Assembly: GCA_947175435.1 (NCBI GenBank)
Contig: CAMWMS010000002.1
Location: 1 to 45,331, forward strand
Length of the DNA stretch: 45,331 bases
Origin: an uncultured Lachnospiraceae bacterium
Lineage (GTDB): Bacteria; Bacillota; Clostridia; Lachnospirales; Lachnospiraceae
Direction of reading: 5' to 3'
In this document: positions 1-45,331 of the stretch, piece by piece
Layout of the letters: every line of letters begins with the position of its first letter
How positions within the stretch are numbered: the first letter of the stretch is position 1
Notes under the pieces: model-generated
The model's input: only the letters and a program-made list of their open reading frames with translations
Database searches by the model: none
Told to the model about the DNA's origin: nothing
Translations under genes and position numbers: made by a program

Positions 1-2
1 AT

Positions 3-2348
3 AAATGGCGGGTACAGCTTACTATTTGTCTGCACTGGTTTAATCCCTTTGCTTACCTGATGGGACGCGAGATCAATCGGACTTGCGAACTCTCCTGTGA
101 TGAGAGAGTTATTTCGACACTTTCCGATAAATCGCGCAAATCTTACGGTGAAACATTGTTAAATGCCATTGGCACAGGCGGTTCCTATCAGAACACGCTG
201 GCTTCCGTTACCCTAAACGAAAGCAAAGAATTATTGAAAGGACGGTTGGAGGCAATCATGAAATACAAGAAAATTCCCAAAGCGGTACAAACTGTTGCCG
301 TATTTATTACCGGTATATTAGTCGGCGGTGCAGCGGTTCTTGGCGCATACGCGGCACCTACCGCAAAATCATCGTCTGACCGCATAACGCTAACCGACAC
401 TACAATCTCATCCGATGGCGAAACAACGAGCGCTTCCGACAGCCAAACATCCGCTGATACCGGAAATACCGCGGCACAGAATTCCAATGCCATTAGTCAT
501 ACACAAGATTACATCATCGAATATGAAGACGGAACCTTCTATATTCTTACTGGAGGCGCCACCGAAGCGGACAAACCGAGTTCCGTCGTTACGAATGGTT
601 ATAGCTGCCTTGTTCTCGTCCGCAAAGACGAGTACCACTCGTTTGGCTCATGGCGAGATCGCGAGATGCAGAACCTTGTCCGCCATATCACGCCCCAGTG
701 CCAGACTTCACTGGGAAACGGCAGGATGACGCAGGAAGATATGGATATCGTAATTGCTGCCGCCACGGAAATTCAAGAAGCTTACCGTTCCGGAGCCGAT
801 ATTCTGGAAACCTACCGCCCTGGTGACAATGATTCTGTAACCGATGATTCCGGAACCGGTAACTCCGTAACTCTGTACAACTACACACAGGCAGCATACT
901 ACCAAGCTCCTTATATCATCGAGATCGGTTATAACCTGACCGAAAAAGCGCAGAGCAAATACAGCGGTACACTGATCACCCTGTCTGACCAGAGCACAAT
1001 GCCTGTCTTCTTCAGTGCAAAATCCGAAAAATATATATCAGATGCAACGGCAATGTCAGCAGTCACCGCACTGATTGAACGAATGGCTCCAAACGCGGCG
1101 AAATCTGCGTCCCGCCCGTTAGAGTATCCCATCATTGTCAGCATGGAATATGTAGGTGAGACCAATATGGATTCGTTGGCAGAAAAATATTATGAGGAAG
1201 AAATGCTCACATATTTCGGAGCTATTTTCTTAGAATTAGATACAAAAGCACAGCAGAGCTACCTTGACCGCATGTTTGAGGATGGAAACATCTCATTCTT
1301 TGCATGCTGTATAGGCATGTTCGAACGTACAGATATGTCGGATACACAGAGAGAAAAGAATATCGTAGAGCATTATACCCTCAAGGCATATGAGGAAGGC
1401 AAAGTTAACTTCTTCGCCGTTTTATCCGGAGAACTGGATGAAGAATCAAAGAAAAACTGGCTTGAAAGATGTAAAAAAGACGGCAGAGCCGACTACTACT
1501 ACATCTTGTCTGATGAAGATGAGGATATATTCGATGATACCGACTTTATGGATGATACTGACTATTTTGACGAGTGGAATGAACTTGAAGACGCTTTTTC
1601 GTCCTATCAAGATTTAAATGATTACCTGGAAGAAATGGGACTTCTGGACGAATACAACCAAAACGACATTATCACTATCAAAGATGCTTACTATTACCAT
1701 AATGCCCGTGTCCGCCTTCTGGTGGATGTAAGATCAGACGGCTCTTTCGAGAATTTTAACTATAACGAACGCGGGACTGTTGATCTGCGGCTTGTTCGTG
1801 ATAAAAATAATGATATTGTCCGTGTAGAATATCTGAGTACCGAGGAGGCCGCCGAAATAATCCAAGACATCAACGACGGCTCTATCCCTGATGACGACGA
1901 CTATTTCCTTTCCTCCTCTGCCCCGAATATTCTGGATTTAACCCGCATCACTAAGCAGGACGTATCAACCGCTCTCCAGAATGTACTGGATTCCTGCGAC
2001 TCGGGCAAATGGTATATGATTACGGAAAATGACTGCCAATATATCTACTACAACGGATTACCACACACATACGCTTATGAACCCTATATCGACGGCAGCG
2101 AAACAGGTGATCTGATAACCGTTGCGATCACGGACATCAATATGGATTCCCGACATCTGCACCACAGGGAAGCAGTCAGCGATTATGTATTGTTGCTATT
2201 CTCATACGCTCCGGGTGCTACGGACAAGGATTATAATCTGACGCTCACATACAACCAGGCACCCGTAACCTATGACACAATATCCGTAGCCTCGGGAACT
2301 GCTCGCTCTATCACAGATCTATACCCCGACACTCCACAGTCTCCATAG
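3..2348 (+). CDS. M56 (BlaR1/MecR1-like) membrane peptidase/sensor, 5' end cut by window
   Basis: The reading frame is open to the window edge, so the N-terminus with its membrane helices and HExxH zinc site lies outside. What remains begins with the family's hallmark block (HWFNPFAYLMGREI, then CELSCDE, nt 33-125), which in BlaR1/MecR1 follows the zinc site. A single membrane helix (about nt 282-355) leads to about 660 residues predicted to be outside the cell, far larger than a penicillin-sensor domain and without a visible SxxK transpeptidase fold. A stretch at about nt 1206-1500 repeats a loose unit (YFGAIF.., SFFACC.., NFFAVL..), followed by a very acidic Asp/Glu segment. By family knowledge, M56 proteins cleave a BlaI-type repressor when their outer part is triggered; a BlaI gene would be expected to the left. 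Ligand unknown. Family assignment firm, function inferred. Confidence 0.8.
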   Translation, partial: KWRVQLTICLHWFNPFAYLMGREINRTCELSCDERVISTLSDKSRKSYGETLLNAIGTGGSYQNTLASVTLNESKELLKGRLEAIMKYKKIPKAVQTVAVFITGILVGGAAVLGAYAAPTAKSSSDRITLTDTTISSDGETTSASDSQTSADTGNTAAQNSNAISHTQDYIIEYEDGTFYILTGGATEADKPSSVVTNGYSCLVLVRKDEYHSFGSWRDREMQNLVRHITPQCQTSLGNGRMTQEDMDIVIAAATEIQEAYRSGADILETYRPGDNDSVTDDSGTGNSVTLYNYTQAAYYQAPYIIEIGYNLTEKAQSKYSGTLITLSDQSTMPVFFSAKSEKYISDATAMSAVTALIERMAPNAAKSASRPLEYPIIVSMEYVGETNMDSLAEKYYEEEMLTYFGAIFLELDTKAQQSYLDRMFEDGNISFFACCIGMFERTDMSDTQREKNIVEHYTLKAYEEGKVNFFAVLSGELDEESKKNWLERCKKDGRADYYYILSDEDEDIFDDTDFMDDTDYFDEWNELEDAFSSYQDLNDYLEEMGLLDEYNQNDIITIKDAYYYHNARVRLLVDVRSDGSFENFNYNERGTVDLRLVRDKNNDIVRVEYLSTEEAAEIIQDINDGSIPDDDDYFLSSSAPNILDLTRITKQDVSTALQNVLDSCDSGKWYMITENDCQYIYYNGLPHTYAYEPYIDGSETGDLITVAITDINMDSRHLHHREAVSDYVLLLFSYAPGATDKDYNLTLTYNQAPVTYDTISVASGTARSITDLYPDTPQSP

Positions 2349-2464
2349 CCTAATAACTCTGCCTGATAAAATACACTTTCTCGCACGCACTGAAATTTAC
2401 ATAGTGTATTCGAAATACCGTTTATGATATTTTCTAAAAAAAATATTTTTCTTTAATAAATCCA

Positions 2465-2493
2465 TAGACATTACCTTTCAATTGTGATACACT
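2465..2493 (+). promoter_or_regulatory. Putative sigma-A promoter of small coiled-coil gene
   Basis: TAGACA (2465-2470), a 17-nt spacer and TACACT (2488-2493) precede the AGGAGG ribosome site at 2502-2507. The preceding 100 bases are AT-rich with an A-run/T-run (about 2439-2455) and hold no gene. Confidence 0.45.
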
Positions 2494-2516
2494 CATTTCA
2501 CAGGAGGATTCAACTT

Positions 2517-2771
2517 ATGGATAAGGAAACAAGAGAAATGTTTAATGCTATTTTAGAAGAAATGGGTCGAATGGAAGACAGAATCAATAAACGAATGGAC
2601 AATCGTTTCGACGGCGTAAATAGCCGCTTCGACAAAATAGAAGCCCGCTTAGAAATCATGCAGCATGAGATCAATGCTTGTAAATTAGATCATGAAACCA
2701 TCAGCCTGCTGATTAAGAAAATAGACCAGCATGACCAGCGCATCGAGGAGCTTGAGAAAAAGACCGCATAA
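2517..2771 (+). CDS. Small coiled-coil protein (84 aa)
   Basis: A highly charged 84-residue protein (MDKETREMFNAILEEMGRM...) with heptad-like repeats including RxDNRFDGVNSRFDKIEARL, predicted to form one long coiled coil; no membrane or signal segment. The start at 2517 is chosen over an in-frame GTG at 2484 because an excellent AGGAGG (2502-2507) sits 9 nt upstream and would lie inside the longer version. Such short proteins with repeated RFD-type motifs are common and usually uncharacterised in Firmicutes. It has its own likely promoter, so it is probably not part of the M56 gene's transcript. Function unknown. Confidence 0.6.
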   Translation: MDKETREMFNAILEEMGRMEDRINKRMDNRFDGVNSRFDKIEARLEIMQHEINACKLDHETISLLIKKIDQHDQRIEELEKKTA

Positions 2772-2856
2772 ATCTGCTGCATACTAATCTTTAGCACCCC
2801 TATAATTTCCATGCATAAAATAGAGTAAAACCACATAGGATTATAGGTTACAGATT

Positions 2857-3786
2857 ATGTACTATGCACTGCTTATCTTATTATTACTCGTTCTATTCTG
2901 TATGATCTTCTCATGGTACCGCAGAAGGAAGATCATCTGCCGTATCAAATGTATGGATAAATGTCAGAAATGTTCCCTGTTAGAACAACTTGCCGAACCT
3001 TTCGGTTACGCCTATCACTGCCGCTGCGGCTTCTTCTCTTCCACGCTTGATGCATGGCAGAAAACGGCCGGTTACACATGGCTTTATGACTATATGGCAC
3101 CTCGCTTCCAGATGGTCTTCGACGCTCTGCCGATCTATTTCGACTATCGCGGCAGAACATGGTTGATCGAACTCTGGAAAGGGCAATACGGCATCAATAC
3201 CGGTGCAGAAATCGGGATCTACCACGCCGACCGGATTCTCTCTGCGGAAGAATACAAGACGGCTCTCTTTGCCGCCATCGAAGACGATGAAATGCTTCCA
3301 TGCACGCTGTGTCTGTGCCGCAACGACACGGACTGTCTCAAACTTTCCGAAAGACATTGGTGGCTCACGATATTCGAGCCCGGACTTTTCTCAAACCCTT
3401 CCGAACTGTGTCTGCACGCTTCCATCTGTTTTCCCGATTCGGAAATGTGTGACGCTTTCTATGAAGGATTATCCCGCGCAGGCTATGACATGAAACAGCT
3501 CGACATTCAAGGGCTCTGCTGCTCATTCGTCTTTCGATTCTCCGACTCTGAAGACTTCAATCTGTTGACACGCTTCCACCGTCGGCTTTCCCAATGTGTA
3601 AACCGCATGTGCTGCAAATTGTACGCATACGTCACCAGACCCTTTATCCGCACTGAAGACCGCATTCTTTTCCTTTACTACTATCTTCCCGCGGCATTCA
3701 GAAGACTATTCCGCATACGCAGATTCCACAGACGCTGTCACAAAAAATACGGCTGTCGGCCTCCGAAGAGAAAGGAAAAACCATGA
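2857..3786 (+). CDS. DUF4474 domain protein, membrane-anchored
   Basis: A 309-residue protein with one N-terminal membrane helix (residues about 3-20) followed by basic residues and a Cys-rich stretch (C23, C32, C36, C39, C55, C57). Residues 63-123 carry the pattern I recognise as DUF4474: LDAWQK, LYDYMAP, a PIYFDY strand, then LIELWKGQYG and TGAEIGIY. No catalytic function is established for this family. The C-terminal end is strongly basic (RRFHRRCHKKYGCRPPKRK). Its stop overlaps the next gene's start (ATGA, 3783-3786), which indicates translational coupling with the phosphoesterase. The ribosome site is weak (AGGTTACAG before ATG). Family recognition is from memory of the motif, not a search. 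Confidence 0.68.
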   Translation: MYYALLILLLLVLFCMIFSWYRRRKIICRIKCMDKCQKCSLLEQLAEPFGYAYHCRCGFFSSTLDAWQKTAGYTWLYDYMAPRFQMVFDALPIYFDYRGRTWLIELWKGQYGINTGAEIGIYHADRILSAEEYKTALFAAIEDDEMLPCTLCLCRNDTDCLKLSERHWWLTIFEPGLFSNPSELCLHASICFPDSEMCDAFYEGLSRAGYDMKQLDIQGLCCSFVFRFSDSEDFNLLTRFHRRLSQCVNRMCCKLYAYVTRPFIRTEDRILFLYYYLPAAFRRLFRIRRFHRRCHKKYGCRPPKRKEKP

Positions 3787-4601
3787 GTGCCGGGGATCGT
3801 CTGAACCGAGCCTTTGCACAGGCCCCTGTACTTCCGCTGAATTACTGCTCGAAATATGTCCTTGTCAGCGACTGCCACAGGGGCGTGGGCACCGCTTCGG
3901 ATAACTTCCTGAAGAATCAGCACCTGTACTTTGCGGCCATGGATCATTATTATCGAAACGGCTTTACCTATATTGAATTGGGCGACGGGGAAGAATTATG
4001 GGAAAACAGGAAACTGCAAAACATCACCGAGATTCACAGCGATGTATACGACATGTTCGCCATGTTTGAGCAAAGGAATCGTCTGTACCTGATCTACGGC
4101 AATCACGATATCGTCAAAAGAAAATGTCCCGGCTACTATGAAGGCATCATTCTTCATTCACAGTCCGCGCCTGAGAAATCGCTGTACCTGACCCACGGTC
4201 ATCAGGCAAGTCTGCTTAATTCCACACTCTGGCCTCTGGCCCGTTTCCTGGTAAGATACTTCTGGAATCCACTGGAAAATCTCGGCATTTTAGACCCTAC
4301 CAGTGCAGCGAAAAACTACGAAGTAAAAGAAAAATACGAAGAAATTCTACGCAGTTGGGCCGAAGAAAACGGGCATATCTTAATCACGGGGCATACCCAT
4401 CGCCCCGTACTGCCCACCGAACCCGCCTATTATTATAACACCGGCAGTTGTGTTCATCCCCGCTGCATCACTTGCATTGAGATCGCCCGCGGCGAACTGA
4501 CACTGGTCAAATGGAGCATGCAGGCACGCATGGACAGTGTACTGTATGTGGCGCGGGAAGTCATATCCGGACCCGTTACGCTGTTAAACAGCCGTTCCTA
4601 G
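3783..4601 (+). CDS. Calcineurin-like metallophosphoesterase
   Basis: All five metal-binding motifs of the calcineurin-like superfamily are present in order: SDCHRG (D30, H32), GDGEELWE (D68), GNHD (N107, H108), THGHQ (H138) and GHTH (H204, H206). These bind two metal ions and hydrolyse phosphate esters. At 272 residues, with no signal peptide or membrane segment, it is cytoplasmic and about the normal size. The GDGEELWE variant recalls UDP-2,3-diacylglucosamine hydrolase-like members, but a Gram-positive would have no lipid A substrate, so the substrate is unknown. The start overlaps the stop of the DUF4474 gene by 4 nt, so the two are almost certainly made together; a shared envelope task is an inference. 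Confidence 0.85.
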   Translation: MSAGDRLNRAFAQAPVLPLNYCSKYVLVSDCHRGVGTASDNFLKNQHLYFAAMDHYYRNGFTYIELGDGEELWENRKLQNITEIHSDVYDMFAMFEQRNRLYLIYGNHDIVKRKCPGYYEGIILHSQSAPEKSLYLTHGHQASLLNSTLWPLARFLVRYFWNPLENLGILDPTSAAKNYEVKEKYEEILRSWAEENGHILITGHTHRPVLPTEPAYYYNTGSCVHPRCITCIEIARGELTLVKWSMQARMDSVLYVAREVISGPVTLLNSRS

Positions 4602-4655
4602 TTTTCTGTGCGCCCGACCTCCTGCCGGCGACCCACGCATACTGCGATGTCCTCA

Positions 4656-4684
4656 CTGACAATTTCCACAGTTCCACATATACT
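4656..4684 (+). promoter_or_regulatory. Putative sigma-A promoter before the amidotransferase-like gene
   Basis: CTGACA (4656-4661), 17-nt spacer, TATACT (4679-4684), about 30 nt ahead of the start codon at 4716. This suggests the amidotransferase-like gene is transcribed separately from the phosphoesterase gene. Confidence 0.5.
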
Positions 4685-4715
4685 ATAGTAATATTGCCGT
4701 CATGAGGAACATCCT

Positions 4716-5360
4716 ATGCCATCTACCGCTATCGCAATTGTCGGGCGCGCCGACGCCACACACAACTATGAAACTGCTCTCCATCATCTGGAGATTCCTT
4801 ATATCACCACGCTGTCTGTGGAGGAAGCGGCCCTTGCCAGTCATCTGCTGCTGCCCGGCGGCGGTGACATCACCCCCGCCTTCTTCGGGCAGAGCAACCA
4901 CGGTTCCTATAATATTGATACAGAACTGGATATCATACAGCTGCAGGCGCTCAGCTTTTTTATGAAACAAAAAAAGCCCATACTGGGCATATGCAAAGGG
5001 ATGCAGCTAATCAACGTACAGCTCGGTGGAACGATCATACAGGATGTCGACACTGCAGATATGCACAAGTGGATCGGTAAGGATCAATACCACTATGTCT
5101 ATCACAGCGGACTGAACCGCATGGATTTCTTCTATCAGCTATACGGCACAAGTACGCTGGTCAATTCCGCCCATCATCAGGCCGTGGACCGGCTGGGCGG
5201 CGGGCTTACTGCCGTATGCCGCTCCGGCGACAATATAATCGAGGGAATCATGCACACAAATCTGCCCGTCATGGCCGTCCAGTGGCATCCCGAACGCATG
5301 ACGGAGACCGGCGGCGAACATCTCTTACGATACTTCGCCGCACAGCAGCCTATTTCGTAA
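4716..5360 (+). CDS. Class I glutamine amidotransferase-like (peptidase C26) hydrolase
   Basis: The 214-residue protein has the C26/PuuD-type layout: LLLPGGGDITP (45-54), the nucleophile elbow GICKGMQ with Cys93, HHQAVD (153-158) and the catalytic pair in QWHPER (His191, Glu193). The PGGGDI and WHPE motifs match gamma-glutamyl-gamma-aminobutyrate hydrolases and related enzymes that cleave gamma-glutamyl bonds; the exact substrate cannot be read from sequence. It is somewhat shorter than most PuuD proteins. No synthetase partner is adjacent, so it probably acts as a stand-alone hydrolase. It converges on the DUF2974 gene with the ends overlapping by 11 bp. Confidence 0.85.
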   Translation: MPSTAIAIVGRADATHNYETALHHLEIPYITTLSVEEAALASHLLLPGGGDITPAFFGQSNHGSYNIDTELDIIQLQALSFFMKQKKPILGICKGMQLINVQLGGTIIQDVDTADMHKWIGKDQYHYVYHSGLNRMDFFYQLYGTSTLVNSAHHQAVDRLGGGLTAVCRSGDNIIEGIMHTNLPVMAVQWHPERMTETGGEHLLRYFAAQQPIS

Positions 5361-6513
5361 ACATCTGCTCCAACTGTAACATCCCCTCATCGAATCTCTC
5401 TCTTTGCAGTTCAGTCCTGCTCTTTACCCGTTCTTTGGCATTCAGCGAGACAATGTCAAAGAGAGACTTCATGATTCGGATCATTATCTTGCCGGTTTCC
5501 GGATCGATCTCCTTAAGCGCCGCACTGATCTTTTGTATGCTTTGAAACCAGTTAGCGGTAAAGTCGATCAGATTATCGGTCTCGGAAGCAAGTATGATCT
5601 TATAGAAAGTATCTACAAAGGTGTGCATCTGCTCCTGATCCAGTGATAGAATCCACTGGTTTAACGCCTCATCCATGAACCTGCGCCCCTCGTATAATTC
5701 CTCGACGATCCGGAAGTGATCGCCATCCACCAGCCATGTATAAGGATTATGCTGTGCCAGCCCGATAGTTTTGCTTTCCACTACCCGGTAAGCGCCGTCC
5801 GTATACAGAAGCATTCCCACTAAAGAAGAACGCGGTATCGTCTTATGGATTCTGTCTTCGATCTCACCGTAAGCGCTCTGCTCCTTCACTTCCGGCCGGA
5901 ATCCCGGTCCGTCATGGTCGAAGATCGCAAAGATGCGCTGCCGCACCTCTCCTCGGCAGTTCATGCAGGCGTAAGTAGCCAGATTGCCGCCCTTAGAGTG
6001 TCCGCCCACATAGAAATCCCCTTGTATCCTGCGTGCCACACGTTCCAGATATTCCACACTCATGTACTGTCCACGCACCGGCTCCGAAAAGGCAAGATTC
6101 ATATCCTCTTTCCATCCCACGATGTTCTCGTCGGTTCCGCGGTATGCCACATAGCTTATGCCGTTCGGCAGAAGAAATGTCACCGCCGAAAACTGTGTCT
6201 CCGTCTCAAGGTCAATATAGTTTACATAACTTCCAACTTTCAGACCGCCGAAACGTCTGCCATGGTACATTGCCTGAAAAAGCGCCGTGTTCTCCTTCCG
6301 ATAGCGTTCATCGCTGTACAAGCTGTCATACTTCTCATGTTCAGCAATCTCACGCAGACTCACCATTGCCTGTTCCTCATCGGTACCGGGCGCCACCTCG
6401 TCGAATTTCAGATAAGCAAACTGACTGAGCACCAGACTGTCCACTTCGCTAAGAGGCTTCTCCTGCAAAGTATAATCACCGTATTCTTTCAGATAATCCA
6501 ATATCGTCCCCAT
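5350..6513 (-). CDS. DUF2974 (Mbeg1-like) alpha/beta-hydrolase
   Basis: The 387-residue cytoplasmic protein carries the family's start (MGTILDYLKEYG), the lipase-3-like YVAYRGTDENIVGWKED segment (121-137) and the nucleophile elbow GGHSKGGNLA (Ser173). FDHDGPGF follows, typical of DUF2974. These resemble lipases but substrates are not known. I chose ATG at 6513, with AGGAG (6525-6529) 11 nt upstream; the in-frame GTG codons at 6525 and 6522 overlap or abut that site. It lies 21 bp downstream of the nucleoid-associated protein gene and is probably cotranscribed with it. Confidence 0.8.
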   Translation of the reverse strand: MGTILDYLKEYGDYTLQEKPLSEVDSLVLSQFAYLKFDEVAPGTDEEQAMVSLREIAEHEKYDSLYSDERYRKENTALFQAMYHGRRFGGLKVGSYVNYIDLETETQFSAVTFLLPNGISYVAYRGTDENIVGWKEDMNLAFSEPVRGQYMSVEYLERVARRIQGDFYVGGHSKGGNLATYACMNCRGEVRQRIFAIFDHDGPGFRPEVKEQSAYGEIEDRIHKTIPRSSLVGMLLYTDGAYRVVESKTIGLAQHNPYTWLVDGDHFRIVEELYEGRRFMDEALNQWILSLDQEQMHTFVDTFYKIILASETDNLIDFTANWFQSIQKISAALKEIDPETGKIMIRIMKSLFDIVSLNAKERVKSRTELQRERFDEGMLQLEQMFTK

Positions 6514-6534
6514 ACCCTTCACCACTCCTGCTTT

Positions 6535-7560
6535 CTACAGCTTCGCTTCCAGATGTTCGATATTCTTGATCAGCACCGAGATCGTTCCGTCGGGATTCGT
6601 GATGAACTCCACGCTCCTCGGATTCTTATACTGTTCCATCGGTATCTTAATCTCGATCCCCGTATCCGTGTACAAATGCTGGCTCTGATACTTGCGCACC
6701 GTATTTTCACTCTGGGGCTGAATCTCTTCCTTCACCATATCATACTTTTCCATTTTATCCTGAAAAGCCACTTTTAATTCCGGCTGTTCCTCGAAGATAC
6801 GCTCCGCCAATTCCTCAACCACGAAACCGCCCTTCTCCTCGATCTCCTCCTGTATGATGCTCTTGGCACGCATCTGCTTCTCGAACCGCTCCGTCTCGTC
6901 GTATCCTTCCTTCTGTACACTCTCCACGGCACGGCTCACTATGGACAGTTTGGATTTATGCGACAGATGCGCGCTGCACTTTAAGAAGAGAAAAGAGAAA
7001 TAATTGGTCTTCTCTCCGTTCACCTCATACTTTTTCTCGATCACCCACAATGTCAGATCCTGCAGTCTTATGATCGCCGCTTCCGTCAACCGCTGGGACT
7101 CCGACGGAAGAATCGACTTATGCCGGATGATCTCATTGCTGTTGCCCTCTCCGTCCTCTGTCGCCATCGTGCGGTGCGTGTAGAGGGACTTATAATTCAT
7201 CTTAAGAAGAGCCAGATACTCGTCCTCCCCCTCCTTAAAACGCACCACCATCAGATCCGCCGCCGGAATATCAATATTGCTGTTCATGATCTCATAGAGC
7301 TGCGTGGCAATATCCTTGCTGACCGACACAAAATCTTCGTCCGCATAGGCGTTCAGCAGATGGTATACCTCCGATTCCTCTTTATAAAAACGACACTCCT
7401 TCGCATCGTCTCCGGAGCTGATCCGTGCGATATGTTCTTTCAGAAACTCCGCCACTTCAGAGCCGTATTCCAGTTCCGTATCCGACAACACCGGCATGCC
7501 GATGGTAGAATCCAGAATATGCACGATCACATTCTTAATTCTGATCTCTTCTTTATTCAT
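6535..7560 (-). CDS. Nucleoid-associated protein (NA37 / YejK-like)
   Basis: The 341-residue soluble protein looks like the 37-kDa nucleoid-associated family: an N-terminal half with VIVHILDSTIGMPVLSD and AADLMVVRFKEGEDEYLALLKMNY, a middle part (ESQRLTEAAII, YFSFLFLKCSAHLSHKSK) and a C-terminal region that ends in a beta-rich VEFITNPDGTISVLIKNI. In E. coli, YejK/NdpA binds the nucleoid; the role in Firmicutes is not well defined. Family members also turn up beside defence or mobile genes, but here the neighbours are housekeeping-like. The start has GGAGAAG upstream. It is probably an operon with the small gene upstream and the hydrolase downstream. Confidence 0.78.
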   Translation of the reverse strand: MNKEEIRIKNVIVHILDSTIGMPVLSDTELEYGSEVAEFLKEHIARISSGDDAKECRFYKEESEVYHLLNAYADEDFVSVSKDIATQLYEIMNSNIDIPAADLMVVRFKEGEDEYLALLKMNYKSLYTHRTMATEDGEGNSNEIIRHKSILPSESQRLTEAAIIRLQDLTLWVIEKKYEVNGEKTNYFSFLFLKCSAHLSHKSKLSIVSRAVESVQKEGYDETERFEKQMRAKSIIQEEIEEKGGFVVEELAERIFEEQPELKVAFQDKMEKYDMVKEEIQPQSENTVRKYQSQHLYTDTGIEIKIPMEQYKNPRSVEFITNPDGTISVLIKNIEHLEAKL

Positions 7561-7580
7561 CTTATGTACTTCTCCCGTTC

Positions 7581-7955
7581 TTATTTATATTTCTCAGGAT
7601 AATCCGTCCCTGTCTCGGTCTGCAACAGATTCACATACCGCTCCGGATCATGCTCCATCTTAAGCATGGTATGAAACGCCATCAGTAACATCTTATCCCC
7701 ATTGTTCTTCATGTCATCTCTGCCCCGATCCATCTGCGCCTTGAAGTGATCCATCTGCCAGACCATCAGGTCCACTACACTGTACCCCTCTATCTTATAC
7801 TCACATAAGAAATCCTGATGTTCCAGATAATATGTAAATTCCCGAAAGACCCCTTCCGACTGTGTCAGCATCTGCCAGAATTCCTGCAGAAACTCTTCTC
7901 CTTCACCTGCATAATGACACAGTGCACGTGCCCATTCATATGCTCTCTCTTCCAT
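7581..7955 (-). CDS. Small acidic conserved hypothetical protein (124 aa)
   Basis: I do not recognise a named family. The protein is acidic, soluble, mostly helical and rich in aromatic and Met residues (EEFLQEFWQMLTQSEGV, MVWQMDHFKAQMDRGRDDMK). GGAGGG lies 6 nt before the ATG at 7955. It is first in a three-gene leftward group with the nucleoid-associated protein and the DUF2974 hydrolase (20- and 21-bp gaps), so it may be a partner of the former. Real gene likely from the ribosome site and tight packing; function unknown. Confidence 0.65.
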   Translation of the reverse strand: MEERAYEWARALCHYAGEGEEFLQEFWQMLTQSEGVFREFTYYLEHQDFLCEYKIEGYSVVDLMVWQMDHFKAQMDRGRDDMKNNGDKMLLMAFHTMLKMEHDPERYVNLLQTETGTDYPEKYK

Positions 7956-8079
7956 AGTGACCCTCCATGCCGAAACCTCCGATCGTCCCGCTTCTTATCC
8001 ATCTTACCACATTTTAGTTCTTTTTACCGCCCCATATTTATATACTGAAAATATAATCGAGCGGAAAGCGATACCGTCT

Positions 8080-9375
8080 ATGTCAATACTGGAGCGACTC
8101 AATGACCTGATCTGGGGATTTCCCCTGCTTGCGCTGCTGTTAGGCACGCACATCTATTTTACCGTAAAGCTGCATTTCCCGCAGCGCAATCTCTTCTATG
8201 CCCTGAAGCTCTCTCTGGGCAAGGCCGACAATACTGAGCAGAACCTGTCACCCTTCTCCGCTCTCGCCACCACACTGGCAGCTACGCTGGGCACCGGCAA
8301 TATCATCGGCGTCTCCACCGCCGTAGCTCTGGGCGGCCCGGGTGCCATCTTCTGGTGCTGGATCACCGGTATTCTGGGCATGGCTACCGCATACAGCGAA
8401 TGTTACTTAAGCGTCCTGTTTCGCAGCCGCCGTGATGACGGCTCCTACGTCGGCGGTCCAATGTACGTGTTGAAAAACGGTTTACATAACAATAAACTTG
8501 GCAGTCTGTATGCCTTCTGCACACTGCTTGCCGCTTTCGGTGTCGGCTGTACCACACAGGCTAATTCCGTCACACAGGCGGCCTCCGCTTCCTTCGGTCT
8601 GTCGCCCCATCTGGTAGGCATCGTTCTGGCCCTTCTCACCGCGGCGGTCATTCTGGGCGGTGTCCGCAGTATTGCCAATCTGTGTGAACGCACGGTTCCG
8701 GCCATCAGCTTCGTCTATCTGTTGGGTTGCATACTGCTGCTGATCCTCTATCGAAGCGTACTGCTCGATACCTGTGTACTGATTCTGAAAAGCGCCTTCG
8801 GCTTCCGCTCCATGGCCGGCGGCATGGCAGGCGCAGCCCTGCAGCACGCCGTACGTTACGGCATCGCCAGAGGCCTCTTCACCAATGAAGCGGGAATCGG
8901 AACTTCCGCCATCGCCGCAGCAGCATCCCATGTCAAGGATCCCCGCATACAGGCGTATGTATCCATGACTGCCGTATTCTGGGATACCGTGGTCATGTGT
9001 CTGATCACCGGCCTGGTTATCGTCGCCAACATGCTCTACGATCCTGCCTCCGTCACAGGAGCCGCCGAAACAGGACTGACTGCGGCAGCTTTTGCGCATC
9101 TGCCCTATGTCGGAAATGCTTTCCTGACGATCTCGCTCGCCGCCTTCGCTGTCACCACGTTGATCGGCTGGTCATATTTCGGAGAAAAAGCAACGGAATA
9201 CCTTATGGGTAAAAAAGGTATCCCGCTCTATAAGCTCGCTTATACTATAATGATCTATCTCGGCGCCATCATCCCGATGCGTCTCGTCTGGGAGAGCACG
9301 GATCTGATCAACGCCTTAATGGTACTGCCCAATGTGCTGGCACTCTACTGCCTGCAAAAACATATCAGATCTTAA
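8080..9375 (+). CDS. Sodium:alanine/glycine symporter (AgcS/AlsT family)
   Basis: The 431-residue polytopic membrane protein follows the AGCS pattern: [17 protein letters not shown] near the N-terminus, then [30 protein letters not shown], and [18 protein letters not shown] in the middle, all hallmarks of Na+-coupled alanine/glycine import. The ATG at 8080 ([13 protein letters not shown]) is preferred because family members start there; upstream in-frame codons to 7957 would add 41 residues unlike the family and overlap the neighbouring divergent gene's start. The ribosome site is modest (GGAAAG at 8063). Its end overlaps the convergent MCP gene by 11 bp. Confidence 0.9.
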
Positions 9376-10642
9376 ATGTCGACGCGATCTCCTGCAGGGA
9401 CCGGCTGCTTCTGTCCAGAATCGCCATTTTGCGTAGGATCTCCTCAGAACCGACATTGGTATGCTGCATAGCCTCCGCCACGTTGTGGACTCCGTCGGCA
9501 ATCACGCTGTTTAACCCTGTCACCGTCTGCAGGGATGCCAGCATCTCCTCCACGGAAGCACCCATTTGCTCGGACGCCGCTCCCAGATCGCTGGCAATAT
9601 TGTCGAAGAATGCCGCATCCTTCTGATACTGCTCGGCCGTGTCCACCATGGAATGATAATCCTGAATCACGTGATCCGTCATGAAGCTTAACAGCTTCGT
9701 GGCGCTGTCTCTTAAATCCATAACGGAACTCACCACTTCATCTATTACTTTCTGTATCTTATCGACTGTGACCTGTGAATTCTCTGCCAGACTCCGCACT
9801 TCATCGGCAACCACAGCGAATCCTTTGCCCGCCTCACCGGCTCTTGCCGCCTCGATTGCCGCATTTAACGCAATCAGATTCGTCTGGTTGGCAATACCGC
9901 CGATCTCCTGCGAAAGACTTTTGATAATCTCAATCTTCTCCACTTCCTTCAGCGCATGCTCCAATTCACGCTCCGTGCTGCGATAGATCAGACTCGCCTG
10001 CTTCTTAGACTCCACCGTACTCTCATACAGTTCTTCCGCGCGGGTATTAATCTCTTTGGAAGCACCCGCGGAATCAGAAGCTTTGTGCGCAACGTCATCC
10101 ACCGCCGCACCGATCTCATTGCTTGCCGTGCTGATGGATCGTGTCACTTCCGCCGCTTCCTCAACCTGACCAATGAGACTCTCCATAATCTGGTCCATCT
10201 CGTCAATATTATTATTTAGGGTCGCCATTTCGGTATACGCAGCCGAAGCAGTCTCGGCTATACTCGTCGCTTCCTTATTAGTGCCTGTGGTAATCTCCTT
10301 GATGTGCTGCTTAATGCTGCTGGTGGCATATGTAACTTCTTCCATCTCATCCTTAAATCCGTCTGCCACCTTTGCCTTACTGCCCACACTCTCCTGCCCG
10401 CTGAAATTACCTGTCGCGAATTGCTTAAGCTCCGCCAGCGGACGCAGCGCCTTATTGAACGTGGTTCCTACGATCAAATCAACCGCTGCCATTCCGATCA
10501 CGCCGATCACAAGTCCTGCACCGACCGCACTGCCCGTGTCCGCCTTACCGATACTCAGAGTGCTTACGACAGAACCGATAAACAAAACGGCAAAAGACGT
10601 TATCGAAACAATGATCATCAGCTTTCCTTTAATTGTCTTCAT
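9365..10642 (-). CDS. Methyl-accepting chemotaxis protein without a ligand-binding domain
   Basis: The 425-residue protein begins with two membrane helices (about 8-28 and 38-60) separated by only a ten-residue loop, so no extracellular sensor domain is present. A HAMP-like linker ([18 protein letters not shown]) follows, then a long coiled coil with the signalling tip [32 protein letters not shown], the most conserved part of all MCPs, which engages CheA/CheW. The C-terminus lacks a CheR-docking pentapeptide. By inference it senses the membrane, HAMP state or intracellular cues. No che genes are nearby. AGGAGG lies at 10652-10657. Confidence 0.9.
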
Positions 10643-10682
10643 TGTGTGTAACCTCCTGAATCGCCAGTATCATAGCATCCAT

Positions 10683-10711
10683 ATTATACACGATATCTAT
10701 CCCGACTTCAA
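10683..10711 (-). promoter_or_regulatory. Sigma-A promoter of the sensor-less MCP
   Basis: On the reverse strand TTGAAG (10711-10706), 17-nt spacer, perfect TATAAT (10688-10683), about 40 nt before the start codon. It is of the housekeeping type rather than the sigma-28 type often used for chemotaxis genes. Confidence 0.65.
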
Positions 10712-10720
10712 TATTGGAAT

Positions 10721-11497
10721 CTATCCGAGCGCCACATCCAGTATCATCATAATCACAAACCCGGCGGCAGCTCCGATGGTTCCGATATTGCTGTGTTCTC
10801 CCATCTGCGATTCAGGTATCAGTTCCTCCACCACTACATAGATCATGGCGCCTGCCGCAAAGGCAAGCAGATAGGGAAGCGCAGACACGATCTGCTCGGC
10901 AAGCAGTATGGTAAACGCAGCCGCAACAGGTTCCACAACTCCTGACAGGGAGCCGTAGACAAAAGCCCGAAGCTTCGAGATTCCTTCCCCGCGAAGCGGC
11001 ATGGAGATGATCGCTCCTTCCGGAAAATTCTGAATGGCGATCCCAAGCGCAAGCGCAAATGCTCCCGCCATGGTGATGCCCGTATTGCCTAGGAGTGCGC
11101 CCGCAAAAGTCACGCCTACAGACATCCCCTCCGGAATATTATGAAGTGTCACCGCAAGGACAAGCATGGTTGTTTTTTTTAAATTGGCTTCAATCCCCTC
11201 CGGCTTACTGCTTTCCGGGTGAAGATGCGGGATCAGACTGTCCAGCGCCAGCAGGAATAATACCCCGCCCAGAAACCCCACAGTTGCGGGAATCCATGCA
11301 ATTTTACCCTGTTCCTCAGCCATGTCGATGGCCGGAATCAGAAGCGACCATACCGAAGCTGCGATCATGACGCCTGAGGCAAAACCCAGAAGCATTTTCT
11401 CCACTTTCAGGTTCATTTTATTTCTCATGCAAAAAACCATTGCGGATCCAAGTGTCGTTCCGATAAACGGGATCAGCAGTCCCAATGCAAGCTGCAT
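10721..11497 (-). CDS. ZIP family divalent metal transporter
   Basis: The 258-residue protein has eight likely membrane helices and both metal-binding signatures: LAVTLHNIPEGMSVG (HNIPEG 119-124) in helix IV and IAIQNFPEGAIISMP (QNFPEG 156-161) in helix V. These define the ZIP family of zinc, iron or manganese importers (ZupT-like). Asn at the second site instead of His is common in the bacterial GufA/ZupT branch. A short His-containing loop (IPHLHPESSKPEG) lies between helices III and IV. AAGGTGATC precedes the ATG. Metal specificity cannot be read from sequence. Confidence 0.9.
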   Translation of the reverse strand: MQLALGLLIPFIGTTLGSAMVFCMRNKMNLKVEKMLLGFASGVMIAASVWSLLIPAIDMAEEQGKIAWIPATVGFLGGVLFLLALDSLIPHLHPESSKPEGIEANLKKTTMLVLAVTLHNIPEGMSVGVTFAGALLGNTGITMAGAFALALGIAIQNFPEGAIISMPLRGEGISKLRAFVYGSLSGVVEPVAAAFTILLAEQIVSALPYLLAFAAGAMIYVVVEELIPESQMGEHSNIGTIGAAAGFVIMMILDVALG

Positions 11498-11635
11498 ATG
11501 ATCACCTTACCCTTTCTTGTACTTACGGCAGTTATTTTATCTTATGCAGCCGGATGCCGCACGAAGTATGTTCATCTGTCCTTTTGTAATATATTCTGTC
11601 CGATCCGCCATAAAGATACACACAAAATTATTCTA

Positions 11636-12460
11636 CTATAAATCAAGTTCATTCATTCTGCGACGCTTGTCCTCCGCTGAGGTCGTCGTATAAATTCTGG
11701 TAGTCTCCATGCTGGAATGTCCGAGAATATCCGCCAGTTCCGTCAGATTAGAGTATTTCTCCATGTAAGTAATGGCAAAAAGGTGCCGGAAGCTGTGTGG
11801 ATGCGCCTTTTCCCACGGAACACCCGCCCGCTGTGCCAGTCGTACCAGCATCTTATAGACCGCGATCCTACTGATGGGCTGCCCTTTACTCCCGCGAAAG
11901 ATCACCCCGTCGTCTATATGTTCTTCCATACAATATTGCTTCAGGTCACCGGTCAGTTTGCGCGGCAGGTATACATTTCTCCTCTTTCCCTTATTCTCCA
12001 CCTCGAAACTGCCCTGTCCCACCGCCTCCACCGTGCAGCCGGACAATTCGCTGACACGAATCCCCGTTAAGGCCAGCGTTCTCATGATACAGTAATACTT
12101 CTCCTGACCCGTCTGTCTGGCATATACCATCATTTTGCGGTATTCCGACAGGCTTAAGATATTATCGGGACACTGCGGCTTCTGTACTCTGAGCGCACGC
12201 ACCGTACACTCCTCATATCCCGCATAACGCAGATACCGGTTAAGCGCTATAATCGCCAGATTAACGGTAGCCGTCTTCTTGCCGTCCCGGATGACCGTCT
12301 CCTTGTAATTCATGACCTCCTGCTTTGTCAATTTACGGCCGTCCAGCCAGGTCAGGAAACGTTTCGCATGCAGAAGATAGATTGCCCGTGTCCGTTCGGA
12401 CAACTCCTCTGCATGCAGAAACGCTTCGAATGTCTCTAATTCTTTTGTATTGTTTTCCAT
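11636..12460 (-). CDS. Orphan tyrosine recombinase/integrase
   Basis: The 274-residue protein has an N-terminal SAM-like DNA-binding domain (about 8-90) and a catalytic domain with the full set: R135 (LTGIRVSELSG), the lysine of the beta-hairpin (ENKGKRRNVYLP), H222 and R225 (HPHSFRH), H248 (LGHSS) and the nucleophile Y257 (TTRIYTTT). It should therefore be active. There is no excisionase, phage or transposon gene beside it; it sits between a metal transporter and the iscS operon. It is not clearly XerC or XerD by its flanks. GGGAGGAGAG precedes the start. Two 11-bp direct repeats lie upstream (see 12499-12535). Confidence 0.88.
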   Translation of the reverse strand: MENNTKELETFEAFLHAEELSERTRAIYLLHAKRFLTWLDGRKLTKQEVMNYKETVIRDGKKTATVNLAIIALNRYLRYAGYEECTVRALRVQKPQCPDNILSLSEYRKMMVYARQTGQEKYYCIMRTLALTGIRVSELSGCTVEAVGQGSFEVENKGKRRNVYLPRKLTGDLKQYCMEEHIDDGVIFRGSKGQPISRIAVYKMLVRLAQRAGVPWEKAHPHSFRHLFAITYMEKYSNLTELADILGHSSMETTRIYTTTSAEDKRRRMNELDL

Positions 12461-12498
12461 TCGTCTCTCCTCCCGTTAAAGTAAGAGAAACGTAACAT

Positions 12499-12535
12499 AA
12501 ACAAACTACATTTTACAAATATCGAAACAAACTAC
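12499..12535. repeat. Two 11-bp direct repeats upstream of the recombinase
   Basis: AAACAAACTAC occurs at 12499-12509 and again at 12525-12535, 26 bp apart, between the recombinase start (12460) and the end of the Rrf2 gene. The spacing places both copies on nearly the same DNA face. They could be recombinase or regulator sites, or chance. Confidence 0.4.
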
Positions 12536-12540
12536 GGTGA

Positions 12541-12948
12541 CTACTTCTGCATAAGATCAGACAGCGTAATACTGTCAAAATATTCATTCATCATTTCATA
12601 AAATTTCTGCCACATTGGAAACGTCCTGCACTCCGCACTCCTGCCGCAGGCCCCCGCTGCACTTTCCTCCAGACACGTCACCGGTGCGAGATCTCCCTCC
12701 GTAAGCCTTAAGATCTCCCACACGCTGTACTCCGACGGTTGTCTTGTCAGACGACAGCCTCCGCCTTTGCCCTGGACTCCCTCTATCATATGATTTTTCG
12801 TCAGAACGGGCAGTATCTTTTCAAGATATTTTAAGGAGATTCCCTGCCGTGCCGCCACGTCCTTCATGGGAATATAACTCTCCCCGCCCTGTTCCGCCAG
12901 ATCGATCATGACCCGCAGCGCGTATCTTCCTCTCGTCGATATCATCAT
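12541..12948 (-). CDS. Rrf2/IscR-type transcriptional regulator
   Basis: The 135-residue protein starts with MISTRGRYALRVMIDLAE, the canonical beginning of Rrf2 proteins, and has the winged helix (VAARQGISLKYLEKILPVL) and wing GVQGKGGGCRL. Three cysteines at 92, 101 and 107 correspond to the Fe-S ligands of IscR, so it can probably bind a cluster and report Fe-S status. I chose ATG at 12948 with AAAGG upstream. It is the last gene of the iscS-iscU-rrf2 operon, the reverse of the E. coli order, and probably controls the operon through the inverted repeat at 14691-14721. Confidence 0.88.
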   Translation of the reverse strand: MMISTRGRYALRVMIDLAEQGGESYIPMKDVAARQGISLKYLEKILPVLTKNHMIEGVQGKGGGCRLTRQPSEYSVWEILRLTEGDLAPVTCLEESAAGACGRSAECRTFPMWQKFYEMMNEYFDSITLSDLMQK

Positions 12949-12968
12949 AGCAACCGTACCTTTCCCGC

Positions 12969-13403
12969 TTATACATCGCATCCGTGCCCACAGCTTACAC
13001 AATCGGGGAAAAGCGTGTGATCATACTCGATATTATTCTTATCATAATAGTCCTTAAGCGCCGATTTGATCGCTTCTTCCGCCAGCACCGAACAATGCAG
13101 CTTATGCGCCGGCAGCCCGTCAAGCGCTTCCGCTACCGCTTTATTGGTAAGCTGCAGCGCCTCCGCTACGGGCTTGCCCTTGATTAACTCCGTCGCCATT
13201 GAACTGGAGGCGATTGCACTTCCGCAGCCAAAGGTCTCAAATTTCACGTCCGTAATGATGTCATTGTCTATTTTCAGGTAAATTTTCATGATATCACCGC
13301 ATTTGGCGTTCCCCACCTCGCCGATGCCGTCGGCATCTTCGATCACTCCTACATTGCGGGGATTACGGAAATGATCCATTACCTTGTCACTGTATAAAGC
13401 CAT
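12969..13403 (-). CDS. iscU: Fe-S cluster assembly scaffold IscU/NifU
   Basis: The 144-residue scaffold begins MALYSDKVMDHFRNPRNVG, as in clostridial NifU-like IscU proteins. The three cluster cysteines are present: C35 (NAKCGD, with Asp37), C60 (FGCGSA) and C104 (LHCSVLAEEA). A C-terminal extension adds CVSCGHGC (C135, C138, C142), as seen in many Firmicutes homologues. It takes sulfur from the desulfurase encoded 70 bp upstream and builds 2Fe-2S/4Fe-4S clusters in the cytoplasm. Cotranscribed with the desulfurase and the Rrf2 regulator. Confidence 0.93.
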   Translation of the reverse strand: MALYSDKVMDHFRNPRNVGVIEDADGIGEVGNAKCGDIMKIYLKIDNDIITDVKFETFGCGSAIASSSMATELIKGKPVAEALQLTNKAVAEALDGLPAHKLHCSVLAEEAIKSALKDYYDKNNIEYDHTLFPDCVSCGHGCDV

Positions 13404-13473
13404 ATTTCATACCTCTCTCTTCCTTATATAATGATTACACATATTATGCTTGCGCTTCATTTACCACGCATTA

Positions 13474-14667
13474 CTATTCCGCTGTCACGAACTGCCTCGT
13501 GCCGTTTAACAGATCACGCCACACCGGCGATATGCCCCGCAGATACTCCACAGTCTCTTTCACTGCACGAATCGCATAGTCGATCTCTTCTGCGGTAGTC
13601 TCCTCGGAGAGCGTCAGCCGCAGGGAGCCGTGGGCGATCTCGTGGGGTCTGCCGATGGCCAGCAGCACATGGCTCGGGTCCAGCGAACCGGATGTGCATG
13701 CAGAGCCCGAGGAAGCATATACCCCTTTATCATCCAGCAGCAGCAGCAGAGATTCTCCCTCGATTCCCTCGAAGCAGAAATTAACGTTACCGGGCAGTCT
13801 GCACTCCCCATCTCCGTTCAAAACGGAATGCGGAATCTCGGACAGCCCTGCAATCAACCGGTCGCGCAGCGCGGATATCTTTGCCGCACTGTCATCGATG
13901 TGGCCGCATGCCTCCGTAAGCGCTGCTGCCATGCCCATGATCGCCGGAATATTTTCCGTCCCCGCCCTTCGTCCTCTCTCCTGCATACCGCCCTCGATCA
14001 GATTCGTAAGCCTGACGCCCCGCTTCGCATAGAGCGCACCGATCCCTTTCGGTCCATGGAACTTGTGTGCAGATAAAGACAACAGATCAATATTCTGCGC
14101 CCTGACATCAATATGCAGATGCCCTGCCGCCTGTACCGCATCAGTGTGAAACAAGACTCCCTTATCCCGGCATACCGCACCGATCTGCGCAATCGGTTGG
14201 ATCGTCCCGATCTCATTGTTGGCGTACATAACCGTCACCAGACAGGTATCCGGTCGTATCGCCTCACTTACCTGCTGTGCCGTAACCAGCCCATCCTCAT
14301 GTACAGGAAGAAGCGTGATCTCGAAGCCCTGTTCCTTCAGTCTATCCAGCGTATGCAGCACCGCATGGTGCTCAAAGGCGGTGGAAACGATATGCCGCTT
14401 CCTCTGCTTCTCCCCGATGCGTGCCGCAGATATGATCGCCTGATTGTCCGCCTCGCTGCCACCGGAGGTAAAGATGATCTCCTCCGGATCACATGAAAGA
14501 CAGCCTGCTATACGCTCTCTTGCTGCAATAAGCGCTTCTCCGGCCCGCTGTCCCACAGAATGCAGACTCGACGGATTGCCGTATATCTCTTCCATGTAGG
14601 GCAGCATGGCCTCGATCGCCGCCCGGCTCATCTTCGTTGTCGCTGCGTTGTCCATATATATTTGCAT
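13474..14667 (-). CDS. iscS: Cysteine desulfurase (IscS/NifS)
   Basis: The 397-residue PLP enzyme removes sulfur from cysteine for Fe-S assembly. MQIYMDNAATTKM is the standard start; the PLP lysine is K202 (SAHKFHGPKG) and the persulfide cysteine is C324 in the SSGSACTSGS loop, all intact and typical of group I desulfurases. The start at 14667 (not the longer frame to 14691) has GGGAGG 6 nt upstream. It leads the operon with iscU and an Rrf2 gene, driven by the promoter at 14720-14748. Confidence 0.93.
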   Translation of the reverse strand: MQIYMDNAATTKMSRAAIEAMLPYMEEIYGNPSSLHSVGQRAGEALIAARERIAGCLSCDPEEIIFTSGGSEADNQAIISAARIGEKQRKRHIVSTAFEHHAVLHTLDRLKEQGFEITLLPVHEDGLVTAQQVSEAIRPDTCLVTVMYANNEIGTIQPIAQIGAVCRDKGVLFHTDAVQAAGHLHIDVRAQNIDLLSLSAHKFHGPKGIGALYAKRGVRLTNLIEGGMQERGRRAGTENIPAIMGMAAALTEACGHIDDSAAKISALRDRLIAGLSEIPHSVLNGDGECRLPGNVNFCFEGIEGESLLLLLDDKGVYASSGSACTSGSLDPSHVLLAIGRPHEIAHGSLRLTLSEETTAEEIDYAIRAVKETVEYLRGISPVWRDLLNGTRQFVTAE

Positions 14668-14690
14668 GATATACCTCCCTGTCAGCATCA

Positions 14691-14721
14691 ATTTACCTAC
14701 CCACTAAGTAGGTAGGTAAAT
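14691..14721. promoter_or_regulatory. Inverted-repeat operator of the isc operon
   Basis: ATTTACCTAC (14691-14700) and GTAGGTAAAT (14712-14721) form a perfect 10-bp inverted repeat with an 11-bp centre. It overlaps the last two bases of the -10 element and extends over the start of transcription, so a bound dimer would block RNA polymerase. The Rrf2/IscR protein encoded as last gene of the same operon is the natural candidate to bind it (inference). Confidence 0.7.
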
Positions 14722-14748
14722 AGTATCACGAAAGATCAGGAATGTCAA
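14720..14748 (-). promoter_or_regulatory. Sigma-A promoter of the iscS-iscU-rrf2 operon
   Basis: Reverse strand: TTGACA (14748-14743), exactly 17 nt, TACTAT (14725-14720). A strong promoter, consistent with a need for repression through the operator that overlaps its -10. Confidence 0.8.
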
Positions 14749-14794
14749 GATTCACGATATCTCATTTACAAGTATTTCGAATGAAGTTGTATTA

Positions 14795-15679
14795 TCATGC
14801 TCTCTGCCACAACAGCATACTGTCCTGAATGGTAACCGCCAATTTCCCGGTATCCTTCAGCCACGAAAGATAGGAGCGCACCGTGCTGCCCACCAGCACA
14901 TACTGCTCAAAATTCATGGAAAGCCCGTATCCTTTAAACACTTCCTGCAAAATCTTCTCAAAATGCTGCGGTTTTTCACAAATAGACAGAATCCTATCCG
15001 CTACCTCATTCACTTTATCTCTGTTGTAACGGACAAGTTCCCTCAGATCCGTAGCTGCTTCCGCATGAGCCGGAACAAACATGGCGGCTTCCATCCCTTC
15101 CACCATATCCAGCGTTTCCAGATAAGCGCCCACGTCATAGATAAAAGAAACAGCATACTTCTCCAGCGTTTCCCTGCTGCTTATGCAGTCTGCAAGGAAC
15201 ACTACTCCGTCCGGCATACGAAAACCAACCATATCAAAGAAATGTCCCGGCAGCGGTATCACTTCTATTTCCTTCGGGAATCCTTCATCTGTAAAGTCCG
15301 TCACATCACTTTCCTGCGCCATCAGAAACTTATGCCGTAAGTCCTTGCACGGATAACCGCCGTAAAGAAATGACGGCTCCAGTATAGGGTATTTTGTGAA
15401 AGCGGCCTCGATACCTGCGGAATAAATTTTACATCCCGTCTGCCCCTGCAGATAACGGTTACCGCCAATATGATCTGCATTGGAATGGGTATTCAATATG
15501 GCGGCAAGGCGCCAGCCGTTCCGCTCCAGAATCTGCCTGACCTTCCTCCCCGCATCCTTATCATTACCGCTGTCGATCAGATACACATGATCCTGATCCG
15601 CTGCATAAACTCCTATCTTCGCCGGACAATTTATATAATAGCACTTTTCACTGACCTGTACCAATTCGTACATTTTCAC
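14795..15679 (-). CDS. MBL-fold metallohydrolase with altered metal motif
   Basis: The 294-residue protein has the metallo-beta-lactamase fold landmarks: LIDSGND (D36), LNTHSNADHIGGN (65-73), PLPGHFFDMVG (H145), FLADC (D164) and VPAHAEA (H205). The usual HxHxDH is HSNADH, so the second His is Asn67; one zinc site is therefore changed. Substrate unknown; glyoxalase II- or thiolesterase-like activities are typical of the superfamily. AGGAG lies before the ATG. It is 39 bp downstream of the DUF3737 gene and probably in one transcript with it. Confidence 0.78.
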   Translation of the reverse strand: MKMYELVQVSEKCYYINCPAKIGVYAADQDHVYLIDSGNDKDAGRKVRQILERNGWRLAAILNTHSNADHIGGNRYLQGQTGCKIYSAGIEAAFTKYPILEPSFLYGGYPCKDLRHKFLMAQESDVTDFTDEGFPKEIEVIPLPGHFFDMVGFRMPDGVVFLADCISSRETLEKYAVSFIYDVGAYLETLDMVEGMEAAMFVPAHAEAATDLRELVRYNRDKVNEVADRILSICEKPQHFEKILQEVFKGYGLSMNFEQYVLVGSTVRSYLSWLKDTGKLAVTIQDSMLLWQRA

Positions 15680-15718
15680 TTTCTCCTATCGGGTCAAAAA
15701 TCCTGGTGACCGGAAGCC

Positions 15719-16570
15719 TCATGCACAGTTGCACCGCTTCTCTACCACAATCTCGCCCTTCGCCTCCTGATCGTCGCGGATGATTTCCTCCACACATGGT
15801 ACATAAATGTGACCGGATAACGGATTTTTAATGCTCACTACCGGCGTAGTGATTGTTGCCTCCACATCCGATTTCTCAAAACTCAGATCCGTATCGACCA
15901 TTTCACAGTTTATGAGCCTTAAATTCTTGCAGTAGCACAGAGGCTGCGTTCCGATGATCCTGCAATTCTCAAATGTAACGTTTTCACAGTACCATGCAAG
16001 GTATTCACCTTTGACAACACTGTTACGGACAGTTACATTCTTAGCATGCCAGAAGGCATCTTTCGTATCGAAATTACAATTCTCAAACACAGAATCCTGA
16101 ATATACTGGAAAGAATATTTTCCTTTTAACTGCACATTTGTAAAATTAAGCCGCTCAGAGCGCATCATGAAATATTCGCTCTGCACCGTACAGTCTTCCA
16201 TCCCGATATCCTGCACCGACCATCCGAACTCCGGTGAAATGATATCACATCCACGCATTTTCACCTTGCTGCATTCCCGCAATGCCTTGATCCCGTGAAG
16301 CTTCGTGTCCGTGATCTCAATATCGTGAGAATACCACAGCGCCGCGCGACAAAGCTCTGTCATTTCCGAATTCGCAACGTTAAGTCCGTTATCATGCCAG
16401 AACGGATACCTGAGATTGAAAAAACAGTTTGAAACCCTAATATCCTCACTTTCTTTCAAAGCACTCTCACCGTCCGCCGGCCCGTCAAAAGCACAGCCAT
16501 TCAGCGTAATGCCCCTGCTTCCGTATAAAGCCCGTTCCATATCAAAAGTTTGGTTTTCTATCGTTTTCAT
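15719..16570 (-). CDS. DUF3737 family right-handed beta-helix protein
   Basis: The 283-residue cytoplasmic protein is made of short repeated strands (FENCNF, VTVRNSVVKG, VTFENCRIIG, LRLINCEMVD), the ladder pattern of a right-handed parallel beta-helix. The beginning (ERALYGSRGITLNGCAFDG, ESALKESEDIRVSNC) matches the DUF3737 family as I remember it. The function of that family is not established; beta-helices are often carbohydrate-active or scaffold-like, but no signal peptide is present. AGGAG precedes the start. Flanked by a small protein gene upstream and the MBL gene downstream, on one strand. Confidence 0.78.
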   Translation of the reverse strand: MKTIENQTFDMERALYGSRGITLNGCAFDGPADGESALKESEDIRVSNCFFNLRYPFWHDNGLNVANSEMTELCRAALWYSHDIEITDTKLHGIKALRECSKVKMRGCDIISPEFGWSVQDIGMEDCTVQSEYFMMRSERLNFTNVQLKGKYSFQYIQDSVFENCNFDTKDAFWHAKNVTVRNSVVKGEYLAWYCENVTFENCRIIGTQPLCYCKNLRLINCEMVDTDLSFEKSDVEATITTPVVSIKNPLSGHIYVPCVEEIIRDDQEAKGEIVVEKRCNCA

Positions 16571-16596
16571 CGAATCAGCTCCTTTTTTATATTATA

Positions 16597-16893
16597 TCAA
16601 TTTTTCTGCAACTTTTCCATTTTGTATACCAGATAATCGAGGCAGTCTATCCGTTTCTGTTCTTTATGCAGTTCATCCAGTAAAGACCTCCGGTGCACCG
16701 CTAACAGTTTCAGCCCTTCTGATATCTTTTCTGCATGGATATCCTCTACAAACGCTGCAATGACGGTCTTGTCGCACCCTGCGTCTATTAAATTCTGAAT
16801 AATGGCCTCATCATAACTGCTCTCTTTATCCGCACAGGAGACCATCCATTCATTATGCGGATATAATTTTCCTCCAAAACTTCCACTTCCCAT
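16597..16893 (-). CDS. Small conserved hypothetical protein (98 aa)
   Basis: Not assigned to a family. The C-terminal half is helical, with a segment near the end (HRRSLLDELHKEQKRIDCL) that resembles the closing helix seen in several small regulators. The longer frame to 16923 would begin with TTG and lacks a ribosome site, while ATG at 16893 has AAGGG 8 nt upstream. It is the first gene of a leftward unit with DUF3737 and the MBL protein, divergent from the LysR gene, so it may be a LysR target. Confidence 0.6.
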   Translation of the reverse strand: MGSGSFGGKLYPHNEWMVSCADKESSYDEAIIQNLIDAGCDKTVIAAFVEDIHAEKISEGLKLLAVHRRSLLDELHKEQKRIDCLDYLVYKMEKLQKN

Positions 16894-17026
16894 CGTCCCA
16901 TCCCTTTTCTTGTCTATTGTCAATATTCTGCATTGCCGGTCAAAATCTTTTCTATATCCAGCCTTTCAAATACTTCTTTCGAAGTCTTCCCATCAGAAAA
17001 TGCCATCATATACTTTTACGTATTTG

Positions 17027-17056
17027 ATTATAACAAGGAGACTTGCATAATAGCAA
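17027..17056 (-). promoter_or_regulatory. Putative promoter of the 98-aa / DUF3737 / MBL unit
   Basis: Reverse strand TTGCTA (17056-17051), 18-nt spacer, perfect TATAAT (17032-17027). It lies in the 286-bp gap shared with the divergent LysR gene. On the forward strand of the same gap TTGACA occurs at 17084-17089 but no good -10 follows at 16-18 nt. Confidence 0.55.
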
Positions 17057-17179
17057 ATACTTATATTATATATTTATCTATGCTTGACAGCTATACCTAT
17101 TCATAGTACGCTGTATCTGTCAGACATTACACGGTTTAGCAAATCATTTTATTGTACCTAAAAAGAATAGGAGATTTCC

Positions 17180-18079
17180 ATGGAACTCAGAGTTTTACAA
17201 TATTTTCTCGCAGTCACAAGAGAACAGAGCATTTCGGGAGCGGCCGAATCCTTACATCTTTCGCAGCCTACGCTTTCCAGACAGCTTAAGGAAATGGAAG
17301 ATGAATTAGGCAAACAGCTTTTTATCCGCGGAAACCGCCGCGTCACCTTGACGGAGGAAGGCATGATCCTGCGTAAGCGTGCAGAAGAAATCATGGAGCT
17401 TGTGAAAAAAGCAGAAGACGAGATTTCTTTGTCAGATGAAACCGTTGCCGGTGATATCACGATCGGCGCAGGAGAAACAGACGGTGTCAGACTGCTTACA
17501 AAAGCGGCTCAGAAAGTACAGAGTAAATACCCGCTGGTCCACTTCCATATCGTGAGCGGGGACAGAACCACTGTTGCAGAAGAAATGGACAAGGGTCTGA
17601 TCGACTTCGGTCTCTTACTCGGAGAGATTGATACATCAAAATACGAATCTATAAAAATACCCTACAAAGACAGCTTCGGCGTCTTAATGCGGCGTGATTC
17701 TCCGCTCGCCGTCAAAGAAACAATTACTCCGCAGGATCTGATGAATCAACCGCTGATTCTGTCCAGACAAATGATTCATGACTCGGATTTTCACAGACTT
17801 TTTCATTGTGACATGGAAAAACTGAATATTGTGGCAACGTATAACCTTCTTTACAACGGCTCGCTCATGGTGGATGAAGGCATGGGATATGCCGTCTGCT
17901 TCGATAAGATCATAAATGTTTCAGGGGAAAGCAGCCTCTGCTTCCGCCCGCTTGCACCACAGATGGAAGCCGGGATGAGCCTTGTCTGGAAAAAGTATCA
18001 GGTATTCACAAAGGCTGCCGAAAAATTCCTGTTAACGTGCCGGGAAATGCTTCCCGCGCTCCACAGCCATATCCTGTAA
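17180..18079 (+). CDS. LysR family transcriptional regulator
   Basis: The 299-residue protein has the canonical N-terminal helix-turn-helix (MELRVLQYFLAVTREQSISG, LSQPTLSRQLKEMEDELG, LFIRGNRRVTLTEEG) and a periplasmic-binding-like effector domain (about 90-295). AGGAG precedes the start. It is transcribed away from the 98-aa/DUF3737/MBL unit, the usual geometry for a LysR protein that controls its divergent neighbour and itself. Effector unknown. Its last 48 bp overlap the end of the convergent HipA-like gene. Confidence 0.92.
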   Translation: MELRVLQYFLAVTREQSISGAAESLHLSQPTLSRQLKEMEDELGKQLFIRGNRRVTLTEEGMILRKRAEEIMELVKKAEDEISLSDETVAGDITIGAGETDGVRLLTKAAQKVQSKYPLVHFHIVSGDRTTVAEEMDKGLIDFGLLLGEIDTSKYESIKIPYKDSFGVLMRRDSPLAVKETITPQDLMNQPLILSRQMIHDSDFHRLFHCDMEKLNIVATYNLLYNGSLMVDEGMGYAVCFDKIINVSGESSLCFRPLAPQMEAGMSLVWKKYQVFTKAAEKFLLTCREMLPALHSHIL

Positions 18080-19207
18080 TTCCTCTATCCGTATGTTCAC
18101 CGCATTTACTATGGCTTCTATGCGCTCTTCATCCATATATTCGGAAGAAGCAAATACATCGCGGATATCATCCTCCAGCATTTTAAGCTGTTCAAACGGT
18201 ATCCAGCTATAATCTGATACAAGCTCCATCTGCCTGCCGGCATCTGCATAAAAGGGTTTTGTTTCCACAGGATCATAGCCATTAATATTCCTTGTCAGTT
18301 TATCATGCCATAGGCTTGTTCCGCTGTCAAATACAGGTGCCGGCCCTATCCACTCCAATGTATTGACATTTCGCACTGCTCCGAAATTACCGAAATGGCG
18401 GTCGGTATTTGCCAGCAGAAAGTCGTACACCAACAGATAGTCAAGAAACTTTCTCATGCATGGAATGCCTAACTGACTGCATGCCTGTATAAAATGTTCA
18501 TATGCAGAATTCCGGCTGCTTTTTTTCAGACTCCGGTTTATGCTTACCGCACTCACCAATTCCGTGTCTGTATTGATAAAATCTTCACATACACTATACG
18601 GAATCCCGTTTTCCCATAACAGGGTATAACTCACATAATTACGACAACCTAACCTCCGGTGCAGCTTTGTAGCCACAACCTCATTTAACGGCTCCTGCAT
18701 ATATGGATTGCTTCCGGCTTTGATCAAACATCTCTTCCCATTTACGATCTTCCATTTCTTTTTTAACCATCCGTCCGATGTATTACACGGTGACATCATA
18801 TCTATTCCCTGACCATTCACCGGTTGTTCAAACAGAATATTTCCTACATCATCCGAAAATTTATTCTCAAAAAAATTAACTGCGGACCACGCTAATTCAC
18901 TGTCCGCCGGCTTCATCCAATATTGGTCTGACAGGCTTAACCCATAGCATTTCATCAAAAGCTGTTCCGGCCGGTTCACGTTCAACTTCTCAAGCGCAGA
19001 CCGTATTCCGGAACGACTTGCCGGAATTGCCCTGCCATACCACCATTCATTTAAATCTCTTTTATTGGGGATTCCTGTTCCGGTACCAATACCGACCGGA
19101 AGATACCTTAGATCCAGCGGTTCTGTTACTCTGATAATAGCTGCCGTGTCATCATCAAGCTCCAAATCCACGACCGGCACATTTTTGTTCATCAGTGTAC
19201 ATTTCAT
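18032..19207 (-). CDS. HipA-like serine/threonine kinase, orphan
   Basis: The 391-residue protein shows HipA-family kinase motifs in its C-terminal half: CLIKAG with K163 (ATP lysine), EPLNEVVATKL, the catalytic loop LLANTDRHFGNFGAVR (D269, N274) and FDSGTSLW (D294, metal Asp). The N-terminal 150 residues (PVGIGTG, EWWYGRAIPASRSG) differ from classical HipA. HipA kinases phosphorylate a tRNA synthetase or other targets and are normally silenced by a HipB antitoxin; no HTH partner is adjacent. ATG at 19207 has GAGGTG upstream and is preferred to the longer frame. Substrate and toxicity are unknown. Confidence 0.72.
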   Translation of the reverse strand: MKCTLMNKNVPVVDLELDDDTAAIIRVTEPLDLRYLPVGIGTGTGIPNKRDLNEWWYGRAIPASRSGIRSALEKLNVNRPEQLLMKCYGLSLSDQYWMKPADSELAWSAVNFFENKFSDDVGNILFEQPVNGQGIDMMSPCNTSDGWLKKKWKIVNGKRCLIKAGSNPYMQEPLNEVVATKLHRRLGCRNYVSYTLLWENGIPYSVCEDFINTDTELVSAVSINRSLKKSSRNSAYEHFIQACSQLGIPCMRKFLDYLLVYDFLLANTDRHFGNFGAVRNVNTLEWIGPAPVFDSGTSLWHDKLTRNINGYDPVETKPFYADAGRQMELVSDYSWIPFEQLKMLEDDIRDVFASSEYMDEERIEAIVNAVNIRIEELQDMAVERGKHFPAR

Positions 19208-19311
19208 AAGTTCACCTCTTCTAACAAATAGTATGCCATATATTTTTAGCTGTAACAATCTCTTTTTCGTGTTCTTGCTTCCAACAACAGTCCCTTTATC
19301 AGGCTTCTATA

Positions 19312-19884
19312 TTAAGCAGAAAACAAGTTAAAGTCATTATGCTTATGAGCATACATATTATCAATAGAATGTATTTTGGAAGCTATCAGGAAATTCATTA
19401 ACAAAGCAATTTTTCCAACTCCCATAATTGCAATACAGGACCTGGTATTTAATACCGTATGCGACCAAATAGAATAAACTAATCTATATGCAGGATATAA
19501 CGCTGCAATAAGACCAAAAGCAAAAAACGTATAAACAAATATCCGTAAAAGATTAAGAATAAGGAAGCGAACATATAATTTGTTGTGAAAAGATTTATGT
19601 GAAGGAGTCATAAGATCAGCCTCAAACCGCTTATCAAAAATGTCAAGAATCCGTTTCGAGCTGGATTCGGTTATGTCATAAAGCTCAAGAACCTGTCTAC
19701 CATAGCCGTCATTATACACCAGAACATCCGCCGTACAGCAATCTCCATTCATATATAACTTATAAGTACATTGATATCCGTTTTTCTTCTTTTCATTTAC
19801 GGAAATTGGTTCATATATTCCACCAAGCATTACAAATTCATCAATGGAAAAAAGTCCCGTTCCATATGTATATTGGATTAGCAT
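19312..19884 (-). CDS. Small membrane protein of unknown function (190 aa)
   Basis: Not recognised. An N-terminal soluble part of about 95 residues with beta-rich character (YGTGLFSIDEFVMLGGIYEP, CTYKLYMNGDCCTADVLVYN) precedes two hydrophobic segments (about 108-132 and 148-165). GGAGG sits 6 nt upstream of the ATG at 19884; the frame extended to 19950 runs into the terminator hairpin and is not credible. It lies between the NACHT gene and the HipA-like gene on the same strand; a functional link to either is unproven. Confidence 0.6.
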   Translation of the reverse strand: MLIQYTYGTGLFSIDEFVMLGGIYEPISVNEKKKNGYQCTYKLYMNGDCCTADVLVYNDGYGRQVLELYDITESSSKRILDIFDKRFEADLMTPSHKSFHNKLYVRFLILNLLRIFVYTFFAFGLIAALYPAYRLVYSIWSHTVLNTRSCIAIMGVGKIALLMNFLIASKIHSIDNMYAHKHNDFNLFSA

Positions 19885-19916
19885 AGCATTCCTCCGTGTG
19901 TATATTATTAAGTATA

Positions 19917-19947
19917 TTAAAAACAGCCTGCACCTGCAAGCTGTTTT
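19917..19947 (-). terminator. Terminator after the NACHT gene
   Basis: AAAACAGC (19920-19927) and GCTGTTTT (19940-19947) form an 8-bp stem; read on the reverse strand the stem ends in a run of T. It separates the NACHT gene from the small membrane protein gene, whose start is only about 35 bp further on. Confidence 0.65.
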
Positions 19948-20076
19948 CAAGACTATTACTGGCGGATTACAGTCACGTTTCCTTTCATGCTAAAGTAGAC
20001 AAATACACTGGAAAAGAAACTGAAACACAGCACAGTTCTTTCGGCAATAACACAAATTTATGCGGAAAACTATTAT

Positions 20077-23000
20077 CTATAAAATGCCGCCATTACGTTT
20101 CAGCTCTTCTTTTAGTTCTGAATCAGCTATAATGTTAGAAAAGCTGCATCCACAGACTGCCAGTCCAGGGGTATATTCAAGCTGCTGTAATTTCTCCCCG
20201 GTATCAGCATTTAAGCGCATAAGCTGATAGTTTTCATAGCTGCCTATAATATCTGACTCTCCCCATGGAATAGCGAATTCCCAGCAGGCATATCCGTCAA
20301 AACCACCAATCCCTTTTTCAAAACCTTGTTTCATCTCCTCGTAGGTACAATTGCGATAATCATCATGGACAAATATATAGCAGGAATTTTTAAGGAAAAT
20401 TGCTTTTTTAGCGTCGTCTGATAAATAAACATAGCTAAATCCATTCTCGTCATTCTGGTACTTTGATAGTGCTCGCTCATGCTTGTAAAATATGAATTCA
20501 AGGACAACTGGCGGCGCAGAGAGGAAAACCCGCTTATTTTTTTCCAGCTTATAACATTCTGGAATGGGAATGTTTAAGCGTTCTCTTTCCAAAAAGAATC
20601 CCTGTGTTACCCAATAAGCCTGCACGCCATTTTCATACTTAGCGCCCGTAATTCCCAAATCACCATGATGAGGAATAAAGTATGGAAAAAGATCATCTGT
20701 CAGTTTCGGCAATAGATATCCCCATGAAAACTGATAGTATATTTTATCCTTTACTCTTTTTCTCTTATAAAATTCACACCTGCTTTCTACATGATTAGCT
20801 CCGTTAATCCAGTCCTCTACAAGAGCTATTTCAATATAGCCATCCGTATAATTGGCATTCGCAATGCGCTCGTTTTCTGCCGGCTCCAATATCAGGTGGG
20901 AAGTGCCGGAAGAAAACTGATATTCCAGACACCGATACTGCGTTGTAATCAGAAGCCATTCACCGGAACTGTCAATACACATGTTGCAGACGTTTTCATT
21001 TTTGCTCATGGTCGAGAAGCAAACGGACTGTTCACCGGTGCTTGTATTTAACAGGACGATCTTTTCATGATCCTCTCTGGTGAAATTCAACGCCATAAGC
21101 TGGAGGCGTGGCTCATAACAGCAGCATCCGATAAAATATTCCCGGTCAGAAAAGCAGTAGGCGTTTATAAGCTGCAAGGGAGAGCCGCCAAAAACGGATA
21201 TCCCGTTAAACATGTGTACCAAAAAGAAACGAGACCTTTCTAAATCAGCAATCATATCTGTACAATTATGATAGGCAATATTGTACTTTAAAATAATGGT
21301 ATCTTCTTCTGAATCCCACTCATAGACATTCGTATCCGTGCCGACAATGAACCGGTTATTTTTCGGCGCAACAGAAGTCGTAAAAGTAAGCTCCCGTTCA
21401 TGATCAGAGTCGGTAAGTAATTTATTTATTCCGGATATCGGATATTTCATCAATACAGCGAAGCGTGTTGCCGTGATACTGGTAAGATAACAATTGTCGG
21501 GATACATAAAGTAGAATTCATCAGGGTGCTCCGAATGGGCATGGATAGCATTCGGCGGCATGTTGTTTTCTTTTGTCAGATTATCAAAAATGGCCCTGGT
21601 CTTCCCGCTCGCGCAGAAGAACTGTTCTATCTGCATCGTGTCATAATTGAACAGCAGAAAACTCTTTGTTGATGGAATATACTTTGCAGTAGGCATGGTT
21701 TGCGGCATCCCGTTATATGTATATAACACTTCCATGTAACCATTCATTATCGAGATCGTGAACAACATGCATTGAATGGGAAACTCATCATCTTCATCAT
21801 TGCATTCTGCATCATCATACTCCCCTTCGTATAAATTATATTCAGCCGTGAATCCATAAATCACCGATTCAATATGCTCCGCATACAGTTGGGTCTCATA
21901 TAGCAGTTCATTGCAGGTACAGGCATGGACTGTCTGGTCCTCTAAAGAAAATCCATAGATCGTTTTACTGTCACACACCATAAGGAGTCCCTTGGAATCG
22001 CCGGTGAAGGAAAAACTGTTCAATTTATTATGTTTTTCCAGAGGTAGTAACAATTTGTATTCTTTATCCGGAAGTGAGAGGTCATACAACCCGAGGCTGA
22101 TCTGGATGCCGTCTCCAGTGGATTCTTGTTGCTTTGTGGCAAGATATTTTCCATCCGGAGATATCTTCATAAAACCTGTTGGTGAGAAATCCGTAATTCC
22201 CATCGGATCTTTTGAGGACAACTCATACTCTAATTTCCCGGATAAAATATCCCAGCATTTGATTTGCCCATTCATGTCTATTGTAAAACACTGCATATCG
22301 TGGTATAGGAAATCAATAACACAATTTTGGTGATCTTCCGGTTGAAAGTTCTTAATATATAGCTTACTTCCGTCAAAATTTGCTGCAAGAGTTTCCGTGC
22401 TGCCTTTTTTGCTGCATGTAACGTTGAAAAAGTTGCAGTGTTTAAAATCAAGCCCTCCTAAATTTACACCAGATAGTTCTTCCCTGCCCTGAAGGATAGC
22501 TGAAAGGGTATTTTGCAACAGATAGTAGATATCGTATCTGTCTGCACACAATTTCCGGCAGTAATCAAGAACACGTTCCAATACCTTCTGCTCATCGTTT
22601 CCTAATTCCGGCAGGTACCAGTTTCCAGTATCTGTATTGAGTAAAGGACGGTTGCGGTGCTCCATTAGTATCTGGCTTATGAACGCCCTTTTATGGTGCT
22701 GCCAATAAAAAGTATTTAAAAAGTCATGGTAACTTTTTGGAGTATCCTTAGTTCCGCCATTCTGAAAAAATTGTCTGACATTGATACACTGGAGCAGAAA
22801 AAGCAGCTGTACATCCCATATGGCAGAAAAGTAATCGCGGAAATGATGATGTATAAAGGAATAACGGTTTCTTTCACCAAAATCTTCGGTGATGTTTTGA
22901 TATTGATATAAAATACCGAGATAACCATGTATGCAGTTAATAATATCCTCCACATTCACACGGCCGTTTTTATATAAGGATTCGGCAGTCTGCTGTAGTA

Positions 23001-24651
23001 TCCGCGGCTTGTACTCAAAATCTTTAAAAGGTATTTTCGCTACATCCATACATAAAGACTGAATGCATGCAACGGAATTACAAATTAACATCTCTAAATC
23101 AGCATCATTCATGGAAAAGCAATCATTCTGCTCAAACTGCCAGCCTATATAGGGCAGAATAAAGTCCAAAACAAATGAGGTCTGACAGGCATTAAACGGA
23201 TTTGTACGGGTATCTGCCGCATGCTTGCGAATGTTGTAAAAACAGGAATCCTTATGAAAGAAATGGTATAGGATCTCTCCGGGGGTTTCGGGAATGAAAT
23301 TCGTAGCCTTTTCCGCGGTGAACATACACAGGAAAAGTGGGATTCGTATGCAATTAAGCAGAGACCTGTTGGACATATAAAGCCCGATCAGGGTTTCATT
23401 GATGTTACTCTGTTTAAAATAGGTTTTGATATCACTGTCTTCCAACCCAATCAGCTGTACATTTTTAAACTCTGCAGCATAATAGGCAGCCTGTGTTTCG
23501 CGGCTGGTAGTAATGATACGAATATTCGGATAGGTATTTAGTACGGAAATCTCATTGCTGAGCATAGTACGGATAGAAAGCTTGTCGTTGGATTTTACTT
23601 CATTGAATCCATCTAACAGGAGCAAGTAGCGTGGAATATGAACTTCCGGTGTCCTCTGGAATTCCTTCTCGATCATATCAAGCGTACTGTCATCTACGGT
23701 ATCAAGAGTTGTATGATTTTCATAGATCTGGCCAATGTAGCGCGTAATGAAATTGCTTTTCCCAAGAGATTCATTATACCAATCTTTAATCTGTCCCGGG
23801 CAGAGGTTTAGTTCAATGAAAAACGGAATCGGGCACCCGGTCCGGAATTTTCTTTCTTCTTCATTTTCATCTAAGAATTCTTCACGCATTAGGTGGTGAA
23901 GGAAAGTTGTTTTACCAATACCTCCTTCGCCTGTTATGGCAATATTCTCCGTTCCTGATTTACAGATGTCCATAACTGAATTTATGCTGCCGTCCACTTC
24001 ACGGTAACGGGCAGGGAAATTAGGTTCAACTACATATCCTTTGGGCAGGATCGTCTGTATGATATCAAGAGAAGAAAAACGCCCACCTTTACTGCGGGAT
24101 GCAAGAAACGCTCTTTTTGAACACTGCCACAACGCGGATTCTTCATGGTATGAGGGGGATATTTTGATTAATTCATATACGTTAAAATATTCTTCTCCCA
24201 CCTTCGGATTACGGGATTGATGCTGAATTGTATTGTAATTTCCACAAATAATACATAGAGAAATGAAATGTGAAAGCTGGTCATCATTTGACGGATCACA
24301 GCAAGAGATTAAAGCTTCCTTCATATTATCAGGTAAATATTCATCTGCCGTTATCTGATTGCATAATTCATCATAAATTCCCTTATGGCGTCCAACTCTG
24401 GGAAGCCATCTTGTGCTTATGCGTTCGCGCAGCTTTGCATCTTCGCCTCCAAACATTATGCCTGCTGTGATATTCTTCGATAGCGGACGCCTGCTTTTGC
24501 CTTTACTAAAGACATTCTTTGCAGTCTGGGTTACATTCAGAGCATGGTCTATTCCATTTTCTTCAAAGAGGAGCATATACAAATCCGCCTGTATAAGTCC
24601 CAACTCATTGCTATAGTGCGCAATCGTATTCAATACAGAACTCAGTTCCAT
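20077..24651 (-). CDS. NACHT-type STAND ATPase with C-terminal propeller-like region (NLR-like)
   Basis: The 1524-residue protein has four parts. Residues 1-220 are helical and unassigned (includes AGIMFGGEDAKLRERIS and LSHFISLCIICGNYN). Residues about 235-450 are a NACHT NTPase: Walker A ITGEGGIGKTTF (239-250), Walker B LLLLDGFNEV (343-352) and sensor TTSRE (381-385). A winged-helix/helical arm follows, ending in FIHHHFRDYFSA (599-610), the motif that closes many bacterial NACHT modules. A short pentapeptide-like run (LSGVNLGGLDFKHCNFF, about 726-742) leads to about 770 residues of beta-strand repeats (CFTIDMNGQIKCWDIL, MKISPDGKYLAT), best read as one or two WD40-like propellers serving as sensor. 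Such proteins include bacterial anti-phage NACHT proteins. No known effector nuclease is visible. GGAGG precedes the ATG. Role inferred. Confidence 0.85.
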   Translation of the reverse strand: MELSSVLNTIAHYSNELGLIQADLYMLLFEENGIDHALNVTQTAKNVFSKGKSRRPLSKNITAGIMFGGEDAKLRERISTRWLPRVGRHKGIYDELCNQITADEYLPDNMKEALISCCDPSNDDQLSHFISLCIICGNYNTIQHQSRNPKVGEEYFNVYELIKISPSYHEESALWQCSKRAFLASRSKGGRFSSLDIIQTILPKGYVVEPNFPARYREVDGSINSVMDICKSGTENIAITGEGGIGKTTFLHHLMREEFLDENEEERKFRTGCPIPFFIELNLCPGQIKDWYNESLGKSNFITRYIGQIYENHTTLDTVDDSTLDMIEKEFQRTPEVHIPRYLLLLDGFNEVKSNDKLSIRTMLSNEISVLNTYPNIRIITTSRETQAAYYAAEFKNVQLIGLEDSDIKTYFKQSNINETLIGLYMSNRSLLNCIRIPLFLCMFTAEKATNFIPETPGEILYHFFHKDSCFYNIRKHAADTRTNPFNACQTSFVLDFILPYIGWQFEQNDCFSMNDADLEMLICNSVACIQSLCMDVAKIPFKDFEYKPRILQQTAESLYKNGRVNVEDIINCIHGYLGILYQYQNITEDFGERNRYSFIHHHFRDYFSAIWDVQLLFLLQCINVRQFFQNGGTKDTPKSYHDFLNTFYWQHHKRAFISQILMEHRNRPLLNTDTGNWYLPELGNDEQKVLERVLDYCRKLCADRYDIYYLLQNTLSAILQGREELSGVNLGGLDFKHCNFFNVTCSKKGSTETLAANFDGSKLYIKNFQPEDHQNCVIDFLYHDMQCFTIDMNGQIKCWDILSGKLEYELSSKDPMGITDFSPTGFMKISPDGKYLATKQQESTGDGIQISLGLYDLSLPDKEYKLLLPLEKHNKLNSFSFTGDSKGLLMVCDSKTIYGFSLEDQTVHACTCNELLYETQLYAEHIESVIYGFTAEYNLYEGEYDDAECNDEDDEFPIQCMLFTISIMNGYMEVLYTYNGMPQTMPTAKYIPSTKSFLLFNYDTMQIEQFFCASGKTRAIFDNLTKENNMPPNAIHAHSEHPDEFYFMYPDNCYLTSITATRFAVLMKYPISGINKLLTDSDHERELTFTTSVAPKNNRFIVGTDTNVYEWDSEEDTIILKYNIAYHNCTDMIADLERSRFFLVHMFNGISVFGGSPLQLINAYCFSDREYFIGCCCYEPRLQLMALNFTREDHEKIVLLNTSTGEQSVCFSTMSKNENVCNMCIDSSGEWLLITTQYRCLEYQFSSGTSHLILEPAENERIANANYTDGYIEIALVEDWINGANHVESRCEFYKRKRVKDKIYYQFSWGYLLPKLTDDLFPYFIPHHGDLGITGAKYENGVQAYWVTQGFFLERERLNIPIPECYKLEKNKRVFLSAPPVVLEFIFYKHERALSKYQNDENGFSYVYLSDDAKKAIFLKNSCYIFVHDDYRNCTYEEMKQGFEKGIGGFDGYACWEFAIPWGESDIIGSYENYQLMRLNADTGEKLQQLEYTPGLAVCGCSFSNIIADSELKEELKRNGGIL

Positions 24652-24843
24652 AAAATTCCTCCCTGGTTACCATTTTGTCCCCTCTTCTGTTACCGACATA
24701 AAATGCAGATTCCAGTATGCTGTGTATATAAAAAGAAAGGGGGATGGTTTTATGATAACACATGTTTGCGCGGTATAAAACATATATTTCGACAAGTATA
24801 GTCAAAGTATAATAACTGCAGCTTCACTTCACCTTAAAAAAAA

Positions 24844-24905
24844 CGGATGGGGCAGAGGTTTCCTTTTGCTGGCACAATTTATTGAAAAACTGAAGCCTCC
24901 ATCCG
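24844..24905. repeat. Inverted repeat with A/T run in gene-poor segment
   Basis: CGGATGG (24844-24850) and CCATCCG (24899-24905) are perfect 7-bp arms around a 48-nt loop; on the reverse strand the right-hand copy is followed by eight T. It may be a leftward terminator or a mobile-element remnant. The stretch 24652-24932 otherwise holds only the upstream region of the NACHT gene and no gene I can support. Confidence 0.35.
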
Positions 24906-24932
24906 AAGCCTTCAGGCAGAAAGGTGGTTATT

Positions 24933-25307
24933 ATGGCAAGAGATAGAGGAATGCAGGAAAACAGAAGCAGAAAAAATACCGAATGTGAAATTACTATTAC
25001 AATAATACGCGATTGGATAGGTTTCTTCTTAACGGTCACCGGATTTTTCCTTAGTCTTTCAGAAACCGTTCATATTGATGTGCAGATTCAAAGGAATATT
25101 GATATAGATGTTTACATTAGCTTTTTTGTGATAGATGATACACAAAGGAATATGGAGTATCATCCTTCAAATCCGGATGATACTGTAAACAATAAGAAAA
25201 GGGATAATTCCGGCGGGCAAAGGCACCCTATAGAATGGGCGTACATAGATTTGACGGATTATTTACAAGAAAAATCAAAACGAAATAATCAAAGGATAGA
25301 AAGGTGA
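24933..25307 (+). CDS. Possible small membrane protein (124 aa), unrecognised
   Basis: The frame starts at ATG 24933 behind AAGGTGG. It encodes a polar, Arg/Asn-rich N-terminus, one hydrophobic segment (WIGFFLTVTGFFLSLS, about 29-44), then a strand-like region and a charged C-terminus (YIDLTDYLQEKSKRNNQRIER). No family recognised and codon usage looks ordinary. The surrounding DNA is gene-poor and contains inverted repeats, so this may be a mobile-element cargo gene or not a gene at all. Confidence 0.35.
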   Translation: MARDRGMQENRSRKNTECEITITIIRDWIGFFLTVTGFFLSLSETVHIDVQIQRNIDIDVYISFFVIDDTQRNMEYHPSNPDDTVNNKKRDNSGGQRHPIEWAYIDLTDYLQEKSKRNNQRIER

Positions 25308-25371
25308 ATAATAGAATGCCTTTATATTTTGCGGATGCAGAGGATCTCCGCCGGAGAATGTAATTCCCTGT

Positions 25372-25404
25372 ATCTCATGGGCGGCACCCAACCGCCCATG
25401 AGAT
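25372..25404. repeat. Perfect 13-bp hairpin without T-run
   Basis: Arms at 25372-25384 and 25392-25404 (core CATGGGCGG / CCGCCCATG) are perfectly complementary around a seven-base loop CACCCAA. No U-tract follows on either strand, so it is not an ordinary terminator. It lies in the gene-poor stretch 25308-25691, in which I see nothing else except the promoter at 25628; the open frame 25329-25607 has no ribosome site and I do not call it. Confidence 0.6.
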
Positions 25405-25627
25405 TATCGATTAAAGTAGTACAAATTTTATATCCCCGTCCATTGCAGTCAGCTGTTGGGGCATCAAAAGCCTCTGTCGCTTGTATAACATATCAAGGTA
25501 CAGAGGAAAATACGGGAATCTCATTTACAAAAAGGGAGTCTTGGGTTACAAACGGGACTCTCGCCTTGCTTTTCACCATAATTTTACATATATCATATAT
25601 TATTTAACGTTATACATTAATTATTAG

Positions 25628-25656
25628 TTGACAAACATAATATTCTATGACATAAT
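25628..25656 (+). promoter_or_regulatory. Sigma-A promoter of the DUF2975/HTH pair
   Basis: TTGACA (25628-25633), 17-nt spacer, CATAAT (25651-25656), then a leader of about 30 nt with TAGGAG before the start at 25692. A strong near-consensus site. Confidence 0.7.
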
Positions 25657-25691
25657 TTATTAAAATAAAACATTATATAGGAGTATCTATT

Positions 25692-26201
25692 ATGGGTAGG
25701 TTAGAAAACATTAAAAAAACAAGTAAACTCATTGGAAAAGTAGGAAAAATATTTCAAATATTTACTGGAATACTTACAGGATTTGCATTGTTTTCTATTA
25801 TCATACTGTCTATACTGCGAACTACACTCAATACAATGATTGCTGAATCTCAAGCAAGTTTTGATTTTAGTAATTTAGGGCAATTTGCCGAAAAATTGTC
25901 AAGTGAAGGTAAAATAGCCGAAGCAGGAATTGTTTCTTTAATATTTGGAGCATTGTTTACATTAATAATTACTATAATTATGCACTTTATTGCCAAAATA
26001 TTTAAAAGAATTTATAATGGTTATTCTCCATTTTTACCAGAAATTGTAAACGATTTAAAGATTGTTTCTGCATTGTCTACGTTACTGATTTTGCGAAACA
26101 GCATCGGATTAGGCATTGTTTCGGGATTTATATTTTGGGGAATCATACAACTTTATGAATATGGGTGCGAATTACAAAATCAAGTAGATGAAATCTTATA
26201 G
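25692..26201 (+). CDS. DUF2975-type membrane protein
   Basis: The 169-residue protein has four predicted membrane helices (about 22-44, 78-100, 122-140 and 142-158) and short loops; SLIFGALFTLIITIIMHFIAK and VSALSTLLILRNSIGLGIVSG resemble DUF2975 proteins. These are regularly encoded directly before a small YozG-like HTH regulator, as here (stop and next start 9 bp apart). Their function is unknown; by analogy the membrane protein may influence the regulator. The DNA is clearly AT-richer than the genes to the left and right, which suggests acquisition. Confidence 0.7.
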   Translation: MGRLENIKKTSKLIGKVGKIFQIFTGILTGFALFSIIILSILRTTLNTMIAESQASFDFSNLGQFAEKLSSEGKIAEAGIVSLIFGALFTLIITIIMHFIAKIFKRIYNGYSPFLPEIVNDLKIVSALSTLLILRNSIGLGIVSGFIFWGIIQLYEYGCELQNQVDEIL

Positions 26202-26210
26202 GTGATAAAC

Positions 26211-26453
26211 ATGGCTATTATTTTAAGATTAGATAGAGTTATGGCAGATAGAAAAATTTCATTGAATGACTTAGCCGAACAAGTAGGAATAGCAAATGTA
26301 AACTTATCTAAAATAAAAACCGGAAAGGTAAGTGCTATTCGGTTTTCCACATTAAATGCGATATGTGATGTATTGGACTGTCAACCGGGCGATATATTAG
26401 AATTTCAAAAAGACCAATCTGATAGCAAAACCAGCCCAATTTACCAACAATAG
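26211..26453 (+). CDS. YozG-like XRE-family HTH regulator
   Basis: The 80-residue protein is almost entirely one helix-turn-helix domain: MAIILRLDRVMADRKISLND, then LAEQVGIANVNLSKIKTGKV and LNAICDVLDCQPGDILEF, the YozG/HTH_26 layout. ATG at 26211 has AGGTGAT 7 nt upstream; the GTG at 26202 is inside that site and is rejected. It forms a two-gene operon with the DUF2975 protein and probably represses it. Confidence 0.82.
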   Translation: MAIILRLDRVMADRKISLNDLAEQVGIANVNLSKIKTGKVSAIRFSTLNAICDVLDCQPGDILEFQKDQSDSKTSPIYQQ

Positions 26454-26499
26454 GATAACTGCTGTTACGCTGGGGATTAGGACTTTCACTTAAAGTTTA

Positions 26500-27435
26500 T
26501 TATAAATTCTTTTCAAATAAATTACCTGAACTATCAATAATATAAATCTGCTTCTCATTAATAAAAGTATAATCAAGTAAAGAGTCACAAGGAATTTCGC
26601 TGTCCAACGTCCAGCTTTTGCCAGCGTTATCTGTTACAAAAAGTTCATAGACAGCATTTTCCCTTACCACTTTTAGTATAATTATCCCATTTTGTTTATT
26701 ATTACCATAAAACACAGGAATGTACCCATCTACATATTTCACATCTTCTGTTCTGGGAAATATCTCTACAGTTTCCCATGTTTCAGCTCCATCGGTTGTT
26801 TGATATAGATAGCTGTCAGTACCATGATAGGTCACAGCTATATTTATTGTTTCATTGTCGATCACAGTAATTCCTTGTGGATACCCTGAAATCGTATTTG
26901 TTAATTCTCCCGTAAATGAAAATGTCTGTCCACCATCATCGGTAAAAAACAAAAGCTTTGTCATCTGACCGAGTGCCGGGGTAGAACAGTATAAAAGGTA
27001 TCCATCCCTATCATTTGCAAAACTGATAAATATGCTGCCGGCATCACAGTTTTCAGAATAATCACCATATTTTATTAGTGTCTGATTCCAATTGTTACCG
27101 CCATTTCTTGTATATTCGACTATTAGATGCTCATTGTCTGATGAAAAGTAAGTTACATATGCGAGCTGTTCATTTATAAATGCGGCCTTTGCATATCCAT
27201 CCGTAAAGCTATTTACATTCTCTAAAATCTTAACTGGTTTAAAGTTCTCTAAACCATTTTGGGTAAAAAGAATTTCGTTCTCAAAAGATAATCCCCATGC
27301 GCTTTTCGCAGTGCACATATAAAGTTGTTTTAATTTATATGGACACTCGATTGATTTATAATCTCTATTATTACAAGATACTAATAAAAGGCCACAATAG
27401 AGTATGAGTAAAATTTTAAATTTGTTTGCTATCAT
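26500..27435 (-). CDS. Secreted lipoprotein with Asp-box (BNR/Ycf48-like) repeats
   Basis: The 311-residue protein has a lipoprotein signal (LLILYCGLLLVSC, lipid Cys at about 21) and then a beta-propeller suggested by four Asp-box motifs: TRNGGNNW, TDDGGQTF, TTDGAETW and TDNAGKSW. Similar proteins include sialidase-like and Ycf48-like propellers, but the sialidase active-site Arg triad is not evident, so binding rather than catalysis is likely. The start at 27435 is chosen because AAGGAAAA lies upstream; longer frames have no ribosome site. It is attached to the outer face of the membrane. Confidence 0.72.
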   Translation of the reverse strand: MIANKFKILLILYCGLLLVSCNNRDYKSIECPYKLKQLYMCTAKSAWGLSFENEILFTQNGLENFKPVKILENVNSFTDGYAKAAFINEQLAYVTYFSSDNEHLIVEYTRNGGNNWNQTLIKYGDYSENCDAGSIFISFANDRDGYLLYCSTPALGQMTKLLFFTDDGGQTFSFTGELTNTISGYPQGITVIDNETINIAVTYHGTDSYLYQTTDGAETWETVEIFPRTEDVKYVDGYIPVFYGNNKQNGIIILKVVRENAVYELFVTDNAGKSWTLDSEIPCDSLLDYTFINEKQIYIIDSSGNLFEKNL

Positions 27436-27467
27436 CTTAAATTTTCCTTGTGTAATCATAGTATATC

Positions 27468-27659
27468 CTAAGCTCTGCCCATCTTTATCGCTGTTGCCCA
27501 ACTATCTAATGCTTCTGTTTCAAGCGATTCCCTGTCAATTCTGCTAACGGTATGAATACAAAGTTCCAAGAATCGTTTAAGACACATCTTATTCTCATAA
27601 TGTATGAAAATGTGGGGATACAAGCACTCTATCGTTTCCATATTCTTTTCGTTCTCCAC
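27468..27659 (-). pseudogene. Short fragment, possible tail of the decayed HTH gene
   Basis: A 63-codon frame with GTG start (ECLYPHIFIHYENK, LELCIHTVSRI). It begins only 15 bp past the stop of the upstream decayed gene and ends just before the lipoprotein gene. I do not recognise it; it may be a frameshifted remainder of the HTH protein's C-terminus, or non-coding. Confidence 0.3.
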
Positions 27660-27674
27660 CCTGAGCTCGTTTCT

Positions 27675-28287
27675 CTAATTTTCATATATAACCAGTCCAT
27701 ATCCGACGAGCTGCTGATCAAACCGATGGATTTCATTGCTGAGCAGCCGGTAGCCGTCATACAGAGCCTCTTTGCATGCGTCTTCAACGCTTACTTTATC
27801 CGCCGACGGCTTGATCAGAATAAGCCTTATTTTCTTCTTATACCAACCCGCAAAGCTATGGAGCTGCTTAAAAGACATCACGGAATTCTTATCATCATCA
27901 CCATCCAAAAAGGAGATCCCTTTCAACACCTTTCCGTTATGTGAAAAACCTGATGCAAGTATTATATCTTCGTATTCTTTCGGCTCAACGACTACTGGAT
28001 ATCCTGTTAATATATTTTCCGTTGCCAAATGCATCAGCGTCTCGGCGTTGTACTGCTCGCTGTCGAAAACTTCACAGGATAATCCGTATACTGCCAAGCA
28101 ATTTTTCTCAAATATTTCCTCTCCGCAGGAATAGCCAAATAGAGACTTCCGGCATAGTATGCCCATTCTCCCACTTGCTGACAGCCTGTGGACTCACCGA
28201 AAGCCGCTGCCTTAATTCCTCCTGTGTTATGCCTCTGCTCTTTCTCAAAAGAGCAATCTGTTTGCCTGCTCTGTGATTGTCAAACAA
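27675..28287 (-). pseudogene. Frameshifted HTH (XRE) regulator with C-terminal domain
   Basis: The first frame holds a complete XRE helix-turn-helix (AGKQIALLRKSRGITQEELR, LSVSPQAVSKWENGHTMPEV), likely from TTG 28287 behind AGGAAAGG, and stops at 28108. The C-terminal domain continues in a second frame from about 28150 (LFGYSCGEEIFEKN ... GYGLVIYEN) down to 27675. HTH proteins normally run on from MPEVS into a sub-domain that is missing here, so a deletion plus a frameshift is the simplest reading. The C-terminal part resembles sensor domains of larger XRE regulators. Not functional as one protein unless the sequence is in error. Confidence 0.55.
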
Positions 28288-28441
28288 AATTTTAACGTCC
28301 TTTCCTCTACATTCTTTTGCGATGAGAGTTTCCAATTTACCCTTCTTCGTATCGCCTTTTCTGAGTTTATTATGCCATCGCAGAATAGATAAATCCATAA
28401 AGCAGACGTTAACCGGCGCGAAACGAAACTTAACTTAAAGT

Positions 28442-29689
28442 TTATACTCGATGCAACATTGTTATTACCTCACAATGCCCCGTATACGGAAACATATCCA
28501 CCGGCGTAATCTCCGCCACCCGATATTCTCTCCCGCTTCTCTCACCCTTTCTTCTACCCGCATTTTTCTCCGCACCCTTACCGGTCAGATATTCCAGATC
28601 TCTCGCTAATGTCTCCGGATTGCAGGAAATATATACAATCCGCTCCGGACGGAGTTTACAAAGAGCATCCATGAATTCCTCCGTGCTCCCACTTCTGGGC
28701 GGATCCATAAAGACGACATCCACTTTTTCTCCCGCCTCCGCAAGCTGTACCATGAATTTTCCCGCATCGTTTTGATAGAAATTAACATTCCTGATACCGT
28801 TGATCTTCACATTAGTCACAGCGTCCCTCACCGCCGCCTGATTCAGCTCTACGCCGATCACCTTCTTAGCCTGCTTTGCTGCGGCAAGCCCGATCGTACC
28901 GATACCGCAATATGCGTCGATCACAGTCTCACATCCTGTCAATGCGGCATACTCTATTGCCTTATCATACAATTTCTGTGTCTGCACCGCATTGACCTGA
29001 TAGAATGACTGTGAAGAAATGCGAAAAGTTCTGCCGCACAGTTCATCCTCGATATATCCCTTACCATAAAGCACCTGTTCTTTGTCTCCCAAAACCATGC
29101 TTGTCCTTTTATTGTTGACATTCAGAACAATGGTAGTGATTTCCGAATGTAGTTTACATAACGCATTTACAAAATTCTTTTTAGATGGCAATACGGGCGA
29201 ACCCAGTACCAAAACCACCATAATCTGTCCTGTAGCATGCCCCACACGAACCAGCACATGCCGCAGCAGCCCATAGCCCGTGTCCTCATCATATGTCTTG
29301 ATTTTAAAAGATTTCGCCAGCTCCCTGACGGACACGATGATCTCATCCGCTTTGCGGTCTTCCAGAAGACAACTATCCACAGGTATCACTTCATGAGTGC
29401 CCTCGCGGTAGATCCCCGACACGATACCTTTTCCCTTCTGAAAATCAAAAACGGCATGCACCTTATTACGATAGTGTTCCGGTTGTTCCATGCCGATGAT
29501 CTCTCCAACCTTACCATATTTATTCAGAAGAAGTTCCACCTGCTTCTGTTTCTTTTTGAGTTGCTCCTTATAGGGCACGTCGATATACTGACACCCGCCG
29601 CATTTTCCGGCCACAGCGCAGAGCCGTCCGCCCGTACCTTTATCCGATTTCTTATTAACCACGCTTTTTCTCTTCGTATTATACTCCAT
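28442..29689 (-). CDS. rlmD: 23S rRNA (uracil-5)-methyltransferase RlmD-like
   Basis: The 415-residue enzyme has the Fe-S cysteines C24, C30, C33 and C107 (CAVAGKCGGC, VDSCLLED), the SAM-binding motif DAYCGIGTIGLAAA, the FMDPPRSG motif and the catalytic YISCNPETLARD. This is the RlmD/RumA/TrmA superfamily, which methylates U in rRNA (or tRNA). It lacks the N-terminal TRAM domain of E. coli RlmD, as many clostridial members do; an RlmCD type that modifies two positions is possible. ATG at 29689 is retained. Confidence 0.85.
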   Translation of the reverse strand: MEYNTKRKSVVNKKSDKGTGGRLCAVAGKCGGCQYIDVPYKEQLKKKQKQVELLLNKYGKVGEIIGMEQPEHYRNKVHAVFDFQKGKGIVSGIYREGTHEVIPVDSCLLEDRKADEIIVSVRELAKSFKIKTYDEDTGYGLLRHVLVRVGHATGQIMVVLVLGSPVLPSKKNFVNALCKLHSEITTIVLNVNNKRTSMVLGDKEQVLYGKGYIEDELCGRTFRISSQSFYQVNAVQTQKLYDKAIEYAALTGCETVIDAYCGIGTIGLAAAKQAKKVIGVELNQAAVRDAVTNVKINGIRNVNFYQNDAGKFMVQLAEAGEKVDVVFMDPPRSGSTEEFMDALCKLRPERIVYISCNPETLARDLEYLTGKGAEKNAGRRKGERSGREYRVAEITPVDMFPYTGHCEVITMLHRV

Positions 29690-29718
29690 TTATCTCTACC
29701 ATCCTTATCCTGGCAAAA

Positions 29719-29743
29719 ACTTCCTTTGCACGGGTCTGCGCAT
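29719..29743. repeat. 25-nt repeat, copy 1 (second copy 38049-38073)
   Basis: Identical to 38049-38073 over 25 bases (begins ACTTCCTTTGCACGG), and with one mismatch over 33 bases. Read on the reverse strand it immediately follows a terminator's T-run and lies just ahead of the next gene, as does the other copy. Confidence 0.75.
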
Positions 29744-29773
29744 CAAAAAAGCTCCAAGATCTCTCTCAGAGCT
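29744..29773 (-). terminator. Terminator after the 92-aa gene
   Basis: AGCTC (29750-29754) and GAGCT (29769-29773) form a stem; on the reverse strand six T follow (29750-29745). Modest stem, but location between two genes fits. Confidence 0.5.
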
Positions 29774-29820
29774 ATTCTATCATATATTCTTCTCGCGCGG
29801 AACCATATCCCGGCACCTCA

Positions 29821-30099
29821 TCACACTGCCTCGGCTCCCAACATCACGCATTCGATTCCTTCCACAAGATCACGTGCAAGCACACAATCGGCCTCATTAA
29901 TCCGAATCGTAAACACATTTTTCTCAGCCGTCTCGCCGAAAAACCGCTGCCACAATTTCTTTTCCTGCCATTCCACAAAAAAAGAAATCCGATTCGTCAC
30001 AAGCAGTTTTTCCAATTTATCCTTGCTTTCCATGCTGTACACCTTACAGAATGGAATTTCATGATTAAAAAATAGCGCGTTAAAATTGATTGGTTCCAC
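29821..30099 (-). CDS. Small conserved hypothetical protein (92 aa)
   Basis: The 92-residue protein (EPINFNALFFNHEIPFCKVY, LVTNRISFFVEWQEKKLW, FTIRINEADCVLARDLVEGI) is compact with alternating strands and helices and has no membrane segment. It starts with GTG; GGGGGTGG lies 5 nt before it. No domain name recognised. Followed by a terminator and then rlmD on the same strand. Confidence 0.6.
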   Translation of the reverse strand: MEPINFNALFFNHEIPFCKVYSMESKDKLEKLLVTNRISFFVEWQEKKLWQRFFGETAEKNVFTIRINEADCVLARDLVEGIECVMLGAEAV

Positions 30100-30280
30100 A
30101 ATACCACCCCCATAAAACTAATTTTCCGTCTGATTTGTCTTCCGTTTCTCTTTTAGCTTTATGTCAACTTGTACATTTATTATACACTATTTATTGTGGA
30201 AAAATCAAGAATTTCTGTCTTTTTCTACAAATTGCATAAAATTTTATGTAAATCTTGTGTACTATGTTCGCCTTTTTCAG

Positions 30281-30589
30281 TCAATATGCGAGTTCCGTCC
30301 AAGGGCGGTTCCTCTTTTCCAGCCAATAATCCCTGCGGCTTTCATATTGTTCATTAAGCCAGTCCGCGGCTTGTTCAACCCCTTCTTCGGTAAGAGGCAC
30401 TTCCATTGACTCTCTGAGATGTTCCGGCGTACGCAGCATATTAAGCGGTTCTGGCCAAATCGTCACTCTGATTACGTCATCCTCTCCGCTCCTTACTTTC
30501 TTAAGCATATAACGCATGCCTTCCATGCTGCCGGAGTATTCTTCTTTCTTTATGTAGTTGAGCGGATGAAATGTTTCTTTGTCTATCAT
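30281..30589 (-). CDS. Small conserved hypothetical protein (102 aa)
   Basis: The 102-residue acidic protein (MIDKETFHPLNYIKKEEYSG, MRYMLKKVRSGEDDVIRVTI, EGVEQAADWLNEQYESRRDY) is soluble with no recognised motif. A ribosome site AGGGGATT precedes the ATG. It seems to stand alone. About 180 bases upstream of the 92-aa gene (30100-30280) contain only AT-rich promoter-like sequence. Confidence 0.6.
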   Translation of the reverse strand: MIDKETFHPLNYIKKEEYSGSMEGMRYMLKKVRSGEDDVIRVTIWPEPLNMLRTPEHLRESMEVPLTEEGVEQAADWLNEQYESRRDYWLEKRNRPWTELAY

Positions 30590-30715
30590 GGAGAATCCCC
30601 TATATCCCAGCTCTTTTCAAACAGTATAGCACAACAACTGTGGCAAAGTCCATACTTCCCTGTTACCCAGGCGTATTGGGACTCACACCCGTTAGAGTAC
30701 CCCATGGTGCGCAAA

Positions 30716-30753
30716 CCGTAAAAAGGCACCCGATTCTATGGAACCGGATGCCT
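30716..30753 (-). terminator. Strong terminator after the second MCP
   Basis: On the reverse strand GGCATCCGGTTC, loop CATA, GAATCGGGTGCC form a 12-bp stem with two wobble pairs, then TTTTT. It closes the MCP transcript, 120 bp past the stop codon. Confidence 0.8.
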
Positions 30754-30875
30754 TTCTGCAAACTCTTTCTACATCGTTTCTAAAGCAATAAATGATTTCT
30801 TCACAATTTGAAAATCGAATATATGCTGTATATGATTACCTATGTACTGTAAATAAGTTGTTCTAAATAATACCA

Positions 30876-32567
30876 TTAATATTTTAACCTGAATTGTCCT
30901 ACCAACTCTTCCAAATTGGTGGACTGTGCAGATAACTCCTGGCTTGTTGCCGAAGTTTCCTGCGCCGATGCAGAATTGTTCTGTATTACGTTTGCAATCT
31001 GCTCTACAGCCAGCTCTAACTGTTTCATGGAATCTGCCTGTGCATCAGACAAGGTGCTGATTTCCTTTGTAGAATTTGCCAGCATTGAAATACCGTTGAT
31101 AACAGATTCGATCGCCGCCGTTGTTTTTCCCGTTATCTCATTACCAAGCTCAATCTCTTTGAGCGAGTTTTCAATCAGGTCCTTTGTCTTTACTGCTGAA
31201 GCAGCACTGTCTGTCGCCAGCTTACCGATCTGATCTGCCACAACTGCAAAACCTCTGCCGGCTTCACCTGCTCTTGCAGCCTCGATGGAAGCATTCAGTG
31301 ACAGCAGATTCGTCTGGGATGCGATATCTTCAATATCACCGATGATATTGGCAATTGCCTTGGATGTTTCGTTAATCTTCTCCATCGCGCTATTCAACTG
31401 CTTAATATCCTCATTGCTCTTTTCAGCCTCTTCTCTAAAGCTTGCAGCATCCTTAGAAGACTGATTGGCTCTCGCTGTCGTCTCCACCACATTCTCTGTG
31501 ATATTCTGGATCGTAGCAGTCAGCTCCTCTACGGAAGCCGCCTGATCGGTCGCGCCTTCAGCCAATGTCTGTGAACTCTCAGCAAGCTGGGTTGCCCCTA
31601 ATGCCACCTGCTGCGATGATTCACTGATATTCTGAAGTGTATCGCTCAATCTGTCAGTAATTGTTGTAACGGAGCTGCCCAGAATCTCGAAGTCACCGCG
31701 GAACTCACTCACATTTGCAGTGATATTGAAATCTCCGCCTGCCACTTCATCAAGCGCTATCTCCAGTTCACTGATACACTGCTTGAGCATGGTAATCGCT
31801 TCATTAAAGGACTCCGTCATATCACCGATCTCATCATTATGCACTTTATGGATATCAATATCCAGATTTCCTTTAGCAAGCTCCGCCGTTGCATTCATTA
31901 CACTATTGATAGGCTCTACAAACAGACCCGTTACAAATTTTGCAAGCTTCATCGATACAACTACAGCTACTACTGTAACAACCAAAATAAGCACTATCAT
32001 GAGATATGTATTCCGCGAAAGTTTGCTGGAGGTTGCATCACCCATCTGAACATTTAAATCCATCAGGCCTTCTGCCGTTGTCTGAAGCTCTGTTAATATA
32101 GGTTTCACCGTGTTGGTCATATACGCTACCGCTTCGTCATTGCGGTTATCCAACGCCATCTCTCTCAGCTCCTCAGTCACCGTAAGGTATTGCGGCAGAA
32201 GCTCGGTGATACGTGACGTATATTCCGATTCCGCTTTTGTGGTACAGTTTACCAACATTTCTTCGTATCTCACTTGCATTTTGTCCCTTGCGTCTGCCTC
32301 CTCCGCACTCAACGACTGCAGAGTTGCCTCATCCGATACCAGGATCATCTGCCTTAATATGGCCGGCATCTTATTCAAATAAGTATTGAACATACCGATG
32401 TCACCCTGTGAAAACCCGTTTGCTACCAATGCCTGGCTGTAACTGTAATTCGTGTAGAGCAGCGTCAAAAGACCTAAAAGCCCTGAAATACTGGCAATAC
32501 ACACTACCAGCGTAAAGCAGTACGATAATTTTTTCTGTACTTTCATTTCTTTTACTTTATCAAGCAT
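30876..32567 (-). CDS. Methyl-accepting chemotaxis protein with four-helix-type sensor
   Basis: The 563-residue receptor has a first membrane helix (about 16-40), an extracellular helical sensor of about 150 residues (likely 4HB_MCP type), a second membrane helix (about 186-206), a HAMP linker ([20 protein letters not shown]) and a long signalling coiled coil with the conserved tip [36 protein letters not shown] precedes the start and a sigma-A promoter lies upstream. Ligand unknown. No che gene nearby; it must use the cell's general chemotaxis array. Confidence 0.92.
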
Positions 32568-32628
32568 AATTTTATCTCCTTCGCTAATAAATAAAGCATA
32601 TTTTTTTCTCTTTATTTACAGCCTGCTC

Positions 32629-32656
32629 TATGTACAGCATAATATTCAAATGTCAA
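32629..32656 (-). promoter_or_regulatory. Putative promoter of the second MCP
   Basis: Reverse strand TTGACA (32656-32651), 16-nt spacer, TACATA (32634-32629), about 60 nt before the start codon. The rest of 32568-32840 holds no gene I can see. Confidence 0.5.
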
Positions 32657-32840
32657 GGTGCGGACTCTTTACAGCATAACGCTAAAATTATGCAGTAAGA
32701 GACAAAATGTACCAGAACATTATATCACTTCTTCATTTTAGATACAAGACCACAAAGCTGAGTTTTAGCAGCGTTTTAGCAGAATCGGCAAAATATACTG
32801 CGAATATGACCTCTTCAAGTATTTTATATCATATTTCGGA

Positions 32841-32875
32841 CATAAAAAAACCTCGAAAGCCCATACTTTCAAGGT
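32841..32875 (-). terminator. Terminator of the tRNA-Pro transcript
   Basis: On the reverse strand ACCTTGAAAG, a six-base loop TATGGG and CTTTCGAGGT form a 10-bp stem with one wobble pair followed by seven T, ten bases after the tRNA 3' end. Confidence 0.8.
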
Positions 32876-32885
32876 TTTTCCATTA

Positions 32886-32958
32886 TCGGAATGACAAGAC
32901 TTGAACTTGCGACCTCTACTTCCCTAAAGTAGCGCTCTACCACCTGAGCCACATCCCG
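32886..32958 (-). tRNA. tRNA-Pro (anticodon AGG)
   Basis: The 73-nt gene folds completely: acceptor CGGGATG/CATTCCG (one G-U pair), D-arm GCTC/GAGC with an eight-base loop containing GG, anticodon stem CTACT/AGTAG with loop TTAGGGA (anticodon AGG, G37 as usual for tRNA-Pro), five-base variable loop, T-arm GCAAG/CTTGT with loop TTCAAGT, discriminator A. CCA is not encoded. An A34 anticodon would need deamination to inosine to read CCC/CCA, or would read mainly CCU. The gene has its own promoter and terminator. Confidence 0.88.
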
Positions 32959-32970
32959 AAAGCAGTTATC

Positions 32971-32999
32971 ATTATACCTAATTCTTACAGAAAAAGCAA
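32971..32999 (-). promoter_or_regulatory. Promoter of tRNA-Pro
   Basis: Reverse strand TTGCTT (32999-32994), 17-nt spacer, perfect TATAAT (32976-32971), with the tRNA 5' end 12 nt after the -10. Confidence 0.7.
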
Positions 33000-33026
33000 G
33001 CCCAAATTCTTTTATTTTATACCATT

Positions 33027-34379
33027 TTATGCCTTCGCACTCTTCTGATCCATAAACAGCTCGAATTCCTCCTGCGGAATCGGTTTGGAGAAATAATACC
33101 CCTGCTGAATCTGGCAACCGATCTGCTTGAGATAATCGCTCTGTTCGGGCGTTTCCACACCCTCGCACAGCGAAGTAATGCTCAGCCTCTTCGCCATATC
33201 AACCACACAGGAGATAATGATCTTATCGCTTTCCTGAAGCATATCATCTTTCAGGAACACCTTGTCCAGCTTAATAATATCGATGGGCAGTCTGCTCAGC
33301 AGATTTAAAGATGAATATCCGGAACCGAAATCATCCATGGAAACTTTTGTTCCAAGTTTATGTAAACCTTTTACCAACTCCAATGCCTTTTCGGTATTAT
33401 CCAGATAAATACTTTCGGTCAGCTCAAATTCAATCAGTCCGGAGGGAATCTGATATTCCTCAAACAGTTCGCGCACATATTCCAGAATATGCATTTTGTT
33501 TAAATGGATACGCGACACATTCAATGAGATCGGCACAACGTTCTTTCCCGCCGCCATTCTGTCAGCCAGAAATTTGAATGTTTCCCGATAAACAAAATAA
33601 TCCACATCCACAACCTGTCCGCTCCGCTCAATCAGCGGTATGAACTCGTCCGGATATACAAATGTACCGTCCGGTTTCTGCCAGCGCACTAATGCCTCCG
33701 CTCCGATCAGCCGCAGTGTCTCCGTCTCGATCTTAGGCTGGTAATAGACTTTTAATTCATGATTGGCAATTGCCTTCGGCACGCGCGAGGTGATCTCCAC
33801 TTCCCGCTTGATTCCCTCCATCATGCTGTGGTCAAACAGCACACAGCAATCGCTGTCCATTTCCTTAGCAACTTTTCTTGCCAGATTGGCATTAGACACC
33901 GCCGTCTCCGCGTCCAGACTTCTGCTGTTCTTATCGATAATACTGATTCCGGTACAGAACTGAAGCCGGCTGTTGAGATACTTCTCTCTGAACTTAGCCT
34001 CCCACTCCAAATTTACTTTGTGAATAAGCTCCTTGAACTGCTCATTTGTTAAATTCTGACGCAGAACATTGGCCGCCACAAAATTATCCGAATAGACTCT
34101 GGCGCAGCAGATCAGCTGAACGCTTTTCTCGGTCATCTCCGCCACAAAGTCCCGAAGAAGCGCATCTCCTACCTGGTAGCCGTAAGTATCATTGATATAC
34201 TTAAAATGCTTGATATCGGTATATACAATCGATATCCGGTCATCTCCGATCTGCTCGATCGCCTTCTCCAGCTTCTCCAGAAACACCTCATATCTGTCCA
34301 GACCCGTCAGAGAATCTTTCATATGGATTCCCTCTGTCTGTGTCTCATTTTCATTTGTCTGTCTTATTAATGTATCCAT
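33027..34379 (-). CDS. GGDEF-EAL protein with degenerate GGDEF, likely c-di-GMP phosphodiesterase
   Basis: The 450-residue protein is cytoplasmic with no sensor domain. Residues about 22-180 are a GGDEF fold (VYTDIKHFKYINDTYG) whose signature is RVYSDNF (94-100) instead of RxGGDEF, so cyclase activity is not expected. Residues about 195-442 are an EAL domain with the catalytic set present: E228 (EAL), N287 (SLNVSR), E319 (ELTES), D349/D350 (MDDFGSGYSSL), K370 region and the CEGVET and QQGYYF motifs. It should degrade c-di-GMP. The changed GGDEF may bind GTP and regulate, as in other such proteins. Ribosome site AGAGGATG. Confidence 0.88.
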   Translation of the reverse strand: MDTLIRQTNENETQTEGIHMKDSLTGLDRYEVFLEKLEKAIEQIGDDRISIVYTDIKHFKYINDTYGYQVGDALLRDFVAEMTEKSVQLICCARVYSDNFVAANVLRQNLTNEQFKELIHKVNLEWEAKFREKYLNSRLQFCTGISIIDKNSRSLDAETAVSNANLARKVAKEMDSDCCVLFDHSMMEGIKREVEITSRVPKAIANHELKVYYQPKIETETLRLIGAEALVRWQKPDGTFVYPDEFIPLIERSGQVVDVDYFVYRETFKFLADRMAAGKNVVPISLNVSRIHLNKMHILEYVRELFEEYQIPSGLIEFELTESIYLDNTEKALELVKGLHKLGTKVSMDDFGSGYSSLNLLSRLPIDIIKLDKVFLKDDMLQESDKIIISCVVDMAKRLSITSLCEGVETPEQSDYLKQIGCQIQQGYYFSKPIPQEEFELFMDQKSAKA

Positions 34380-34435
34380 CCGTTCATCCTCTAGTACTTG
34401 CCGCAGCCCTGTAGATATTTTTTTCCTTTATAAAC

Positions 34436-34465
34436 ATACTACGATGCTCCCGCATCTGCTGTCAA
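34436..34465 (-). promoter_or_regulatory. Putative promoter of the GGDEF-EAL gene
   Basis: Reverse strand TTGACA (34465-34460), 18-nt spacer, TAGTAT (34441-34436), about 57 nt before the start at 34379. Confidence 0.5.
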
Positions 34466-34501
34466 CTCATGAAGTATGCATTTCTCATGAAAAAGGAACT
34501 A

Positions 34502-36022
34502 TTAACATTTGTGTGCAAGGACAGCCTGCAAATATTCCCACATACGCTGTACAGAAGCAATATCAAGGCTCTCCTGTGCCGTATGCACATCCGCCATATC
34601 CGGACCGATCGATACGCAGTCAAGATTCGGAATCTTAGATGCCAGTATCCCGCATTCCACACCTGCGTGAATCGCCTCCAGGACAGGTTTCTTTCCATAC
34701 ATCTCCACATAGATCCCCACTATGATATCACGGAGCGGAGATTCTGTACGATATGCCCAGCCCGTGTAGGTATTCCTGACTTCCGCCACTGCTCCCGTCT
34801 CTCTCGCAATCTCCTGCATCTGACGGCACAGTGCCTCTCTATCCTCATCCACGGAGCTTCTGACCGCATAAGACAGCTTAAGCGCTCCCTGTTCCAACGT
34901 GGCAACACCCAGATTCAGGGAAGTCTGCACCAGCCCTTCCAGATCACGGCTCATGGCAATCACGCCGTTTGGCAAATTACACAGGCAGGTAAGCGCCTGC
35001 ATAGTGGAAGCCGCATCATGGGGCTTCATCTCTCTCCCTGCTTCACTGCCTTCCTTCCCGCCTAAAATCTCCTGCTGATTTACAGCGTTGCAGGAAACCG
35101 CAAATGCCGGATCTTTATCCCCCAGCTCCTGCTTAATTCTGCCGGCTTCCTCCTGCGCATAGGCAATTGCTGCTTCCGAACAAGTTATGTCAACCGAAAT
35201 TGTTGCTTCCGCTTCCCGTGGAATCGCATTATCCGCCAATCCGCCATGCATGGTAACCAGACCAATAGTAAACCGCTCCGACATTCCCTTAAGAATCCGT
35301 CCTAACAGACAGTTGGCATTGCCTCTTCCCTTATTGATCTCAATCCCGGAATGCCCGCCCAGCAATCCCGTAATCTTCACCTGTAGTAATTGCCGATCCT
35401 GTCCTGTCGCACTCTGCTGCGCCGCCTCTTCTGCCTTATCCTCCTGCAGCGGTATACTCACATCCACTCTGGCACCGCCCGCGCAGCTTGTGATGACAAC
35501 GCCCTCTTCCTCCTGATCCAGATTGATCAGCCGCTTGCCTCGTAGCATGGATAGATCGATCCCTTTTGCACCCTCCATACCGGTCTCCTCATCCACCGTC
35601 AGAATCACTTCCAGACGCGGGTGGCTGATGTTGTCGGCCTCCAGAAGCGCAAGTGCATAGGCGACCGCAATACCGTCATCTCCGCCCAGACTCGTTCCCT
35701 GCGCATGGATTCTGCCGTTCTCTACGCACAGCCTTAAAGGGTCCTTCGTCATATCAATATCACAGTCGGGCGCGCTGACCACAACCATATCCATATGCCC
35801 CTGCAATATATAGGGCTCCTCCTGCTCGTATCCCGTCGTTGCCTCCTTAATAATAATAATATTAAACAGCTCGTCCTGTATACATTCCAACCCTCTGTCT
35901 GCAGCAAATTTTTTCAGATAATCACTGATCTGCTTTACATTGCCAGACCCATGCGGAATCCGGCTGATCTCCTCGAAATAATGAAATACCCTCTGCGGTT
36001 CTAATCCATCCAAAACTCCCAT
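34502..36022 (-). CDS. pepD: Aminoacyl-histidine dipeptidase (PepD, M20)
   Basis: The 506-residue zinc peptidase has M20 motifs: ILQGHMDMVV (metal His), GTSLGGDDGIAVAY (bridging Asp), LTVDEETGMEGA (catalytic Glu and metal Glu) and a distal EAIHAGVECGIL. The opening LEPQRVFHYFEEISRIPHGS is typical of PepD-type dipeptidases (Xaa-His and other dipeptides), which digest peptides in the cytoplasm. ATG at 36022 has GGAGGATAAC upstream; the longer frame begins with TTG at 36037 and covers that site. Confidence 0.9.
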   Translation of the reverse strand: MGVLDGLEPQRVFHYFEEISRIPHGSGNVKQISDYLKKFAADRGLECIQDELFNIIIIKEATTGYEQEEPYILQGHMDMVVVSAPDCDIDMTKDPLRLCVENGRIHAQGTSLGGDDGIAVAYALALLEADNISHPRLEVILTVDEETGMEGAKGIDLSMLRGKRLINLDQEEEGVVITSCAGGARVDVSIPLQEDKAEEAAQQSATGQDRQLLQVKITGLLGGHSGIEINKGRGNANCLLGRILKGMSERFTIGLVTMHGGLADNAIPREAEATISVDITCSEAAIAYAQEEAGRIKQELGDKDPAFAVSCNAVNQQEILGGKEGSEAGREMKPHDAASTMQALTCLCNLPNGVIAMSRDLEGLVQTSLNLGVATLEQGALKLSYAVRSSVDEDREALCRQMQEIARETGAVAEVRNTYTGWAYRTESPLRDIIVGIYVEMYGKKPVLEAIHAGVECGILASKIPNLDCVSIGPDMADVHTAQESLDIASVQRMWEYLQAVLAHKC

Positions 36023-36162
36023 TCCGTTATCCTCCAAATTGTATTAATCTATCCGGTAAATCTTCATAGATTATATTTTACCATAATTTATGTATTTTAC
36101 ACTATACAAAAAAGTCCTCGCGTCCATTTTATTTCATAGAGTGCATTTCCCTCTAAAACGCG

Positions 36163-36188
36163 AAAAGGTAAAGGGCCTCCCCTCTACC
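36163..36188 (-). terminator. Terminator overlapping the SEDS stop codon
   Basis: GGTAAAGGG (36167-36175) and CCCTCTACC (36180-36188) pair over nine bases (one G-T) around a four-base loop; on the reverse strand TTTT follows. The stop codon of the SEDS-like gene sits inside the stem. Confidence 0.65.
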
Positions 36189-37557
36189 TCTTTTCCAACT
36201 TGATGCTTAATCTCCATGCCGGACGCCGTCTCACCGACTCATCCGTTATGATCCTCTCGTTGCGGTGTATACTGAGTAACAATCCGATCAGCGCCGCATA
36301 AGTCATCGCCGTGCAGGCACCGTATGATACGAACGGAAGCTGTAGGCTGTTCACAGGACAATATCCGGTATTGATCAAAACTCCTTCCAGACAGTTGACC
36401 AGAAATACCATAAAGCAGGCCGCAGATATCATGAACCCGAGTTGGTTTTTCTGATTTTTCACAATGCGAAACGCCCTTATGATCACTGCCACAAACGCCA
36501 CGACCATAGCCAGACCTGCCACTATCCCGTAGGTGCAGATCAGTTGTAGAAAAACAAAAGGTGTGGTGGGATACGACATCGGAACTCCTATGAGATACGA
36601 CTTCGAATCTCGTATGAGTCCACCCTCAATAAAAAATGAGCTTTCGGATGCCCCGATCAGTTTCGCCGCACTCCACTCCCGTCTGATCCACATATAAATA
36701 TAACCTGCCCCTTCTGCATATTGATCGGGATGGATAAACGCCATCAGACGTTGCTCCCGAAATCCTCCCCCGTCCCACAAAATTATAATTCCCACAATAA
36801 CCAAAATGCCCGCCAACAGCAAATGCGCCGCAATGATGGCCGTGGCAGTCTTCTTATTTACAGCAAACCACCCTTTCCAAACCGCAATGATTAACAATAC
36901 AGTACACATCATATATATATTGATTGCTGCATACCGCGAGACCGCAAGATAATTTGTAAGCAGCATAATAATAATCTGCAAGCCGATTCCACAGGCGATC
37001 ACGCTGTATCCCTTCCCTCTTAGACGGTACAGGATTCCCGCATAAAGCGGAACATAAAGATAGGCAAGCATAAACGATATGGGCATCGCTCCGTGTCGCG
37101 CTGAGTACATTAGTCCGATGTACAAGGCAACCGTTACAAACACATAGGCCCCGTAAGCGTACCGTCCGATAAAACTATAATCAAGAAAATACATTCCGGT
37201 CATCACGCCGAAAGACAGCAACAGCACAAAACACTGCCTGATAAAAGATTCCGGATACTGCGCCAGACCATCCACCGCAGATATCACAAATAATCCCGCA
37301 ACACTGAACGCAAAAGCCATCCCGATCATCTTAAAATCTGTCTGCGGTCTATGTATCCTGTCCAGTTCTACACCGACATCCACCGGATCACCCATCTCCC
37401 GCACTGCCTTTGCAACCGCTTCCTCGTGGGACTCACCCGCCTCTTCGTAGGCTGCCGCCTGATCCTCTATATGGTCGGACAACTCTCTTGCAACACCGTC
37501 CCTTGCCCTGACGCACCTGATCTGCTCCGTAACGCTCCTGATAAACTCTTCCATCAT
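36184..37557 (-). CDS. HAAS-SEDS fusion: FtsW/RodA/SpoVE-like membrane protein
   Basis: The 457-residue protein begins with a cytoplasmic HAAS / permease-prefix domain (about 5-68; ELSDHIEDQAAAYEEAGESH, AVREMGDP), followed by about ten membrane helices of SEDS type. The C-terminal NTGYCPVNSLQLPFVSYGAC (397-415) is the family's best signature. In RodA/FtsW the segment before the last helices reads TDFIF with a catalytic Asp; here it reads PTTPFVFLQL (330-339), so that Asp is missing. It may have lost glycan polymerase activity. The start overlaps the PadR stop (ATGA). A PadR-regulated HAAS protein is a common Firmicutes arrangement, but with a SEDS body it is unusual. Role in cell envelope inferred. 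Confidence 0.78.
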   Translation of the reverse strand: MMEEFIRSVTEQIRCVRARDGVARELSDHIEDQAAAYEEAGESHEEAVAKAVREMGDPVDVGVELDRIHRPQTDFKMIGMAFAFSVAGLFVISAVDGLAQYPESFIRQCFVLLLSFGVMTGMYFLDYSFIGRYAYGAYVFVTVALYIGLMYSARHGAMPISFMLAYLYVPLYAGILYRLRGKGYSVIACGIGLQIIIMLLTNYLAVSRYAAINIYMMCTVLLIIAVWKGWFAVNKKTATAIIAAHLLLAGILVIVGIIILWDGGGFREQRLMAFIHPDQYAEGAGYIYMWIRREWSAAKLIGASESSFFIEGGLIRDSKSYLIGVPMSYPTTPFVFLQLICTYGIVAGLAMVVAFVAVIIRAFRIVKNQKNQLGFMISAACFMVFLVNCLEGVLINTGYCPVNSLQLPFVSYGACTAMTYAALIGLLLSIHRNERIITDESVRRRPAWRLSIKLEKR

Positions 37558-37886
37558 GCCATCGCCTCCCAAAGTACGTTCAGTACGGCAGTCTGATACT
37601 CCTGCCACTCTTCCTTCCTGGACTTTAAATACTTTCTTCCCTCTTTCGTAATACTGTAATACTTCCGCTGTTTCCCGCTCACCCCGCTCTCGTAGGATGT
37701 CAGATAATTCTTGCCCTCCAGCGCATGAAGCAGCGGATAGAGCGTCCCCGCCTTCAATACAAATACATTATTGGATCTCTTCTGCAACGTCTCGATCATC
37801 TCATACCCATACATATCCTGCTCCTCCAGCAAACGCAGCAAAAGCATGGACGTGCTTCCCGAAATCAGCGATTTGTCTATTGCCAT
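37554..37886 (-). CDS. PadR family transcriptional regulator
   Basis: The 110-residue protein shows the PadR winged helix: STSMLLLRLLEEQDMYGYEMI, LKAGTLYPLLHALEGKNYLT and the wing GKQRKYYSITKEGRKYL. PadR repressors usually control the gene beside them and respond to envelope-active compounds. The stop overlaps the next start by 4 nt, so it is translated together with the HAAS-SEDS protein. Two palindromes lie in its own promoter (37972-38033), so autoregulation is very likely. Confidence 0.92.
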   Translation of the reverse strand: MAIDKSLISGSTSMLLLRLLEEQDMYGYEMIETLQKRSNNVFVLKAGTLYPLLHALEGKNYLTSYESGVSGKQRKYYSITKEGRKYLKSRKEEWQEYQTAVLNVLWEAMA

Positions 37887-37971
37887 GGTATTGTTTCTCT
37901 CCTTTCTTTACATTATGTAAACCAAACAATCTTAGACCACCTACTGAGGTGCCATAAGTGCTTCCGCTTTT

Positions 37972-37992
37972 ATATATAGATCATCTATATAT
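37972..37992. promoter_or_regulatory. PadR operator, perfect palindrome
   Basis: A 21-bp perfect palindrome with ten-base arms ATATATAGAT / ATCTATATAT and a single central base at 37982. It lies just downstream of the presumed transcription start of the PadR gene. A near-identical copy sits at 38008-38028. Confidence 0.75.
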
Positions 37993-38004
37993 CTTGTGTT
38001 TTCT

Positions 38005-38033
38005 ATTATATATAGATGATCTACATATGTCAA
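38005..38033 (-). promoter_or_regulatory. Consensus promoter of padR, with second operator in the spacer
   Basis: Reverse strand TTGACA (38033-38028), 17-nt spacer, TATAAT (38010-38005): the full sigma-A consensus. The second palindrome (38008-38028, one mismatched pair) fills the spacer between -35 and -10, so repressor binding would exclude polymerase. Confidence 0.85.
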
Positions 38034-38048
38034 GCCCGATTTTTGCAG

Positions 38049-38073
38049 ACTTCCTTTGCACGGGTCTGCGCAT
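38049..38073. repeat. 25-nt repeat, copy 2
   Basis: Identical to 29719-29743. On the reverse strand it begins immediately after the T-run of the rplT terminator and ends 15 bp before the padR promoter. Confidence 0.75.
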
Positions 38074-38106
38074 AAAAAAAGAGACACGACCTAAGCCATG
38101 TCCCTT
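38074..38106 (-). terminator. Terminator of the infC-rpmI-rplT operon
   Basis: On the reverse strand GGGACATG, loop GCTTAGGT and CGTGTCTC form an eight-pair stem with wobble pairs, followed by a run of seven T, shortly after the rplT stop. Confidence 0.7.
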
Positions 38107-38139
38107 ACTTCATTCGCTATATTGTCCGCCAAACGATCC

Positions 38140-38496
38140 TTACTTCAGATTCGCCTTAGCAAGCTCCGCCAATGTGGTAAATCCTGCCGCATCATTGACT
38201 GCCATCTCAGCTAACATCTTTCTGTTCATGTCCACGCCTGCATTTTTCAGACCAAACATGAATTTGCTGTAAGATAAGCCGTTCATTCTTGCAGCCGCAT
38301 TGATACGTGCGATCCACAACTGTCTGAACTGACGCTTCTTCTCTTTTCTTCCTGCGTAAGAAGATGCCAAAGCTCTCATTACAGACTGCTTTGCTACTCT
38401 ATACTGTTTAGATCTTGCGCCTCTGTAACCTTTTGCAAGCTTTAATACTCTGTTATGTTTCTTTTTAGCGTTTACACCGCCTTTAATTCTTGCCAT
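38140..38496 (-). CDS. rplT: 50S ribosomal protein L20
   Basis: The 118-residue protein has the standard L20 sequence: [60 protein letters not shown]. It binds 23S rRNA early in 50S assembly and in Firmicutes represses its own operon by binding the leader upstream of infC. Last gene of the infC-rpmI-rplT operon, 43 bp after rpmI. Confidence 0.97.
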
Positions 38497-38539
38497 GTCT
38501 TTTTCCTCCTTATGACCAAAGACTCTGTTTTATGACCTT

Positions 38540-38737
38540 TTACAGATAAGGTAAAATCTTCTTCATATTCTTAACATTCGTTGCGTCTGTCATAGCCGGC
38601 TTTCTAAGATTTCTCTTATTCTTAGTCGTCTTCTTGGTTAAGATATGGCGTTTATAAGCTTTATTTCTTTTCAGCTTACCTGTTCCGGTTACTTTAAAAC
38701 GTTTCGCAGCAGATCTGCTTGTCTTCATTTTGGGCAT
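38540..38737 (-). CDS. rpmI: 50S ribosomal protein L35
   Basis: The 65-residue basic protein ([40 protein letters not shown]) is a textbook L35. Located between infC and rplT, with AGGAGG before the start. Confidence 0.97.
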
Positions 38738-38809
38738 TGCACAATTCCTCCTATATTAATAAATTTTTGAGATATCAATCCAAGATATCAGTTTATTTCA
38801 ACTAAGCAG

Positions 38810-39316
38810 CTATCGCTTCTCAGCCAAAAACATAGTCATGCTCCTGCCTTCAACCTTAGGAGCCTTATCCACAATCGCAATGTCGGAAAGCGCTTCGGCA
38901 ATATCATCCAGAATATGCTTACTGTTATTCATATGCGCCATCTCACGACCGCGGAAACGAAGTGTGATCTTCACCCTGTCACCCTTGCTGATAAACTTTC
39001 TGGCAGCGTTGATCTTCGTGTTAAGATCGTTGGTGTCAATATTAGGAGACAGACGAATTTCCTTGATCTCAACGGTTTTCTGTTTCTTCTTCGCCTCTTT
39101 CTCTTTTCTGGTCTGCTCATACTTGAACTTACCGTAATCCACGATCTTGCAGACAGGCGGTTTCGCCGTAGGAGCGATCTTCACCAGATCCACGCCCGCT
39201 TCCTCTGCCAGTTTCATAGCTTCTTTCGTCGGCATGATACCGAGCTGTTCGCCGTCCTCGCCGATCACACGCACTTCTTTGTCTCTAATCTGTTCGTTAA
39301 TGAATAATTCGCTAAT
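38810..39316 (-). CDS. infC: Translation initiation factor IF-3, probable ATT start
   Basis: The 168-residue IF-3 (SELFINEQIRDKEVRVIGED, VCKIVDYGKFKYEQTRKEKE, RFRGREMAHM) blocks 50S joining and checks the start codon. The frame can be read back to ATG 39364 or 39331, but the family starts near SELFINEQIR, and the only strong ribosome site, GGAGGG at 39329-39324, lies 7 nt before an ATT codon at 39316. ATT as infC start is known in other bacteria and lets IF-3 limit its own synthesis. A terminator-type attenuator lies just upstream. Confidence 0.93.
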   Translation of the reverse strand: MSELFINEQIRDKEVRVIGEDGEQLGIMPTKEAMKLAEEAGVDLVKIAPTAKPPVCKIVDYGKFKYEQTRKEKEAKKKQKTVEIKEIRLSPNIDTNDLNTKINAARKFISKGDRVKITLRFRGREMAHMNNSKHILDDIAEALSDIAIVDKAPKVEGRSMTMFLAEKR

Positions 39317-39517
39317 GGTTCTTCCCTCCATACCATAAGAAAATATTAAAAAAGTGGATAGCATAACTATCCACCTGTCAATTCATTATATTCACGCTTC
39401 TCTACTCTGCCACTATGGTAGAGTTCAATCAGAAGTCTCGAATTATGAACGCTTGCGAACTCAATCGTTGCAAGGTGAGAGTGGATACTCTGCTTGGATG
39501 TCATGCGCTCTCGCACA
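39317..39517 (-). ncRNA. Leader of infC-rpmI-rplT, L20-type attenuator
   Basis: From the presumed start near 39517 the transcript contains about 140 nt of structured, non-coding sequence with complementary segments (for example CTCTACC and GGCAGAGTAGAG), then a perfect terminator: GTGGATAG (39361-39354 when read in reverse, arms 39354-39361 and 39367-39374), loop of five, and six T (39353-39348). This is how Firmicutes L20 leaders work: L20 bound to the leader favours termination before infC. The identity as an L20 leader is from position and structure, not a covariance-model match. Confidence 0.72.
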
Positions 39518-39523
39518 TTTGCT

Positions 39524-39552
39524 AATGTAACACAAGATTTGGTCTGTGTCAA
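39524..39552 (-). promoter_or_regulatory. infC: Promoter of the infC operon
   Basis: Reverse strand TTGACA (39552-39547), 17-nt spacer, TACATT (39529-39524). It sits between the GH2 stop codon and the leader. Confidence 0.7.
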
Positions 39553-39582
39553 CGGGTTTTAATGATTTTTACCGAAAAACTT

Positions 39583-41439
39583 TTATAAGCCTTCGTCCTG
39601 CTCCGTGCATTCATGAAAAATCTGATCCAGTTCCCGATTCAACGCCTTGATCGTATCCGGATCGATCTTCACAACTTCTCTGTCATAAGTCATGACCCCG
39701 TTTATTTCCGTCTCGATATCACTGACCTGGGTGTAGATTGCCGTAGACAGTCCGCACGCAACATTCGGAAAAACTTCCTCTTCTATCAGTCGCCGGTATC
39801 CCGCAGTCAGCGCCTCGCCGGAGGGATAATGCCGATAGCCGAATTTCCTCTTGCTGAACATATGTCCCGCAACCGGATAAGCATATCCGCCGAATTCCGT
39901 CAATGCTACCACACGGTCTTTCTGCGGTGAAACCGCAAGTCCGCGTCTGTAATTATGAATGCTGTACATATCCCCACCCTTTTGGTCAAACCATCCGCAG
40001 GCCTGATTAATCAGCCGGGTCTTATCCAGACTACGCAGTTTCTCGGTTATTTTCGCGGCATCGAACTGTCCCCATCCCTCATTAAAAGGAACCCACGCGG
40101 CAATACACGGATGATTATAAAGCTGTTTTACCATGCCCGTCAAATCGCGGCAGTACTGTCTCCTGCCCTCCGGATCCTCCCGCTTGAATCTTCGGTAATT
40201 GCTGTCGGACATCTCTCTGGCAATACTGTCGGAAAAATTCGCAATTCCCGCCACAAATGCCATGTTGTACGCTCCGCCTCCGTTCGGCATATCCTGCCAC
40301 ACCAGCATTCCGATCCTGTCACAGTGATAATAGAATCTCTCCGATTCCACTTTAACATGCTTGCGGATGGTGTTGTATCCCAGCTCCTTCTGCTTCTCTA
40401 TATCATAGACGAGCGCCTCATCACAGGGCGGCGTCATCAGGCTCTCCGGCCAGTAACCCTGATCTAACAATCCGTTAAAGAAATACGGCTTATTATTCAG
40501 GAAAAATCTTAATATCCCTTTTGCGTCCCTGTCCACCGAAACTTTGCGCATTCCGAAATAGGATGTGACCACATCATCTCCCAGCGTAATCTGTACATTA
40601 TAAAGAAAAGGATCTTCCGGCGACCACGATTGAAAACCGTTAAGAGCGATCACACATTCCTTTCCCGAATCAGCCTGCGCCTGGGCAATGACCTTATCCT
40701 GTTCCATGATCGTGATCTGCACGGCCTGCTCACCTTTGCATATTGCTTTTTCCTGATCAGACTTCACCGGTCCCATCGCGCCGGCTCTGCTATTCATCCC
40801 CGCAGTCTTAAATTTGAACCGCACCGCACTCTTATCATAGAGCGGCGTAATCTTAACCCACTCGATATATTCTTCCGGCACGCTCTCCATCCACACCGTC
40901 TGCCAGATTCCACTCTGGGGCGTATAGAACAGCGAACTTAAGATTCCTTTCTTCGAAAGCTTCTGCTTTCCCCTCGCATGAGGACTGCACTCGGTTTCAT
41001 CCGTGACATGAAGCGTCAGCACATTTTCATCCTGCAGCACATCTGTCACATCGAAGTGAAAAGGCAAATAGCCTCCCTTATGCTGTCCCAGCGGTGTGCC
41101 GTTTAAGAATACCTCACACTCCTGATCGACCGCGCCGAAATGAAGGAGCACACGGCTCTTCAAAAACCCTTCCGGCAGTCTGAAAACTTTCCGATAATGC
41201 AGATACATCCCCGGTTTCAGCTGCTCCTCTACGCCGGACAGAACCGTCTCCGGCGAGAATGGAACCAGAATTTTTCTGTTATATTCCGCCGCCTCTATCT
41301 CCGCCGAGTTGCTGATACAGCAGTCCCACTCCCCGTTCAGATTAAAATAACTGTCCCGCACAAGATTCGGCCGCGGATACTCCTGCCATACCTGTTCCCG
41401 ATTCAAACTTCTGCCCCATCTGCTGAACAATTGCGCCAT
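39583..41439 (-). CDS. Glycoside hydrolase family 2 (beta-galactosidase/glucuronidase-like)
   Basis: The 618-residue enzyme has the GH2 order: N-terminal jelly-roll (NLNGEWDCCIS, LHFGAVDQECEVFLNGTPLG, YLPFHFDVTDVL), an Ig-like domain (WSPEDPFLYNVQITL, YFGMRKVSVD) and a TIM barrel with the acid/base Glu in WVPFNEGWGQFD and a second Glu in VALTEFGGYAYP, the nucleophile candidate. No signal peptide, so it acts in the cytoplasm on imported glycosides; the sugar is not clear. ATG at 41439 has GGAGAG upstream; the longer frame to 41511 is rejected. Divergent from an MFS transporter that may import its substrate. Confidence 0.88.
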   Translation of the reverse strand: MAQLFSRWGRSLNREQVWQEYPRPNLVRDSYFNLNGEWDCCISNSAEIEAAEYNRKILVPFSPETVLSGVEEQLKPGMYLHYRKVFRLPEGFLKSRVLLHFGAVDQECEVFLNGTPLGQHKGGYLPFHFDVTDVLQDENVLTLHVTDETECSPHARGKQKLSKKGILSSLFYTPQSGIWQTVWMESVPEEYIEWVKITPLYDKSAVRFKFKTAGMNSRAGAMGPVKSDQEKAICKGEQAVQITIMEQDKVIAQAQADSGKECVIALNGFQSWSPEDPFLYNVQITLGDDVVTSYFGMRKVSVDRDAKGILRFFLNNKPYFFNGLLDQGYWPESLMTPPCDEALVYDIEKQKELGYNTIRKHVKVESERFYYHCDRIGMLVWQDMPNGGGAYNMAFVAGIANFSDSIAREMSDSNYRRFKREDPEGRRQYCRDLTGMVKQLYNHPCIAAWVPFNEGWGQFDAAKITEKLRSLDKTRLINQACGWFDQKGGDMYSIHNYRRGLAVSPQKDRVVALTEFGGYAYPVAGHMFSKRKFGYRHYPSGEALTAGYRRLIEEEVFPNVACGLSTAIYTQVSDIETEINGVMTYDREVVKIDPDTIKALNRELDQIFHECTEQDEGL

Positions 41440-41525
41440 GCTCTCTCTCCTGTTCTTTCCGGTCTGCGACGATTCGCGATTTTGATGTATTCTGCCGTTT
41501 ATCGGCAACATGATATACTGTGTTC

Positions 41526-41553
41526 ATTGTATCAGATTTTCATACACTTTCAA
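41526..41553 (-). promoter_or_regulatory. Promoter of the GH2 gene
   Basis: Reverse strand TTGAAA (41553-41548), 16-nt spacer, TACAAT (41531-41526). The remaining gap to the MFS gene (about 41554-41874) holds only AT-rich sequence, including TACAAT near 41798 on the forward strand as a possible -10 for the transporter; no gene is seen there. Confidence 0.6.
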
Positions 41554-41874
41554 AGTACTATTACGGTATCATACAGCATATATATGAAAAAATTTGGGGA
41601 TTGTCTTCGGTCAGTGCTTAACAAGGTTTCAATATTTACCTTTTACACATTGGCCAACCCGGTCGCTCAAAGGAGAGTTAATATCTGCGTCACCGCGCTC
41701 TCGCTCCCCTCTGAGCTTAGGCTGTGGCGTGGGTATGAAAAGTAACTTTCAATATCCTGCAAACGAATTTGATATCTTTTCCAACATTTCTATGATACAA
41801 TATGTATAGATATACACGAATTATCACATAAAAGTCAACTTGCGCTTTGCGGGTTTGCGAAACAAAGAAAGGGC

Positions 41875-43173
41875 ATGGATATTAAAATGAAATTAAACTA
41901 TAAGCAAACGATACTGATCGGTCTGGCATTTCTGTCGATCTCTGCTTTCTGGCAGATGTATGACAATATCATACCGCTAATTCTCAAGAACTCCTTTGAT
42001 CTGGGAGAAACCATCACCGGTGTCATCATGGCCGCCGATAATGTTCTGGCGCTTTTCCTGCTCCCGTTCTTCGGTTCGCTTTCGGATAAAACAGAAACGA
42101 AGATCGGAAAAAGGATGCCTTTTATCTTAACCGGAACCGGCCTGTCAGTTATTTTCCTACTGCTTCTGCCCGCCGCAGACCGGGCCAGAAATCTGCCCTT
42201 ATTCATTGTCGTATTGTTCCTGGTACTATTAGCCATGGGACTTTACCGTTCTCCCTCCGTTGCGCTTATGCCGGATCTGACACCGAAGCCCCTGCGCAGT
42301 AAAGGAAACGCAGTCATCAATCTGATGGGTGCCGTGGGCGGTGTCTATTCACTTATTATGATACGTGCACTGGTGGGAAGCGGTGCAACACCGAATTATT
42401 TTCCGCTGTTTTCTTCCATCGCCCTGTTAATGGTCGTGTCTGTTGTCGTTCTCTTTTGTACCATAAAGGAAAAAAAGATTTCGAATGAAATAGATGATGC
42501 AAATGAAATGAGTTCGGATACTGAAGAAAACCCCGCAAAATCTGCGGCAGGTTCCGCCCTGCCTCCGGATGTCAGACGCAGCCTGATTTTCATACTGCTC
42601 TCCATCGCGCTGTGGTATATCGCCTACAATGCGGTCACCACCGCCTTCTCACGCTACGCCACGCATGTCTGGGGCATGGAACACGGCGGATATGCCAACT
42701 GTCTGATGGTAGCGACAGTCGCCGCAATTGTCAGCTATATTCCGATCGGCGCGCTTTCCAGCCGCATCGGCCGCAAACGTACAATCCTCATCGGCGTTAC
42801 GCTGTTGGCGCTCTGCTATCTGTGCGCCTCCTTTTACAACAGTTATCATGTGTCGATGAATCTGTTCTTCGGAATCATCGGTTTTGCTTGGGCGGCGATT
42901 AATGTCAATTCTTTCCCCATGGTTGTGGAGATCGCTTCCGCGGGAGACGTAGGTAAATATACCGGATATTATTATACCTTCTCGATGGCAGCGCAGGTAG
43001 TCACCCCGATCCTCTCCGGATATCTGCTGGAACATGTCTCCTACCGGACACTGTTCCCCTATTCCGCGTTCTTTTCCGTTCTGGCTTTTCTCACCATGCT
43101 GATGGTAAAACACGGGGATTCCAAGCCGGAGAAAAAGGGAAGTATGCTGGAGAACTTTGATGTGGATGATTGA
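41875..43173 (+). CDS. MFS transporter, sugar/glycoside type
   Basis: The 432-residue protein has twelve predicted membrane helices with the loop motif GSLSDKTETKIGKRMPFIL between helices 2 and 3, the D...GKR(M)P pattern of sucrose-type (SUC/SLC45-like) and GPH-like MFS carriers, and LSSRIGRKRTILIG in the second half. A charged cytoplasmic loop (about 205-235) splits the halves. Likely imports a sugar or glycoside with H+ or Na+. The start could be ATG 41875 or 41887; neither has ideal spacing to GAAAGGG. Divergent from the GH2 gene, which suggests a small sugar-use module. Confidence 0.85.
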   Translation: MDIKMKLNYKQTILIGLAFLSISAFWQMYDNIIPLILKNSFDLGETITGVIMAADNVLALFLLPFFGSLSDKTETKIGKRMPFILTGTGLSVIFLLLLPAADRARNLPLFIVVLFLVLLAMGLYRSPSVALMPDLTPKPLRSKGNAVINLMGAVGGVYSLIMIRALVGSGATPNYFPLFSSIALLMVVSVVVLFCTIKEKKISNEIDDANEMSSDTEENPAKSAAGSALPPDVRRSLIFILLSIALWYIAYNAVTTAFSRYATHVWGMEHGGYANCLMVATVAAIVSYIPIGALSSRIGRKRTILIGVTLLALCYLCASFYNSYHVSMNLFFGIIGFAWAAINVNSFPMVVEIASAGDVGKYTGYYYTFSMAAQVVTPILSGYLLEHVSYRTLFPYSAFFSVLAFLTMLMVKHGDSKPEKKGSMLENFDVDD

Positions 43174-43176
43174 TCA

Positions 43177-43854
43177 TTATTTCACATGAATCGTAGCCGC
43201 ACTGGCTTCATACGCTTCCATCCTGTCATAGTCACTTGTCTGGGAGTAAATGACCATATAACTTTTATCCGCATTGATGACATATGCAAGCTGTGTGATC
43301 TGAATTCCTTCCACTTGATAATGGCACAGAATCCGAAATGCCGGATAACCATCGATTTTCATGCTCTCGAAACTGTCTACGCTTACCTCGATATCTTCCT
43401 CGTAGGTCTGACGCAGACTTTCCTGTGTCTGCTCGGTAAAGGTCTCCTGCGTCATAAGCTGCAGGGACGTGTCCTGATCCATAGCTGTGTAATAGATCGA
43501 GGAAGCGTCTATCGGATATCGCCCCGTCACATACACGTTCGCCACCTCCTCAGACTCTTCAAAGCCTTCCGGCAGATCGAAAGTACAGCCCCTTGTAGTG
43601 CGCTTCGACTCCATCACGGAGGTATCCATATTATTTTCTTCCAAAAGCTCCACCGTGAGCTCCTGACGTGTCTCTTCGTCGATCTCCATCTGCGCCATGG
43701 ACGCACTCGTCTGTTCCGGTGTCAGAAGCGTGACCTGCTCTGTCATATCCGCTGTCTGTGCCTGTGTCTCCACGGCTTCTTTCTTACCGCACCCTGTTAT
43801 AAACAGCAATGTTCCTATTGTAACACAAATGACCGCAAAAAATTTATTGTTCAA
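43177..43854 (-). CDS. Secreted lipoprotein of unknown function
   Basis: The 225-residue protein has a lipoprotein signal (FFAVICVTIGTLLFITGC) followed by an acidic, Gln/Thr-rich linker and a compact domain (FDLPEGFEES, VYVTGRYPIDASSIYYTAMD, GYPAFRILCHYQVEGIQITQ) that resembles small PsbP-like lipoprotein domains with the pattern of a membrane-attached sensor or chaperone. I choose the TTG at 43854 because GAGAGG lies 8 nt upstream; the ATG at 43875 has no ribosome site. Convergent with the MFS gene, only 3 bp apart. Confidence 0.68.
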   Translation of the reverse strand: MNNKFFAVICVTIGTLLFITGCGKKEAVETQAQTADMTEQVTLLTPEQTSASMAQMEIDEETRQELTVELLEENNMDTSVMESKRTTRGCTFDLPEGFEESEEVANVYVTGRYPIDASSIYYTAMDQDTSLQLMTQETFTEQTQESLRQTYEEDIEVSVDSFESMKIDGYPAFRILCHYQVEGIQITQLAYVINADKSYMVIYSQTSDYDRMEAYEASAATIHVK

Positions 43855-44031
43855 ATTATGTACCTCTCTATCCATGTCAATATCATCATATTACATGCTT
43901 ATGCATCCACTACCCGCAAAACGCCTTCTATGTAGTGCGCTATCTGACCTATAATATTGAAATTCACACTCACTCCGGTTATTACATCAATACACATAAT
44001 ATCAGTGTGGGGTCAGCCAGCGCATCTTCGC

Positions 44032-44346
44032 CTATGATTCCTTGAAAGTGGCACATTCCGTTCCGGCACATGTGCATGCGCCGCCACCCTTAATATCTAC
44101 GTGCTCCGCATGGCATTTATAATTACTATTATACACACATTTGGTAGCTTCACAATCAATACTGATCGTTTTGCAGGGATGCTCCAGAGAACTGGTATAG
44201 GAACCTTCTCTTTTCTGCGCAAAACTTTCACAGCATGTATCCGTACAGCAGTCCGCATGTTTGCCGCCTACCATGATATCGCCCTTGCAGCAGCATTTCT
44301 CCTTATTGTAGGAACAATTTTCAACTCCACATTTTAATTCAGCCAT
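44032..44346 (-). CDS. DUF1540 Cys-rich protein (two repeats)
   Basis: The 104-residue protein contains two DUF1540 units, each with a fixed Cys pattern: CGVENCSYNKEKCCCKGDIM with DCCTDTCCESF, and CEATKCVYNSNYKCHAEHVD with ACTCAGTECATF. Small metal-binding (probably zinc) proteins of this type are common in clostridia; function unknown. AGGAGG lies 5 nt before the ATG at 44346. Confidence 0.85.
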   Translation of the reverse strand: MAELKCGVENCSYNKEKCCCKGDIMVGGKHADCCTDTCCESFAQKREGSYTSSLEHPCKTISIDCEATKCVYNSNYKCHAEHVDIKGGGACTCAGTECATFKES

Positions 44347-44425
44347 AATAACCTCCTGTTCACCGCATATTGACACACCACAGCGCATGTCTGCCTTTAT
44401 CTACACAAGGTTATTATTGCCTCGA

Positions 44426-45331
44426 TCAGAATATCTTATACAGATTAAACCAATATCGTTCTAAAAAGTAACTGCCTGTCTCTTCCACCTTAAGACCATC
44501 CGCTTCCCATTCGGCCACGATATCCTCGCGGCTGTTAAAACTGCCAATAAACCAGACCCGTCTGCCGTCCTCACACCACGTTTTAATCGCCTGCACATCT
44601 TCCGCCGTATCATAGGGTCTGATAATTTCCTGAATCAAGGTTTCCGGTGTGCCACACCATAGATAGCTTTCCGTGGCAGCATCCATGTAATAGGAGGTCA
44701 CCGCCTGCACCTGATCAAAATTATAAATAACAATATCGTCGGGCGCAATGGCAGATAATGCCTCCCCTGTCCGCTGCATAAGCAGGATCTTGTACTCCTC
44801 TTCTCCCATAAAAGCCCGATAATCGCGGAGTCCAATAATAAACATGCAGATCGTGATTGTGGTAAAAATCGACTTATAAATATTCTTTCTGTTCTCTTCC
44901 CACATCTCGTTAAACGCCACTGCAAACCCCAGCCAAAAACATCCCAACGCCGGAATCATATAGCGGTAGACAAAGATCGGGCGTAACAGTGCAGAAGCCA
45001 CGAAGCCAAAAGCCACTAAACCGATCAGCACACCTACACCCGCAATTGCAAATCCAAAATGTTCTACATAGCTCTGATGTAAGTTCTCATTTTGCTTTCT
45101 ATTCTGTATTTCGTTCTCTGTCTCACTGTATACTTTTCTATGTCCATTCGTCTGCATTTCGGACAGAATCAATTCTTCACTGTCGATTATGCTTTTATTT
45201 TGTTCGTTTTTGTATTTTTCTATACCATAATGGTAGACTTTTGTCGCTCCATATACAAATACGAGAACGCAGACTACAAACATGACCACCGCAAGAATTA
45301 CGCTCAAAATCCCATTAGTAAACGACTTCTT
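44426..45331 (-). CDS. Membrane protein, C-terminal part (glycosyltransferase 39-like?), cut by window
   Basis: The frame is open to the right edge, so the N-terminal part is missing. The visible part has about four membrane helices (VILAVVMFVVCVLVFVYG, then about residues 85-140), the segment RPIFVYRYMIPALGCFWLGF and a C-terminal extracytoplasmic domain (APDDIVIYNFDQVQAVTSYY, RRVWFIGSFNSRED). That layout (RYMIPALGCF before the last helices, then a soluble end) is reminiscent of GT39/ArnT/PMT-type lipid-linked glycosyltransferases, which modify cell-wall polymers or proteins. The catalytic N-terminal Asp motif is out of view, so the family call is tentative. Confidence 0.55.
   Translation of the reverse strand, partial: KKSFTNGILSVILAVVMFVVCVLVFVYGATKVYHYGIEKYKNEQNKSIIDSEELILSEMQTNGHRKVYSETENEIQNRKQNENLHQSYVEHFGFAIAGVGVLIGLVAFGFVASALLRPIFVYRYMIPALGCFWLGFAVAFNEMWEENRKNIYKSIFTTITICMFIIGLRDYRAFMGEEEYKILLMQRTGEALSAIAPDDIVIYNFDQVQAVTSYYMDAATESYLWCGTPETLIQEIIRPYDTAEDVQAIKTWCEDGRRVWFIGSFNSREDIVAEWEADGLKVEETGSYFLERYWFNLYKIF

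Follow-up and report, generated by a model that had tools for sequence, protein, structure and literature searches.

A NACHT-class STAND protein of Lachnospiraceae with an undescribed, exchangeable head domain that may bind direct repeats before its own gene

In most descriptions, a bacterial NLR senses its trigger and exerts its effect through an N-terminal effector. In the bNACHT anti-phage proteins a central NACHT domain is combined with a C-terminal sensing half and an N-terminal effector position in a tripartite architecture; the bNACHT25 study reports PD-(D/E)XK heads for clade 6 and for bNACHT25/32, and presents clade 14 as being without readily discernible effectors (PMC12169576). The Avs (AVAST) defence proteins are likewise built around a STAND switch. 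In the animal cell-death switch Apaf-1, a nucleotide-binding oligomerisation domain is followed by two propellers. Other STAND proteins, such as the large SARP AfsR and MalT, regulate transcription; in AfsR the DNA-binding part is N-terminal, and SARP repeats are spaced 11 or 22 bp (PMC10936776). According to the TRADD-N study, certain conflict proteins contain ECF-like HTH domains, which suggests that they respond by way of transcription (PMC8195603), and the idea of a transcriptional output is therefore not new.

The DNA analysed here, a stretch of 45,331 nucleotides from an uncultured Lachnospiraceae bacterium (the window), encodes a protein (Table 1) whose sole accepted Pfam domain is a NACHT domain, scoring above the Pfam cut-off and containing a P-loop and the subsequent motifs. 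Structure prediction placed two tandem β-propellers in its C-terminal half, corresponding to the C-terminal repeat sensor of the STAND class. Sequence and model together place the protein among the NACHT-class STAND switches, which bears out the preliminary description, where an NLR-like NACHT architecture and about 770 residues of strand repeats forming a propeller half had been read from the DNA.

Table 1. Features of the NACHT/STAND locus in the window
Feature	Coordinates	Strand	Remarks
NACHT/STAND gene	20077..24651	-	intact; 1524 aa, 1524 codons
N-terminal head, residues 1 to ~145	24217..24651	-	all-helical; model pLDDT 85.0, pTM 0.87
Linker and pre-NACHT segment, residues 146-232	23956..24216	-	remains with the core upon head swap
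NACHT domain, residues 233-414	23410..23955	-	Pfam match at residues 237-414
Arm region, residues 415-735	22447..23409	-	named by analogy; contains FIHHHFRDYFSA
β-propeller 1, residues 738-1073	21433..22440	-	model
β-propeller 2, residues 1126-1483	20203..21276	-	model
Putative operator, direct repeats GGTAAC / GGGGAC / GGTAAC	24666..24694	-	spaced 12 and 11 bp; adjoins likely ribosome-binding site
Promoter-like site	24752..24779	-	TG precedes second hexamer; about one expected by chance in the scanned stretch
Divergent small ORF, 118 aa	24951..25307	+	basic start, one borderline hydrophobic segment; candidate partner

The window protein thus shares the bNACHT layout and the STAND switch of Avs, and its relative L006, whose nuclease head is Avs2-like, seems to have a PD-(D/E)XK head as bNACHT25/32 do. 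Unlike the bNACHT proteins, the window protein, known here from sequence and a model, has a double propeller and an unassigned, possibly DNA-binding head; unlike Avs, it matches no PADLOC Avs model, the only PADLOC match up to E 1 being mad8 (0.017). It resembles Apaf-1 in domain order, albeit with low TM-scores, and differs from it in having a NACHT domain instead of NB-ARC; a death-fold domain is not supported for the head. Unlike AfsR and MalT, it senses through propellers and has neither a SARP DNA-binding domain nor a LuxR-type domain among the Pfam matches of the protein and the head.

Purifying selection on the gene is clear, with 23, 14 and 66 substitutions at the three codon positions relative to the copy in L010, where a different genome carries the window's locus (gene 98% identical, neighbours alike). 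The gene is the only NACHT match of its own genome, in an assembly that is 82% complete, and G+C is 35-43% in the stretch at 16-28 kb of the window in which it lies, versus 45-54% to the left and 43-50% to the right. A pentapeptide-like match near the end of the arm region was obtained in the relative P0003 only (E 0.13). Immediately downstream lies a 212-aa ORF (19312-19950, minus strand) without a match in Pfam, PADLOC or NCBIfam, whose counterpart in the same place in L010 is shorter (111 aa); the next gene on that strand encodes a HipA_C-like protein (18032-19258, minus strand; below the Pfam cut-off; PADLOC PDC-M03A, 2.7e-13). Both were set aside as partners, as they recur in L010, which is the same locus, and were not seen in the ORF lists, read by eye, of L009, L011, L012, L013 and L016.

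The preliminary description had treated residues 1-220 as one unassigned domain. The N-terminus is indeed unassigned, but the domain is shorter, ending near residue 145. Its model is confident and has no clear structural match, the weak best matches including lambda-repressor-like HTH regulators; Stl and PrgX are also among the weak matches. Nothing significant was found for the head among PDB or BFVD structures, the best PHROGs match (0.018) was not significant, and a PDB sequence match to a glycoside hydrolase (best 0.0076) was considered chance. When 15 members were scanned against HTH families (XRE/lambda-repressor-like), there was no sequence match, and just two winged-helix matches appeared, in one member each (0.044 and 0.21), with hhalign giving 0.082. 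As originally proposed, no known killing-enzyme motif is seen in the head, which has no accepted Pfam, fold or family match, and its likeness to characterised regulators is confined to weak HTH-type structural matches. A homotypic adaptor role like that of EADs (PMC7159879) was rejected because no second head copy was found in the genome (82% complete), where the single head match was the head itself. A literature search covering part of the literature found no paper on it; the protein class is known and the head is undescribed.

The same head is common to ten loci, namely the window, L005, L008-L014 and L016. In other relatives the head differs: L015 is conserved in the core (59% identity over NACHT) and not in the head (15%), the L006 head matches LmuA and Avs2 models and, weakly, NERD (0.0011), that of L007 matches HamA1 (4.3e-6), and the N-terminus of L056 itself contains a hydrophobic segment. 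L062, which has no head, was excluded, and the distant L057 (6.7e-18) and L058 (9.5e-17) were used solely as relatives without the head; the N-termini of these two NACHT relatives (5745-10595 and 2204-8446, respectively) resemble serine/threonine protein kinases by eye. Sequence comparison indicates that the relatives retain the NACHT-propeller core and exchange the head, a pattern expected for, and hence supporting, a core that senses and can be fitted with various outputs. The earlier division into an acting N-terminus and a sensing C-terminus therefore holds insofar as the N-terminus is exchangeable (Avs2/LmuA-like in L006), but the head under study is not clearly an effector and leans towards DNA binding. 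It does occupy the same position as the relatives' nuclease-like heads and, having no significant fold or family match, could in principle be a novel effector enzyme or toxin to which the repeats described below are unrelated; however, invariant polar residues are few in the head and the same kind of repeat array accompanies it on other STAND proteins, making this reading improbable.

Searches with head profiles recovered a further seven genomes in which the head lies on otherwise different STAND-type proteins of about 760-780 aa (L024, L025, L026, L037, L038, L039 and L040). Of these, L024 and L025 were run against Pfam and gave AAA_16/NB-ARC-like matches, with TPRs in L025. Profile matches in G313, G595, G474 and a second one in G531 proved on reading of the loci to be in unrelated genes and were discarded as chance. 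Judged from sequence, clostridial STAND proteins of several kinds carry the head. By eye, L025 and L037-L040 have serine-recombinase-like genes nearby or in divergent orientation, L024 has relaxase-like genes in its vicinity, and a head-bearing STAND gene on the Ruminococcus albus plasmid pRUMAL02 (L063) has an annotated relaxase and mobC nearby. These contexts speak for a STAND protein that regulates a mobile element or a cellular process and is not a defence protein. The same is suggested by the weak structural matches, since Stl and PrgX regulate mobile elements (PMC9638917), by the integrase-like and conjugation-ATPase-like genes on the contig of L005 (by eye), and by the L013 record being titled a plasmid. 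Stl, the SaPI1 repressor, nevertheless differs in having no ATPase or propeller and in using operators with inverted repeats, and its match to the head is structural only and weak. Against a purely regulatory role stand the same-core relatives with Avs2/LmuA-like and HamA-like heads, the restriction genes near L010 and Ppl near L012 (2.4e-31), and the ORF lists, which by eye show no housekeeping neighbour shared among the loci; we regard this alternative as unlikely and a conflict role of the locus as likely.

Counting the own genome each time, the protein had matches in 2 of 61 genomes of relatives; at the level of the order 2 of 392 genomes matched, and at that of the family 5 of 299. The NACHT-propeller protein is therefore rare and patchy. 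A three-sequence profile run on genome contigs yielded 135 pattern stretches, 10 encoding relatives, one of which (L017) is the contig of L007. A further full-length relative (38.7%) is encoded in MT836118; this record from faeces, entered as 'phage' and lacking annotation, we took for a mobile element because its other genes resemble, by eye, integrase- and conjugation-type genes. Among the 72,556 plasmid records of PLSDB neither the window protein nor its head had a match. Viral contigs contained no relative when searched with the window protein, with the three-sequence profile, with the small ORF or with the STAND protein of L038. The neighbourhood survey suggested in the preliminary description gave some mobile and defence contexts: in L010, GmrSD lies within 8 kb together with an N6/N4 methylase and a match to a type II restriction enzyme model, PDC-S50 (4.5e-14) lies near the NACHT gene of L013, as does Ppl in L012, and no clear defence gene was found among the two, two and one neighbouring genes tested in L009, L011 and L016. 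A shared housekeeping neighbour, which would have spoken against the original proposal, was not seen by eye in the ORF lists. The GmrSD, restriction and methylase genes of L010 (230-5692) are unseen in the window and adjoin what little is left there of the gene at 26500-27501 of the window, marking a changing defence-gene spot.

Upstream of nine distinct head-bearing NACHT genes we noted GGTAAC-like hexamers repeated 23 bp on (22 in L005), the copies agreeing in 5 or 6 of 6 letters and ending near the ribosome-binding site; most of these loci have a third, looser copy in between, and L005 has three nearly perfect copies at 11 bp. The other STAND group has an ATTGAC-like unit in three copies at 11 bp. 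Taking the best triple within 150 bp upstream, with spacings and threshold chosen after the first loci had been seen, a score of at least 14 was reached by 13 of 18 head-bearing genes (6/9 NACHT, 7/9 others) as against 3 of 159 control ORFs, mechanically called at 150 aa or longer from 21 loci, the window and L010 (same locus) each contributing. No gene enters the 18 twice: L010, L026 (upstream sequence that of L025), L059 (the gene of L040) and L017 (on the contig of L007) were recognised as duplicates. One high-scoring control shares its intergenic region with the head gene of L039 and a second is the integrase-like gene of L005, with repeats of a different type. For six relatives lacking the head, the scores are 9, 9, 16 (L007, low complexity), 10, 11 and 9. 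Single-locus p-values from 300 shuffles each are modest (window 0.007, L005 0.000, L008 0.18, L009 0.29). Among genes fetched after the pattern had been recognised, L060 and L061 have direct repeats and L063 has none. In the own genome the strict pattern occurs here only, and at two mismatches a reversed control also gave one match; viral contigs held no exact match. Before the L063 gene there is an inverted repeat instead (2770-2994), and at 12484-12640 of L005 CTACCTACCC-type direct repeats precede the MT836118 integrase-like gene, perhaps as integrase arm sites.

An RNA element is a less likely reading of the repeats, because those of L025 and, by eye, L060 stand upstream of a promoter-like site; in L038 a promoter before the repeats was judged by eye only. 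Since repeats precede head-bearing genes in both STAND groups, binding of the head to DNA at its own gene, i.e. autoregulation, is favoured. The spacings of these putative targets (11 bp in L005 as well as in the second STAND group, 12 and 11 bp in the window) can be set beside the 11 or 22 bp of SARP repeats; unlike those of AfsR and MalT, the repeats are mostly found a short distance from the start codon. We infer that the head binds DNA: the repeat arrays and weak HTH-type matches lean this way, and such binding may itself be the output.

A divergent small hydrophobic ORF starting within 320 bp is present in 6 of 7 testable head-bearing loci, which are not independent, four belonging to one clade, as against 41 of 162 control ORFs; in L014 such an ORF runs off the contig. 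This argues for a canonical bacterial NLR, whose trigger-induced oligomers would use the heads as an adaptor gathering or opening the divergent small membrane protein, with the repeats just setting expression. It is also favoured by the divergent ORF of L012 belonging to a holin family (Phage_holin_4_1, 2.1e-24), by the hydrophobic N-terminus of L056, and by the window-type ORF, which is common to L009, L010 and L011 and has a third-position excess relative to L009 and L011. Relative to L010 the changes in this ORF are exclusively nonsynonymous. A small-ORF profile matched 8 of 299 family genomes, strongly in only two (its own and G944, the locus of L011), both adjoining the NACHT gene and both having been used to build the profile, and otherwise at E 0.0009-0.009. 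However, such ORFs also accompany relatives that lack the head (2 of 3, and L006), L013 has none and L005 none clearly before the contig end, the L016 ORF aligns at 19%, those of L012 and L014 look unrelated on informal comparison, and the hydropathy of the window ORF (1.54) is borderline next to 1.34 for the unrelated L005 ORF. A membrane-protein partner is weakly supported, and we consider the adaptor reading somewhat unlikely.

We tentatively favour, short of even odds, a STAND switch whose head binds the repeats at its own gene and whose output runs via transcription, perhaps through the small membrane protein, to harm the infected cell. In the resting cell the head would sit on the three direct repeats, setting expression; the propellers would bind a trigger, which probably derives from a phage or a mobile element, leading to nucleotide exchange and to oligomerisation as in other STANDs. 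This may alter the arrangement of heads on the DNA and switch the receptor gene and perhaps that of the divergent small membrane protein, after which either this membrane protein or the receptor assembly would damage the cell. The working mode would resemble that of AfsR or MalT, in a defence setting and with a different head. With slightly more hesitation, we suggest a bacterial NLR with transcriptional output, in which a new head found on two STAND classes reads three phased repeats and the core elsewhere carries a killing nuclease. If true, one sensor core bearing either a nuclease-like or a repeat-tied head would link immune STANDs to regulators of the AfsR/MalT type, and how one switch serves both outputs would become testable.
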